DNA from: Corallium rubrum
Taxonomy: Eukaryota > Cnidaria > Anthozoa > Scleralcyonacea > Coralliidae
Direction: 5' to 3'
DNA length: 64,000 bases
Assembly (NCBI GenBank): GCA_964035015.1
Contig: CAXIUP010000245.1
Span: forward strand, 1-64,000
Shown here one piece after another: positions 1-64,000 of the stretch. The notes beneath the pieces are model-generated. The model was not told where the DNA came from and ran no database searches. It was given only the letters and a program-made list of their open reading frames with translations. The position numbers and the translations under genes were made by a program. The stretch's first letter is position 1, and each line of letters opens with the position of its first letter.

Positions 1-82
1 ATATATATATAAATATATATATAAAAAAATATATAAAAAATATAAAAAAAATATCTATATATATGATATATATATATATATA
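1..82. repeat. AT-dinucleotide microsatellite at window edge
   Basis: Nearly pure AT repeat with short A runs. Element 1 begins directly inside it, so its target duplication cannot be read with certainty (tatata on the left, aatata on the right). Confidence 0.9.
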
Positions 83-142
83 TACGGTGGCCCATACGTG
101 TCACTATATAAACCACGATGAAAACACATTTCCAAATCAAAA

Positions 143-520
143 ACATGAACCAGAGTAAAATTACACATTAACAAACCTTCACTACACATTAACAAATCTT
201 CACTACACATTAACAAAACTCCGCTACACATTAGCAAAACTCCACTACACATTAACAAAACTCACTACACATTAGCAAAACTCCACTACACATTAACAAA
301 ACTCACTACACATTAACAAATCTTCACTACACATTAACAAAACTCACTACACATTAACAAAACTCACTACACATTAACAAAACTCCGCTACACATTAGCA
401 AAACTCCACTACACATTAACAAAACTCACTACACATTAACAAATCTTCACTACACATTAACAAAACTCACTACACATTAACAAATCTTCACTACACATTA
501 ACAAAACTCACTACACATTC
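143..520. repeat. Left subterminal minisatellite of element 1 (about 21-bp unit)
   Basis: About 17 head-to-tail copies of a cactacacattaacaaatct-like unit, with variants ending in aaactc or aaactccg. The array lies between the outer end of the element and the first gene. The same unit occurs inverted at 7015-7350. Confidence 0.95.
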
Positions 521-597
521 GCCCCAGTCTCTCAATCTCAATCGCGCATAGAGCGGTTACCAAGTCACGCGGTTCCACTGATGCTTTTCTCGCCGCC
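521..597 (+). promoter_or_regulatory. Left inverted-repeat leader and probable promoter of the integrase gene
   Basis: About 77 bp between the minisatellite and the start codon. It is repeated inverted at 6934-7010 with one visible difference (cacgcgg versus cacacgg). Both genes of the element must start from this same sequence. No clear TATA box is visible; the sequence around the start is gccgccATGt, a good Kozak context. Confidence 0.5.
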
Positions 598-1872
598 ATG
601 TTTTGTTCTTCGTGTGGAAACGAACTACATGCATCCAATGTCTTTTGCCCTACTTGTGGGAGAAGAGTTGACGAGCCCCGAACTGCAGCAGAAGAAGACT
701 CTGGTAAGAAGGAACAGGAAGCTATCGAAAGTTACTTTCTTTCGGGGTATGATTATGATACGATTCTTTGTTTCTTGGCAAAGTATCATGGATTAGATAT
801 TTCAATGTCAACACTGAAGCGACGACTAAACGAGTATGGCTTGAAAAGGAGAAATGCATTGGAAGTAGATGACAATCACATCGTTGAAGTTATTCAACAA
901 GAACTGGATGGTCCGAGCATGTGTCAGGGATACCGATCTATGTGGCATACCCTTCGACTCAAATACGGACTGTGTGTTCCGAGAGCCAAGGTTCAGATGG
1001 TTTTAAAAGAGCTTGACCCGGATGGGACGGAAGAAAGAAGGCGACATCGGCTAAAGAGAAGAGCCTATAAATCATCCGGGCCAAATGAATGCTGGCATGT
1101 TGATGGATATGATAAACTGAAACCGTTCGGTTTCCCAATACACGGAGCGATCGATGGTTACAGTCGACGTGTCTTGTGGTTAAAAGTAACACGAACCAAC
1201 AATAACCCAGCCGTCATCGCCAACTATTATCTTGAATGTGTAAAAGAGCTTGAAGGTTGCCCGCGACTTTTACGAACAGATCCTGGCACCGAAAATGGTA
1301 TGATGGCTACCATTCAGTGTTGCTTGAGAGCAAATGATGACGATGAATTATCCGGAGAGAAAGCACATCGATATGGATCTTCGACTAGTAATCAAAGGAT
1401 AGAATGCTGGTGGTCTCACCTTAAAAAAAGTCGCACATGTTGGTGGATAAATTTTTTTAAGAATTTACGTGATGAGGGAGTGTTTTTGGATGGTAACACC
1501 TACCAGGCTGAGTGTCTATGGTTTTGTTTTAATAACGTCATTCAACAAGACTTAGATTTTGTTAAATTACACTGGAACACACATTACATCCGACCATCAA
1601 GACATGATACAATCCCAGGCAAACCTGATGAACTATTTTTCCTTCCTGAGTGTTCGGGGGGTGAGGATCAACTACAACCAGTTAGTGAAATTCAGGTGGA
1701 AGACATCTTGTCTCATGATGATGTGATTGATATGATCAACCCTACAGCTACTGTGGATAATGATCATCAAGAATATTTCAGATATGTTTGTGACCTTCAA
1801 AGTTTGTTGGGTCCAAAAGACTGGCATGAAGGTCTTGCTTTGTTTCGTTACCTGATAACACTTGCAGAATGA
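598..1872 (+). CDS. Integrase-type (DDE) transposase with N-terminal zinc ribbon, IS3EU-like
   Basis: A single open frame of 424 aa, apparently intact. Residues 3-20 form a zinc ribbon (C3-x2-C6-x10-C17-x2-C20). Residues about 43-85 look like a helix-turn-helix. The retroviral-integrase-like core has D169 (WHVDG), D228 (RTDPGTEN) and E269 (NQRIEC), the expected DDE triad. The family cuts and joins transposon ends in the nucleus. The start was chosen because the zinc ribbon and the Kozak context are repeated exactly at the start of the ligase gene at the other end of the element. A donor-like CTG|GTAAGA at 701-709 lies inside the frame and could make this a shared first exon, but the frame reads through it. 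The acidic C-terminus (about 350-424) has no recognised domain. It is convergent with the HECT gene; no counterpart of the C-terminal exon of element 3's integrase is present. Confidence 0.85.
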   Translation: MFCSSCGNELHASNVFCPTCGRRVDEPRTAAEEDSGKKEQEAIESYFLSGYDYDTILCFLAKYHGLDISMSTLKRRLNEYGLKRRNALEVDDNHIVEVIQQELDGPSMCQGYRSMWHTLRLKYGLCVPRAKVQMVLKELDPDGTEERRRHRLKRRAYKSSGPNECWHVDGYDKLKPFGFPIHGAIDGYSRRVLWLKVTRTNNNPAVIANYYLECVKELEGCPRLLRTDPGTENGMMATIQCCLRANDDDELSGEKAHRYGSSTSNQRIECWWSHLKKSRTCWWINFFKNLRDEGVFLDGNTYQAECLWFCFNNVIQQDLDFVKLHWNTHYIRPSRHDTIPGKPDELFFLPECSGGEDQLQPVSEIQVEDILSHDDVIDMINPTATVDNDHQEYFRYVCDLQSLLGPKDWHEGLALFRYLITLAE

Positions 1873-2640
1873 AAAATTATTTCAACACAATTACACAAAT
1901 ACAAAGGAAACTACCAGAAAATAATTCATAGAGCAAAAAACTTAGAGATTTATGACCTAATTCTAGATGGTGACAAAAGTTGAATATTCTGTTTCTAAAA
2001 TTCTAGTTAGACAATATATACAGACCTGTACATGTAATCAAAATGTTTTATAAAAGGTTGGTAATAACTTGATATCAGTCTTTTTGTATTAGGGAATTGC
2101 AATTGTTGTGAGAGACCAGACAAGTATTTCTTTCTAATTTTTAATGGGGTGCTATGAATTTATGCATCAGTCAATTTTAGAAATGGCCACCCCCTTAGGA
2201 CTTTGCCAGGCATGTGACGAACACTAACATTCATGCAAATTCTAGCTAAGGATTTAATCCATTAAACACACTTAGCATGTTTGTCTAAGAAAAGTTATGG
2301 CATTTAGCCAACTACTTTTGTGAAGGGTGTAGCTCTGTCAGAGGGGTTTGTGCAGGAGTAGGGAAATAGGTAAAGCAGCTCCAGGCAAGCCTAAACTCCC
2401 AGCTAACTTGTTGCACGTCTGTTGCCAAAAATTACCCTCTCCTTCATGAACTACTGTTGTGTTGGTCCACATGATCTGAGAAGCCAGATCACAGAGGAAT
2501 ATTTTGTGTCAGATATATAATACTTTATAAAAAACTTTATAATACTTGTTGACATATAAAACTTATTTGATAAACTTAACAAGTAATTTAAAATATATAG
2601 TATGGAAATAAAAGTATCTTGGGAAAATATAGAACTTTGG

Positions 2641-2761
<121 letters not shown>

Positions 2762-2823
2762 ATTAATATATAATATAAAAATTTTATATTGTATATACTG
2801 CATTTGAGTTTTTATTTTAATCA

Positions 2824-2896
2824 CTACTAAGTACAGTGAATTTATTTATTTTTTTAAAATAAGAAAATAAATCAATCAACTCACTGTACTTAGTAG
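2824..2896. repeat. Short inverted repeat (hairpin or tiny MITE)
   Basis: Arms ctactaagtacagtga (2824-2839) and its complement (2881-2896) with an AT-rich loop of about 41 bp. It could be a small non-autonomous element or a stem at the 3' side of the integrase transcript. Confidence 0.7.
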
Positions 2897-4683
2897 ATTT
2901 TAATTATTTCTTGACAAGCCCTCTTGCAAGATCTTACACAATCTTGATCATGATCCTACGAGGCTACAACTTCCATCAGCATTCTATGATTTGATAGTCC
3001 TTGTAGGATCTTGGTAAGTCTTGTAGGTGTTACGTGACCGCTATACACAACAAAAAGTGTAACCTCAGCTGTTTGGTTCTTACAATTACTTATTTCATTA
3101 ACAAGAAACTTAGAACAGATAGTGAAAATGACAGTATATAAAGATTAAAACTAAACTGAAGTTCAGAAACTTATCTGTCGTCTGCGCACAACGAAACAGT
3201 CAATAGGAGATTCCGGCAACAGGTATAACAATCCGTATGGACTTGAAAAGGAAGGAATAATAAAACCAATGGCAGGAACTCCATGACTGACTTCGTAACC
3301 ACTTTGATACATATAGCTCACTCTCATACATATGCATGCCTGATAAATGTTCGACGGCTGCTTATATAGTTTCTAGAGTATATAATTATAGCAACATACT
3401 TCATTCTATATAATATATTTACGTAATTACTAAATGACATCATAGCTGACTCAAGTCACAAGTATGTACTGTCGTGGAATCTTCTTTCCACTCTGGTTCG
3501 AAAGTCACAATGAGCGCGATCTCTTTCAAAGGGACTGTATCTTTCTTTTTAAAACATTTATTTCTCTCTCACAAACAATGTCACTTCGATGGACAATCTC
3601 AATCTATTAGTTACAAGGTTTCTTATGAGACTTATAGTGGGCCACACCCCATTATCAAATTACTTAAACGATACACCATTTACCCTATGCACGGTATTCA
3701 TTAAAACGATCAAACCCTATTATATTTTAAAGTTCTCCAATGGCATTAATTATTCTAAATTGTACGTTACATGAAATATATTCAACATGTACTAATTGAT
3801 CACAAGTACTTATTAAGTTTTCAGTGATCAAATAACGTCTAGTTAATTAACTGTCTTAGGATAGGCATATCCGTAACATAGGGTCTGTTATTATTGTAGG
3901 TATTGTTAATAGTTGTAATAGTACAAACATTTTTATTTATTTATTTTTGTAATGGGTTAATTTTTTTGTTGTGTCCCCAATTAGCATGTATAATGGTAGA
4001 ATTATGTTGACACAAATAAAGTTTATCTATTTGAGTGGGACCGCATCTTACATGAGATCTTACAGGGTTGTTTACCAAGAATTTGATATTATTTTAATTA
4101 TGCTATGCAATTTGGACTGAAAATTAAAAATATTCTCTATATAACAACAGATATTTTTTCAACATTACATAGTTTGTTTTTATTAAAGTATCTCAAACAA
4201 AGTATAACAATGTGCATGATTTTAGAATGTAATTTTGGAAGTGGCACTGTTTTTAATCACTTAGAATTTACTTCTTTATGGGCATTCAGTTAATTAGAAG
4301 AACTAGAACAACAAATTTGAATTGCTGAAAACTACCAAGGTATAACAATATATAACACATTAACAATGTGCATAAAAATAGAATGATTTGTACACATATA
4401 CAGCAATAAACATACTGTATAATAGTACACTAAAATAAACATTTTGATAGTCTCAAGCATTAGAACGTTAAGCATCTTAAATAACAGTCTATAATGTTTC
4501 CCACATGTTAGAATATAATCTAAAATAGTATTCCAAAGATTATATTATTGTGTCTCATCTAAAATACTTACAATAGCTTACAGAAAACCACTAAGAAATA
4601 TTGTACTGGAACTTACATGTCAAATGCAATAGCTCTTGGTAAACTCTTCAACATATTAACCACAAATGCTCAGTACAAATGTA

Positions 4684-6933
4684 TCACACATTACCAAATC
4701 CTGGGGATTCTGCTATGCATGAAGTAAATTCAACTTTAAATTTGTCGTAACTCAGAAATGTGCTATTAATGGGAAGGTGTAGAGCATTGGAACAAGTGTT
4801 AGCAGTTAGTTTTCTGCCTGAATCATCATGCATGAATGTGATTGATGGTTGGTCATCAAATCCAACTGCTGGAATGGAAGAACTTCCAGTTATGAACTGC
4901 AACACAGTGGCTAATGTGACTCTCAGCTCAGTCTGTTGATCGGTAATGAAGTCAACTACATTGCATGTGATGTTGCCAGACTCCACTTCTTCAAGATACC
5001 TTGAAAAATTCAGAGACACTGCTTCCTCTGCACTGCGATTGTTACTTCCTCTTGGTGAGAATATTGGCAAAAATAGGTCATCCAATTTCTCAGCTGTAAG
5101 TTGGTTTGCTGTATACAAAAACAGTTGGCGGGCTTTGAGGGGATGTTGGCGCAGGTGGTCAAGCAAGCCATGGAGGTTCAGTCCATCAACAAACTGATTG
5201 ATTTCAGATAAGGAAGTCAGCAAAGTGTAATGCAATGCAACTGCATGGAAAAGTTTTCCTTTGTCTTCAGCGGTAACAACTGGTTTGCTAAAACCAGCCT
5301 TGAAGCGAAAAGGACTTTCAAAGGATGCAACCTTTGTGAAAACTTCTGGATCTTCAATTTTCTCCAAATCTTCAAGCTTTTGCCTCACTTTGAGATTTGG
5401 CACATCTGAAGTGCAAGTAGTAGTAACTTTTTCAATCTTGCCATAAACAATGTAATCTGCTATAGCAGGAGCAAAAAAGCAAGGAGAAGATGATCCTTGC
5501 AGGATTCCCATGGCACATAATTGTCCATATATATAATAGTTCCTTTGTTCCAAAGAAAGAATGTCATGATTGAAGCACTTTCTATCCTGCTCACCAATGA
5601 ACAGGCCAGAGTTAGACATTTCATTATGAAGCAACGAAAAAAATTCGTTTCTTGGTCCACCTTGGTCCACAGCGGCTTCCCCAACAAATTGGATTTTAAT
5701 AATGTTCTTTAGGTCATCATTGGAGCACTTTTTCATCTTGAATTTTGCATCTTCCCAAACATTACTTCGCCTCACTTTTACCCTGAGTGGTGTGTCATTC
5801 CTTAGTTTCTCTACAGCCAACTTCCTAATGACACTAGAAATTGGCTCAACTTCATCCTCTTTACTTTCACTCTCCACAGGACCTATGGAGCATAGTAAAT
5901 CATCATTGGTATCTCTAAAGTCATCATCACTGTCTATGTTATTACAAAAGTCAAATGAAGCATACACTTGCTGTGGTGTTGTTTGAAGAGGTACGGTTGT
6001 GAGAATATTGCTGATGGCTGTCTCAATATTATAATGAGCATTATGTAAAGCATCCTGTATCTTATTGTCATCCAGCTGGGGAAACATTTCACTCAGGGTG
6101 TTATATTCTGATTGATGGGAAACATCTGATTGAGAACCACAAGCTTTGGGATTCTTACTATCTTCAATGGTAAGAACTGGAGTACATGTAATCGAGCTTT
6201 TAACATCTGAACTTGTGCATGGATTTGAAGAGTCAAGCATAACTGCCAGGTCATCATTGTCTTCTAAGACTTCCAACTTTATGGACTTTGATTTACCTTC
6301 TTTGTATTCCACAGCATCTTGACCGTCATCACTGTCATTGTCTTCTACCATGCATTGTTGTAAAGTTGCAAGTGAATAGTCAACTTCTGGACAAAGAAAG
6401 AATGTAAGTCTGTGGTATGGCTTACCACACTCCTCTTTGTATTTATGCAATACAAACATTTCATCAGCCTCTTTAAGTTTCTCAACTTTAGTGCCATCCG
6501 AATAAAGTATTACGTATTTGGTATTTGCTTTGATAATATTCTTGGAGTGTGCTTTATGTTTATCCAGAGAAAGTTTTAAAAGTTCTTCAGCATTGGCTGT
6601 TTTCTTTAAACTTAACACCAAAACTTTGCCACGTTGAATCTTTAGTTCTTCCCCATCAAAAAGCATAATGCCAGAGTTTATCCGGGCCGTAGCATTGGTA
6701 TCATCAATCTTCCTTTTTGCTTTGCTTTTGCCCTTTCCTTTGGAAGGAGGGCGGAAGTGCTGGGCTCTTTCTTTTTCTTTACTGAGTTTAAATTCTTTAA
6801 ACGTCAGTGGCACTTGTTCCTTCTTACCAGAGTCTTCTTCTGCTGCAGTTCGGGGCTCGTCAACTCTTCTCCCACAAGTAGGGCAAAAGACATTGGATGC
6901 ATGTAGTTCGTTTCCACACGAAGAACAAAACAT
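4684..6933 (-). CDS. HECT-type E3 ubiquitin ligase with zinc ribbon and CUE domain, transposon-encoded
   Basis: A single open frame of 749 aa, apparently intact and intronless. Residues 1-40 are identical to the start of the transposase at the other end of the element, including the four-Cys zinc ribbon. Residues about 100-182 form an unassigned globular region. Residues about 278-312 (LSEMFPQLDD...AISNIL) look like a CUE ubiquitin-binding domain. From about residue 385 to the end is a HECT fold, with the conserved VDQGGPRNEFF segment and the catalytic motif TANTCSNALHLP, cysteine at 714. HECT ligases take ubiquitin on this cysteine and pass it to a substrate. Substrate unknown; the shared zinc ribbon suggests (inference) that ligase and transposase bind the same DNA or partner. 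It resembles G2E3-like proteins common in fish and invertebrates. The start is fixed by the duplicated exon. Confidence 0.88.
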   Translation of the reverse strand: MFCSSCGNELHASNVFCPTCGRRVDEPRTAAEEDSGKKEQVPLTFKEFKLSKEKERAQHFRPPSKGKGKSKAKRKIDDTNATARINSGIMLFDGEELKIQRGKVLVLSLKKTANAEELLKLSLDKHKAHSKNIIKANTKYVILYSDGTKVEKLKEADEMFVLHKYKEECGKPYHRLTFFLCPEVDYSLATLQQCMVEDNDSDDGQDAVEYKEGKSKSIKLEVLEDNDDLAVMLDSSNPCTSSDVKSSITCTPVLTIEDSKNPKACGSQSDVSHQSEYNTLSEMFPQLDDNKIQDALHNAHYNIETAISNILTTVPLQTTPQQVYASFDFCNNIDSDDDFRDTNDDLLCSIGPVESESKEDEVEPISSVIRKLAVEKLRNDTPLRVKVRRSNVWEDAKFKMKKCSNDDLKNIIKIQFVGEAAVDQGGPRNEFFSLLHNEMSNSGLFIGEQDRKCFNHDILSLEQRNYYIYGQLCAMGILQGSSSPCFFAPAIADYIVYGKIEKVTTTCTSDVPNLKVRQKLEDLEKIEDPEVFTKVASFESPFRFKAGFSKPVVTAEDKGKLFHAVALHYTLLTSLSEINQFVDGLNLHGLLDHLRQHPLKARQLFLYTANQLTAEKLDDLFLPIFSPRGSNNRSAEEAVSLNFSRYLEEVESGNITCNVVDFITDQQTELRVTLATVLQFITGSSSIPAVGFDDQPSITFMHDDSGRKLTANTCSNALHLPINSTFLSYDKFKVEFTSCIAESPGFGNV

Positions 6934-7010
6934 GGCGGCGAGAAAAGCATCAGTGGAACCGTGTGACTTGGTAACCGCTCTATGCGCGATTGAGATTGAG
7001 AGACTGGGGC
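6934..7010 (-). promoter_or_regulatory. Right inverted-repeat leader and probable promoter of the HECT gene
   Basis: Inverted copy of 521-597, with one mismatch. It separates the right minisatellite from the HECT start codon. Confidence 0.5.
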
Positions 7011-7014
7011 GAAT

Positions 7015-7350
7015 GTGTAGTGAGTTTTGTTAATGTGTAGTGAAGATTTGTTAATGTGTAGTGAAGATTTGTTAATGTGTAGTGAGTTTTGTTAATGTGT
7101 AGTGAAGATTTGTTAATGTGTAGTGAGTTTTGTTAATGTGTAGTGAAGATTTGTTAATGTGTAGTGAGTTTTGTTAATGTGTAGTGAAGATTTGTTAATG
7201 TGTAGTGAGTTTTGTTAATGTGTAGTGGAGTTTTGCTAATGTGTAGTGAGTTTTGTTAATGTGTAGTGGAGTTTTGCTAATGTGTAGCGGAGTTTTGTTA
7301 ATGTGTAGTGAAGATTTGTTAATGTGTAGTGAAGGTTTGTTAATGTGTAA
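7015..7350. repeat. Right subterminal minisatellite of element 1
   Basis: About 16 copies of the 21-bp unit, inverted relative to the left array (143-520). Unit order and number differ slightly between the arms, so the arrays have drifted while the coding arms stayed identical. Confidence 0.95.
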
Positions 7351-7426
7351 TTTTACTCTGGTTCATGTTTTTGATTTGGAAATGTGTTTTCATCGTGGTT
7401 TATATAGTGACACGTATGGGCCACCG

Positions 7427-7428
<2 letters not shown>

Positions 7429-7471
<43 letters not shown>

Positions 7472-8209
7472 GGCATCTCTATTTAACGGAATCAACGGAA
7501 TCGACTGAATCAACGGAATCTGCCGGAAATTTGGTTAATCGCTTACTAACAAACGGTTAATAAAATACATTTGTTTACGTTTATTAGCTGAGACTGAAAC
7601 TGATCTGTTGTCGATATTTCAATTAAGGTTATTGGATTAGACATATTACGTACATATATACGTAATTGTTGAAAGAGATTTTATATTTTTGATAGCTATG
7701 ACTGCGCAAATATACGGGTTCATACTCACATTTGAAACTTACTAAGGCCTACTAAGTGTTAAGTCGGACACAACCTGTGGGTTGATTAACAGTCAAAAAA
7801 GCTTGGTTAAATCTAAAAAGATAGATGTAAATAAAAAACCAGGGGTCTACATTTATAAAGATATAAATATACACGTGCTCTGTCTGTTGAACTCATTCTT
7901 TGAATCATAAACACGGGTGTGTGTTTTTATTAAGACGATTACATTGAGCGTTTTCCGCACGTAGAAGGTACTATTGCGTCATGATTGCACAAATGCAACA
8001 AAAATAAATTTTGTAATAAAATTTTGTAGACAAATTTACTAAATATTTCCTGTCATCAATGCCGAGTAAACACCTTTGCTGCGCCTGCGCGCATGAAATG
8101 CCCAAAACATGTACATCGTCCGCCTAAATATTATTTGTGCCGCTGCAAGGAAATTATGTGCGTAAATTTTAGCGGAAATTATATGCGTAAATTTTAGCGT
8201 ACTTTACGT
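7429..8209. other. Spacer between elements 1 and 2
   Basis: About 780 bp with an AT microsatellite (7432-7470) and no gene. Positions 7885-8012 recur inverted at 37508-37640. Confidence 0.7.
7885..8012. repeat. 130-bp repeat, inverted partner at 37508-37640
   Basis: Shares segments such as ataaacacgggtgt, attaagacgattacatt and ggtactattg with the complement of 37508-37640, with small indels. The pair brackets elements 2 and 3. It may be a dispersed repeat or an old element end. Confidence 0.7.
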
Positions 8210-8218
8210 CCCTCCACC
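8210..8218. repeat. Target site duplication of element 2, left copy (9 bp)
   Basis: CCCTCCACC, repeated exactly at 23429-23437. Nine bases is typical of Mutator-like elements. Confidence 0.85.
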
Positions 8219-8226
8219 GGCATATG

Positions 8227-8830
8227 GTAAAACGCGGACTGGACTGGACTGGTAAAACGCGGACTGGACTGGACTGGTAAAACGCGGACTGGACTGGTAA
8301 AACACGGACTGGACCCAATTAGTAAAACACGGACTGGACCCAATTAGTAAAACGCGGACTGGACCCAATTAGTAAAACACGGACTGGACCCAATTAGTAA
8401 AACACGGACTGGACTCAATTAGTAAAACGCGGACTGGACCCAATTAGTAAAACGCGGACTGGACCCAATTAGTAAAACACGGACTGGACTCAATCAGTAA
8501 AACGCGGACTGGACTCAATTAGTAAAACGCGGACTGGACCCAATTAGTAAAACGCGGACTGGACTCAATTAGTAAAACACGGACTGGACCCAATTAGTAA
8601 AACGCGGACTGGACCCAATTAGTAAAACACGGACTGGACCCAATTAGTAAAACACGGACTGGACCCAATTAGTAAAACACGGACTGGACCCAATTAGTAA
8701 AACGCGGACTGGACCCAATTAGTAAAACGCGGACTGGACCCAATTAGTAAAACGCGGACTGGACCCAATTAGTAAAACACGGACTGGACCCAATTAGTAA
8801 AACGCGGACTGGACTCAATTAGTAAAACGT
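8227..8830. repeat. Left subterminal minisatellite of element 2 (25-bp unit)
   Basis: About 24 tandem copies of a unit containing aaaacgcggactggaccc then aattagt, with cgcgg/cacgg and ccc/ctc variants; the outermost units have ggactggact instead. Inverted partner at 22950-23421. Confidence 0.95.
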
Positions 8831-9031
8831 GGCGTATATATTCAAATACGTTTGAACTTGCTTTATTAGCTATATTCGAAAAAATTTTCCCGGCTGTAAA
8901 ATATTTTGAAATGGCCAGTTAAATACCTAATTTGATTGTATTGCCCCCTGAATATTAACCTGACAACGGAAGTATCTTGTACACAAATTCGCGCCAAAAT
9001 GTACACAAAGGGCTTTCTTGTTGCATGGAAA

Positions 9032-12000
9032 ATGGCGGCAAGTTTTAAGTCTTTTAAGCTTCCAAAGCTAATTTCTAAGCCGAAAAAAGATCCAGGCCTC
9101 CCGAAATTTGAGTTGAAGCTGTTCGAGAAAGAAAAAAAGTTGGGTTGTGGTAGTTTTGGCTCTGTGTATCTTGGAGAATACAAAGGTAAAGCGGGGAAAG
9201 TTGTAGTAAAAAAGATAAATGTCGAAACTATTGACTCGACATCTCGTTTTGTAAAAGAAGCTGCACTGTTAAACAGTACAAAGGGCCACAGAAATGTTAT
9301 CCAGTTTTTGGGATTTTGTGATAAACCATATTCCATCATGATGGAATACTCTTCTTTCGATTTTCGACCATTTGGAGCTGAAAAAACCATCAGCACTCTA
9401 GGAGACTTTGTGCATTTTGTAGATGTCGAGTTCGACTTTACGTCGTTTGCAGACGTGTTACCAACATGCGTTAAAGATATTGTAGTAGGTCTGGAATATC
9501 TGCACGATAAGAACATTGCTCACAGAGACCTAAAACCAGGAAACATTTTAGTTTGTAACCAGCATTATAGCAGGTGTTCTCTTGGTGAAAGTGACCTTGC
9601 CAAAGTCTATGGCGAATGTCCAATCGTTTGCAAGCTGGCTGACTTTGGTTTAAGTCGGTCTCTCGACTTACAAACCAAGTCATTATTGATGTCCAAGACG
9701 GAATCAGTCGGTCGTGGTACTCCAGCATTTATGGCACCAGAAATCCATTTGCAGCAACTCTTCCAAGCAAGCCAAGAAGATCTAAAAAAGGCTGATATTT
9801 GGTCGTTGGGGATGGTGATGTATAGTATGCTAAACCCAAATCTTCGAAGCCCTTATCATGCTGAACTAGAACAATTAGGTACGTAATAATTTATAATTTA
9901 CTGTTCATTTACCTCTCTTGCAGTATGGGGCTGCAGAAAACCAGAGTACCGGTATAAAGGAAAGGGTGATAAAGAAGATGGGGTTGAGTTAACAAATACT
10001 CAAAGTTTTAGTCTGGAAAAAAGGGGTCAAACTTGCTTAATGTGGATAGTTAGCCAAAATTAACAATAACTAGTTTTATTTTTGAATTAATAGTCAATAA
10101 ATTAATAGCAATTAATATTAAAAATATTAGTCAACTGGTCCTGGTTTGGTCATCAAAATCCAGTGGTGGATCACCAGTTTAGGGTCCTTTGTAGGATAAA
10201 TAAAATCCATACCCCTAGGAAAGTTGGGGGATGTCGCTCTCTAAAAATTTAGAAATTCCAGAAAATATCCATACTCCCCCCACAGAGGAAATGGCAAATT
10301 GTCCTCCCCAGCAAATCTGTAGTTAATTTTACCCTTCCTGCTTCAGACAGCACAAATTTCCTCTGTGGGGGGAGTATGGTTCTTTTCTGGGATGACCCAT
10401 TCAAGAAAAACCTTACAGTAGGACAGTACTGGCTACCATCTCACTGTTGGGTTAAAAATCATACATAATGCTAATAAAAAAAACATTTTCTCAAAATTGT
10501 GAGTCACTTACAAGCCTGGACTCATATAATAATAAATTTTTGTAGGGCCTGTAGACTTCAGCCTACATACAGTAGCGAACTGGGTAATCCATCACTGCAA
10601 AAATCCTTACACTAGCTAACATGCAGTTTGATGAAGTAAAATGTCAAATATTTTTTAAAATACAGGTACATGTATGCCCAATTCTCCACAAGTATTCTTT
10701 CATTACACATAACTCATTGACTAAACTCTTAAAAATGCATGGCCTCTGTAAAAATTGCTCAGAGCAATGCAGCTCTAGAATTGGAGGGTCCCAAGTCCAA
10801 TCCTAGATGGAAAACCTCAATGTTGCATTTTCACAACTGGTCCAGTTTTGGTCCTAAAATATTTTCATCACATTCTAAATCTTCCTTCATTAAAGGCCTT
10901 GATGTTGCATTGTACAGGAGTGGTTGCCCCCCCTTTGCATGATGAAATGTTGTTTTGAATACTCATACTCAGATGCACAGGTGATTTACCCAGCGGTTAT
11001 TGACTGGATCTCAGTCGCTCTTCTGATGCTAGTGACTAATAATATGAAATGGTACCTTCCTTGGCTCCTAATCCAGCCTCTGTGCTTGTTTATATATACC
11101 CCGAGGCCTGGGCCATGTTTAATAGTAGTGCTGGGCGATACTGAGTACTTGGTATCGATACCATGCAGTGATACCTGGTATCGCTCGATACTTGTACCTG
11201 TTTTTTCAGCTTACAGTGCATTGCGTCTCCATTCTATTTAGCTAAATGTTCACTCCTCTGGAAATGTTCTCGATTATACATGGAAACACCTTTTATTCAG
11301 GCAACACTGTTACAGCATGGTTTCAAACAAAAAAGAAATCTAAACACCGGTTTGTTCACTTCCCCCTTTCGAGCTTTCGAGACGTAGTATTCAACGCATC
11401 GCGCTAATAACGCGTTTCAGTCTCGCCGTTAGCCACATTTTCCGTTGTCGCTCCTAACATAACATTTTGATCTAGTGACTAGTGAGTAGGGTTCAAGATA
11501 CAAAACGTAAATCTCAATTAAATTCTATATTTGCTTTCAAAATTAGCCGTAAACATGTGTTTTGAGCCTTTGTCTCCCCGAAGACCAAGAAATATCCAAG
11601 TCCATGACTTACCTCGATTCTTCATCAAAATTCAGGAACTTTCGCTCGATTTCTCACCACTCAACAACCACCATATTTAAGTCAATTTCGTTTTCAATTC
11701 AACAAGGACTCAAGTCTCAACCCTCCGAAAAGTGCGCGCGGATGGATGATGGAAGTTGGCCGAGCATCGGTCTTTCGTCGATCCGCGTCAACAAAAAGGG
11801 GAGATAAACACCATTGTTTATCAACACGGATACAGAAACGTGGGATCTGGGAACGAGAATACAAGCGATGTTTCAAATTGCGTTTTTCACGCCTCGCTCA
11901 CCGCTCTTCAGCACTTTTTCTTGGTTTCCAATGTTATTCATGTTGTAGTTGTTGTCACTGTTACACACAAATTAATATACTGATGTGATAGTCAAATTGG

Positions 12001-13259
12001 AACAAAATGCGCCATTAAAGATATGTTTTAAAACTTTAAAAATTTTGCTCATATTAAAGTGGTAAAGTGGTTTCAAAATTGAATTAAAAATGCGGGAAAG
12101 GCCATATCATTCAGTGATCCAAATTTCAAAATAATTTCCCGAGGAAGACGTCCCTGCATCCCCTTACACATGCGGACACACAACAAGTTTAACTACAAAG
12201 TACAACGAGCCTATAAAGTTAACATTACCACCCTATTTTCGGCGAAAACGCTACGCGGCCTCGGCCTTATAATCGTAATGTCAGAGGGTGGTAAAGGGGG
12301 GGGGGGGGGGGATGTATGGATCACTGAATTTCCCAAACAACACAATGATTATTTCACATTTCACGTCTTTCACGTTTCATATAGAAACAGTAATATTCCG
12401 ATTTTATTACAAAATATATCAGACCATTTGTAATAAAATCAAATCAAAATGTATTATAAATCTATACGCTTTGTTCCGCGTTATATAACTCAAATCTTGA
12501 GTTTAAAAATTTATATATAAGCAAATGAAAATCACAGCTCATGACAAATTGAAAACTTAATTCACATTTTAACATACGTTTCACGACACAAAAATCTCCG
12601 CAGATTGGCAATTCACGCGCGGCCAAAGAAAATACTTTTTACCACCCTCATATCATGCTAACTAATTAATTTAAATAAAGCCCTTGGTTTTCAAATGTTA
12701 CCTTTCATACAGTTATCTTGTTTTAAACTTGAATATATCAAGTATTAAACAAGATAACGATTTTCTATTTATGTTCTATCAGTTCTTGTTAGTTTCATAT
12801 CTAATTATCACTAATGAGAGACAGATGCCCACAACTTTAATTTGTACTATCGGTAAGATGTACTATGATGCCCACAACTTTAATTTGTACTATCGGTAAG
12901 ATGTACTATCGGTTAGTATATATATATATATATATATATAGACTGGGAGAATATTAATAAGAACTTTTCTTTGAATCGTAAAAGATTTTGAAAGTTTCTT
13001 TTAGGTGTTACGTTTACTGAAGCAGCCTTAAAAAACTATATGAAACAAGGAACGTTACCTCGCCATGACACTAAATACGAGGCTCTACGGGCTACTCAGT
13101 GGTGCCAAATTGACGAGACGTTTAAATCCTGCTGCAAGTTTGAACCGAATTCCAGACCATCTGCAATGCAGGTACTTTGTAACATTCAGAATGACGTGGT
13201 TGGAACTGAACAAGAAAGCTTGTCCTGGGTGACCAATCGTCAACGTAAGTGCATACATG

Positions 13260-13317
<58 letters not shown>

Positions 13318-15633
13318 CGCACACAAGTGGCACACTATTACACAGCTGTAAGTCACAACAACTGAAGAGTTTTATCACTCGGCTTGCAATATTACTTGTG
13401 CTTGCAGCCATTGCATTTAACTACAAACAAAGAGCAAATTTATCGCAGAAATATGCATCACGATTTTAGATAGAACTCTTGTAAGTTTATATTTTTATGA
13501 CATTATGTTTTTTTAAATTTTTGCATGATTTCTTTTATTGTTTTTATTATTTCTATGCAACGGTTTTTCAATTCTTCAATTTGGCAATTTTTATGCAATT
13601 TCCTTTTGTATTTTCATTTTTGATTTTTCTGAAAGTGTATATGATTTACGCACGTCACATCATATTACATTTTTATGCAAAGAACTAAAAACAAAATCCA
13701 CTTTGGTTTTATAACTTCTTTTTTCAAACCACATTGTTACTGTTTTGTTTTTTTCCATAATAATAAAGAAGACAGTGCTGTCTCAAAGAAAGACAAAAAT
13801 GAGAAAGCAAAATCATCTCATACTCCGATGGAAGAAAGAACAAGTGAAATACTTCTGGATGTAAGTTTAAAAATGTATATACACAATTGTAAATAATCTC
13901 TGCAATATGTTTATTATATGCATGACAAAATTACTGCATTCTGATTGGTTTATAAGTAGAGTACGATTGTTTTATAAATTGTACTGCAGTACAATTAATG
14001 ATTTAATTTTGTCATGTTTTGTCATTTTGTCATGCATATAATAAACAAATAATCATATTATATTGCTCTTACAATTAAGCATTTACACTACTCGTTATAT
14101 TTGAAAATTGTGCCAAATAGCACTCGCCTAACGGCTCCTACAACTTTGGCACAATTTTCAAATATCACTCATAGTGTTAATCCTTAACTGTACTCGCTAT
14201 CATATGATTACCTATACATATAGAATTTTCAACTGCGGTTTCCAGCTGGGAAAGTAATATACCAACAAATAAATTGCGAACTCGTAATCTTTTTCGATCG
14301 GTTGCTCCCTGGCCTAAGTAAAAGGATTTATGAATTTGCATTCTTTAAAAGAAATTTTGGGGCAATTTTTTTGTAATGATACTTAAGATATAATGGCACC
14401 CCGCAATCTAGTTATATATAGATCAATGGCATGTCAGTGGTTTAAACTCTTTATAGTTTCAGAGATCCTCACTCGCATGGATATTTAGCACAATGCTTAA
14501 TGCATACAGTAGTAGTACCAATCTAAAGGCTTACATATCTGTGACGGAAAGGTAGCAACTTCTGCCCCTTAAGGCAGTGTTATTGTATATTTATTTCCAC
14601 GAGAATCAGGCATGCATGTTTATGATTAATGCAACGGCATGCAATTACATACCAAAGAATATGAGCATAAACAAGCTACAAAACTTGCATCCCAACATAA
14701 TTCAAAATTTTGCTTTTTACAATTTATCTGGTGTGGCTTTTCCTAAATGATAATGTTTAATGCACTTGTCATTCACATTATTTTTACTGACTTGTATACA
14801 TCGATTTTATTTTACAGGGAGAACGGATGGCCACTTCAAAAAGAAAATTGAACAAGGATGCGGATGATTATCCTGATGCTGATAAATCCCTGCTACAATA
14901 CAGTGAAGGTGACGAATATTTTTAACATAAATTTTTTTAACATGAAACATATATATAACTTCCAAGCATCTGGAAATAGATTATATATATATATACGTCG
15001 TAGGGTCCCTTGCTTTTTCTACACGTGTGTAAAATGGACTCCACGCGTGTCGAGATTAGCACCCTCACCGGGCTCGGGGAGAAAGGATAATAAATACCTG
15101 ATACGTTTTTATGGCCTAATTTATAATATGCGACTTTTTCAGGCAACTTGTTTAAATGAAAAACTGTAAAATAACTTATTACTAGGTATTTTTTGTATCC
15201 TTTATACGGATAATATAGGTACTTTAAAATAAGTGAACAAAATTACAGATAGAAATCTCACTTTGATTAAGGGCACGAGAAAAATATTCCAGAAAGAAAA
15301 GTAAAGAAAACAAAGGTGGACGTGGACATCGACAGCAAGAAGATAGAGGTTATTCACCTAACAATTGAAGACCAAAGTAGTTTTGATGATGATTCGTTTG
15401 TGGTATGTTTTCTAAATACAATATTAAATAGGTATTAAACATTTCTATTTTGCCATAAAACTGGTATAGAACTAATTACATGGACATCGCTAAATTAGAT
15501 ACAGCAACATTGTTACATACTTCCATAACTTATCGACTTCCTCCCTTTGTTTAGTGTTCCCTCTCCTCGAAATTCACAAAAAAAACTCGCATGTTTATAA
15601 TAATAATTAAAAATACTGATTGCATCTAACTTG

Positions 15634-15685
<52 letters not shown>

Positions 15686-18600
15686 TTCTTTTATTAAAAA
15701 AATATACTAATGTTCTACAGAATGACGAGGAAGACACGGCAGAAAACAAAATACGTCAAGTTGTTATCAGTCCAGAAACTAAAGTTCAAGGTATATAAGT
15801 GCAAATGTTGTAGTGACGGTATAATAGCGATTCTGTTTAAAAACCCTTTCTTAAATTTTATGTTATCAGACATTCCATGGTGACTCGCGTGACCAAGTCA
15901 CAAAATTTTAGGGTTAAAAGGGTTATTTTTTACTACTTCTAATTTAGCAAGGATCAAGCTTACTTTATTACAATGAAGCTCCTGGGGATATAGTCAAGTT
16001 AATATATTTAATTCCTAATAATTTTATTTAATGCCCTCGATTTAATAACTTATTGTCATGTGACTCGCGTGACTGCCAGAAATGTGAAAATTCCAATTAC
16101 TGGGATTCTGATTAATTTTCCTGGCAACTTATTGATTTTATTTAATCCTAACCTTTATAAAACATATAGTGGAATATAAGGCTATGACACTCCAGTGAAA
16201 TTTTAGAAAAATCTTTTTTGGTTTAACAGATAATGTTACAAGTAAAACGTGACTCGCGTGACATAAGACTGTGACTCGCGTGAAGGGGCGAATAACATAA
16301 CAAAAAGCCTGTTTAAATGACAAAAAGTCAATGGTTTTGTTTTCTCATTATTTGTTGGAGCCATTAATGCCACTTGCAATAATAATTTAGAACAAGATGG
16401 ACAACTGGAAGCATATTTTTAGAAATGCCACAAGTACCCCACGACTTCTATGAGAATTTGTATAAAATGGCTTTTAATAGTGTTAAAGCAGCCAAATCAA
16501 TATTTTAAGAATAGAATTTGAATTAAATACATCTATTTAACATTCTGTGTTGATTTGTTCCTTGATCCACTCCATTTGACTGATATGAACATCTCAACGG
16601 CTTTGAATTCTATTCTTGTGACTCGCGTGACGTGACTCGTGTGACGAACTTGAGGGTGATTTTTCTCTGAAGCTACTGAAAATATTTTCCTAGATTTTTG
16701 GGGATTGGTTTCATTAACTAAGAGTACCAAGTTGTGATAGGCTTAAAGAAGTTGTTCAAATTGACAGGAAATAAAAATTCTTTATGTGAAAATATTGTGA
16801 CTCGCGTGACACTAAAATGAGGGTGTTTTCACTGTGGGCTAACACAAAGCCGATACCTCATTTTGAAATTTAGAATTTGAAATAAGTTATTAAATAGCAA
16901 TGGCAAGTTGAATACATAAACTAATGAAGAAATTTAGTTTTGATACAAGAAATAGGACACTTTTCTTAAAAAGTAACAATATTTGTTCTAATCAATGCAT
17001 AATTATCTATGTTCTTATTTCTGTTCCCACAATGCCTGTGGGTAATTGTGGTAATTTCTTTTTCACATTCCAGAAGGGCAATGTATTGTAGCATCCAAAA
17101 ATGGTATTGTAGGTGTTATTATGTTAATTTATTTTTTTCAATAATGTGTCATTCTTGTGGAATGGCTGTTATGCGGTTTCCCATGAAATTTAACTGACAA
17201 TCACCCCCATAATTTGGTCTCTCGCGGGCGACATTTCTAGGAATTGTGCTCTTCTTGGAGGTGAGAATCTTCTAAGATATTTGCCTCCTTCTGGGAAACT
17301 TGATACTCTTTAGCATAATTTATGCAGCGACTTTTTAAAACAGATGTGAGTTTGTCATATAATCATCTTAATTTCAGTTTTGTTAGTAATTCTTTACAAC
17401 TTATATTTATCTAAGAATTTATTTCTTTTTAATTATATTTACCTAATCTAAAAAAGGTATGTTATAATTATCTCATGTCTATATTGTAAGATCCTGCACT
17501 CCCCTTTAAATCTTAGACTAAAACATTTCCTATGAATTATCTCTAATCTACCGGAAATAAAAAACTAATTGCTTTACGATCGATGTGTACTCATTTTGTC
17601 ACAATGTCACTATCTATCTTATCGATTTTAGCCCAGCTTTGCGTTATAAATTTTTTTGTTAATCTGCACACTTAATGTTTTAGGAAATGAAAGTAAAAGT
17701 GTAGAGACCGATGAAGGCGAACAATTGCCTCCAGGATACATCGCCGAAAGCAGCTTATACAAAGATGACCCAGCTTTACCTGTATATCAGTGGGGGCTAA
17801 TGAAAGGAATGTGCACCGATAAAGTGGCTGAAATACTCATAAAAGGCTGCATAGATCGTTGTAAAGTGGCCACACGGGTTCCAACAAATGTCGAAAAGAA
17901 TACAGTTTTTGTTGTAGACACATCAAAACTCTCTGATAAAGATGACATAAAGTGCGACGACCTTGGAGCTTGGACATGCACGGGATCAAAAAAATTTGCG
18001 TACTCTATAAACGAGACAGGTAATATTCGCAAAGAAGATGAAACCGACAAATCCTTTGAGGAAACCGTTAGTGTTTACAACGTCCAACGGCAATTTTACA
18101 GCAATAAAAGCATGCGATCTCTACGGAAGACAATCATAACCGCCCGTGATGCAATTTCGACAGTGCCGAAAGATCTAGCATTTATACAATACGTTTTTAC
18201 TGAAGGTGAAGGAGAAGTAATTGTCAAATCCCATGGAAACTCGAAGAATCCTAGATGCAGTGCATATAAACGAACAATGAAGAGTACCGTTAGCATGATA
18301 AAGCAGAGCCTAAGCGAATTACCTGCGCGTGAGACTGTACACAAGATTATTAATGAAAGAGGAGGAATCATGAAGATTGAATCATCAGGTGCATTGCCGC
18401 GAGATCGAGCCCAGGTGTACAACATTGCTAAAGGAATGAAGAAAGACATAGCACCATCTTCAATTCCAAATGATGATCCGTTATTGCAAGTCCTTGTAAA
18501 GGCCAAGCAAGAACAGCAAGGCAGAACTGAAGATATCCTTATTCGAGAACTTCCTTTATTTCCGGAGCCAACTGTTTTTCTTGCTACACAACAGCAACTG

Positions 18601-21195
18601 GTTGACATCGAGCGGTTCTGTTCAAATCCTGAAAAGTTTTGTGTACTTGGAGTAGACGCCACCTTCCAGATTGCAACATTTTACTTCACTTTTACCACTT
18701 ACCGAAACCTGATGTTAACCACAGAGAAAGGCAACCATCCAGTTTTTATAGGTCCTGGCATCCTCCATAAACAGAAGCTTCAGACGTCTTATCAAACCTT
18801 ACCCCTCCTGATGACCAAATACCACAAAGGTACAAGTGGTGTCCTGGTTTACGGTACCGACGGCGAAGAAAATATTGCTAGTGCTTTTTCCCAGGTTTTT
18901 CCAAATGCACAACATCTTTGCTGTGATATCCATATGAAAGAAAACGTCAAGCGAAAGCTTGCGGAATGTGGTATCATGGGCCACATTGCTTCGGAAATCA
19001 TGTATGATATTTTTGGTAAGGCGGTAAGCGGCGACAAAGTGGAAGGAGGGCTAATTCATTGCACGTCTGCAGAACAGTTTGACAGTGCTTTGGAGTCGGT
19101 CACATCGAAGTGGATCAGCGCGCATGAGAAAGGTCAAACGTTTGTGGAATATTTTCTAAAAGCAAAAGCAAGCGTTATCCGAGAAACCGCCAGATCTGAC
19201 ATAAGATCTATGTGTGGCCTTGGCTATCCACCTACTGTGTATACGCAGAACGCCAACGAGTGCATGAATCGCCTTATTAAGGCCGAGGAAGGTCCAAAGT
19301 TGTCCAAGAAGCAGGCTGCACTCATTCCTTATATCGAAAGAATAAGAGCAGAAATCAAGCGCCAACAAGACGAGCAGTTCCTGGCAGTTATTGGCATGGG
19401 TCAGTATCGTCTGACGAAAGAGTTTTCTTTTTTACGCGTGGAAGACAAGCATTTCTTTCGAATGAGCGACTTACAGAAGAAGACCTTGAAGAAAAAATTA
19501 TTTTCCGTTTCTGTATCAGAGTCAAAACGACGTGAAGAGGAAGCTTCGAATACCCAATGCCTGTCGATAACTCCGGAAAAATCTGGAATTATCGAAATTC
19601 CATTTCCAACGCTTGAAGATATGTTCAAGAAAGCTGCCAGCACGGTTAACGACGAATCTCTAACGTGGAAAATCCCAGCTCCTATGGATGTCGATAGTAG
19701 CTCTTCAGCGCATTATACCTTCCTGGTACATAGTAAATCATCTCGCGATCCTCATAGAGTAACAGTATCAATCAAAACAGGAAAAGTCCAGTGTGATAAG
19801 GCTTGTGTGGGATGGTGTACCTACAGTTTGTGCTCACACAGTCTTGCGGTAGCCGAGAAAAATGGGGTTCTCAGAGCATTTCTTCAGTGGTTCAAAAGTA
19901 GGAAGCGTTCTCCAAATTTGACCGGTTTAGCAAATATGAACATGCCAAAGAACTCCGGTCAAAAAATTGGTACCCAGAAAAGGAAAGGAGCGCCAAACAA
20001 GCCATCCACAAAAGGCAAAACAGTTGTTTCTAGTAGGGTGTCGCAACTATCACAGCCAGTTGTCAGCTGCCTCCCACCGTTCTGGCCAGCTCTCGGTCAA
20101 CATCCATCGTCTCAGTCAGCTTTCAGTCAGCGTTCACCATTCCTGTCAGGTGTGAACCCTCCGTTACCGTCCCAGTCAGTTTTCAGTCACCCGTCACTGT
20201 CTCAGACGACTCTCGATCAGCATCCACCATCCCAGTCAACTTTCGGTCAGCATCGACCGTTTCAGTCAGCTATCGATCAGTATCCACCATCCCAGTCAGC
20301 TGTCGGTCAGCATCCCCCGTCTCAGTCAGCTTTCAGTCAGCGTGCACTATCCCTGTCAGGTCAGAATCTTCCGTTACCGTCCCAGGCAGTTTTCAGTCGC
20401 CCGTTATCGTCTCAGATGGCCCTCGGTCAGCATCCACCATCCCTGCAGCCAGCTCTCAGTCAGCGTACACCATCCCAGCCAGCTCTTGGTCAGCATCCAC
20501 CGTCCCACTCAGCTCTCAGTCAGCGTACACCATCCCAGCCAGCTCTTGGTCAGCATCCACCGTCCCACTCAGCCCTCAGTCAGCGTACACCATCCCAGCC
20601 AGCTCTCAATCAGCATCCACCGTCCCGGTCAGCTCTTAGTCAGCTTACACCATGCCAAGCAGTTCGCAGTCACCCGTTGCCAACCCAGACAGTTCTCAGT
20701 CGGCTTTCGCCGTCCCAGCCAGGTTCTAACCTCCTTACATCGTCCCAGTTATTTCATCCAAATGAAACCAGCTGCGTCCACACCCCAGAGCCTCATAATT
20801 CAATTCCAGTTACAACGCAAATGTCTATCCCCGCACGGCCCAAACCTGCTCCCGGGGTCTTCATGTTTGGTCGACTATCATTTCTGGATAAAAAAGTGTT
20901 TCGCTGTTACGGCTGTGGAGAAACGTTGAAACCAGAAGGAGTTATGCCGCACCCTCCCGATGACCTTGTGGTAACCACTAGATTACACAGGAAATACTAT
21001 CAAGAAGGCCAACAAATAACATCGCCCAGAATTTCCTCGGTATATTTTCATCTCAACACACATTGTGTTCGAGCAGCTTGCCCAGCTTTTGCAGCTACAG
21101 TTTGTGAAATGCCGAACGATTTAATTCCATTCTTGTTTCCACAACATCAGGAGGCACTACTTAATCGCCTTGGTATTACCTATAACTATATTTAA
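9032..21195 (+). CDS. Protein kinase fused by splicing to a MULE transposase (seven exons, 1,653 aa)
   Basis: Exons (inferred): 9032-9878, 13005-13244, 13769-13860, 14818-14908, 15293-15402, 15721-15790, 17684-21195. All introns are GT-AG and the phases agree throughout with no stop. Exons 1-2 encode a complete Ser/Thr-type kinase: G-loop GCGSFGSV (38-45), K60, E76, HRD 164-166, DFG 204-206, APE 235-237, DIWSLG, and the final R in NSRPS on exon 2. Exons 3-6 encode a charged, lysine-rich linker. Exon 7 encodes the transposase: D808 (GVDATF), D876 (GTDGEE), E1009 (NANECMN), a CDIH motif after the second D, a SWIM zinc finger near 1186-1210, a Pro/Ser/Gln repeat (about 1273-1510) and a C-terminal Cys/His region (CYGCG...). 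All catalytic residues of both enzymes are present. Kinase phosphorylation of its own transposase is an attractive but untested guess. An in-frame ATG at 8999 could add 11 residues; 9032 has the better context (aaaATGG). Two separate genes are the alternative, but no stop or second promoter supports that. Confidence 0.82.
10269..10379. repeat. Hairpin with 23-bp arms (MITE-like)
   Basis: catactccccccacagagga at the left is matched by its complement at the right end, enclosing about 60 bp. Looks like a tiny foldback element in intron 1. Confidence 0.75.
11128..11220. mobile_element. Possible solo hAT-type end
   Basis: gtgctgggcgatac followed by ggtatcgatacc and ggtatcgctcgatac resembles the ends of hAT elements I have seen in several animals. 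I find no matching second end downstream, so it may be a fragment. Confidence 0.35.
12825..12909. repeat. Two-copy 43-bp tandem duplication
   Basis: Two adjacent copies of gatgcccacaactttaattt plus 23 further bases, directly before an AT repeat. Confidence 0.8.
13260..13316. repeat. AT microsatellite in intron 2
   Basis: Perfect AT repeat soon after the exon 2 donor (caac|GTAAGT). Confidence 0.95.
13910..14046. mobile_element. MITE-like inverted repeat in intron 3
   Basis: Arms gtttattatatgcatgacaa and its complement enclose about 95 bp. A second palindrome (ttgaaaattgtgccaaa and complement) follows at 14094-14167, so the element may extend to about 14240. Confidence 0.65.
15638..15682. repeat. 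AT microsatellite in intron 5
   Basis: Perfect AT repeat about 40 bp before the exon 6 acceptor. Confidence 0.95.
15880..16810. promoter_or_regulatory. Seven copies of GTGACTCGCGTGAC in intron 6
   Basis: Exact copies at 15880, 16060, 16249, 16618 and 16797; variants at 16271 (last base changed) and 16632 (CGTG for CGCG). Spacing of the main copies is 180, 189, 369 (2 x 184.5) and 179 bp. The motif is close to palindromic. The sequence between copies does not look repeated. It could be a protein-binding array or the conserved core of a decayed tandem repeat. Confidence 0.6.
20050..20760 (+). repeat. In-frame 30/60-bp repeat encoding the Pro/Ser/Gln domain
   Basis: Alternating 10-residue units of the type SQPALGQHPP and SALSQRTP inside the last exon of the kinase-transposase gene. 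The array stays in frame; two consecutive 60-bp units are nearly identical, pointing to recent expansion. Confidence 0.85.
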
Positions 21196-22949
21196 ACACC
21201 ATAAGATAGTATAGCGGTCCGCTATATACGTTCATCAAATTGTGTAGATTGTCTGTTGTTGCGTTAACAGTTGTTTAAATTAACTGCAGCTATGACGTTA
21301 ATTTATTCCAGTCAAAGTGACAAATATTTTTACACGAAACTTGTCGCGGTATCCCAAGGAACGTACTGATGTTTCATTACCTGCATGTATCAGTGTTGTA
21401 GTTCTGTAGTCCATTTACTTAAGTCCAGTCTCAAATCGAGTCTCAAAGATTCCTATATAGTCAGTCGAGTCGAATCTCAATTTTTTAGCCGAGTGGGTAG
21501 AGTTATTTATGCAGCTCGAATCGAGTCAATTGCCTCGGTAGAATCATTTAACTATATTCTTATTCTTTAACTTAACATCGAGGTAGAGTAAATTATATAC
21601 TCTAGTCAGTTTTGATTTTTACTCGGAGGATGAGGCCCTAAGCCTATTTCCCACATGACCAACGTAAATCGTCACACTGCATAAATAGTAAACTTGAACA
21701 GACGTGCATGATTTTCAAGCCGTTTCCATACAATTGTCTCCAAGGACTCTATATGGAAGAATTACACAACAGTAATTGGCCTCTGATTGCGATCGTACTG
21801 TACGCAACATAGATCTGATCCTATATTTGGACAATTACAATCGCAATATCCGCGTTAACTTCCGCGTCAATCGTTCCAGTAGTGATTGGGATGATTATAC
21901 ATTCACCTAAACCGATCCTTAGAACATGTATTGCTATACTCGCTCGGTTGGCAACTGACTCGAGTCGGCAATAACTCAACCACATGTACAAGGCTTTATT
22001 ATACTTAGTTCTAGGAATTTCTGCATGTTCTTTTCCGATACAATACATTCAAAAAGGAAATTTGTCATGTGTAGAAAGTTTTGTTCAATTACATCAACCA
22101 TGCACTACTATGAACGGTGAATAAATAAACTTACTATAAAGACTGACAATGTTATCCAGTTTTTCTTTGAAAGCATGGAGATTTGAACAAACATAACCCA
22201 AAGGCCAATTAAATGCGGAAGAACATTACTTTAACTATTGGGAGAGATAATCAACTTATCTCGTTGGTAGTCTTTGCAGTATAAAACCATGGTTGGTGGA
22301 GGGAGATGGTTTGGAAACTCGGCAAAAGTCATTGTTCTGTGGTTTTGTTCAATTTGTCTAATTTCACAGTCACTGAACGTATTGTGTTTTCTGTATAATG
22401 AAACAGTCACCCAATATAGCAACGTTCGGGTTTAATTAGTGCAGTCCTTCGTCGTCACGTGTTGTAAGTACTTTGTTCGTTGTGTAGTCCTTGTCGTCAC
22501 GTGTCCATCGTCGTCACGTGTCCATCGAATTTCCTTTCTTCAACCAATTGCCTTCCTCCAACATGAACACAATAACATGACCATTGCATAATCTTGAAAG
22601 ACAATGGAGCTTGCAAACCACCACCCTCCGCTAACTATGATAAAATGACAATATGAATAATAACAGAGGGCTTGTTCAGAGTAAATTTTTTATTAAGCAT
22701 TAAAATGTTCCCGCTATGGCGTCAAATGCAGACACGGTTTTCTCAGTCTCATTATTCAGTTGGAAGCATTTGGACAAAACTCATTCATCGTAATGTAGCT
22801 TTCGTATGAATGTTTTTCTTTTTCCATTGTCAAGCGAAATAGTTATGAAAATCGATCAACTTTAAATGACAAACTCTAAAAAAATATGGCTCATGAAGCA
22901 AGCTTAACTTTTCAAACGTATTCGAATATATACTCCGTGTCTTACTAAT
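21196..22949. other. 3' flank of the fusion gene within element 2
   Basis: About 1.75 kb with no supported gene. It contains three CACGTG boxes in cgtcacgtg contexts (22456, 22498, 22515) and, at about 22915-22940, the inner part of the terminal inverted repeat. Confidence 0.6.
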
Positions 22950-23421
22950 TGGGTCCAGTCCGCGTTTTACTAATTGAGTCCAGTCCGCGTTTTACTAATT
23001 GGGTCCAGTCCGCGTTTTACTAATTGAGTCCAGTCCGCGTTTTACTAATTGGGTCCAGTCCGCGTTTTACTAATTGGGTCCAGTCCGTGTTTTACTAATT
23101 GGGTCCAGTCCGTGTTTTACTAATTGGGTCCAGTCCGCGTTTTACTAATTCAGTCCAGTCCGTGTTTTACTAATTGGGTCCAGTCCGCGTTTTACTAATT
23201 GGGTCCAGTCCGTGTTTTACCAATTGGGTCCAGTCCGCGTTTTACTAATTCAGTCCAGTCCGCGTTTTACTAATTCAGTCCAGTCCGTGTTTTACTAATT
23301 CAGTCCAGTCCGTGTTTTACTAATTCAGTCCAGTCCGTGTTTTACCAATTGGGTCCAGTCCGTGTTTTACTAGTCCAGTCCAGTCCGCGTTTTACCAGTC
23401 CAGTCCAGTCCGCGTTTTACC
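22950..23421. repeat. Right subterminal minisatellite of element 2
   Basis: About 19 copies of the complement of the 25-bp left unit, with an extra variant (aattcagtccag) not seen on the left. Confidence 0.95.
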
Positions 23422-23428
23422 ATATGCC

Positions 23429-23437
23429 CCCTCCACC
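23429..23437. repeat. Target site duplication of element 2, right copy
   Basis: CCCTCCACC, identical to 8210-8218. Confidence 0.85.
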
Positions 23438-23479
23438 AACTACCCTCGACTTGCAACCCTCGACACTCGACCAAAACCC

Positions 23480-23485
23480 AAACTC
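23480..23485. repeat. Target site duplication of element 3, left copy (6 bp)
   Basis: AAACTC, identical to 37236-37241 and directly next to the TAT...ATA ends. Confidence 0.85.
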
Positions 23486-23510
23486 TATGGGGGGTGATGA
23501 CCGCCAAAAT

Positions 23511-23625
23511 TAACTAATGACATTATGCAATGACGACATGACATTATGCAATGACGACATGACATTCGGCAATGACGACATGACATTATGCAATGACGAC
23601 ATGACATTCGGCAATGACGACATGA
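23511..23625. repeat. Left subterminal minisatellite of element 3 (21-bp unit)
   Basis: Five copies of cattatgcaatgacgacatga, two with cattcggc instead of cattatgc. Inverted partner at 37036-37204 has about eight copies. Confidence 0.95.
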
Positions 23626-23769
23626 GCCATGCGAACACACAATCTTCATGTACAGCGGATTAACACGCCATGAGCCTGACGAACACGCGGTCCATATCGT
23701 CAGCGGTAAACGCCCAAAAATTGTAGGTACTTTAAGTAGCCCTGACATTTACCTACAACAAAAATTAAA

Positions 23770-26260
23770 ATGGCGGATGACACGAGGAAAAGGTGCGAAG
23801 CAGCGCGATTAATGCGAGAAGCCGCCAAACTGCTCGAAGACTCGAACAGAGGTCATAGAGATAAACCAGCGCAAACACAAACAAGCACCTCAGGGGAAAT
23901 GCAAAAACTTTTTGCACCGTATCGAGTGGAACCAACAAATTCTCGGCAAACATCTCAGGTTGGGAGGGCCGCGAGGCCCGTGAGGCCACCAAAGCGTCAA
24001 CGGCAACTTGGTTGGGCTCCGATGTTTAATCCATTGCCAACTTGGACGCATCGATTTTGTCTTTTAGCGGATAAAAATGCAACCGTAGCACCAAATATCA
24101 GCGAAAAAGAAAAGTTAAAGAAGATGGGACTAGGAGAACAAAAAATAACTTTTGACGACAAAAAGGGCAAACATGAATATCTCACAAAAGTTTTAGAGGA
24201 GAAGTTCCCATCCTTGAAAGAAGCTGGTGGTTATTTAATTTGCAGAACTGCAGCAGCAAGTCAGCGTTTACAGGTTATTTCTCCTGGTGGAAGTGGTTAC
24301 TCAATACCATACTTACGAGATGATTCTCCGTTAAGGCAGACAGTGGCGTACATTCGCCCTCTGCAAAAATCCATTGATGCATCACAGATAAAAGTGGAGG
24401 TATACTTGCCAAATTAATTAATATATACAGTATGACATTGCGTACTTAATAGTGTTTGTCTAGATTTTTGAAATTTTTATCTAGCCATCCATGGTCTTGT
24501 TTCTGAATTAGACTAGAGAGTTTGTGATCAACAGTATTATAAAAGCTTGTACTGTACACATGTACCTACAGTAGATGGTAAATGAACATATTGTTTGAGT
24601 GTTTAATCATAACACTCTGCTGTGTTGTATTTTCAAAATAGATACCATGGTTAAGGAAGGTTGAAAATTGAAAAAGGGTATTAAGATTGTAACATGTTTA
24701 GTATGTTATGGTTGGGGTTAAATTTCATTAAAAATACATCACCAGAGTTTCTGTCTGAACAAGTTTGAACATTTTTTAATTCTGTTGACCTTTACCATGG
24801 TGTTAGCCAGAAGAAAAGAAAATTCTGCATTTAGTTGACATTGGAAAATAGTGATAGCTCTGAAAAATCAACGAAGAAGGGAGAAAAGAAACCATGGATT
24901 TGGGATTGTATGAGATTTTTGAATTTTATATTATTTATTTAATTATAATTAATTTACTGTAATTGTTTTTGGCAGATGCAAATTGGGTATTTGCAACCTC
25001 AAGTTGATTGGGAAAACTGCATTTTAAGTGGAATGTTTGGTTGTAGCTAACACTCTCTTTACAGATGTGCAGTTATTAAAAATTAATGCAAATTATGCCT
25101 CTATCATAATTTCTACTAAACATGTATTAAATTTAAAATTTTTATTCTTATGGTAGTCACAGGGACGTAGCTGCGGCTCCCCCCCCCCCCCCCTTTTGAT
25201 ATAAAACAACAGACATGTACTACAAAACTGATGGAATATGAATTGTGTCAGGAATTAAACTGTAAACAGTGTATTCAATCTACTGAGTGTATGCATTTTG
25301 AGTATCTATGTGACGTTTGCATGTTTTGAGTATTTTATATGATGTTTTTTAACCTCTAGAGTCTGTAAAATCTTCCTCCAAAAGCCAGGAAATGGTATTT
25401 CAGCGACTCTCGATTTCAAAATTTCATGGGGGAGCATGCATGCCCCTGGACCACCCTAAAAATTTATTTTGATTTCGGCTCCCCCCCTTTCAGAATCCTG
25501 GCTACGTCCCTGGGTAGTCAAAGTTTTACTTGGTACATTCTGAATGCCAGTAATTGTCAATGATTATTTCTTGTTAGCAAAAGGAAGAGACTAGACATGA
25601 AAAACCCACAGTACCGTGCCTTAAGTGCAATTTGCAAATAAAGATTGATGAAAAATCCATGCAAGACCATCAACATTTCCATGCTGAAGAGGAAGCAAAA
25701 AACTGGTATGATGCAATTTCTCTGTTTTCCCCCCTCCTTTTTTCAATCTCCATCTGCTTGCTCAGGTAGTAATGTAATTTAAAAAGACTTACATTACTGC
25801 AGATTTATGTACTTTGTTGATTGCTATTTTAACTCAATTCAAACTGGTATACAAGTTAAATACATACTCTGTCTGGTCTGACACCAGATAATTTTGTTTC
25901 AATGCCAATAGAATGGCTTAATTGTGAGAGGAATAATATTGAAACAAAAAGATTATTTTGGTTAAAATAGATTAATACCATTGTGAACCTATTTAGTTTA
26001 ATGTGTTTCACTCAAACTGTCCACGTAATCAAAAAGGAAATATTTGTATATAACATTTACTGGATAAACTGTATACGTGTATTGCATTATACATAACTTG
26101 ATATGCTGTAACAAGCCCAGGGTCATTTGAGTATGTGTTTACTTTATATACAGGGCAAGGGGGTGGAACGTGGAAGGGTACTAAGGTAACAACTGCTGAC
26201 CCCACCAACAACAACTTCTTTCACTATAAATTAATGAAAAACATTTTATTATTATTATTA

Positions 26261-26303
<43 letters not shown>

Positions 26304-29300
26304 GCAGTGCTAAACATTTTAGATAACTTTAAAACATTTTTTCTTCTTCTTTAATTTGTATTTATTAAGATAATTGTAATAGCCTTTAGGTTGATTATAA
26401 ATATTTTAAAATTTTTAATCTAAACAATATTACCTTGAAACTATGGCATAAGGAATGTTGAAACATTGTCACAAATTGTTCTAATTAAGATGTTTTTATT
26501 GTTTAACATTGCTCTCAAATGTTTTAAGAAATTGTTACTTAATATGAAATAAATATAGTGAATATTATTATTTAAATTAACTGGTGTTTTTTGACTTATA
26601 GCAGGTCAGCTGATACAGATGAAAAGGAAACAATTTTTATTAAAGATGAGAGCAGTACTGCTAATAGTGATGATATTTTAACAAGTAGGTATACATACAT
26701 GTACTATTGTACTGTACATGTAACTTGGGTGAGTGGGGCTGTGAAAATTTGATTTTCTGAAAGAATATTACTACTCCGCTCTTTGCTCAACATTTGACCA
26801 TGAGGACCCACGTACATGGAAGACAGCCTGTGTTAAGTGTAATTGTGCTCGTAGTGTATTAGTTTCCCCTTCTTGTTGCTTTTAAACCTCGCCCAATTTA
26901 TTATTTATTTATTTATCTATTTATCTGTTCATCTATTCATCTATTCATCTATTTATCTATTTATCTATTTATCTGTTTATCTGTTTATCTATTTATCTAT
27001 TTATTTATCTATTTACTTATTTATTTATTTATTTACTTATTTATTTATTTATTTATTTATCTATTTATTTATTTATTTTTTATATATTTATTTATGTGTT
27101 TATTTATTTACTTACTTATTTACTTTTTATTTATTTATTTATTTATTCATTCATTTAATTAATTAATTAATTAATTAATTAATTAATTAATTAATTAATT
27201 ATTTATTTACCATTTAAATTTTTTTTTTTTTTTGGGGGGGGGGGGGGTTAGCGTTCTTTTTCTTTTATCCTTTACTTTACTTTAGATTCATTGTTTTTGT
27301 ATTATCTTGTGCATGTGTAATTTCCGTTCACGTTGTTATAATATTTTTAACAAAGGATCCGCAGTAATTGGCTTTAACTGTTGCGGTATTCCTGCCTTGT
27401 ATTACTTTTGTTGGTACAAATTGTACATATATAATTAATGATATTATCAGGGCAAAGTTAAATAAAGTAAAATAAAATAAAAATAAAATAAATTGTTTTT
27501 TCTCCTGAAAAATAACAGAAAATAATAATTTTTGTAATTTTCCCAGTCTTAGTGTAGAAACATTATAATTACAGTATAGCATAAATTGTTTATTTGTTTG
27601 TTGAGCAATGGTTTTGCAGCATTATTTAATTTAATGTATACAAGCAGTGGTGTACCAATGACATTTTGATTGGGGGGGGGGGGGTGTTTAAAAATTTACC
27701 GACAAAACCCATGATTTACTGACAAAACCCAGGTGGGTTTATATATTTTAAGGTTTTAAACCCTAAATTTACCAAACAATTTGGTTTTAACTGCATGACC
27801 TATGTCAATTTACTGACCATTTCTCTGAAAAGTGGGGGGTGTCACACCCCCACGTTCAGTATGTCACTGTATACAAGTAAACAGACACCATATTTTAATA
27901 TTCAATCAATTCTACTGATTATTTTATATATTTTACATGATTGTACACTCTATAATAGGTGAGATAAAAGGCATGAAAGAAATGTTTCCGGATATTGAAG
28001 AACAAGCACTGTTGGAAGCTCTACGAGCAAATGATTATTTAACTGAAGATGCAGTTTCTGAACTGTTGGGTATGAATGAAAAAGGTCAGATTTATAAACA
28101 TAAGGGCTGAGTTATTTGGTTTCACTCACACAATGTTTATCGGTTTTAGACATGCACTAATCTGGCAAATGTATCTTAATTTGGATTATTTTTCCCAAAG
28201 CTGTTTAAAAAGTAGCAACTGCTTGAAAAGGAGGAAAACTGATGCCTTGGAAGTTCAATGTACTTTCATTAAAGTGCATATAAACCCTGTTTACCTGTTT
28301 AGAGGGTGGAAAAACAGTTGTAAAGTTATTTTACAGTTTTTGATTTGGTTTTGTTTCCGAGATATATCTCTTTGAACATTGGGAAAAAGTCCTATTCGCT
28401 AGAAATTACCGCAAATGCCATTTGGTCAAGATTGGGACTGGTAACTACTGCTGTGACATCATTTCCTCATTAATTCCATTGTCTGGTAACTACTGATGTG
28501 ACGTCATTTCCTCATTAATTCCATTGTCTCAGTAATTTTCATCAAATTCCGTGCAAGTGTGAGTCGAGAAAAACCTTACAAGAAATAGAAAAACTTGTGC
28601 AACAATTCGTGTGCGCAAGAATGTTTACCAAACAAGGCCATCAAAAATGACATGACGTCGTTGTTTTCTATCGCTAAAAGCTTCCTTATACCAAAAATAA
28701 AAAATCTGTAATGCCAAATAAATGTTATTAAAGAAAACGTTATTTTTTGCTTTTTAAAAATATTGGCATTACAGATTATTATCTTTCTATTGATTGTTTA
28801 TGCTTGAAGGAAAAGTATGCAAGAAAAAAAATTGGGGGTCACCATGTATTTTTTCTAATACACGAGGTAATAGGCCATTTTGAAGGAAATTGTTACGTCT
28901 GTGTTGCCATAGCAACTGACTCAATGTTACTAAAAATAATGAAATTCAAACTTAGAAATATTAATTTATCTATATAAAGCAGTATCTCATCTGTCGAATG
29001 AAGCTTAAACATGCAAAATCTGACTGTGTCAAACTGATATACATCTAAATTTTAAAAAACTGTATCGAGCCACCTTAAATCATCCAATGGGCAAGCCTTT
29101 TGAAGCGAAAAAAATAGCGAAGTAAAATATACCAACAATAAAATAAAATTAATTGAATGGTCTGCAAATGGAAGAACCTGATTGGCTAATAACAGGAAAT
29201 GGCTGTTTTGATTGGCATTTGTGACTTCATGATGTAATCTGGGCATCTACTGTATACCATGCCAATCAGAGTACTTGTTTTTCTAGAGTTGTTGTATGTG

Positions 29301-32261
29301 TATAATACTGTATAAACAAATAGACCTTTCCGCACAGCAACTAGCACTCATCTGTGTTGCCTTTTGATTGGCTGTTTAATAGGTTCGGACATACGTGTCA
29401 CCATTTCATTGGCTGTTAAATAAGTTTGGACTTCGGACAACAAACAGCCAATCAAAATGTGACACGCTCAAGTGCTAGCTGCTGTGCGCAAAGGTCTATT
29501 GTTGAATGTACAGTAGTTATTTAAATCAGGATCTAGAGGTAGACTATGATAAAAGTGTTTAAGATTTTTTGTTGATTTTTGTAACAGATAAATTGTCATC
29601 GACAGCACTACCTGCAATTGATGAGCAACTGGCATTTTATACTAAAGATGTGGACAAAGAGAATGTAAAGATCTTGCAGGTAGACAGGGAATCCTTATGG
29701 CAAAGAGCACTGATTTTCTATAAAAGCACCCCCCGCAAAGACCTGTACCGCCGTTTGAGCATAAGCTTTGAAGGATTTGAAGACGCGATAGATGCTGGTG
29801 GTATTCGCATAGAGTTTTTTGGTGACCTTATTAGGCATATGAATAATCTCCTGTTTGAAGGGAAGGAAGGGCACCAGGTTCCGAGACACAGCTGGGACAA
29901 AGTTAATCTTCTATGCATGGGAGGCCTAATGCTGGCTCACTCAATTCTCCAAGAAGGTCCTGGTATGCCAACATTAGCACCTTACGTTTACAAGTTCATT
30001 CTACATGGTGATAAAGAAAAAGCAGTTTCATGTATTACATCAGAGGACCTTCCTGAAACCCCTCAAAATGTGGATTTGGCAGAATTCTTAAAGAAGGTAA
30101 GTGTACTGTTACCCTGGTCCCAGTGTAACATTAGCCGCTTCTGTAAGTGTATAATTACCATAGCAAGTCGTGCAAACATCGTTTCCGGTTTCGTAACATC
30201 TTTTCAAGTTTCCTATCCAGTTCCCCTTCCATTATCTATTAGACTACAATATTGAAGAAAGATAATTCAAGGTATATAGTCGTCATGGCAACCGATTAGT
30301 TTCTATACTTCGTAATGTAAAATACAAAATTATTTGTTTTCTCTGTGCTGACCATTTTGGATTTGGTAATAGTGGAGGAAGATTCTACGAACTGAACTAA
30401 TATGATACTAAAGTTTGAAGTACCATAAAGTCTGCTATGGTGCAGGAAACAAAGATTTTTTGTGCCGGAATTTAGAGGTCTCAAAACAATTCGGTTGCCA
30501 TGATGACTAAATAACTCGAACTATCTTTTTTAGTTAAGGTCTTCGTTAAGGTTTGCAGGGTCATTTCTGTAAACCGCTCTCAATGCTAGCCTCATCTGTG
30601 AAATATTGGAGTACGTAGCTCCCTCAACAAAAATATTGGGGGGCTATAGTCCTTCTATTCTCTGTTCCATTGCCATTGCAAAACTGGTCACGAAGAGTAG
30701 CACAGGTACTACCAGCCTGCTCGTCCTCCAAAACGCGCGGCCTGAGCTTATACCACAGGTCACCCAACATCAAAAATACGATTCTCTTCTGACTTCTCTT
30801 ATAAAATTAATAGAGATGCTTGCGGAGGAGGCTAAAAAGGACCCAAACAGACCGAATGTGAGTCAACATAACGTTGCACGATTTGATGTTAAACTTTTAA
30901 AAGAGAATACAACCAATTCTGTCTCTGAACAAAATGTTTTAAAAGTTCTGACCGTCAGTACTCCTGTTTGCAACTGGTGTAAATAGCGACTTTGTTTTTG
31001 ACAACGTAATTGCCAATGCAATTTTTCAGTTCTTGAACGCGAATAATTGGATAGGATCTCTTCGCTGAGCGCAACAACTAAAATAGATCATATTAAATTT
31101 AACGCATCTAGACACACGAAACTGTCGGCAGGGTAGACAAAACAACTAAAATCATAAATCGAGATTAATCTCGTGCTCCTTGGACTTTTCCCGTTCAATA
31201 CAGGTATCTGTTTGTCTTAAACCTTACATCAAAATTAAACAATTTAAAACGTATGCTTCGATAACCCAACAAGTTGAACAAGTTTTAATCTTTGGTGGTA
31301 GAGCCATTCACGATACTGTTGAACATAATTATATTTTATTTTTTGTAGATTCAAGATTGCACAGATGATGAAGAAATTTCTAACTTACTAGATGAACCTA
31401 AATTCTGTTCTATTGTTGACCGATCAGGATGGCCCATAGGAAGTGTTATCAATCTGAAATCTCGATTTGATTTCTTCAATCAAATTCTCATGGAAGAATT
31501 GTTTGACAAACGACTATCTGCACTGAACAGTTTCAGGGAAGGTCTTGATCATTTTGGATTGGTATGTTTGATGCAAAGCAACCCTACCACATGGAAACCT
31601 CTGTTTATGAAAGATGATGCAAGCTCAAACAAGCCCATCACTGCAGAAAAATTCCTGTCACTAGTACAATCAGAGCCCAAGAATGACGAGGAGACAAGAG
31701 CATGCTCTCACTTTGTGCACTTTGTTAACAAGGCTAAGAATCTATCAGGTACTATACCCTGGTTTAGCATTTTGCAGACAATATACAAAATTACAAAATT
31801 ATCAGCAGTAATTATATATTTATACATTTGTAAATGACATGTACAGTATATAGTCATGAAAAAACAAGTGCACTTTACAGTACAGAGAGAAATAATATAG
31901 GCTGGTGTTGGGGTTTGTTTTTTTCATACTTGGCAGTTTGAGTAATTACTAATACATTTTTTCAGAGTCAATTCCTGCACTCGGTGGAGATGTTTATGTT
32001 CTTAATCTTCTGCTGAAGTATTGCACTTCGCATCTTACAATTCCTCCACTTGGTCTAAATTCCAGCATAAAGGTATTATATGGTAATAAGGATCTCACAA
32101 TGGTCGATTCTGATACATGTTTCAACCATTTGAAACTACCTGTCAAGTATGTTGACCAAGATAAGTTTGAAAATATTATGCTCACTACTTTGCGACATGG
32201 GTCATGTTGCGACATGGTCATGTTCATTTGCTGCTGCTCGGTGACATTCTCAACTGATTGA
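23770..32261 (+). CDS. CUE-HECT E3 ubiquitin ligase, G2E3-like, transposon-encoded (seven exons, 718 aa)
   Basis: Exons (inferred): 23770-24399, 25578-25705, 26602-26684, 27959-28069, 29588-30096, 31349-31748, 31966-32261. All GT-AG; phases agree and the sum is 719 codons with stop. Residues about 1-210 hold a region like the N-terminal part of fish and invertebrate G2E3-like proteins (GLGEQKITF..., IRPLQ). Exon 2 encodes a C-x2-C...H-x3-H zinc finger, perhaps UBZ-like. Exon 4 encodes a CUE domain (MKEMFPDIEE...SELL). Exons 5-7 form the HECT domain, with FEDAIDAGGIRIEFF and the catalytic motif DTCFNHLKLP, cysteine 672 (codon 32118-32120). The start has context aaaATGG just inside the inverted repeat. 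The C-terminal tail is odd: a 17-bp duplication near 32190-32225 gives a Cys-rich end. It is convergent with the integrase gene. Target of ubiquitination unknown. Confidence 0.82.
25160..25512. mobile_element. hAT-type MITE in intron 1 of the ligase gene
   Basis: 353 bp with ends CAGGGACGTAGC...GCTACGTCCCTG and a perfect 8-bp duplication GGTAGTCA (25152-25159, 25513-25520). CAG...CTG ends and 8-bp duplications fit hAT. Contains C-runs; no coding. Confidence 0.85.
26245..26305. repeat. TTA trinucleotide microsatellite
   Basis: About 20 copies of TTA, with one interruption, in intron 2 of the ligase gene. Confidence 0.9.
26890..27200. repeat. TTTA/TCTA tetranucleotide microsatellite
   Basis: About 300 bp of tttatcta-type repeats ending in a pure TTAA run, followed by a G-run at 27233. 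The long Tyr/Ile/Phe reading frame here is a repeat artefact. Confidence 0.92.
27645..27869. mobile_element. hAT-type MITE in intron 3 of the ligase gene
   Basis: 225 bp, ends CAGTGGTGTACC...CAGTATGTCACTG, perfect 8-bp duplication TATACAAG (27637-27644, 27870-27877). Confidence 0.82.
28433..28532. repeat. Two-copy tandem duplication of about 53 bp
   Basis: ggtaactactgctgtgacat... is repeated as ggtaactactgatgtgacgt..., each copy ending in cattaattccattgtct. In intron 4 of the ligase gene. Confidence 0.8.
28702..28780. repeat. Short inverted repeat
   Basis: Arms aaatctgtaatgccaa and its complement with a 45-bp loop, in intron 4. Confidence 0.65.
29319..29500. mobile_element. Foldback MITE in intron 4 of the ligase gene
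   Basis: 182 bp with about 30-bp imperfect inverted ends (AATAGACCTTTCCGCACAGC and complement AATAGACCTTTGCGCACAGC). Internal attggctgtt motifs are also inverted. The target duplication is not clear. It ends 87 bp before the exon 5 acceptor. Confidence 0.75.
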
Positions 32262-33406
32262 TATGTACCACAGTAACAAAGAACTGAAATGGTGAAAGCA
32301 ACATAAGGAATAATACCATAGTTATAGTTGAAACATAAACATTGATGGCAGAAATGTTCTAATTGGGTTATCTTTAATACAGTTGGTCATGTTTTGGTTA
32401 ACCTTTTCAACTTAATAGACACTGTTCCTTTTTAAATAAAAACCCGTTAGGCGAAAAAAAAAAGTATTCTGTTTCTGGTCAGCGCGCGCGTCATCTTTGA
32501 CTGTGAGTATCAACGGGTTTTTTTATCAAAACCGCTGATCAGTTGCGTGTTTGTGGGCACGGACACCCTCGCAGACAACAATGGCGACCACTGACGCGTG
32601 TTTAAAACGTTTGTTCTGTTTATCCGTGTGGGTTTAATATGCCACTGATTTCAGTGTCAATTGTCTGCGGGGCGAAAATTGAACGTCCTTTCGGCATTGT
32701 CCCTTGTGTTCCTTGTCTTCTCACAGTTTTCGAATCGAATAATCGATCTGTGATGGAACTTTGACATCTGGCGGTGAGTCATTGAAAAAAAAATGGGGAA
32801 AAAAAAAGAAGCCGCATCGCCGCGTCAATTCTGGACAGACCCAATGACTAGAAACAGAATACTTTTTTTTTTGGCCTTACTGTACACGAAATGGTAAGAC
32901 ACATTTTAAATCACCTTTGATCATTTGAAGAAGGGAAGTAACAATTTGCTTGCAAGGACATTTCAAATTTAGTTGCTGACAGAACCACTTAGAATAGAGC
33001 ACAAGCATTTATTGTCCACTGTACACTAAGTCACAGTATACATACTGTAGAATCCCGAAAGTAACTGCCCCCTGTTACTTTCAGATTTATCATTTATCCA
33101 TCATTGGGAACTACTACTTTCCGGGGAATGCTACTTTTGGGAATTTTTAAAGACATCCCAAGTTTGTCGATACTTTCAGGGGGGGGGGCACTATTTTGGG
33201 GCTGCTCTGTTCAGGATTCTATAGTATTGTACCACATTGACAGTATATGTTTTCATTATTGGCACAGTACTTTGGTGTTGCCTGGACCAACAGTGAAACG
33301 GTTAACTAAATTGTTTCAAATGCTTAACAATTTTTGTTGTTAATTAAAGGAACATGTTATTGCAGTTCTGATGCTTGTGTAAAAGACTTGATATATTCTT
33401 TACATT
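32262..33406. other. Region between the convergent ligase and integrase genes of element 3
   Basis: No gene. It contains the Harbinger-like MITE at 32450-32876 and AT-rich sequence with a G-run near 33180. Confidence 0.6.
32450..32876. mobile_element. Harbinger-like MITE
   Basis: 427 bp. Ends GGCGAAAAAAAAAAGTATTC and (complement) GGCCAAAAAAAAAAGTATTC, flanked by TTA on both sides (32447-32449, 32877-32879). A 3-bp TTA duplication and GGC ends fit PIF/Harbinger. Confidence 0.7.
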
Positions 33407-34815
33407 CTAAATATATATCTCTGCCAAATCAGAACTTTGCCGTAGAGGATCTACAGTGTTTTTCAGGTTAGCATAGTCATCTGGATGAAGAGGATTGTCT
33501 GTGTAAGGTACCTCAACTGTGCAAGTATCTTGTTCTCTGGAAATTGGGCCTTGCCAGTCAATTCCATACAAATCCTGATAAAAGAAAAATATACTAAGTT
33601 TGTATGACAAGTAGCAGTTAATTCTTGAGATAGGAGACAAGGTTATGAAACAGTTTCTGTTGTTTTGAATAATTCTTAATTTGACGGCTCTGGAGATGTA
33701 TGGTAGTTATGTACAGCACATGTACATTTGGTTAGGACTGTCAAGCAATATATATTTAACCTTTTTATAGTCCCCGACGTCAGGTATTCTTATTGACCTT
33801 TATATGTACAAGTACTAAAATAGGTTAATTGTTTAATCGTCAATGATCAAAATTCTATATAAAGCGACAAACACTAGTTTTTTGATACATGGTTTTCCAT
33901 CCTCCTCTAAAATACCCCAGCCTCCTAATTACTATTATTGAGATACTTCTGGTGACTGCCAAACATCCTGAGCAATGCAACCACTGTTGTTTGCAATTTC
34001 CATTAACCCCCTGATCCAGAGTTGGTTTGGACTGAGATTATTCTCTGTACTCAGTGGGTGAGCATTCCATCCATCCATAAATTTGCCAAGTGAATCTGAT
34101 ATTCTTGGTAGATAAACATAATGTAAGCAGAATAAATCTATTTCACTATCAGGATTTAATACACCACTGCTTTCAAGACCATAAAATAGATGATAATACA
34201 TATGCACGCAACCACAGAATAGATCTCTCCAGAGGCGCTCTATCCTCTGGTTGTGTACACTTTTACCAGTGATCATGCTTCCTCTCCCAGGGCCTCGTTC
34301 TGGATGGTTTATCATGTATTGAGCAACATCGACATTTTCTCCACCCTTGTCTGAACGGACACGCGATGGGAGGCCGTGCTTGTCAACTGCAGAAAGGAAG
34401 GCATCTAAAACAGTACTTGCATAATTGTTAACATTGCACTCTAAGAAAACTATTTTTCTGCTAAATCCATCGATCCCACCATGGATCACAAAACGCCATC
34501 TAGAAAAAGGAAAATGTTATTTTAAATGTTTGTCTTAAGATTACAGTAAGTTACAAATCAAGTTGAGTTGAGTTTACTGAAAATTTTTGCCACAAAATAA
34601 ACTAGTACATAATTAGTAACATCATGGTGATGTTTTTAGCAAAGCTCAGGGTAAGAACATTGCACTCTATGGCCGACACTCATACACTTATCAAAGTTAT
34701 TAGACACAAGTGGAGTTATAAAACACTCCTGCTCGTGTTTTAACTATTACATAAAGAATATTGGCCTCTCATATTTTAACTACTACATAGATACATATAT
34801 ACATATACATACTGT

Positions 34816-34848
<33 letters not shown>

Positions 34849-35340
34849 ATCGAAATATAGTAGGTTAGATATACTGCCGAAACAGAGAACGTAGGAGCAG
34901 GGCCGTATTAAGGCGGGGGCTGATGGGGCTACAGCTCCAGGCCCAAGAGAGAAATAGCCCTTCTTTTGCCAGACAACAATATTAAATTTAATGATAAATA
35001 TGAATAAGTGTTCTTTGCCAATATCATTGTGTCAAAACACAAAAATCAAATTATTCTGTGGTCCTGGGCCCCCTAGCCTGTTAGGCTGTTTAGCTCGACC
35101 TTGGCAAGAACGGAGCAAGAGACTGGTGTGAGTACTGAGTGTAATCACCTATTTTTGGCGCCAAAACAACACGGTTGGGGCTCTGGGAACGAGAATGGCA
35201 CTGATTATCTGAAATTCTGAGTTTGCATCGATGCGTTAGACTCCTACGTTCTCTGTTTCGGCAGTATATCTAACCTACTATATTTCGATTGTTGTTTCTA
35301 CACTGCCTACGCAGCACGCTACTTTTATTTCACTATTTGG

Positions 35341-35410
<70 letters not shown>

Positions 35411-35680
35411 GTTTATTGATATATTATATACAGTATACTGTATATTATGTAATATTTAAAACATGAGCAGTCTCGTGTTTTATATCTGATAAAACACGTT
35501 CTGCGAGTGTTTTGAATGGCTTTAAAAATTATCGCTATTTGGTAAGTTCGTTGGCGTAGGTATTTTGAAAGATAATGTTGTCTAAGGCGAGAAAATCAAA
35601 GCTAAATGTTTATCACATAAAACCACGATACAGTTATGATTTTTCTTCGTGTTTTCTTCATGAATTATTAATGAGTTTTT

Positions 35681-35714
<34 letters not shown>

Positions 35715-36862
35715 GCTAAACCCCAAATTTACGAATCACAGTTCTAATTCAGTTCATTTCACGTTTCACATGTTCGTTTTACAACAAATCACAGATAACT
35801 CCTTTGCCACCCACATCTGTGCACTTTGCTAAGAACATGTTTGAAATGTTTCAGTTTCACACAAAGCTAAAATGGACCACCAGGGTTTCCTAACCCTCCA
35901 TCTCCCCCTTGTTTTGTCATGCTGTATCAAAATTAATCAGGGCCTTTTTTTAACATACAAGCTGGACCCCCTATAAGAGCAGACCCCCTAGAAAAGTCCC
36001 TTTTAGCGAATGGGGGGGCCCCCCCCCCCCCAGACAATCCTTAAAAAAGGCCTGAAATTAATAAAGAACAAAATTAAACTGTACCTGATTAATTTATGAT
36101 GCCCATCAATGTGCCAGAGGGATAAAGGAGAAGCAACGTGATATGGTCGTCGTGAAACAACATTAAGTTCAATTGCCCTCAAGAAGACACCTTCCGGATC
36201 AACTCTTCTTAATGCTTCTCTAGCACGGTGTTGCTGAACATTCACATTTTTCGTTTTTAAAAATCCAATAAGTCTTTTGTAACCGACATTTGGAAATTCG
36301 TTGACGATTTCGCTGACTACAACATCCAGTTCATCATTGTTTAGGGACGAAAAGACGGTGTTCATTGAGATCCCAAACTCGTGCAGTCTTCTCTCAATAG
36401 TCCTTTTTCCCACGTTCAACATTGAAGAAATCTGTGGCACATTAAATCCCGATGAAACCAAGAACAATAATTGCTCTTTAGTTATGTAGTACGCAGGGCG
36501 GCCCGGTAGACCAGTTCTGACACATGGAGCAAAATAACTGCCATTTACATCCTCATCAAATGATTCCAGTATACTAAGGCAGTTGTTAAGCAGTTCGTAA
36601 ACAATTGGCTGTATATTAATTATAGTTTCACAGTAAACTAACATATGATAAAGATGGTCAACCCTGAAAGCCAAACAATCATAGTCAAGCGGTTGGTCTG
36701 CATCATTCTCCAGAATCATTTCAATTTGCCTCATAGAGTTCTTCAAATGATCAACGATTATTTGTTTAGGTTCCCCCTAATAAAAATGACAATAGAATAT
36801 CAATAATGAGTTTCTTATATAATGAGATTCTTATATAATGAAAACAGAAATAAACTTACCAT
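33407..36862 (-). CDS. Integrase-type (DDE) transposase, IS3EU-like, spliced (471 aa)
   Basis: Coding segments (inferred, minus strand): start codon 36862-36860, then 36776-36085, 34499-33947 and 33574-33407. All introns are GT-AG, phases agree, sum 472 codons with stop. The start ATG is the last three bases of the first exon (cggATG|gtaagt), the rest of which is leader. Residues about 95-140 hold a helix-turn-helix ([11 protein letters not shown]...RRLHEFG). The integrase core has D225 (WHIDGHHK), D282 (VRSDKGGEN) and E319 (NQRIERLW). The last exon carries YGIDWQGPI, a C-terminal motif I have seen in related animal integrases. An alternative is a start within the 36776 exon at MRQIEM. Apparently intact; convergent with the ligase gene. 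Confidence 0.8.
34849..35290. mobile_element. MITE with 50-bp inverted ends in the integrase intron
   Basis: Arms of 50 bp starting AATCGAAATATAGTAGGTTA are matched by the complement at 35241-35290, apparently without mismatch. Inserted next to an AT repeat, so the duplication is unreadable. Internal sequence is non-coding. Confidence 0.8.
35343..35406. repeat. AT microsatellite
   Basis: Perfect AT run in the integrase intron; a second, shorter one is at 35682-35711. Confidence 0.95.
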
Positions 36863-37035
36863 CCGATCTTAGAATGTTTCAAAATAATCTGAAGACTGAA
36901 ATTTGTACTCCGGTCCTTCACAACGAATTGTCGGTAAAAACCACCACCGCCCGAATACCCGCTGACGATATGGAGCGTGTGTTCGTCAGGCTCATGGGAG
37001 TCCGCTGTACATGAAGATTGTGTGTTCGCATGGCT

Positions 37036-37204
37036 CATGTCGTCATTGCATAATGATGTCGTCATTGCCGAATGTCATGTCGTCATTGCCGAATGTCATG
37101 TCGTCATTGCATAATGTCATGTCGTCATTGCCGAATGTCATGTCGTCATTGCCGAATGTCATGTCGTCATTGCATAATGTCATGTCGTCATTGCATAATG
37201 TCAT
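37036..37204. repeat. Right subterminal minisatellite of element 3
   Basis: About eight inverted copies of the 21-bp left unit, again with cattatgc/cattcggc variants. Confidence 0.95.
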
Positions 37205-37235
37205 TAGTTAATTTTGGCGGTCATCACCCCCCATA

Positions 37236-37241
37236 AAACTC
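37236..37241. repeat. Target site duplication of element 3, right copy
   Basis: AAACTC, identical to 23480-23485. Confidence 0.85.
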
Positions 37242-37507
37242 CTTCAGGAAGATATAATCTTGAGGGGTAGTGTAGCCGTCTTTCTTACATGCCTTTATTT
37301 GCAGGGATATAAGATTTATATTTTAAAAAATTGCACAATATTTTCAAAGATGTGTGTTATAGCATAGTCAATAACATGCGTGAATGTTTAATATAATCTA
37401 ATTCATATATCTGTTGAAGCTTCGTGCGTTACTTCACTTAGGCAACTGTATTGGTTAAAATCCAATATATAGCTATCATTTGTCTCTGTCCGTACTGAGT
37501 AACTCAA

Positions 37508-37640
37508 TCAACAATTTATTTGATGCATTTGTGCGCATGCAATCCATGACACAATAGTACCTACGCGTGTAAAACGCTAAATGTAATCGTCTTAATAAAA
37601 ACACCCGTGTTTATGAGTCAAAGAATGAGAGTTCAACAAC
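37508..37640. repeat. 130-bp repeat, inverted partner of 7885-8012
   Basis: See 7885-8012; the two copies face each other across elements 2 and 3. Confidence 0.7.
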
Positions 37641-37662
37641 CAGTGTGAAGGTATCACCACAT

Positions 37663-37720
37663 TCATCCTCGGATTCATCACCAGATTCATCACCAGATTC
37701 ATCACCAGATTCAGCACCAC
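37663..37720. repeat. 12-bp minisatellite
   Basis: About five copies of gattcatcacca, with one gattcagcacca variant. Confidence 0.85.
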
Positions 37721-37900
37721 ATTCGCAAAGCAAATATTTCACCTACAATAATTCCTTCAATAATCAACCGATCGGCACACACGATACACCAAATTAAAGC
37801 TTATTATTCCATCTTTCTGGCCCAACATTAACGGCGTTTGTTTGAACAATTTATAAAGGAGAAAAATAACGATTTACTCCAAACTACTCGCTCTTCGGTC

Positions 37901-38128
37901 TTGGGGGAAAAATTTCGATGACTTCTTTTCATTTTAACCGGCTTTCCTATATATCAAAATGAACCTCATTCTATCCTCTTGCTGGCCCAAGAAAAATTAG
38001 AAGTGGCCCAGATCTGGTTCAAGAGTTATTCGCTTTTAAAGCGAGACGCCCATATTGTTTATAATTACACAGCGCGCTAAAAATAGAATACTTTATTGTT
38101 AATTCGTCGGGATGGTCTTGGGGGAAAC
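37901..38128. repeat. 218-bp satellite unit left of element 4
   Basis: A unit starting ttgggggaaa runs to 38118 and a second starts at 38119, cut after 10 bp by element 4. The same unit resumes in the same orientation at 53964-54180 and again at 54181-54288. Shared markers: cgatggcttc, ctttcctatatatca, cttgctggcccaagaaaaa. Confidence 0.8.
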
Positions 38129-38164
38129 AGAGTAATGTCCAATATAGGCATCCGTTTGCAGCTG

Positions 38165-40875
38165 CTTACGGACGGTAAGATGTGTTTACAGGTGGTTGGG
38201 TGATAACAAGAGTGGTGTAATGGTTACAGGTGATGCAGATGGAAGCAGATGCTACGGACGGTAACAAGTGGTTACAGGTGGTACGGATGGGAGACTTAGT
38301 GTATAGGCTTTACAGGTGGTGCAGATGGTACAGATGGAAGCAGCTGCTACGGACGGTAACAAGTGGTTACAGGTGGTACAGATGGAAGCAGCTGCTACGG
38401 ACGGTAACAAGTGCTTACAGGTGGTACGGATGGGAGAGTTAGTGTATAGGCTATACAGGTGGTGCAGATGGTACAGATGGAAGCAGCTGCTACGGACGGT
38501 AACAAGTGGTTGCAGGTGGTACGGATGGGGGACTTAGTGTATAGGGTATACAAGTGGTGCAGATGGTACAGATGGAAGCAGCTGCTACGGACGGTAACAA
38601 GTGGTTACAGGTGGTACAGGTGGAAGCATCTGCTACGGACGGTAACAAGTGGTTACAGGTGGTGCGGATGGGGGACTTAGTGTATAGCCTTTACAGGTGG
38701 TGAAGATGGTACAGATGGAAGCAGCTGCTACGGACGGTAACAAGTGGTTACAGGTGGTACGCATGGAAGCAGCTGCTACGGACGGTAACAAGTGGTTACA
38801 GGTGGTACGGATGGGAGACTTAGTCTATAGACTTTACAGGTGGTGCAGATGGTACACATGGATGCAGCTGCTACGGACGGTAACAAGTGGTTACAGGTGG
38901 TACGGATGGGAGCAGCTGCTACGGACGGTAACAAGTGGTTTCAGGTGGTACAGATGGAAGCAGCTGCTACGCACGGTAACAAGTGGTTACAGGTGGTACA
39001 GATGGAAGCAGCTGCTACGGACGGTAACAAGTGGTTGCAGGTGGTATGGATGGGGGACTTAGTATATAGGGTATACAGGTGGTGCAGATGGTACAGATGG
39101 AAGCAGCTGCTACGGACGGTAACAAGTGCTTACAGGAGGTACGGATGGAAGCATCTGCTACGGACGGTAACAAGTGGTTACAGGTGGTACAGATGGAAAC
39201 AGCTGCTACGAACGGTAACAAGTGGTTACAGGTGGTACGGATGGGGGACTTAGTGTATAGGCTATACAGGTGGTGCAGATGGTACAGATGGAAGCAGCTG
39301 CTACGGACGGTAACAAGTGGTTACAGGTGGTACAGATGGAAGCAGCTGCTACGGACGGTAACAAGTGCTTACAGGTGGTACGGATGGAAGCATCTGCTAC
39401 GGACGGTAACAAGTGGTTACAGGTGGTACAGATGGAAACAGCTGCTACGAACGGTAACAAGTGGTTACAGGTGGTACGGATGGGGGACTTAGTGTATAGG
39501 CTATACAGGTGGTGCAGATGGTACAGATGGAAGCAGCGGCTACGGATGGTAACAAGTGGTTGCAGGTGGTACGGATGGGGGACTTAGTGTATAGGGTATA
39601 CAAGTGGTGCAGATGGTACAGATGGAAGCAGCTGCTACGGACGGTAACAAGTGGTTACAGGTGGTACAGGTGGAAGCATCTGCTACGGACGGTAACAAGT
39701 GGTTACAGGTGGTGCGGATGGGGGACTTAGTGTATAGCCTTTACAGGTGGTGAAGATGGTACAGATGGAAGCAGCTGCTACGGACGGTAACAAGTGGTTA
39801 CCGGTGGTACGGATGGAAGCAGCTGCTACGGACGGTAACAAGTGGTTACAGGTGGTACGGATGGGGGACTTAGTGTATAGGCTATACAGGTGGTGCAGAT
39901 GGTACAGATGGAAGCAGCGGCTACGGGTGGTAACAAGTGGTTGCAGGTGGTACGGATGGGGGACTTAGTGTATAGGGTATACAAGTGGTGCAGATGGTAC
40001 AGATGGAAGCAGCTGCTACGGACGGTAACAAGTGGTTACAGGTGGTACAGGTGGAAGCATCTGCTACGGACGGTAACAAGTGCTTACAGGTGGTACGGAT
40101 GGGAGAGTTAGTGTATAGGCTATACAGGTGCTGCAGATGGTACAGATGGAAGCAGCTGCTACGGACGGTAACAAGTGGTTACAGGTGGTACGGATGGGAG
40201 ACTTAGTCTATAGGCTTTACAGGTGGTGCAGATGGTACAGATGGATGCAGCTGCTACGGACGGTAACAAGTGGTTACAGGTGGTACGGATGGGAGCAGCT
40301 GCTACGGACGGTAACAAGTGGTTTCAGGTGGTACAGATGGAAGCAGCTGCTACGCACGGTAACAAGTGGTTACAGGTGGTACAGATGGAAGCAGCTGCTA
40401 CGGACGGTAACATGTGGTTGCAGGTGGTATGGATGGGGGACTTAGTATATAGGGTATACAGGTGGTGCAGATGGTACAGATGGAAGCAGCTGCTACCGAC
40501 GGTAACAAGTGCTTACAGGAGGTACGGATGGAAGCATCTGCTACGGACGGTAACAAGTGGTTACAGGTGGTACAGATGGAAACAGCTGCTACGAACGGTA
40601 ACAAGTGGTTACAGGTGGTACGGATGGGGGACTTAGTGTATAGGCTATACAGGTGGTGCAGATGGTACAGATGGAAGCAGCTGCTACGGACGGTAACAAG
40701 TGGTTACAGGTGGTACAGATGGAAGCACCTGCTACGGACGGTAAGAAGTGGTTACAGGTGGTACGGATGGGAGACTTAGTGTTTAGGCTTTACAGGTGGT
40801 ACAGATGGTACAGATGGAAGCAGCTGCTACGGACGGTAACAAGTGGTTACAGGTGGCACAGATGGGAGAGGCTTT
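38165..40875. repeat. Left 48-bp minisatellite of element 4, with higher-order structure
   Basis: Units of the type caggtggtacagatggaagc + agctgctacggacggtaaca + agtggtta. A variant unit containing ggagacttagtgtatagg recurs every few units. Blocks are duplicated: 38459-39253 or so reappears about 1,050 bp later, 38840-39253 reappears 1,383 bp later at 40223-40636. The 48-bp period keeps frames open, giving Trp/Arg-rich phantom proteins. Confidence 0.92.
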
Positions 40876-40892
40876 TCCAGAGGAAAATATAA

Positions 40893-41494
40893 TGTCAAAT
40901 AGTAAAGAGAAATTTTCGAGAAGTAAGAGTTCTACGTCAAAGGTGTTACGATGAATTATTTTGTGTGTTGTGAGGGTAAGAAAAGAAGGAGAAAGCCGAC
41001 AATGTGAAGTTTCGTATGTAGGAGAAAGCAGGAATCATTTACATAGACTGATAGTATTGAATACGGAATGTGAAAGGTCATAGGGGTTCTAAAAGGATGT
41101 CGTTAGATGTTTTGAAGTAAATTGGCACTACGTTTCGCACGAGTTAACGTTGTGTTGAAGACGTGATGATGATCTGCATTAGGTCTATGTGGAAGGAAGG
41201 GGAAGGGCCTTAGCGTTAGTATTGCAACTAAAAAGTTATTCATCTTCTTTGTTATTGTAATGTCCTTGACGTTTGCGTTGTATTTCCGCTGCCTAATCTG
41301 TGTTTTACAAGGGCTTGGATATTATGTATATTGCCGTCAGGAAAAGAGTTAATACATGAGTTTCGGAAGAGGGAGATGGCATGTTTAGTAAGAAGATGGT
41401 GTCGCGATTGCAAAGTTAAGTATATTTGAAGGAGAAGTAGAGGTGTATAAGTAATTGGATATGGCATTCGATGAATAATTGTATGGGTTATATG
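40893..41494. other. Non-coding arm of element 4
   Basis: About 600 bp, G/T/A-rich, no supported gene. Confidence 0.6.
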
Positions 41495-43172
41495 CATAGA
41501 AATAGTAGACCTAGAATGCGTGCTCTGTCACGTGACAGGTGTCCAAATTAAATTTTATTTTGCCCTTATAGATCCGCCATTTTGAATTTTGCAAAGGGGT
41601 GGGATAAATATACAACAATGATCGCCTCTCAAAATAAAGAATTGGAGGACGTTTCATAGGGATAAATGGATACATGCATGACAACAAATCAGCCACATAC
41701 ACATTAGCATAAAATAAAACAATTTGCAAGACACTTGCTTTATTAAACGTGCTAAAAACTATTATTACTATAAAGCTAAAAATTATATTTAGATCAATAG
41801 ACCATTTCACGGTTTCCGCCGCCATTTTGTCGGGTAGGCAAGAATTTTGAGGCGCGGTTACCAAGCCCCATACAAATCATTGTTGTTTGGCGTCCTCGAG
41901 TGTTGTATTGGCTTGCGATTTTGCGGAAATTTTCAAATTTTGTCTACTTTTGGAGAGGAAAAGTACCAAAAGATAAAGGGTAAGTACGTTTTCTATCATT
42001 AGGGTGATTTTTACCTACGTTTTAAGTATATTATTTGATTTAGGACACATTTTGGCATTGTTGCGTCGCGATCGACAAAGCCTCGATTTATATAAATGCT
42101 TACTTTGTTGAGGGATAAGACTGTATTTTTTAAGCTACTTGTGTGTTGTACTTGTGTAAGCCATTCAGCTTTTCAAATTTGTTGTTAGTTGTATTTACAG
42201 CTTATTAAAGCACATTTCACTTAACATCACATCATTAATTATGCTATAAATATTAGCATAACACTTGGAGCAGGTACAATAAGCTTATAAATATGAAGAA
42301 ACTTAAAATATTGCCAACTGTATAAAGTTTAAATAGTTAAAATTTGATTTTGTTGTTGTAGTGCACCACCAATGCCCAAAAACGCGCATTGTTGCGTTGG
42401 GGATGTGACAATGATGAAAGATACCCTGAAAAGTGCAAAGTCAGATCCAATGTTGGGTCAATGAGCTTCTACAAATTTACCAAGCACCCTAGTAAAAGGC
42501 CAATATGGATTGAAAACATAATTAAAGGGCGTGAGAATCTCAGTCCAGGGAGTGGAACATTTGTTTGTGCAAATCATTTTGTTGATGGTAAACCAACCAG
42601 GGAAAACCCAAACCTACCCTCTTCCTTACCCCTAGAGCCAACAAGTATGACAGTACCCCAATAAAAAGAAAGCGACCTGGTGGAAGAGTATCTGAAGGGA
42701 ATACCCCTGGGACAAGTGGAGAGGGTACTGTGAAAGAGATGGAAGAAATAGAGCATTGTGAAGAAGTGGAGGATCCACCAGAAGTTGAGAGCCCTGACTA
42801 TCTATTTGAAGAGGTAATCCAAGAAGGAATGGTACACTTTTACACCAGATTGCCAAACCCAGAAACATTTAAATTCCTTCATGATCAACTACGACCCAAA
42901 GCAGTAAATATGAATTATTGGAAGGGAGATATCCAAGTGCAAAAGGAAAACCCATCCATGAATACGAGACGCAGGCTATCTGATTTATTTGATGTATTTG
43001 AGAGTGCTTGTATGGAGCCACACCCAATTAAACCAGGTCTCAAAAGAAAGTTAGTGCTTGAAGATGAGTTGCTGCTGACTGTGATGAGACTTAGGCTGGG
43101 TCTTCTTGTAGATGACTTGGCCTTTAGATTTAAAATCTCACGCGCCCTTGTGTCACAAATATTCGCAACATG

Positions 43173-43422
43173 CAATCGTGGACAAAACCTGTCAATAAAA
43201 TGTTCCAACGTGTAAACTTTTTGTTTAATCCTACTTAATTCGTTCGATTTACAGGAAAGACCTTCCCCCCACCTCCCCCGAACAATGTTGGTATGATGTA
43301 ACCATGTGCGAAATATAAATTCAACATTGAATGGGGGAGGGGGGACAGAAAGTCCTTCAAACATTAGTTACTACTCTTTTGTTACTATTTTTATTAATTT
43401 TATTAACAGTTTTGTCCACGAT
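43173..43422. repeat. 250-bp direct repeat, left copy (MITE)
   Basis: Carries short terminal inverted repeats of about 16 bp. Partner at 47209-47458. Inner junctions are gatcTGTCTG here and CAGACAatc at the right copy. Confidence 0.85.
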
Positions 43423-43756
43423 CTGTCTGGGAAATGTTACGCACGCAAGCACACGTTTATGTCTCCCAAAACTAACATTTGCATGGATTTATACTGGAAA
43501 TTGCCACAAAAATAACTCAATCAACTCTTTAAAAGACATATTTAAGCTAATTTGCATTCCATTGTATTTATTTAAATTATTTCCATTGTATATTTCAACA
43601 TGGCATGAAGGACCCCTTGTTGTGCTTAAATATCACATAAGCATATCTTCACGTGGCTGACACAACACATACATATACTCTGCTGAGAAAATATAGAAAA
43701 GTTATAATTGCGTTTAGCGAGAAATCGATAGTTAGGCAAACGAATCGCTACAAGTC

Positions 43757-45100
43757 ATGGAATTAAGTTCAAGATGTATTCGGCAAGTTTATTTGATAAC
43801 TTATAGCCAAGCTGACTTGGTTAAGTTTCCTACGCGACGTTCATTCGCCGATGCGGTTGTCGCGTCGTTCAGTGGTGTGTCTGCAACTATTGAACAGTGG
43901 TGTTGTAGTCAAGAGGAACACCAGATGTCTGGAAAGCACTATCATATGGCAATGAAGTTCAATAAAAATCAACGATGGCTCTCAAGTAAGCGGTACTTAA
44001 CGAGCAACAATGGTATATCCGTCAACTGTTCGGCTGTCCATGATAATTATTATAGTGCATGGGCATATACCACGAAAGACGACAAAGATGCAATCGAAAG
44101 TGAAGGTCATCCAGACCTTTGGAATTCAAAAAAGGAACCGAAAACTACGGAGGCAACCAAAACGCGAAGATTGCGAGCAAAAAAAGCACGACATGACACG
44201 TGTGATGACATGCTCGAAGACGAAGATGGCGGCGAAGGAGAACAGAGGGGCAAAAAACGCAAGCGCCTAACGGCTTTTGAAATGTCAGAAATCATTGTGG
44301 AAAAAGGAATAAGATCAAGAGAGGAGCTTCTGATTTTGGCTAAAGAGCAAAAAGACGAAGGAAAGAAAGATATCGCAGAGTTCATTGTGAATCGTGGCTC
44401 GAAGGTTGTTGCAGAAATTCTAGATACAGCCTGGGAAATGGAGTGTGCTAAAGAAAAAAGGCTTCGTAGGGAAAAGTCGAGAATGCAATTGTTGCATGAG
44501 GCTCGGGAAGGTAGTTGTGTCGAAGGCTGTAATGGAGTTTGGCTACAATTAGCGAAAGAGCTACTGGAGAACAATGGGATTATACGAAGTTCATTTCAAC
44601 AAGCCGTGATAAATTTGTTAACGAAAGGACGGGGGAAGTACTGAAACGTTATGATCATCGGGCCTGCTAATTGTGGGAAAACGTTTATAATTAATCCAAT
44701 AACGAAAATATTTTCCACATTTTCTAATCCTGCGTCAAGTACGTTTGCTTGGGTTGATGCTGAGAAGGCGGAATGTTTGTTTCTGAACGATTTCCGGTGG
44801 TCGCAAGCCATTATCCCATGGCACGATTTATTGCTCCTGTTAGAAGGACAATTAGTTCATCTACCCGCGCCGAAGACGCACTATGCGAAAGATATATGTT
44901 TTGCAAATGATACCCCAATTTTCGCGACAGGCAAGAATCCCATCTGCTTTGTGAAGAATGGATGCATTGATGACCGCGAGACGGAGATGATGTCTGTCCG
45001 TTGGAAAATATTCCGTTTCAACTGGCAAATATTCGAGACACGCCAAAAGGAAATGGAATCGTGTTGCAAGTGCTTTGCTGACCTTATCCTTAGCAGATAA
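43757..45100 (+). pseudogene. CRESS-DNA-type Rep: HUH endonuclease plus SF3 helicase, one internal stop
   Basis: First part 43757-44644 (295 aa): motif 1 VYLITYSQ, HUH motif HYH at residues 61-63, and catalytic Y104-x2-K107 (YTTK). Then a Lys/Arg/Glu-rich linker and a conserved helical region. An in-frame stop (44642-44644) separates it from the helicase part, same frame, 44645-45100: Walker A GPANCGKT, Walker B ECLFLNDF, and motif C IFATGKNPI. Such proteins nick an origin and drive rolling-circle replication of small circular DNA viruses and plasmids; copies are known integrated in animal genomes. All visible catalytic motifs remain; the stop is the only break I see. It may be an endogenous viral element, a plasmid relic, or the Rep of a transposon. 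Confidence 0.8.
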
Positions 45101-45257
45101 ATATTATATCGTTGACGTTTTATATAATGCTTCATATTGACTAGTGAAAAGTTAAACATTTTAAGGGACTATTATATAATATATTTTGGGTTAAAATAGT
45201 GAACTGATTAAACGGTATTAAAAATAGAATTGACCGCGTGACCTCGCTCATGTAGCT

Positions 45258-45662
45258 GACGATTAACCACGGTTAACCATGACGGTTAACCACTCGCTTA
45301 AACTAAATTTAACACTAAGAATGTTACTTAAATGTGTTTTACTTTCTCACGATTGGATTATAGTTATATACACAAAAGATGACGTGATATTAAGTATATT
45401 ATATGTCTTGAATTTGCGAAATACGACGGTTAACCACGACAATTAAATAAACATCACACTCTATTTACCTTATAATCATCGAGGTTAACCGTGGTTAACC
45501 GTTCTAAAGTAGCTGTTTCATAGTTTTTATGTGACGCGTTGTATTTTATTCTATTAACAACGTATTATAATGCTATGTGAACGTCCATGTTGAAAGTATA
45601 TGTTTTTCTTAACATAAAATTCAATCGTACGAACATGGGTTAATCGTGGTTAACCGTCGCGT
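45258..45662. promoter_or_regulatory. Iteron-like cluster of GGTTAACC repeats
   Basis: GGTTAACC with CACGG/CGTGG edges or close variants occurs at 45270-45292 (three overlapping), 45427-45440, 45483-45502 (two) and 45642-45658 (two, one with TTAATCG). Located directly downstream of the Rep gene. Rep proteins often bind iterated sites near their origin. No clear nonanucleotide stem-loop was found. Confidence 0.5.
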
Positions 45663-45911
45663 AGGACACACATAAGTAATTAAAGTCTCCCCATGTAAAT
45701 ATTTCACACTTGTCTTGTAACTCACTGTGCAGTGAAGATCGAGGCATTTCATTTGTTGAAAATACTTAGATAATTAAAACACTTTACGATATTTTACATG
45801 TATGATATATAAGAAATTACTGTTTGATTATTACACTTTAAATTCCAGTTTGTTAGGCTCGGCACATAATAGACAATAGTAACAATTAAAACGCACAGCG
45901 TGATTATATAC

Positions 45912-47009
45912 TTAGTATCTGATTCTGTTTCCTTTCTTAGCTATAATCATTTCGATGCGATTATTCATACTTTCTATAGTTTTGTCAATATGAGTTTTAT
46001 CAAAATGAAGTATTGTAGATTGAACTCGAGCGGAAAATTCTTGAAAAGTCTCTTTCTTTATATTTCGCACAATTGCATCATTATTAAGTTTTCGCTTTAT
46101 GAGGTGAAACAAATTTTCGATGGGGTTTATGTCTGGGCTACGTGCAGGTATTGGTAATTATTTTGCCCGTATTGATTTCATTGCCATTCTTGCCAATGCA
46201 CTATTTTGACTAGGATCCCCATCTTGTAACCAGAGACGAGACCGACCTTTGCGTGCCTTTTTAAACATTTGGGGAAATTCTCTAAGCACAAGATCTTTAA
46301 AATACTGTCCGTCTAACTTCTGATACTGGTCGCATAACACAACGCCTGCTCCGTGGCTTACTGCAACCATCATCTTGACAACCTTCCCGCCAGATCCTTC
46401 GTGACTACCCTTGGCTGTGCACCCTCGATCCATGCCTTCATTTGCTCTTCTCCAAATCCTTCCTTTTGGCGCCTTAGCTTCATCCGCTGGATTTGTTTTG
46501 TGGATAAAGCTTACTCCATCTAGATAAAATGCAATTTGTTTCGTCCAAACATCACTACTGAATTCCCTTTTCATTGTTCTCCCAAACTTATATCGCTTTC
46601 GAATATCAGTCTTACTTAATACACCTTTTTTCCTCGCTTGCAAATAATGGTATCCGTTTTTATTCAAGAAACGGCGCAATGTCCGCGACGAAATAGCATT
46701 AGGGTTTATTCCAGAACTGAGAAGTAATTTCTTCGATGTAAAATTGCTATTTTCTTCTCTCAAAATGTTAATATTTCGCAAAATAGACCGCTTTTGTCTT
46801 AGATTTATTTTCTCCGGCCTGCCACCTCTATTCTTTGTTTTCTGCTTTCTTTTTAATTCCTTTGAAAATTTCTCCTTCCAGATTCTATAAACGCTTGGCA
46901 CAGACACTTTACATTCATCAGCAACTTCTCTAGCAGTATGCGTACCAGTTTTGCCCATAAGTTTTATGTAGGCTCTTTTTTCCGGTGAAAACTTTCCACT
47001 AAACGCCAT
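45912..47009 (-). pseudogene. Tc1/mariner-IS630-like transposase, one in-frame stop
   Basis: 283 aa are open from 47009 to a TAA at 46160-46158; the same frame continues without that stop to 45912. Residues about 10-135 hold helix-turn-helix regions (TAREVADECKVSVPSVYRIW; SRTLRRFLNKNGY). Catalytic residues: D in FYLDGVSF, D in WLQDGDPSQNS and, beyond the stop, E in SPDINPIEN. Clear terminal inverted repeats of its own were not found, so it may rely on the outer MITE ends. Convergent with the Rep gene. Confidence 0.8.
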
Positions 47010-47208
47010 ATTGAACCCTCGATTGAACCCACTTTATAACAGTTTATAGCGTTTTCTATGACGTCATTAATTATCTAATAATTAATTGTAATTGGTACAA
47101 CACTTAAGGTACTAGGCTACACACATATGAACTTAAGTTCTTAATTGCAAGGCCATATGGCTTTAAAAGCGTTTAAAAAGATGCATATATGAACCCGTCA
47201 AATTCAGA

Positions 47209-47458
47209 CAATCGTGGACAAAACCTGTCAATAAAATGTTCCAACGTGTAAACTTTTTGTTTAATCCTACTTAATTCGTTCGATTTACAGGAAAGACCTT
47301 CCCCCCACCTCCCCCGAACAATGTTGGTATGATGTAACCATGTGCGAAATATAAATTCAACATTGAATGGGGGAAGGGGGACAGAAAGTCCTTCAAACAT
47401 TAGTTACTACTCTTTTGTTACTATTTTTATTAATTTTATTAACAGTTTTGTGCACGAT
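47209..47458. repeat. 250-bp direct repeat, right copy (MITE)
   Basis: Nearly identical to 43173-43422; differs for instance by gggaagggggac versus gggaggggggac and gtgcacg versus gtccacg. Confidence 0.85.
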
Positions 47459-48425
47459 TGTGGGTTCGTTTAATGGCTAAGGAGTTAAACTGGCTAATAA
47501 TGTGGCCAAGCAAGGGGCAAGTACGTCGACAATTGCCAGAGTGCTTTAGACGAGCATATCCTAATGTCAGATGCATCATTGACTGTACTGAGGTATTTAC
47601 AGAAACCCCTAGTGCATTGGATATCCAGGCTGCTCTATGGTCAGACTACAAACACCATACCACAATGAAATTTTTGGTTGGAATCACACCAAATGGTGCC
47701 CCATCATATGTGGCTCCATGCTATGGAGGGCGAGCAACTGACAAATTTATTGTTCAAGATTGTGGGTTTTTTAAAATGCTTGAACCCTTTGACCAAATCA
47801 TGGCAGACCGAGGATTTAAAATTAGAGAGGAACTTATGTTATATCAAGCACATTTATGTATTCCACCCAGTTCAAGAGTTGGCATGCAAATGGTTTCAGA
47901 ACAGGTGAGAGAAACATCAATAATTGGCAATATCAGGATATATGTTGAACAAGCTATTGGTCGGCTAAAGTACTATAACATCATCAAGCATGAACTCCCA
48001 TTAAACTGCCTTCCACTATGTGATGATATTGTTTGTGTTGTTGCTGCACTTACCTGCCTCCAAAATCCACTTTGTAGCTGAACTGAAAAAGTGGATAGCT
48101 ACTGTACTGTATCTTTTGTTTGCAAATTATTTAATTCATTCCCTCAAAATTTTATTCAATATCTATATATTTTTATATGTAATAAAGATACAATATTAAC
48201 TCATTCCTGCCTAGACAGCTCTTATCATTTTTCTCTGGCTAACGTTTGATAATTTCACTTGCCAAGGGGAGGCGGTCTAGGCAGGAACAGGTTAACTTTT
48301 ATCTATTACAATTCCCAGTACCTACTGTATATAAAATTTGTTATTTTATTTACATTATCAATATCTAATGTCAACATTTACAGTATTAACAGTATTTGAA
48401 CAGTTACTTTGCTTATGAATCAATA

Positions 48426-49903
48426 TTAATAATCAATAGATGTCGTACATCCTTGACAAAACCACTCTTCAGTTTCTCCAACATTTGTTACATTTGCACA
48501 ATTAAAGTGGAACATTGCTCCACAAATATCACAACAAACACTATTTTCATTTGATTCAGGCCGGAGCTCTTCACATTCAAAAATAACGTTATCACATAAT
48601 GAACAAAAGAAAATTGACTGCATATTAAGCAGTACCTTTACCATGTAAGACTTAAAAAATAACTCTAAATTCTGTAATAAATGTGTCCAGAATGCCAAAT
48701 CATACTGGATTATGTCAACATGAATACCCTTTGTAGTCCAAACCACAAAAAAGGTTCTGGACATTCCAGTGGTGCTCATTTGCCCAGTGACTTGATAGTA
48801 GTACTTGTGGCTTCTTTTTAGTTGAATTTTTCCATTGACACATTCAAGAAAGTTTGTTTCATTCCACTTCTCTTCCACAGCATGCTCCCGGATACCAAAA
48901 AGACATTTAATTTCCACACATGCTGGTTGACAACACCCACATGTCATAAGACCATGAGGGCTTGCACCGATGTAAGGCTTATCTTTCAACACCCAAAGCC
49001 CAGACTTTTTCATTATACAGTTTTGGTGCAGGGAAAGGGAAAAAGCATGAAATTCCCGAAAAGCTTGATCCTCCGTATCTCTACCCCATTTGATTGCTGA
49101 AGGTGATCAATGGATGGACTGCCAAATACAAGATTAGCCACCACCTGTGTTGTTTTGGGCCTAACAGGCCCCCTATTTCTGGAGATGGAATCAATTTTGG
49201 TACTTACATCTTTAAAGTTGGATGATGTTATTCTTCCTTTTCTCTGGGCTAACCACGAAGGGGATTTTCCTTGCTGTCTTGTTGCCTTCTCAATACTTTG
49301 TACTTCACTTTCTTTGAGGGTAGAATCTCCATAAAACCACTTATTATATCTTGATCTGACTCACTTCCATTTAGAGACTGCAGGTATTTGTCTGCTCTGT
49401 CAGTAATCTTTAATGGCCAAACTTCCTCAAACAAATCATCAGATTCTGTGGAATAAAACAACTGTGCAGTTGGTTGTATCTTCCTGTATTCTGCCAAGAA
49501 CATATTTTTCTGCTTGGCAGTCACCACTTGCTGGCCTTCTTTACGAGGATCAAAGACCTTCCAGGATTCAGAAATTATTCCAGCAGGAACAGTCGTATCC
49601 TTTGTTTTTTGTCTTTCCGAATGACCATATCCATAATTCTACCAGTTTGGACATCCTTTCTGGTTGAGACATTCCAGCCACATGGGACTGAAGTACATGC
49701 TGGATCATTATAACCAGCATTTGATGCATACTCTAACTTGTACAACATGGCAATCATGTGGTTACAAGTAGCACTTGTACCTGCAATACATGTACACCAG
49801 CCACACAGGATAGTCCCATCTTTTTTTAAGGCAACCCATACCTCTCGTGGTTCATCTCGAATATGTTGTGATGGTGTGACATTGCACTTTAATACACACT
49901 TGC

Positions 49904-49945
<42 letters not shown>

Positions 49946-50345
49946 CAGAGTACATGACAGCTCCCACAAAGTTGCTCATCCAGTATGAGAAAGCCTTTTG
50001 ATCCTTATACTTGCCAATATATTCTGAATGAAACTCCTTGTTGGCAAGGATATAGGCAAGAACTTTCCCAAGGTCCACAGATGGCCATTTAGTCACATCA
50101 TCAATCCATGTTTGGGTACTTCTGGGGTCTTCTAACCCATGCTTTTGTAAACGCCCTTGATACTCGGCATGTAGTTTAGCATTATATTCTTCTTGAGAAA
50201 GCTTGACTGGTAATTTAAGCTCAAAGGCAGAAAATGCCCTTGCCACCAGTTCAATCTTTCTACCAGAAGTAGACAATCCCCTTAGACTCAGAAAGTCCTT
50301 AAGGGTGCCCACTGTCAAGGTGTTGAAATCATCATATCCCTCCAT
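48426..50345 (-). pseudogene. SAP-SWIM-YqaJ-PHD protein of the ISL2EU-like element, frameshifted
   Basis: From 50345: a SAP-like region (TVGTLKDFLSLRGL), an Asn tract from an AAC repeat (49906-49944), and a SWIM zinc finger (CGWCTC...CNH). A shift in an A-run near 49606 leads to further coding, a second shift is near 49318, then a YqaJ motif (GRITSSNF), and a third shift near 49110 leads to the final frame from about 49100. There the nuclease core reads GASPHGL...VEIKC...YYYQVTGQ, followed by a PHD-like finger (CDICGAMFHFNC...WFCQGC). In YqaJ nucleases the first motif is normally GASPDG, so the Asp has become His. Decayed companion protein of the THAP-DDE transposase; its role in ISL2EU mobility is not known to me. 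Confidence 0.78.
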
Positions 50346-51389
50346 AATAAACAACTAGGAACCTACAGACAAATAGGTGGATAAAAAGAGTAAATATAAA
50401 TCATTTCATGCCCACCAACAGGTAAAAGAACAGTCCAGAAATTTCCACTAGCGAGATTTGTTCGCTTGACCATTTTATCACTTAAGCCTTAATATATTTG
50501 ACTCGTTCCTTCAGAATTTCATGAATCAAAGCGCAATTGTATACACACTCGCAAGCCAATACACACTCGAGGACGCCAAACAACAGTGATTTGTACGGGG
50601 CTTGGTAACCGCGCCTCAAAATTCTTGCCTACCCGACAAAATGGCGGCGGAAACCGTGAAATGGTCTATTCACCACAATTACAAAAAGCAACAAAAAGAT
50701 AGGCTCATGCTAAACTTGAAACTCAGAAATTGTGGCTGCATCAAAGCCCGTTTGAAATAAAATAAAATAATCAAAGTTGTTAATGGAAACTAGGAGAAAA
50801 TCTTAAGAAAAACACGGATTTAAAATGTCAATATAAATAGATGTCGAAAAGACTGATGTATAAAAAGTATGACAGGTGCATAAACATATTTTATATTTCA
50901 AAAATCACCAGCTAGAAATCCCTTATTAGATTGGATAAAAAAGAACAAAACACTTACTGTCTCCTGGATTAATTCCTCACACTCAGTATAAATCACATAC
51001 AGATTGGCAAGTGGGAATCATTCAAATATAATGAAACAGTAAAAACACAAAAACCATTCGTTTTAAAAGGCCGCTATCGTCGCCATTTCTACATCCAGAG
51101 TTTGATGTTCGAAATGTTTTTGCGAAGGATATTGCACTTCACATGCCTTTATCGTTAAATTCACCAGTCCAGTAAATTCCCCGGCGTAAAAAACAAAGAA
51201 ATTCAGTGCTAAAATACATTCATCGTCCACCCCACACCGGTTACCAACCGCGGCCGTGTCAAAAACTGTTAAAAAGTCCTAGGGCGAGTTCCTTTTGCCC
51301 TTATAAATCCGCCATTTTGTGGTGACAAATTGTTGACTGACAGGAGATAGGAGCACGCATTCTAGGTATATTATTTCTATGGTTATATG

Positions 51390-53300
51390 CTAGGGATAAA
51401 GATGTCACTCAGGGAAATACATATAAAATAATGATTCTCCTGAGGCCACGAGTGGTAAGGCAATTCACAGAAATGTTGAAGAACAGTGAAAGCAAGGGTA
51501 TATAATTTTACGAGCGGCATCGTGTAAACCAAAACTAAAATGGAAAATTAAGGTGGCCGCGAGTTCAGGCTGGCGTTTATATGTAAACATGTTGTGGGGT
51601 TTCGTCGTTGACAGGGAAGAAGGTAACAAGTGTTTCGCCTTCTGCCGTTCTGGTATTTAAAGACATTTTTCTAAAACATTACACTCTGTTTCTCCTAATG
51701 ATTTTTGCTTAACGTGTTTTTTTCGCGCTTCACGTAATTTTGAATGAGACATTCGAGCAAGTTGACTAGTCATTTGTAAAGTGAAACCCTGTTAATGAAA
51801 ACATGTATGCCTTCCGTTCTTGCTACTTATTGTAATTCTGTGTTTTCCGCATGTTGAGCCTATCGCTTAATTGGTATGAATTTGATAAGTTGTGTAAAAA
51901 TAATTTTGATAATAGATAAACATGCATTTGAAGAATAAACAGCGAGAGAATGTTTAGTATGCACAACGGAAGAGTTTATAAGTTACATTATGACGCGTTT
52001 GTTGGGATAAATTTATGCGTTTTATATTTTATGTTTTATATTTCATTATGAAACGTAATTGAAAAGAGTGTTGTTGTGGTTTATGAATTTTAAGGTGAGT
52101 AAACATGTATAATTTGTTGATGCTTCCGTTTGTGGTGAAGCGTTTAGCGAATAAGTTGTTGTTTTCGAGTTTTGGAACAAACACTGTCCAACGACAAGTA
52201 TACGTTTGAGGGATGAAAGGTTAAGGAATAGGGGGTGTAAGTTTCCGTTGTGATTGCTTCTGTTTCAAGTTTCAGCGTTGCGTACATATTTTGTAACAAG
52301 CGACGGCAAAAATGGAATATGTTGAAGTGACAATGTGAAATATTGTCAAGGGTTATAAATTTGTGGTATAGGTGATATTTGAAGTGAGAAATATTGAGAA
52401 AGGAAAGAAGCGTATAAAGTTTCAAGGCGGTGCCCATGTAAAGAAAACGCAAATTGAAAATTGAAAGCGGTGAGAGTTTAGGCATGCGTATTAAGGACAC
52501 CCTCAGAGGAAAAATTATCGTTGTGTGGCATGAAATGTTTGTGTTGTGCGTCTGACAAAGCCGGTTTACGTTTACAACGAATAGTTTTGAGGGTGAAGGG
52601 GTTATAAAATATAATGAAAGGGACATAAACATTGAGGAGTGAAGACGTGTAATAAACATGAGTATTTACATGAGTTGACTGAGTGCCTACGTTAAGTAAA
52701 ATGTATGACTGTGTGGTGAAACGTTGAGGAAACATGATAGTTTAATATGGGGCAAAGGTAATGAGCGTGTAAATAATCATTGTGATTATTATATGAAGTG
52801 TGTATGTGTGCATGCCTTTTCGTAGTGTTTGAAGTAATGAAGTGGTTGTCGATTCGGTTGAGAAAAGTGAGAAATACGAAAACGCTCGGAAACGTTACTA
52901 GGGAGTTTTATATGATGCCACGACGTCACGCTCAACGACGCCGTCGTCTAAAGAAACGAATTCTTTTTGACAAACAAAGAAAATGAATAATTTTAAGCCT
53001 CCAGAATAATGAGAACAGCGTCCTCGTTCTTCATACCACGCCACTTAGGACAAGTTCACGTCTTCAGGAGAAGGTCAACGGCCAAAGGATGAGAGCTGTT
53101 GCTTGAGATTGACTTAAACGCGGACACTACAATAATTTTAGCAATACTGGGGCCGTTTTGGAAGGCTTTAAACCGACTTCAAATGTGAGATATAATAGTC
53201 AGTTAACCGTGACGTTTAAATTGTAAAACTAGCTTATCCTGCGCTTTATCCGGTGGCGTCGTCCTAGCATCTTAAAGTCCCTACTATGTGCGCGTATACA
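51390..53300. other. Right arm of element 4, non-coding
   Basis: About 1.9 kb, G/T-rich on the plus strand. The longest frames (52144-52659 minus, 52798-52986 plus) resemble no family and lack codon support. Confidence 0.55.
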
Positions 53301-53304
53301 GTAC

Positions 53305-53610
53305 GTTGACGTCGGGTTCTTTAAGAAGGCAAGAGATACATTGCAGGAGAGGAGAGTAAGTTTTCGTGGGGTTTTTGTAAGAACGAGGCAACACACAGTG
53401 GAGGATAGGAGAGTAAGTTGACGTGGGATTTCTCCAAGAACTAGGCAACACAGAGTGGAGGATATGAGGTTAAAGTGACGTCGGGTTTTTGTAAGAACGA
53501 GGCAAGACATATACAGTGGAGGAGAGTAAAGTAAGTTGACGTGGGGTTTTTGTAAGGACGGGGCAACACATACAGTGGAGAGAACACATTCAGTGGAGGT
53601 GAGGAGAGTA
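53305..53610. repeat. Imperfect tandem repeat of about 60 bp
   Basis: Four to five units built on gacgtggggtttttgtaaga, acgaggcaacaca and gtggaggagagtaagt, directly inside the right minisatellite of element 4. Confidence 0.8.
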
Positions 53611-53619
53611 AGTGTCAAG

Positions 53620-53935
53620 TGTCCAATCGGTACCACCTGTAAGCACCTGTTACCGCCCGTAGCAGCTGTTTCCATCTGCACGACCTGTACCACCTGTAAA
53701 GCGTATAGACTAAGTGTGCAATCCGTACCACCTGTAAGCACCTGTTACCGTCCGTAGCAGCTGCTTCCATCTGTGCGATCTGAAGGCACCTGTTACCGTC
53801 CGTAGCAGCTGCTTCCATCTGTGCGACCTGTAAGCACCTATTACCGCCCGTAGCAGCTGCTTCCATCTGTACCACCTGCACGACCTGTAAAGCCAATGCA
53901 AGCATCTGCAAACATGTCTTACCGTCCGTAAGCAT
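53620..53935. repeat. Right 48-bp minisatellite of element 4
   Basis: About six units of the complement of the left array (ctgttaccgtccgtagcagc, tgcttccatctg). Much shorter than the left array (0.3 versus 2.7 kb). Confidence 0.92.
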
Positions 53936-53963
53936 CTGCAAACGGATGGTTATATTGGACATG

Positions 53964-54288
53964 TATGGGGAAACATTACGATGGCTTCTTTTCATTTTAA
54001 GCGGCTTTCATATATATATCAAAATAAAGTTCATTCTATCTTCTTGCTGGCCCAAGAAAAATCAGAAGTGGCCCAGATTTGGTTCAAGATTTATTCGTTT
54101 TTAAAGCGATAAGCCCAAACTGTCAATTACAGGGCACCGGAAATAAAAATCTTTAATAATTGTGGTTGCAGACTTAGACTTTGGGGGGGAAATTTCGATG
54201 GCTTCTATTATTTTTTACCAGCTTTCCTATATATCAGATTGAACCTCATTCTATCGTCTTGCTGGCCCAAGAAAAACTAGGAATGGCC
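53964..54288. repeat. 218-bp satellite units right of element 4
   Basis: One full unit (53964-54180) and one partial unit (54181-54288) that is cut by element 5. Same orientation as 37901-38128. Confidence 0.8.
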
Positions 54289-54440
54289 CAGCCTCGGTCC
54301 CAGGCTCTTCAGTAATAAAAGGCGAGCATAGCGCTCAAGCGCGCGGGGGTGCTAATAAAAGGCGAGCATAGCGCTCAAGAGTGCGGGGGTGCTTGGGGAG
54401 GTTGCGGCGTGCGAAGAGCCTGGCAGATTATGAATTCAAG

Positions 54441-57400
54441 ATGGCTGACAATGCAAATGACTTTGATCATTTTGATGTAAATATGGATGTAAATGACTTG
54501 AATATGGATGAAATCAGTGATGTGTTAAACGAGATTGAAAGGCCTGTCCACGACATGGTTCGCTCGGGGAAGATTCTATGCACAAAAGATGATTGCATTG
54601 CCCAAAGGGCTTTTTTTCACGACAACGGCATTGTTCATCATTTTCGGATAAAGCACAAGGAAGACTTTTCAATGTCCGACAGAAAAGAATCACTGCGAAT
54701 ATCCAAGCAACTGCACGCGCAAGAAACACGTGAATGTTTGGAAAAGATATTCGAATATCGTAAGACTAAGGTGGGTCACATTTTTGTAAGAGTTTATATA
54801 TTTTTTATAGTTTATATTTTATAGTTTAATATTACCTAAATGGTGTTTAAAAATATCAATACACCCCGTGCCTTGTTTTATATGTGGCAGCACTGGCAGG
54901 AGAAAGTTATTTATATTAAAGAGCTCTCAAGAGAGTTTTATTGTTATATAGGGGTATGGGTATATAATTGTTGGATCATATTAGTAAACAATGCTGAACA
55001 TAAATCTGTTGCACAAACTTTGCATCCCAAGGCAAAAGGTTTAATCTTAATATAAACTTTAAATTTTAAATTTTAAAACTAGAATGAAGTCAGATATCAA
55101 GATATTACTGTAACTTCACATGGCCAAAGTTTGACTTGTGTTGTACAATCTGAGTGTGAGGCAGTGCAGTTCATGTGCTTGCTATTGTATTATGGTGGCA
55201 CATTAAATCCATACCGCAAGGGAAATAAACCGTGTGATGTTGATGTTGTCAGAGAAGGTTTGCAAGCAAAGTTCCATTGTTGGTACGTTGATAAAAAAGA
55301 CCAGTCTATTGTGTCTTTTCAGACCGAATGCTTCTTTGTTAAACGGGTAAGTGTTTTTCCTCAATTTGCTATTGTAAGACTTTAGTTTGGCTGACTTTTT
55401 GTTTCTGATCATGGTGGTATTAATCTATTAGCTGGCAAATTATGCACCCTACTTCAGTATTCTGCTCTAAACACCAGACAAATTTACTTGTTGGTGGTAG
55501 GGTACTGTCAGTAAATGGGTTACCAAAACTATCAGCTACAGTAGTGTCTCTCATTAGCTGGCAATATGCATGCTACCAGATGTACCCTTCTTTAGTATTT
55601 TACTGTCTAATTTCAGATACAGAATATTTTACTCTGTCAAATGCCATTATGCCAGACGATTTTACTTGTCAGTGGTTAGGTATTGCCAGTTAAATACATT
55701 TTATTGACATTTAATTTTTCTACTGTATACACTGTCAGTAGTATTTGATGTACTATAAAAAAGCACAGTACCATGTATAACTATAAGGCCAACCTCACAA
55801 ACCTCTAACTAGTGCCAAAGATTGGCTTTGCCAATACATAGATTAACCTAAATATACTACCACATCAGATACAGAAATTTATAATTTAGTAATTCACAAA
55901 CTTTGCTTAATTAAATTATTTATTATTGCTTCAAACATTGAAGTTTTTTGTATATTTTACAGGCAGTTTGACTCTAACAATCAATTCTTATATTTATAAA
56001 GTTCTGTGTAAACTACACTGACAATAATATCAATATTATGTAGATATCATATAATATATAGCCTAGATAGTGCATGGGGCAACATGGGGCTTGGTGGGCA
56101 GAAAGTTGGTAACAGCCATATTGGAGCATTCCAAGAGAGAGCAAATTTGAATGTTTTATATAAATAAAAGAAATGCTAACTCACCACATTGGTATTCTTA
56201 GGTAAAACTGATTGATAAAAACTGAAAAATTTCAGTCTTAGCAATAAAAATTTGTATCAAACACGAAGAGTGGGAATTTCTATGGCTACCGGCCTGTTCT
56301 TATGGAGAAACTGCTGGAAATTTTTGCTTCAATTTTGTAGTATATTATATCCATGGTAGATATACTCAGGGCTGTAGCAAGGGTATTGGGGTGGTGGCTC
56401 ACCCCGTTAACTTATATATTCAGAAAATTGATATACTGTATTCAGAAATTTGGTTGTATCCATTAATCCATTTTGAAAATAATGGCAATGTAGAGCAAAC
56501 AAAATTTCAATGAATAAATAGCGGAAATTGTTAAATTGTATAGAAGTTCAAAATACTAAATCACATAATCTTTATAATGCTGTTATATTTCTATATTGAT
56601 TTGTCAACTAATCAAAACTAAAAATTTCTTGTGATCAAATTGTCATCAATCGCAATTTCTAGATCAGAAATATGGTATAATTTCCAAGGTTTTTGCTTTT
56701 TTGAGGAGAAACTGAAGCTCTAAAATTTTCCCGGTGGAGCATTCCCCGGACTCCCCTAGGTCGCTTGTGCCTTCGGCGTTGGCGAGATGATAGCATGACA
56801 AATAATCAGTGAGCAGGAGTAGCGACTGATTTAGTTGGAAAAAAACTTTGTCATTCGGAAATTTTCTTTACGCACCCTCCAACTATAACAAGCTAGCTAC
56901 GGCCCTGGATATACTATTTCTACAAAACCTAAACCACATTTCTGTTGTTTAAAGGATCACAGATCAAACGTGACCACACCAATTGGTGACCTTGGGACAA
57001 TTCAAGAGCCAGAAGCTGAGAGTGAATTCCATCGACTTTCAGGAGACCCATTGCTAGACATCCTGCAAAATGTCTTTCACCATGAAAGTTTCAGAGGATT
57101 GCAAAGGAAAGTGGTGGATCAAATAATGAACAATAGTGATACTGTGACAATTATGCCAACAGGAGCTGGAAAATCCATATGCTATTGGATTCCAGGCCTA
57201 GCAACCACAGGAGTTACAGTGGTAATCACACCCCTAGTGGCATTACTCAATGACCAAGTTGCCAAATTGAGGAACTATGGAGTCAGTGTGTGTTACGTCA
57301 ACTCCTCTATGTCATCAGAAGAAAGAGACATGATATTGCATGAACTAACCAAAGAAGCCCCTTGTTTTAAATTTTTTTACCTTACACCAGAATCTGCTCT

Positions 57401-58606
57401 TTCACCACAAGTTACGGCATGTTTTGAGCAAATAAAGCACTATCTCGCTTTGTTATTGATGAAGCCCACTGCGTAGACACCTGGGGACAAAGCTTCAGAC
57501 CGTCATATGGTTGTCTTTCTCAGTTCAAGCAGTTTGGGCAGCCCATTGCAGCATTCACTGGAACTGCTACAGCCCAAACTCAACAGAGGATCATTGAAAA
57601 GTTGGGGTTGGTGGAACCAGTCATCCTTCAATCTACCTGCAATCGGCCTAACTTATTTTACAAGGTCATACCAAAAAGTGGGCCACATTCAAAAGAAGAT
57701 TTGGTTCGTTATGTACAAGAAAACTTTTGTAACTTGTTTGGTATTGTGTACTGCTTCAGTACAAAAGACACTGTTGAATTGGCCTACATCTTCAAGTCAA
57801 AGGGACTGTCTGCAGTCTATTACCATGGCCAACTTGACTTCTTTGAGAAATGTGAAAATGCTCGAGCTTGGCTGTCAGGTAAAGCACTGATCATGTGCGC
57901 TACTAGTGCATTTGGTATGGGTATCGACAAAGCAAATGTCCGTTTTGTGATCCATCTTAGCCTACCAAAAGCACTTGAGGACTATTATCAAGAAGCAGGA
58001 AGAGCTGGTCGGGATGGCCAAGACTCCCAGTGTGTTCTGATGTTTCGGTTCGAGGATAGGAGTAAGTTGCTTCAGCTAATTGCTTCCTCAGAATCAGATG
58101 AACACAGGGAGTACTTGCAACAGTCATTGGATGCTATTGTCTTGTATTGTATGTCTTCAACATGCAGAAGAAAGTTAATTTTGGAGTACTTTGGTGAAAA
58201 CGCAGCAGTTAACTGTGAAAGACGTTGTGACAACTGTTTAAAACCACCGTCAGTGCCTAAAGAGTACACCGCTGAAGCCACTAACGTATGCCTTTGTGTT
58301 GAAGAAATGTGCCAAATCAATGCAAAGATTAATGTGAGGCAGCTGGCACTCACATTCAAAGGTTCCAAATCGAAACGCGATGTTGAAAGCAAAGGTTTTC
58401 ATAACATTCCCCATTATGGCATAGGACAAAATATATTCAAGAATGACGGAGATGCCATAAAGTTTGTGCAGCATTTGATACTCAATGGCGTTTTAGCTGA
58501 GAATATTCGAGGTGGAGTTGACAGGTTTACAACACCATTCATTACTCTCGGAACAAAGGCTGCCTTATTAAAAAAAGGGGAAATTAATATTTTCCTAAGA
58601 CTGTAG
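54441..58606 (+). pseudogene. RecQ-family DNA helicase, three exons, one frameshift
   Basis: Exons (inferred): 54441-54770, 55083-55346, 56955-58606; GT-AG, all phase 0. Exon 1 encodes an acidic start and a Cys/His pattern (C-x4-C...HH...H). Exon 3 encodes the helicase: motif I MPTGAGKS, motif II DEAH, motif III FTGTAT, motif V ATSAFGMGIDKANV, motif VI QEAGRAGRDG, then the RecQ zinc region (CRRKLILEYFG...CERRCDNC) and a winged-helix-like tail. RecQ helicases unwind DNA 3' to 5' in repair and recombination. One base is missing near 57443, just before DEAH; both frames are otherwise clean, so this is a recent break or a sequence error. Intron 2 carries a hAT MITE (56367-56907). No transposase accompanies it. 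Confidence 0.82.
56367..56907. mobile_element. hAT-type MITE in intron 2 of the RecQ gene
   Basis: 541 bp, ends CAGGGCTGTAGC...GCTACGGCCCTG, perfect 8-bp duplication GATATACT (56359-56366, 56908-56915). It ends about 47 bp before the exon 3 start. Confidence 0.85.
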
Positions 58607-58646
58607 CCGAACTATGTTATACTGTAATAATTCAGTAATTTAGAGG

Positions 58647-58776
58647 CAGCCTCGGTCCCAGGCTCTTCAGTAATAAAAGGCGAGCATAGCGCTCAAGCGC
58701 GCGGGGTGCTTGGCACCCCCGCGCGCTTGAGCGCTATGCTCGCCTTTTATTACTGAAGAGCCTGGGACCGAGGCTG
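58647..58776. repeat. 130-bp near-perfect palindrome
   Basis: Two inverted copies of the end of element 5 meet at about 58711 with almost no spacer; arms differ by one base (gggg versus ccccc). It starts 41 bp after the RecQ stop. Confidence 0.9.
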
Positions 58777-58781
58777 GTATA

Positions 58782-59543
58782 GGGTCAAACGATGTGGCTT
58801 TTTCGTACAGATCCGATATGGCGATATCCGATTTTTTTTTTATCTGATGTCCGTTTAATACGTGCATTTAACGTTTACTGCTATTTGCAATCAAATGTGC
58901 CAATCAAACAATTTTTCTTTGTTTGCGATATTGCTCAATGTCACGTTGACATCGTGGAACGATACGTTTACCCAAGTCAACATTACGTTTACTTATTATC
59001 AACGCATCGTTTTGTAAATTTACACTTGTAATTGCGCAGAACGACGAAATTGTGATCAAGAACTTCAGTTAAAGTGCATATGACGCGAAAATATTTATAC
59101 CCTTAAACGAAAGAACTTTAAAAGTTGTAAAGTAACTTCTTTTGAAGATTTTTGTTTGCATGATTTGTTATTGAGATATTTTGACTTATATGGTATGTAA
59201 ATGAATAACTTACAGCATGCCACGCTTTTAATGGAAAAATGGAAAAGCGAGACATAAATTTTCTCATTTGCATGCTACATAAGTCAAAATATCTCAACAA
59301 CGAAGCATGGAAACCAAAATCTTCAAAAGAAATTACTTTACAACTTTTAAAGTTCTTTCGTTTAAGGGAATAAAGATTTTCGCGTGATTTGCACTTTAAG
59401 TATTTCGCTGAAAAAATAACTGAACTTTGAATTCGACAGCAAAATTTTAAATGGTTGAAAAACATTTGCCAAATGTTACCGATCCGATATTGCTGCGAAC
59501 ATCGGCACAAAACGATTCCTCGATCCGATTATCGTTTGACCTC
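58782..59543. mobile_element. Foldback element with nested inverted repeats
   Basis: Outer ends GGGTCAAACGAT and ATCGTTTGACCT. Inside, imperfect arms of about 130 bp (59066-59193 and 59270-59400) pair around a short loop. Non-coding. It begins 6 bp after the palindrome. Confidence 0.65.
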
Positions 59544-60107
59544 TACAGTTAAGGTTGTCCTTAGTGACTCTGTCTAAACTCAAAGCCTAGTCATTAAACC
59601 TCTAACCTTTGATAAAGACGTCAATAATATAAACATGAGAAGAAATGTTCTTCTTGTCTCGTGTTTAATGATATTTGATTGTCCAAAATACATATATTGG
59701 CAGTTGTTGACTCAAATCATATTTAAATAATTAGACAAACAAAATTTAGCATGGCTGTAGAGAACTAAATAAAATACGTCATTCGCATTGGACTTTTCTC
59801 TTTTGGAGGTAGAGGTATTGTGGTCTTGAGTTTCGACCTTCAGATGGCAAAAGTTAATAAATTAGCTGTATACTGTACATATACTACATTGACGTTTGAT
59901 AATTTTACACTGTCCGATTTATGGAAGGCATGTACCTTGAGAGCGGTAGTTGAAGTTGAAGTTGCTGAAGCAAATGAACTGAAAACATTTTTTAGAACAC
60001 TTCTATTGGCACGACTGTAATTTTATAGCCAGTAAGGGCAGTGTTTTGAACTTTTGAATTGAAATTTAACCACCCCACAGATTGTAAATAGTAGTTTTTT
60101 TTATACA
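59544..60107. other. Unannotated stretch
   Basis: About 560 bp, AT-rich; no gene or repeat recognised. Confidence 0.5.
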
Positions 60108-60398
60108 ACCAGGCTACAGATTAAAACGACCAGATGCATGTCTTCAGTCAAAAAAGCGTAAAGGCTTGCGGTCACTGCGCATGGCTTACAGCGCATAGCT
60201 CAGCAAGTGACGAGAGGCATTCACCCCCCCCCGACATTAAATTTCACAATTAAATGGCGGCAACAATTATGTCGGTGGGGGGTGAATGCCTCTCGTCACT
60301 TGCTGAGCTATGCGCAGTAAGCCATGCGCAGTGACCAAGCCCTTACACTTTTTTAACTGAAGACAGACATGTGGTCATCTTAATCTGTGACCAGGCAT
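60108..60398. mobile_element. Foldback MITE with arms of about 115 bp
   Basis: Left arm includes gctcagcaagtgacgagagg and cattcacccccc; the right arm is the complement with a few changes. The loop contains aaatggcggcaac. Ends near ccaggctacagatta and taatctgtgaccagg. Confidence 0.75.
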
Positions 60399-61429
60399 TT
60401 CTTCTTTAAAATTAAATGGTTCTTGAATAGTGGTGAGTTTGCAAACCATTCCACTGACTGTATGATTCGGACGTTGTACTTGTACTTTAGGAATCGAACT
60501 GAACAATATCCTCGTCTTCTTCTAGTACACTTTCCAGAGAGGTCATTCGAAACAACGGAAAACTTTCGTGCAGCTTTCCCTTTAATTTCTCCTTCACTTT
60601 TGTTTCACCTTTTGAAACAACTGCGACGAAACACTTCCGCACTTTTTTGACTTCAGCAGTACTTCGTAAAGGGAACTCGAGAGCAAGACCAGTTTTCAGT
60701 GTAAATAACTTAAAATGAGCAAAACACATAGGAGGGTTGAACTATATTATGGATTGAAAACAAAAACCTTTATTAGACGGCCCATAAAATGACCGCGAAG
60801 CAGGTTTGAGCAAAGTTAGTAGAGGGGAATGGTTAGGAAACACGGCCAACTTCAAAGCGGCTAACGATTGAATGCGATTTATGTTGAACGGTACCTGACC
60901 GTGCACTAATCCTTTGTTTTATATTTATTAATATTCAAACAACACGGCTGGGATATTGAACCCAAACGCTTATATTGGCTGATTGCTCATTATACCAAAA
61001 GTACAATGCATTCACTAGCCGCGACCGTGTACAAATGCGTACAAAAAGATATAACAAAGACTTTTGCTTAGTTTCCTAACCACCTCTGTATTAACTCTGG
61101 TTTGAGCGTGCAAACATGACGGTTGACAATCACTCTTTAAACGCAATTCAGACGACTATACAAAGTTTAGAAGTCCAAACCCCTGAGCGATAATATATAG
61201 TTGTATTATTACTGAGTTATATTATAGCTCCGTGGTCCAAACCTAACATAACAGAGCTTTCGGTAATTACGTCACCTCTTTATGGCAGCGAGACTGAAGG
61301 GCCAAACAACAGTAAATAGGTTAATATTTGTATTAATTATACATTACTTTGAAATTGGTTGAATAGTTCAATTATGTAAACACCTAATCACTTGTTTATG
61401 TGTAACAAAACAATTTGTAATTCACGTAC
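60399..61429. other. Region downstream of the ankyrin-type gene
   Basis: The gene at 61430 ends in a donor site, so at least one more minus-strand exon should lie here. The Lys-rich frame 60729-60487 is a candidate, but I see no convincing acceptor in the right phase. Confidence 0.35.
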
Positions 61430-64000
61430 CTGTTGAATATGTTTTCAAAGGTCTAACAACATATGTTTCCACATATTCATCCATATCTAGATTGTGTCCT
61501 CGCTTCCCACTAATGTTTACCGACGAATTCTTCTTTATCATGCATCTAAACGCCAGTGGCCATAGGGAGGTGAAGTTAACTACGTGGACAGATGCTTCAG
61601 TCCAGTAATTCCGAAAGTCTAGTTGTGCAAAAACCGGTAGTAGAAGCACCCACGAAGTTTCACGGAGAAGTCCATCGCCCTCCCTTCCTGCGGTCACGAA
61701 CAGATCCAACAAGGGACCAAACAAACAAAACAGTTGTTGATGGTACTTATGACTTTCGTCACATTCGCTACACTGTTTTAACCACAGCTTAAACCTTTCC
61801 AGTAAAATCTTGTTATGATTTCCATATCTTCGTAAATTGGTCGTCAAATCGCCATGTGATGGAAATTCATTTGAGGATCTGAAATCGTGAACAGCTGCGA
61901 ATCCATAAGCACAACTTCCATCCCTAACTGCTTCTTGAATGTGTTGGAGGTTTTGCTCCTGGAATTTTCTCTTCTTGAAAGCTTCCTCAGTTAGCTTGGG
62001 CCGTTTCATCACATCGTGGACTATTTTATGAAAACCACCCTTACCATGTGCTTTAAATGTAGCTTCACACAAATGACCTTTAGCACGCATGTCGCCGGGT
62101 ATCTCGGTGGACCAACCGTATGCTGTGCTGTTCCTGTTTTTCACACTTCTGTTTACTTTGCACGTTCCAACGTCACCCACAATTCCTGTTGGAAAGCCTT
62201 CATAAACTGATCTTTTATACACAAAATCAGTTTTAGTTTGTGAAGTCTCTTCAGAATCAAAACTGTCAGCAGGGTCTTGGGTTGATTGAGTAGATGTGGA
62301 ATAGCAGTTGTCACTCTGAAGAACAGATATCAACAGGTTTTCATTCACTTTGCTATATTCATCGAACAAGGTAACAATACTTGTTAATCCCATCGCAGCA
62401 GCCATTTCCATCGGGGTTGGGAATTCACCAAAAATTGGACCGCTATACTCAGCAAAATTGTCCAACAAAAGTTTGCACATATCAATGTCTGCATTCATCA
62501 CTGCTAGAGACATGGGAGTAGCTCCACAACCTTCCTTAGAATTTGGATTTACTCCAACAGACAGTAATATCTTTACTAACCCATAGTTTTTCCTCAACAG
62601 CATAATGAAAAATACTTCTTTCATATCTATCCCTTGTGGAATTAATGACTTTCATTTCATTTGTCAGCTGTTGTACAAGGTTATCAATTGAAAAATCAGA
62701 GTGAGCAAATTCTCGAACTTGTTTGGTGATCCTACCACAGAGTCCCACAAACTTTTCATCCTTCTGCTGTTGAGGAGTTTTCTTAATGACGGATTCTGGC
62801 GCACGAGTCTCTTCATCTTCACTCTTATCCGATTCACTGTCCGAGCTAGGTATATTATCAGCAGTAAATCCATCCAACTCTTTTTCATGGCTTGTTATCT
62901 GCTTTTCCATATCTTGCATTTGTTTGTGATGCATGTCAACTGACCTCATAAAGTCAAAACGCGTTCGTGCAGCTTTGAGGTCGAATTTTTTGCAGATTTG
63001 TTGAAAGGAATCTCGTTATTTCTAGGACATGGAAAGGAAAATTCTCTGGCAAACTCTTGAAATATTGAAGCTGTACCATTTAACGTAGAATTATCCTCCA
63101 ACGACAAGGAAAGGTTAATGATATCTGTCTTTGCTGTTTGACTATTTTTGCAGAGTCCTTGCTTCGTAGGAACTGTTACCTTAAACTTCCTTTCATGATC
63201 ATCTTCAAGTTTTTTGAAGTCTACTTTAGAGAGCCATGAATTCAATTCAGCTTCTTCCATTTCAATAAAAGGCTTTGGTGGTATAGGTATATCATTTAGG
63301 CTCTTGTCAATCAGTTCCAAGTAATATCTGTCACACCAATCATCCCACAGGTTCTTATGTTCTGGCATGGATTCTTTTAGAGGAAAAAATAAAAGGTACT
63401 TTATATACTGTAAACAATAGTTACTACAGCGTGTCTACTTTACCTGGGACCACTTGAGCAACACTAACAATTGTCATTACAGAAAGAAATTAGAAAACTC
63501 AACAAACATAACAGTTCATAACAGTTCAGAACTTCAGGATCTTTAACAAACATTACAGGGTCAGCTTATATAGTTGCACACAAAATTTATTGGCCAATGT
63601 GTCGTCCAATGAATTTGTAGTTTCGTTCTGTAACGTGATTGCTTAGTGTTGCCAGGCGCACTGTAACATTTTATTTAAAAAAAGCATGCACAATAACTTA
63701 ATAATTATGTAATATCTATGGTAATATTATACTGTTAATAGTGTACAGTATATTACATAAGAATGTATGGCATTCTTAACTGGTAGCATTAATTAATTTT
63801 CCACTTTTCTTACACAAGATAGCGAGATACCAAAAAGCTCCTGTTATGTTGTACTGTATGCCACGGTACGTTTATAGCACAAAGATCACTAAACACAAAC
63901 TGGACAAATTAATAAACAAACCACTATTATTCACTTACCCAAAAATAGATCATCAGCTGTAATTGAAGCTATATCTCTTTGTGGCATCATTGCAGTTTCT
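61430..64000 (-). pseudogene. Ankyrin-repeat protein with a TE-associated C-terminal domain, partial and frameshifted
   Basis: First visible exon runs in from beyond the window (64000-63940, donor gg|gtaagt). The second starts at 63376 (acceptor ctaaaag) and continues to the donor at 61430 (aacag|gtacgt). Within it the frame shifts near 63005 and near 62592, with homologous-looking coding on both sides. After an acidic coiled region (DSESDKSEDEE) come two or three ankyrin-like repeats (RSIFHYAVEE, GLVKILLSVGVNPN, TPMSLAVMNADIDMCKLLL). The C-terminal 230 residues (LDLFVTAGREGDG...NYWTEASVHVVNF...SGKRGH) resemble a domain of cnidarian transposon-linked proteins, possibly DUF6589; I am not certain. 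Two frameshifts suggest decay. Function unknown. Confidence 0.6.
63377..63939 (-). other. Intron of the ankyrin-type gene
   Basis: GT-AG intron of 563 bp; joins phase 1 (G|AA) to give an uninterrupted frame. Nothing else recognised. Confidence 0.55.

Follow-up and report, generated by a model that had tools for sequence, protein, structure and literature searches.

Does a DNA transposon carry a protein kinase as part of its own transposase? The question is raised by a 64,000-nucleotide stretch of the Corallium rubrum genome (hereafter the window), in which an earlier note had read a kinase spliced in frame onto a Mutator-like (MULE) transposase inside a bounded element. Our analysis makes it likely that the locus is a MULE with foldback-type ends and a predicted kinase-transposase fusion, and that the kinase is an old component of this MULE branch; more tentatively, the kinase may bring phosphorylation to the ends of the element.

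Element structure and predicted gene

The ends of the element pair as an inverted repeat over 510 nt (93%), in keeping with the long terminal inverted repeats of MULEs. Target-site duplications of this group measure 8-11 bp, mostly 9; the window copy has 9 bp, a second copy (locus C158) 9-10 bp, and three deletion derivatives 9, 10 and 9 bp. CCCTCCACC is found at only two places in the 64-kb window (8210 and 23429), directly outside both GGCATATGG ends. The 15.2-kb element with matching ends and a perfect 9-bp duplication that had been described before thus stands, with a length of 15,210 bp (Table 1).

Both ends are composite inverted arrays of tandem 25-bp units (24.3 and 19.5 copies), as in foldback-type elements. 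Tm1 Mutator/Foldback elements likewise combine composite repeat-built ends with duplications of mostly 9 bp, as described in PMC3169594. A minisatellite near the end and 9-bp duplications, both seen here, also belong to the features given for Rehavkus in the covered parts of PMC6446971 (Table 1, section 8); Rehavkus has a PHD finger in its transposase, whereas a Pfam search of the 1,653-aa window protein returned no PHD match up to E 1. Judged from its sequence, the element would be a Mutator-like DNA transposon that may be autonomous and whose minisatellite ends are of the foldback type. Pack-MULEs, as usually defined, lack a transposase of their own; here the transposase frame is intact. The carriage of host gene fragments, as far as the sources covered describe it, is a likeness to Pack-MULEs, from which the window element differs in having kept an intact kinase together with its transposase over long times.

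Table 1. Coordinates of the element, its predicted gene and its transposase motifs in the window
Feature	Position	Strand	Details
Transposon	8219..23428	+	15,210 bp; ends GGCATATGGTAAAACGC / GCGTTTTACCATATGCC; both recur at C158 and in three deletion derivatives
Left target-site duplication CCCTCCACC	8210..8218	.	9 bp, perfect
Right target-site duplication CCCTCCACC	23429..23437	.	9 bp, perfect
Left terminal inverted repeat	8227..8829	.	25-bp minisatellite, 24.3 copies
Right terminal inverted repeat	22934..23420	.	25-bp minisatellite as at left end, inverted, 19.5 copies
Exon 1 (predicted)	9032..9878	+	N-lobe and greater part of the C-lobe of the kinase, with glycine loop, K60, E76, HRD, DFG and APE
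Intron 1 (predicted)	9879..13004	+	within kinase C-lobe; also in copies C201 and C158; not in one-frame kinases (e.g., P0078, C32)
Exon 2 (predicted)	13005..13244	+	end of kinase, then ESLSWVTNRQ (13214-13243)
Exon 3 (predicted)	13769..13860	+	linker; in-frame ATG
Exon 4 (predicted)	14818..14908	+	linker; in-frame ATG
Exon 5 (predicted)	15293..15402	+	linker
Exon 6 (predicted)	15721..15790	+	linker
Exon 7 (predicted)	17684..21195	+	MULE transposase, Pro/Gln-rich repeats (20087-20657), conserved C-terminal Cys/His domain
MULE domain	18643..18945	+	D808 at 18655, D876 at 18859, CCDIHMK (D-x-H type motif) at 18919-18939
Catalytic Glu E1009	19258..19260	+	by alignment
SWIM-like Cys/His motif CDKACVGWCTYSLCSH	19792..19839	+	by alignment; no Pfam match in the window protein

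Seven GT-AG exons with agreeing phases are predicted to join into one frame of 1,653 aa plus stop (9032-21195), and donors, acceptors and phases bear out, at the level of sequence, the seven-exon model proposed earlier. The putative linker exons 3 to 6 are defined by splice sites and frame alone, and no counterpart of them was recognised in the related locus C32. Intron 1, which has TTAG/GT at both flanks and is missing from those relatives that were inspected, could have begun as an inserted element and later become spliced; copies C201 and C158 have about 770-790 extra bases inside it, at 11209-11211. A SUMO-interaction-like motif in the exon 5 linker was dropped as not exceeding shuffled sequence: across seven linkers, 94 to 430 of 1,000 shuffles gave such a motif, and three of the seven had none at all.

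Kinase, transposase and protease-like domains

The kinase matches Pfam Pkinase over residues 31-341 with 133.5 bits (cut-off, 31.7), and every catalytic motif previously attributed to it is in place: K60, E76, D166 (HRD), D204 (DFG) and E237 (APE), the full set of a eukaryotic protein kinase. With HRDLKPGN, which we take to be the Ser/Thr form of the motif, it is by its sequence a complete kinase of Ser/Thr type. The catalytic residues are kept across 137 family segments, counting those with a letter at the site (HRD Asp, 127/132; DFG Asp, 128/130; Lys, 98/101; Asn, 132/132). Comparison of replacement with silent changes had been suggested for both parts of the protein; between the window and C32, silent differences exceed replacement differences in the kinase (pN 0.272, pS 0.726) and in the transposase (pN 0.235, pS 0.856), with ratios that are rough, silent sites being saturated or nearly so.

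Pfam MULE matches residues 804-904 with 25.8 bits (E 1.5e-5), 1.8 bits below its cut-off of 27.6. The transposase motifs listed in the earlier note stood in part: D808, D876 and E1009 form the D-D-E triad of an RNase H-like core, while the SWIM motif proved SWIM-like by its aligned Cys/His residues, with no Pfam match in the window protein; the relatives P0026 and P0027 do match Pfam SWIM. A SWIM or other zinc finger is frequent in MULEs without being universal. The triad is present in 15 of the 15 core-holding sequences of an alignment of 16 rows (A4; the window and 14 relatives, the row of P0011 being without the core). A structure model of the transposase is of modest confidence (mean pLDDT 68.7, pTM 0.42), and its order of strands and helices fits a DDE core. 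Three chains of the ISCth4 transposase, which we take to be an IS256-family enzyme and thus a Mutator relative, head the PDB matches of the model (E 3e-5 to 9e-5, with low TM-scores of 0.2 to 0.4). Six peptide patterns, run once against viral contigs, brought up nothing related to the transposase.

In many family members the kinase is followed by a third region. A profile of it matches 51 of 125 family proteins, including 46/46 of those of at least 400 aa; the seed sequences are among the matches, 37 of which are nearly full length, and shorter proteins mostly end before the region. Gln, Cys and His are invariant in 12 chosen aligned sequences, and the Asp of a D-T-H motif is nearly so. By sequence this protease-like domain matches nothing in the PDB (best E, 0.3), and the best Pfam match is at E 0.011 for one of the 12 members. 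In a structure model of P0154 (pLDDT 87.6) the protease-like part is of high confidence, and among viral structures the model matches herpesvirus large tegument proteins (E 4e-4 to 1.3e-3, at ranks 40, 41 and 49, after kinases whose match is to the model's other half). A deubiquitinase-like nature of the domain, suggested by this modelled fold, is a lead and not a result. The window gene has a phase-1 donor right after ESLSWVTNRQ, as have C32, C13 and C8 behind the protease-like region. In sequence terms, ESLSWVTNRQ is best taken as the remaining C-terminal end of a protease-like domain, the rest of which the window lineage probably lost by in-frame deletion.

Distribution in Corallium rubrum and other animals

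Two other loci of the genome, C158 and C201, hold the window element at 96-99% identity. C158 (96-97%) has both ends and its own 9-10-bp duplication; its exon 1 has an 11-bp deletion, most of its exon 2 is gone and its transposase frame is shifted. C201 is nearly identical to the window, is cut at its 5' side just ahead of the ATG and has a frameshift early in exon 7. The window copy is the only intact one of these three long copies. Since both loci hold the same element, one with a duplication of its own, a chance arrangement was dismissed. In six short derivatives the same left end is followed by an exon 1 cut off after 33, 224 or 330 bases; one internal junction is common to two of them and another to three, and the three-member group, seen to both ends, has perfect duplications of 9, 10 and 9 bp. 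Fragments of the kinase have thus travelled along with the ends of the element.

A DNA search with kinase exon 1, which diverged kinases would escape, found 17 places in the genome. At eight of them, in four lineages, a transposase follows downstream on the same strand: the window copy (C255), C201, C158, C32, two loci in C82, C13 and C8:32717680. In C13 and C8:32717680 the linkage is by coordinates alone, with transposase matches 5.9 and 5.8 kb downstream. Seven further places resemble deletion derivatives (the six derivatives described above, which belong to the window family, and one from a related family, C15), C12 has a kinase and part of the protease-like domain, with no C12 transposase among the matches listed, and one place is a 107-bp fragment. 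C32 has a kinase (53% identity), the protease-like domain, a transposase (62%) and the C-terminal domain; it has decayed, with broken frames and a changed second catalytic Asp. The two C82 loci are more divergent from the window (kinase, 38-41%; transposase, 51-54%). They are near-identical to each other (C82:2962092-2976833 and C82:2773345-2784888), with about 7.6 kb separating the two transposase parts in one and contiguous parts in the other.

The proposal that the kinase travels with the transposon is thus borne out by the near copies C158 and C201 and by three further lineages with the linkage. The same loci contradict what had been named as fatal to it, namely, other copies without the kinase, and a single capture was rejected in view of linked kinases in four lineages here and in other animals. 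Chance neighbourhood was rejected as well: about 3e-4 is expected per given transposase (our own arithmetic for a same-strand kinase no more than 15 kb upstream, given 17 kinase places in 474 Mb), and the linkage is seen in four lineages. Upstream of the diverged MULEs C23 and C1 (30-42% identity), no kinase was matched over 15.2 and 7.3 kb, respectively; not every MULE therefore has one. The transposase search of the genome gave at least 65 matches (58 of 243 candidates scored), a minority of which were looked at for kinase linkage.

Kinase-MULE proteins, which had been suggested as a search target in other genomes, were found there, including in another phylum. A protein search with residues 1-362 returned P0022 to P0027 at E 2.8e-99 to 3e-48 (next match, 1.2e-20), each with kinase and MULE-related sequence in one protein. 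For P0023, P0025, P0026 and P0027, the alignment to the window protein begins in the kinase and extends to include the complete D-D-E triad; P0022 and P0024 stop inside the transposase. P0026, a protein of 1,555 aa annotated as TAO1 in the sea cucumber Holothuria leucospilota, an echinoderm, matches Pkinase, SWIM and, weakly, MULE. P0025 is a genomic open frame on a 4.19-Mb contig; the contigs of P0023 and P0027, at about 5 kb, could be either genomic or transcripts. P0011, a gene model of the sea anemone Actinostola, joins a kinase, the protease-like domain, a SWIM-like region and a HECT-like region without the catalytic core; its HECT-like region is 25% identical to a HECT ORF in the window, and Pfam called no HECT in it. 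P0001 to P0010 are transposase-only single open frames (57-66% identity), in which upstream exons would be invisible.

A search by the kinase alone gives 792 proteins at E 0.001 or better; among the best 120 of these, 118 lie at E 2.4e-31 or below and the next at 8.2e-14. Dendronephthya, Paramuricea, Porites and Actinostola, all of them Anthozoa (two confirmed by look-up), provide the nearest named family members. A quick kinase tree places 54 family rows (of 84 long-enough rows, thinned at 72% identity) on one side of a branch with SH-aLRT 98 and 18 other kinases (of 26 outgroups, eight being too short) on the other, long outgroup branches being flagged. Each of the two deep branches of this tree includes kinases that have a transposase linked to them. 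The transposase tree, in which P0022 fills 36% of columns and the long branches of P0027, P0023 and P0026 are flagged, divides in the same coarse way, C23 and C1, which showed no kinase, lying between the two sides. By these sequences, the association of kinase and MULE is old and spans animal phyla, and a single ancient joining of the two would be the simplest reading.

Alternative explanations and possible role of the kinase

Ulp1 or OTU domains in Ginger1 and Ulp1 in Mutator elements are described in the covered part of PMC2836005, and MuDR-6_HM is listed with an ovarian tumour gene in Table 1 of PMC6446971. These Ulp1/OTU MULEs (plants, hydra, lancelet; MuDR-6_HM) and Ginger1, as portrayed in those portions, resemble the window element in joining a DDE transposase with an extra catalytic domain of host-signalling type; the extra domain of the window element is instead an N-terminal protein kinase, and the protease-like domain of its relatives has been lost from it. 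Fungal IS3EU elements also hold a kinase gene within a DNA transposon, according to section 25 of PMC12730594, but theirs is a separate, opposite-strand alpha-kinase gene in another superfamily, whereas the window kinase is of the Pkinase family and predicted in frame with a MULE. The word kinase is absent from the main text of PMC3169594 (Tm1) and PMC6446971 (Rehavkus) in the versions covered, and the passages considered of a Hydra genome paper (PMC12220107) report no kinase-MULE. The statement that no such fusion had been described agrees with the titles and abstract openings surveyed. Since these report no kinase-MULE, the element is filed as a MULE in which the kinase predicted to be fused to the transposase is what is new relative to the MULEs described there.

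Would the element rather hold two genes, one for the kinase and one transposase message starting in exons 3 to 6, whose products act in trans? One published MULE group has a second ORF (Table 1 of PMC6446971, group 6), IS3EU keeps its alpha-kinase gene separate (PMC12730594, section 25, as covered), and in-frame ATGs occur in exons 3 and 4. Relatives, however, hold kinase and transposase in one protein, which supports the fusion read in the earlier note; a conserved block shared with C32, C82, C23, C1, P0003 and P0009 lies ahead of the first Met of exon 7; and the donor behind the kinase and the acceptor ahead of the transposase are both phase 1, at matching places in the window and C32. We therefore regard two genes as improbable. 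A separate transposase start inside exon 7 is also unlikely, because the first Met there lies downstream of the conserved block. That the gene model is an artefact, with exon 1 a kinase remnant upstream of the transposase by chance, could appeal to a kinase intron that is not in the relatives looked at and to a kinase that would stop after exon 1 without splicing. Exon 2, however, finishes the kinase in frame with conserved residues, and the interrupted form is common to three copies, which makes an artefact very improbable. Scarcely credible, too, is a recent chance capture that left a functionless passenger: MULEs are prone to acquire host gene fragments (PMC6446971, in its covered part) and two other long copies are broken, but four linked lineages here, a relative in another phylum, the retained catalytic residues and a pN that is low relative to pS all count against it.

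A fused kinase-transposase, the reading that we prefer, would probably descend from an ancestral order of kinase, cysteine-protease-like (perhaps deubiquitinase-like) domain and transposase; in the window lineage, we infer, the protease would then have been lost and the intron gained in the kinase. MULE transposases bind the ends of their own elements. Because the transposase of the window would do the same, the kinase could act at the paired ends, to which the DNA-bound enzyme would carry it. There it would phosphorylate subunits of the transposase as well as host proteins close by, of chromatin, repair or silencing, and would so raise or time transposition. We propose such tethered phosphorylation of the transposase complex and its host neighbours tentatively, as the best of the mechanisms considered. 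The kinase probably has a use of its own, because the protease was lost here and the kinase kept.

The same anatomy would also accommodate a kinase that serves as a counter-defence tool against host silencing, innate immunity or ubiquitin signalling, fused only for coexpression; this alternative concerns mechanism alone. Relatives pair the kinase with a protease-like domain whose Gln, Cys and His do not vary in 12 aligned sequences, that domain has a distant fold match to herpesvirus large tegument proteins, and one anemone gene model adds a region resembling the HECT ORF of the window. The permanent fusion of the kinase to an enzyme that binds DNA, however, speaks for action at the element, and the window element has dispensed with the protease; we hold a counter-defence role, the main rival, to be somewhat less likely. 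More broadly, and as a speculation that we rate as possible rather than probable, an animal MULE branch may have kept its own signalling module, made up of a kinase, a deubiquitinase-like protease and, in an anemone, also a region resembling an E3 ligase, attached to its transposase since before the two deep kinase branches parted. Such a module would control the phosphorylation and ubiquitin state of the host at the integration site, with the kinase working alone where the protease is lost, as here.

Transposases are usually seen as regulated by host kinases. If the proposed fusion is real, a transposase with its own kinase would permit direct tests of how transposon timing and host response are controlled. 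Host-like names have been attached to family members, such as TAO1 (P0026), cell division control protein 2 homolog (P0105) and cyclin-dependent kinase 9-like (P0175), and cnidarian and echinoderm kinase lists may include transposon genes.

Other minisatellite-bearing repeats surround the kinase element. At 66-7445 lies a large inverted repeat with arms at 66-364 / 7147-7445 (99%) and 467-716 / 6815-7064 (100%) and 21-bp minisatellite arrays; it brackets a zinc-ribbon/CUE/HECT ORF (4684-7029, minus strand) and a shorter inverted frame with the same start (502-1869, plus strand), and looks like another minisatellite-ended element with a ubiquitin ligase gene. An inverted pair of 21-bp minisatellite ends sharing the terminal ATGGGGGGTGATGACCGCC spans 23487-37234, with its start some 50 bp past the right end of the kinase element. 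A 48-bp minisatellite array at 38221-40865 is followed, about 13 kb on, by a shorter one in inverted orientation whose units are related (53635-53878); the two are perhaps the ends of a further element.
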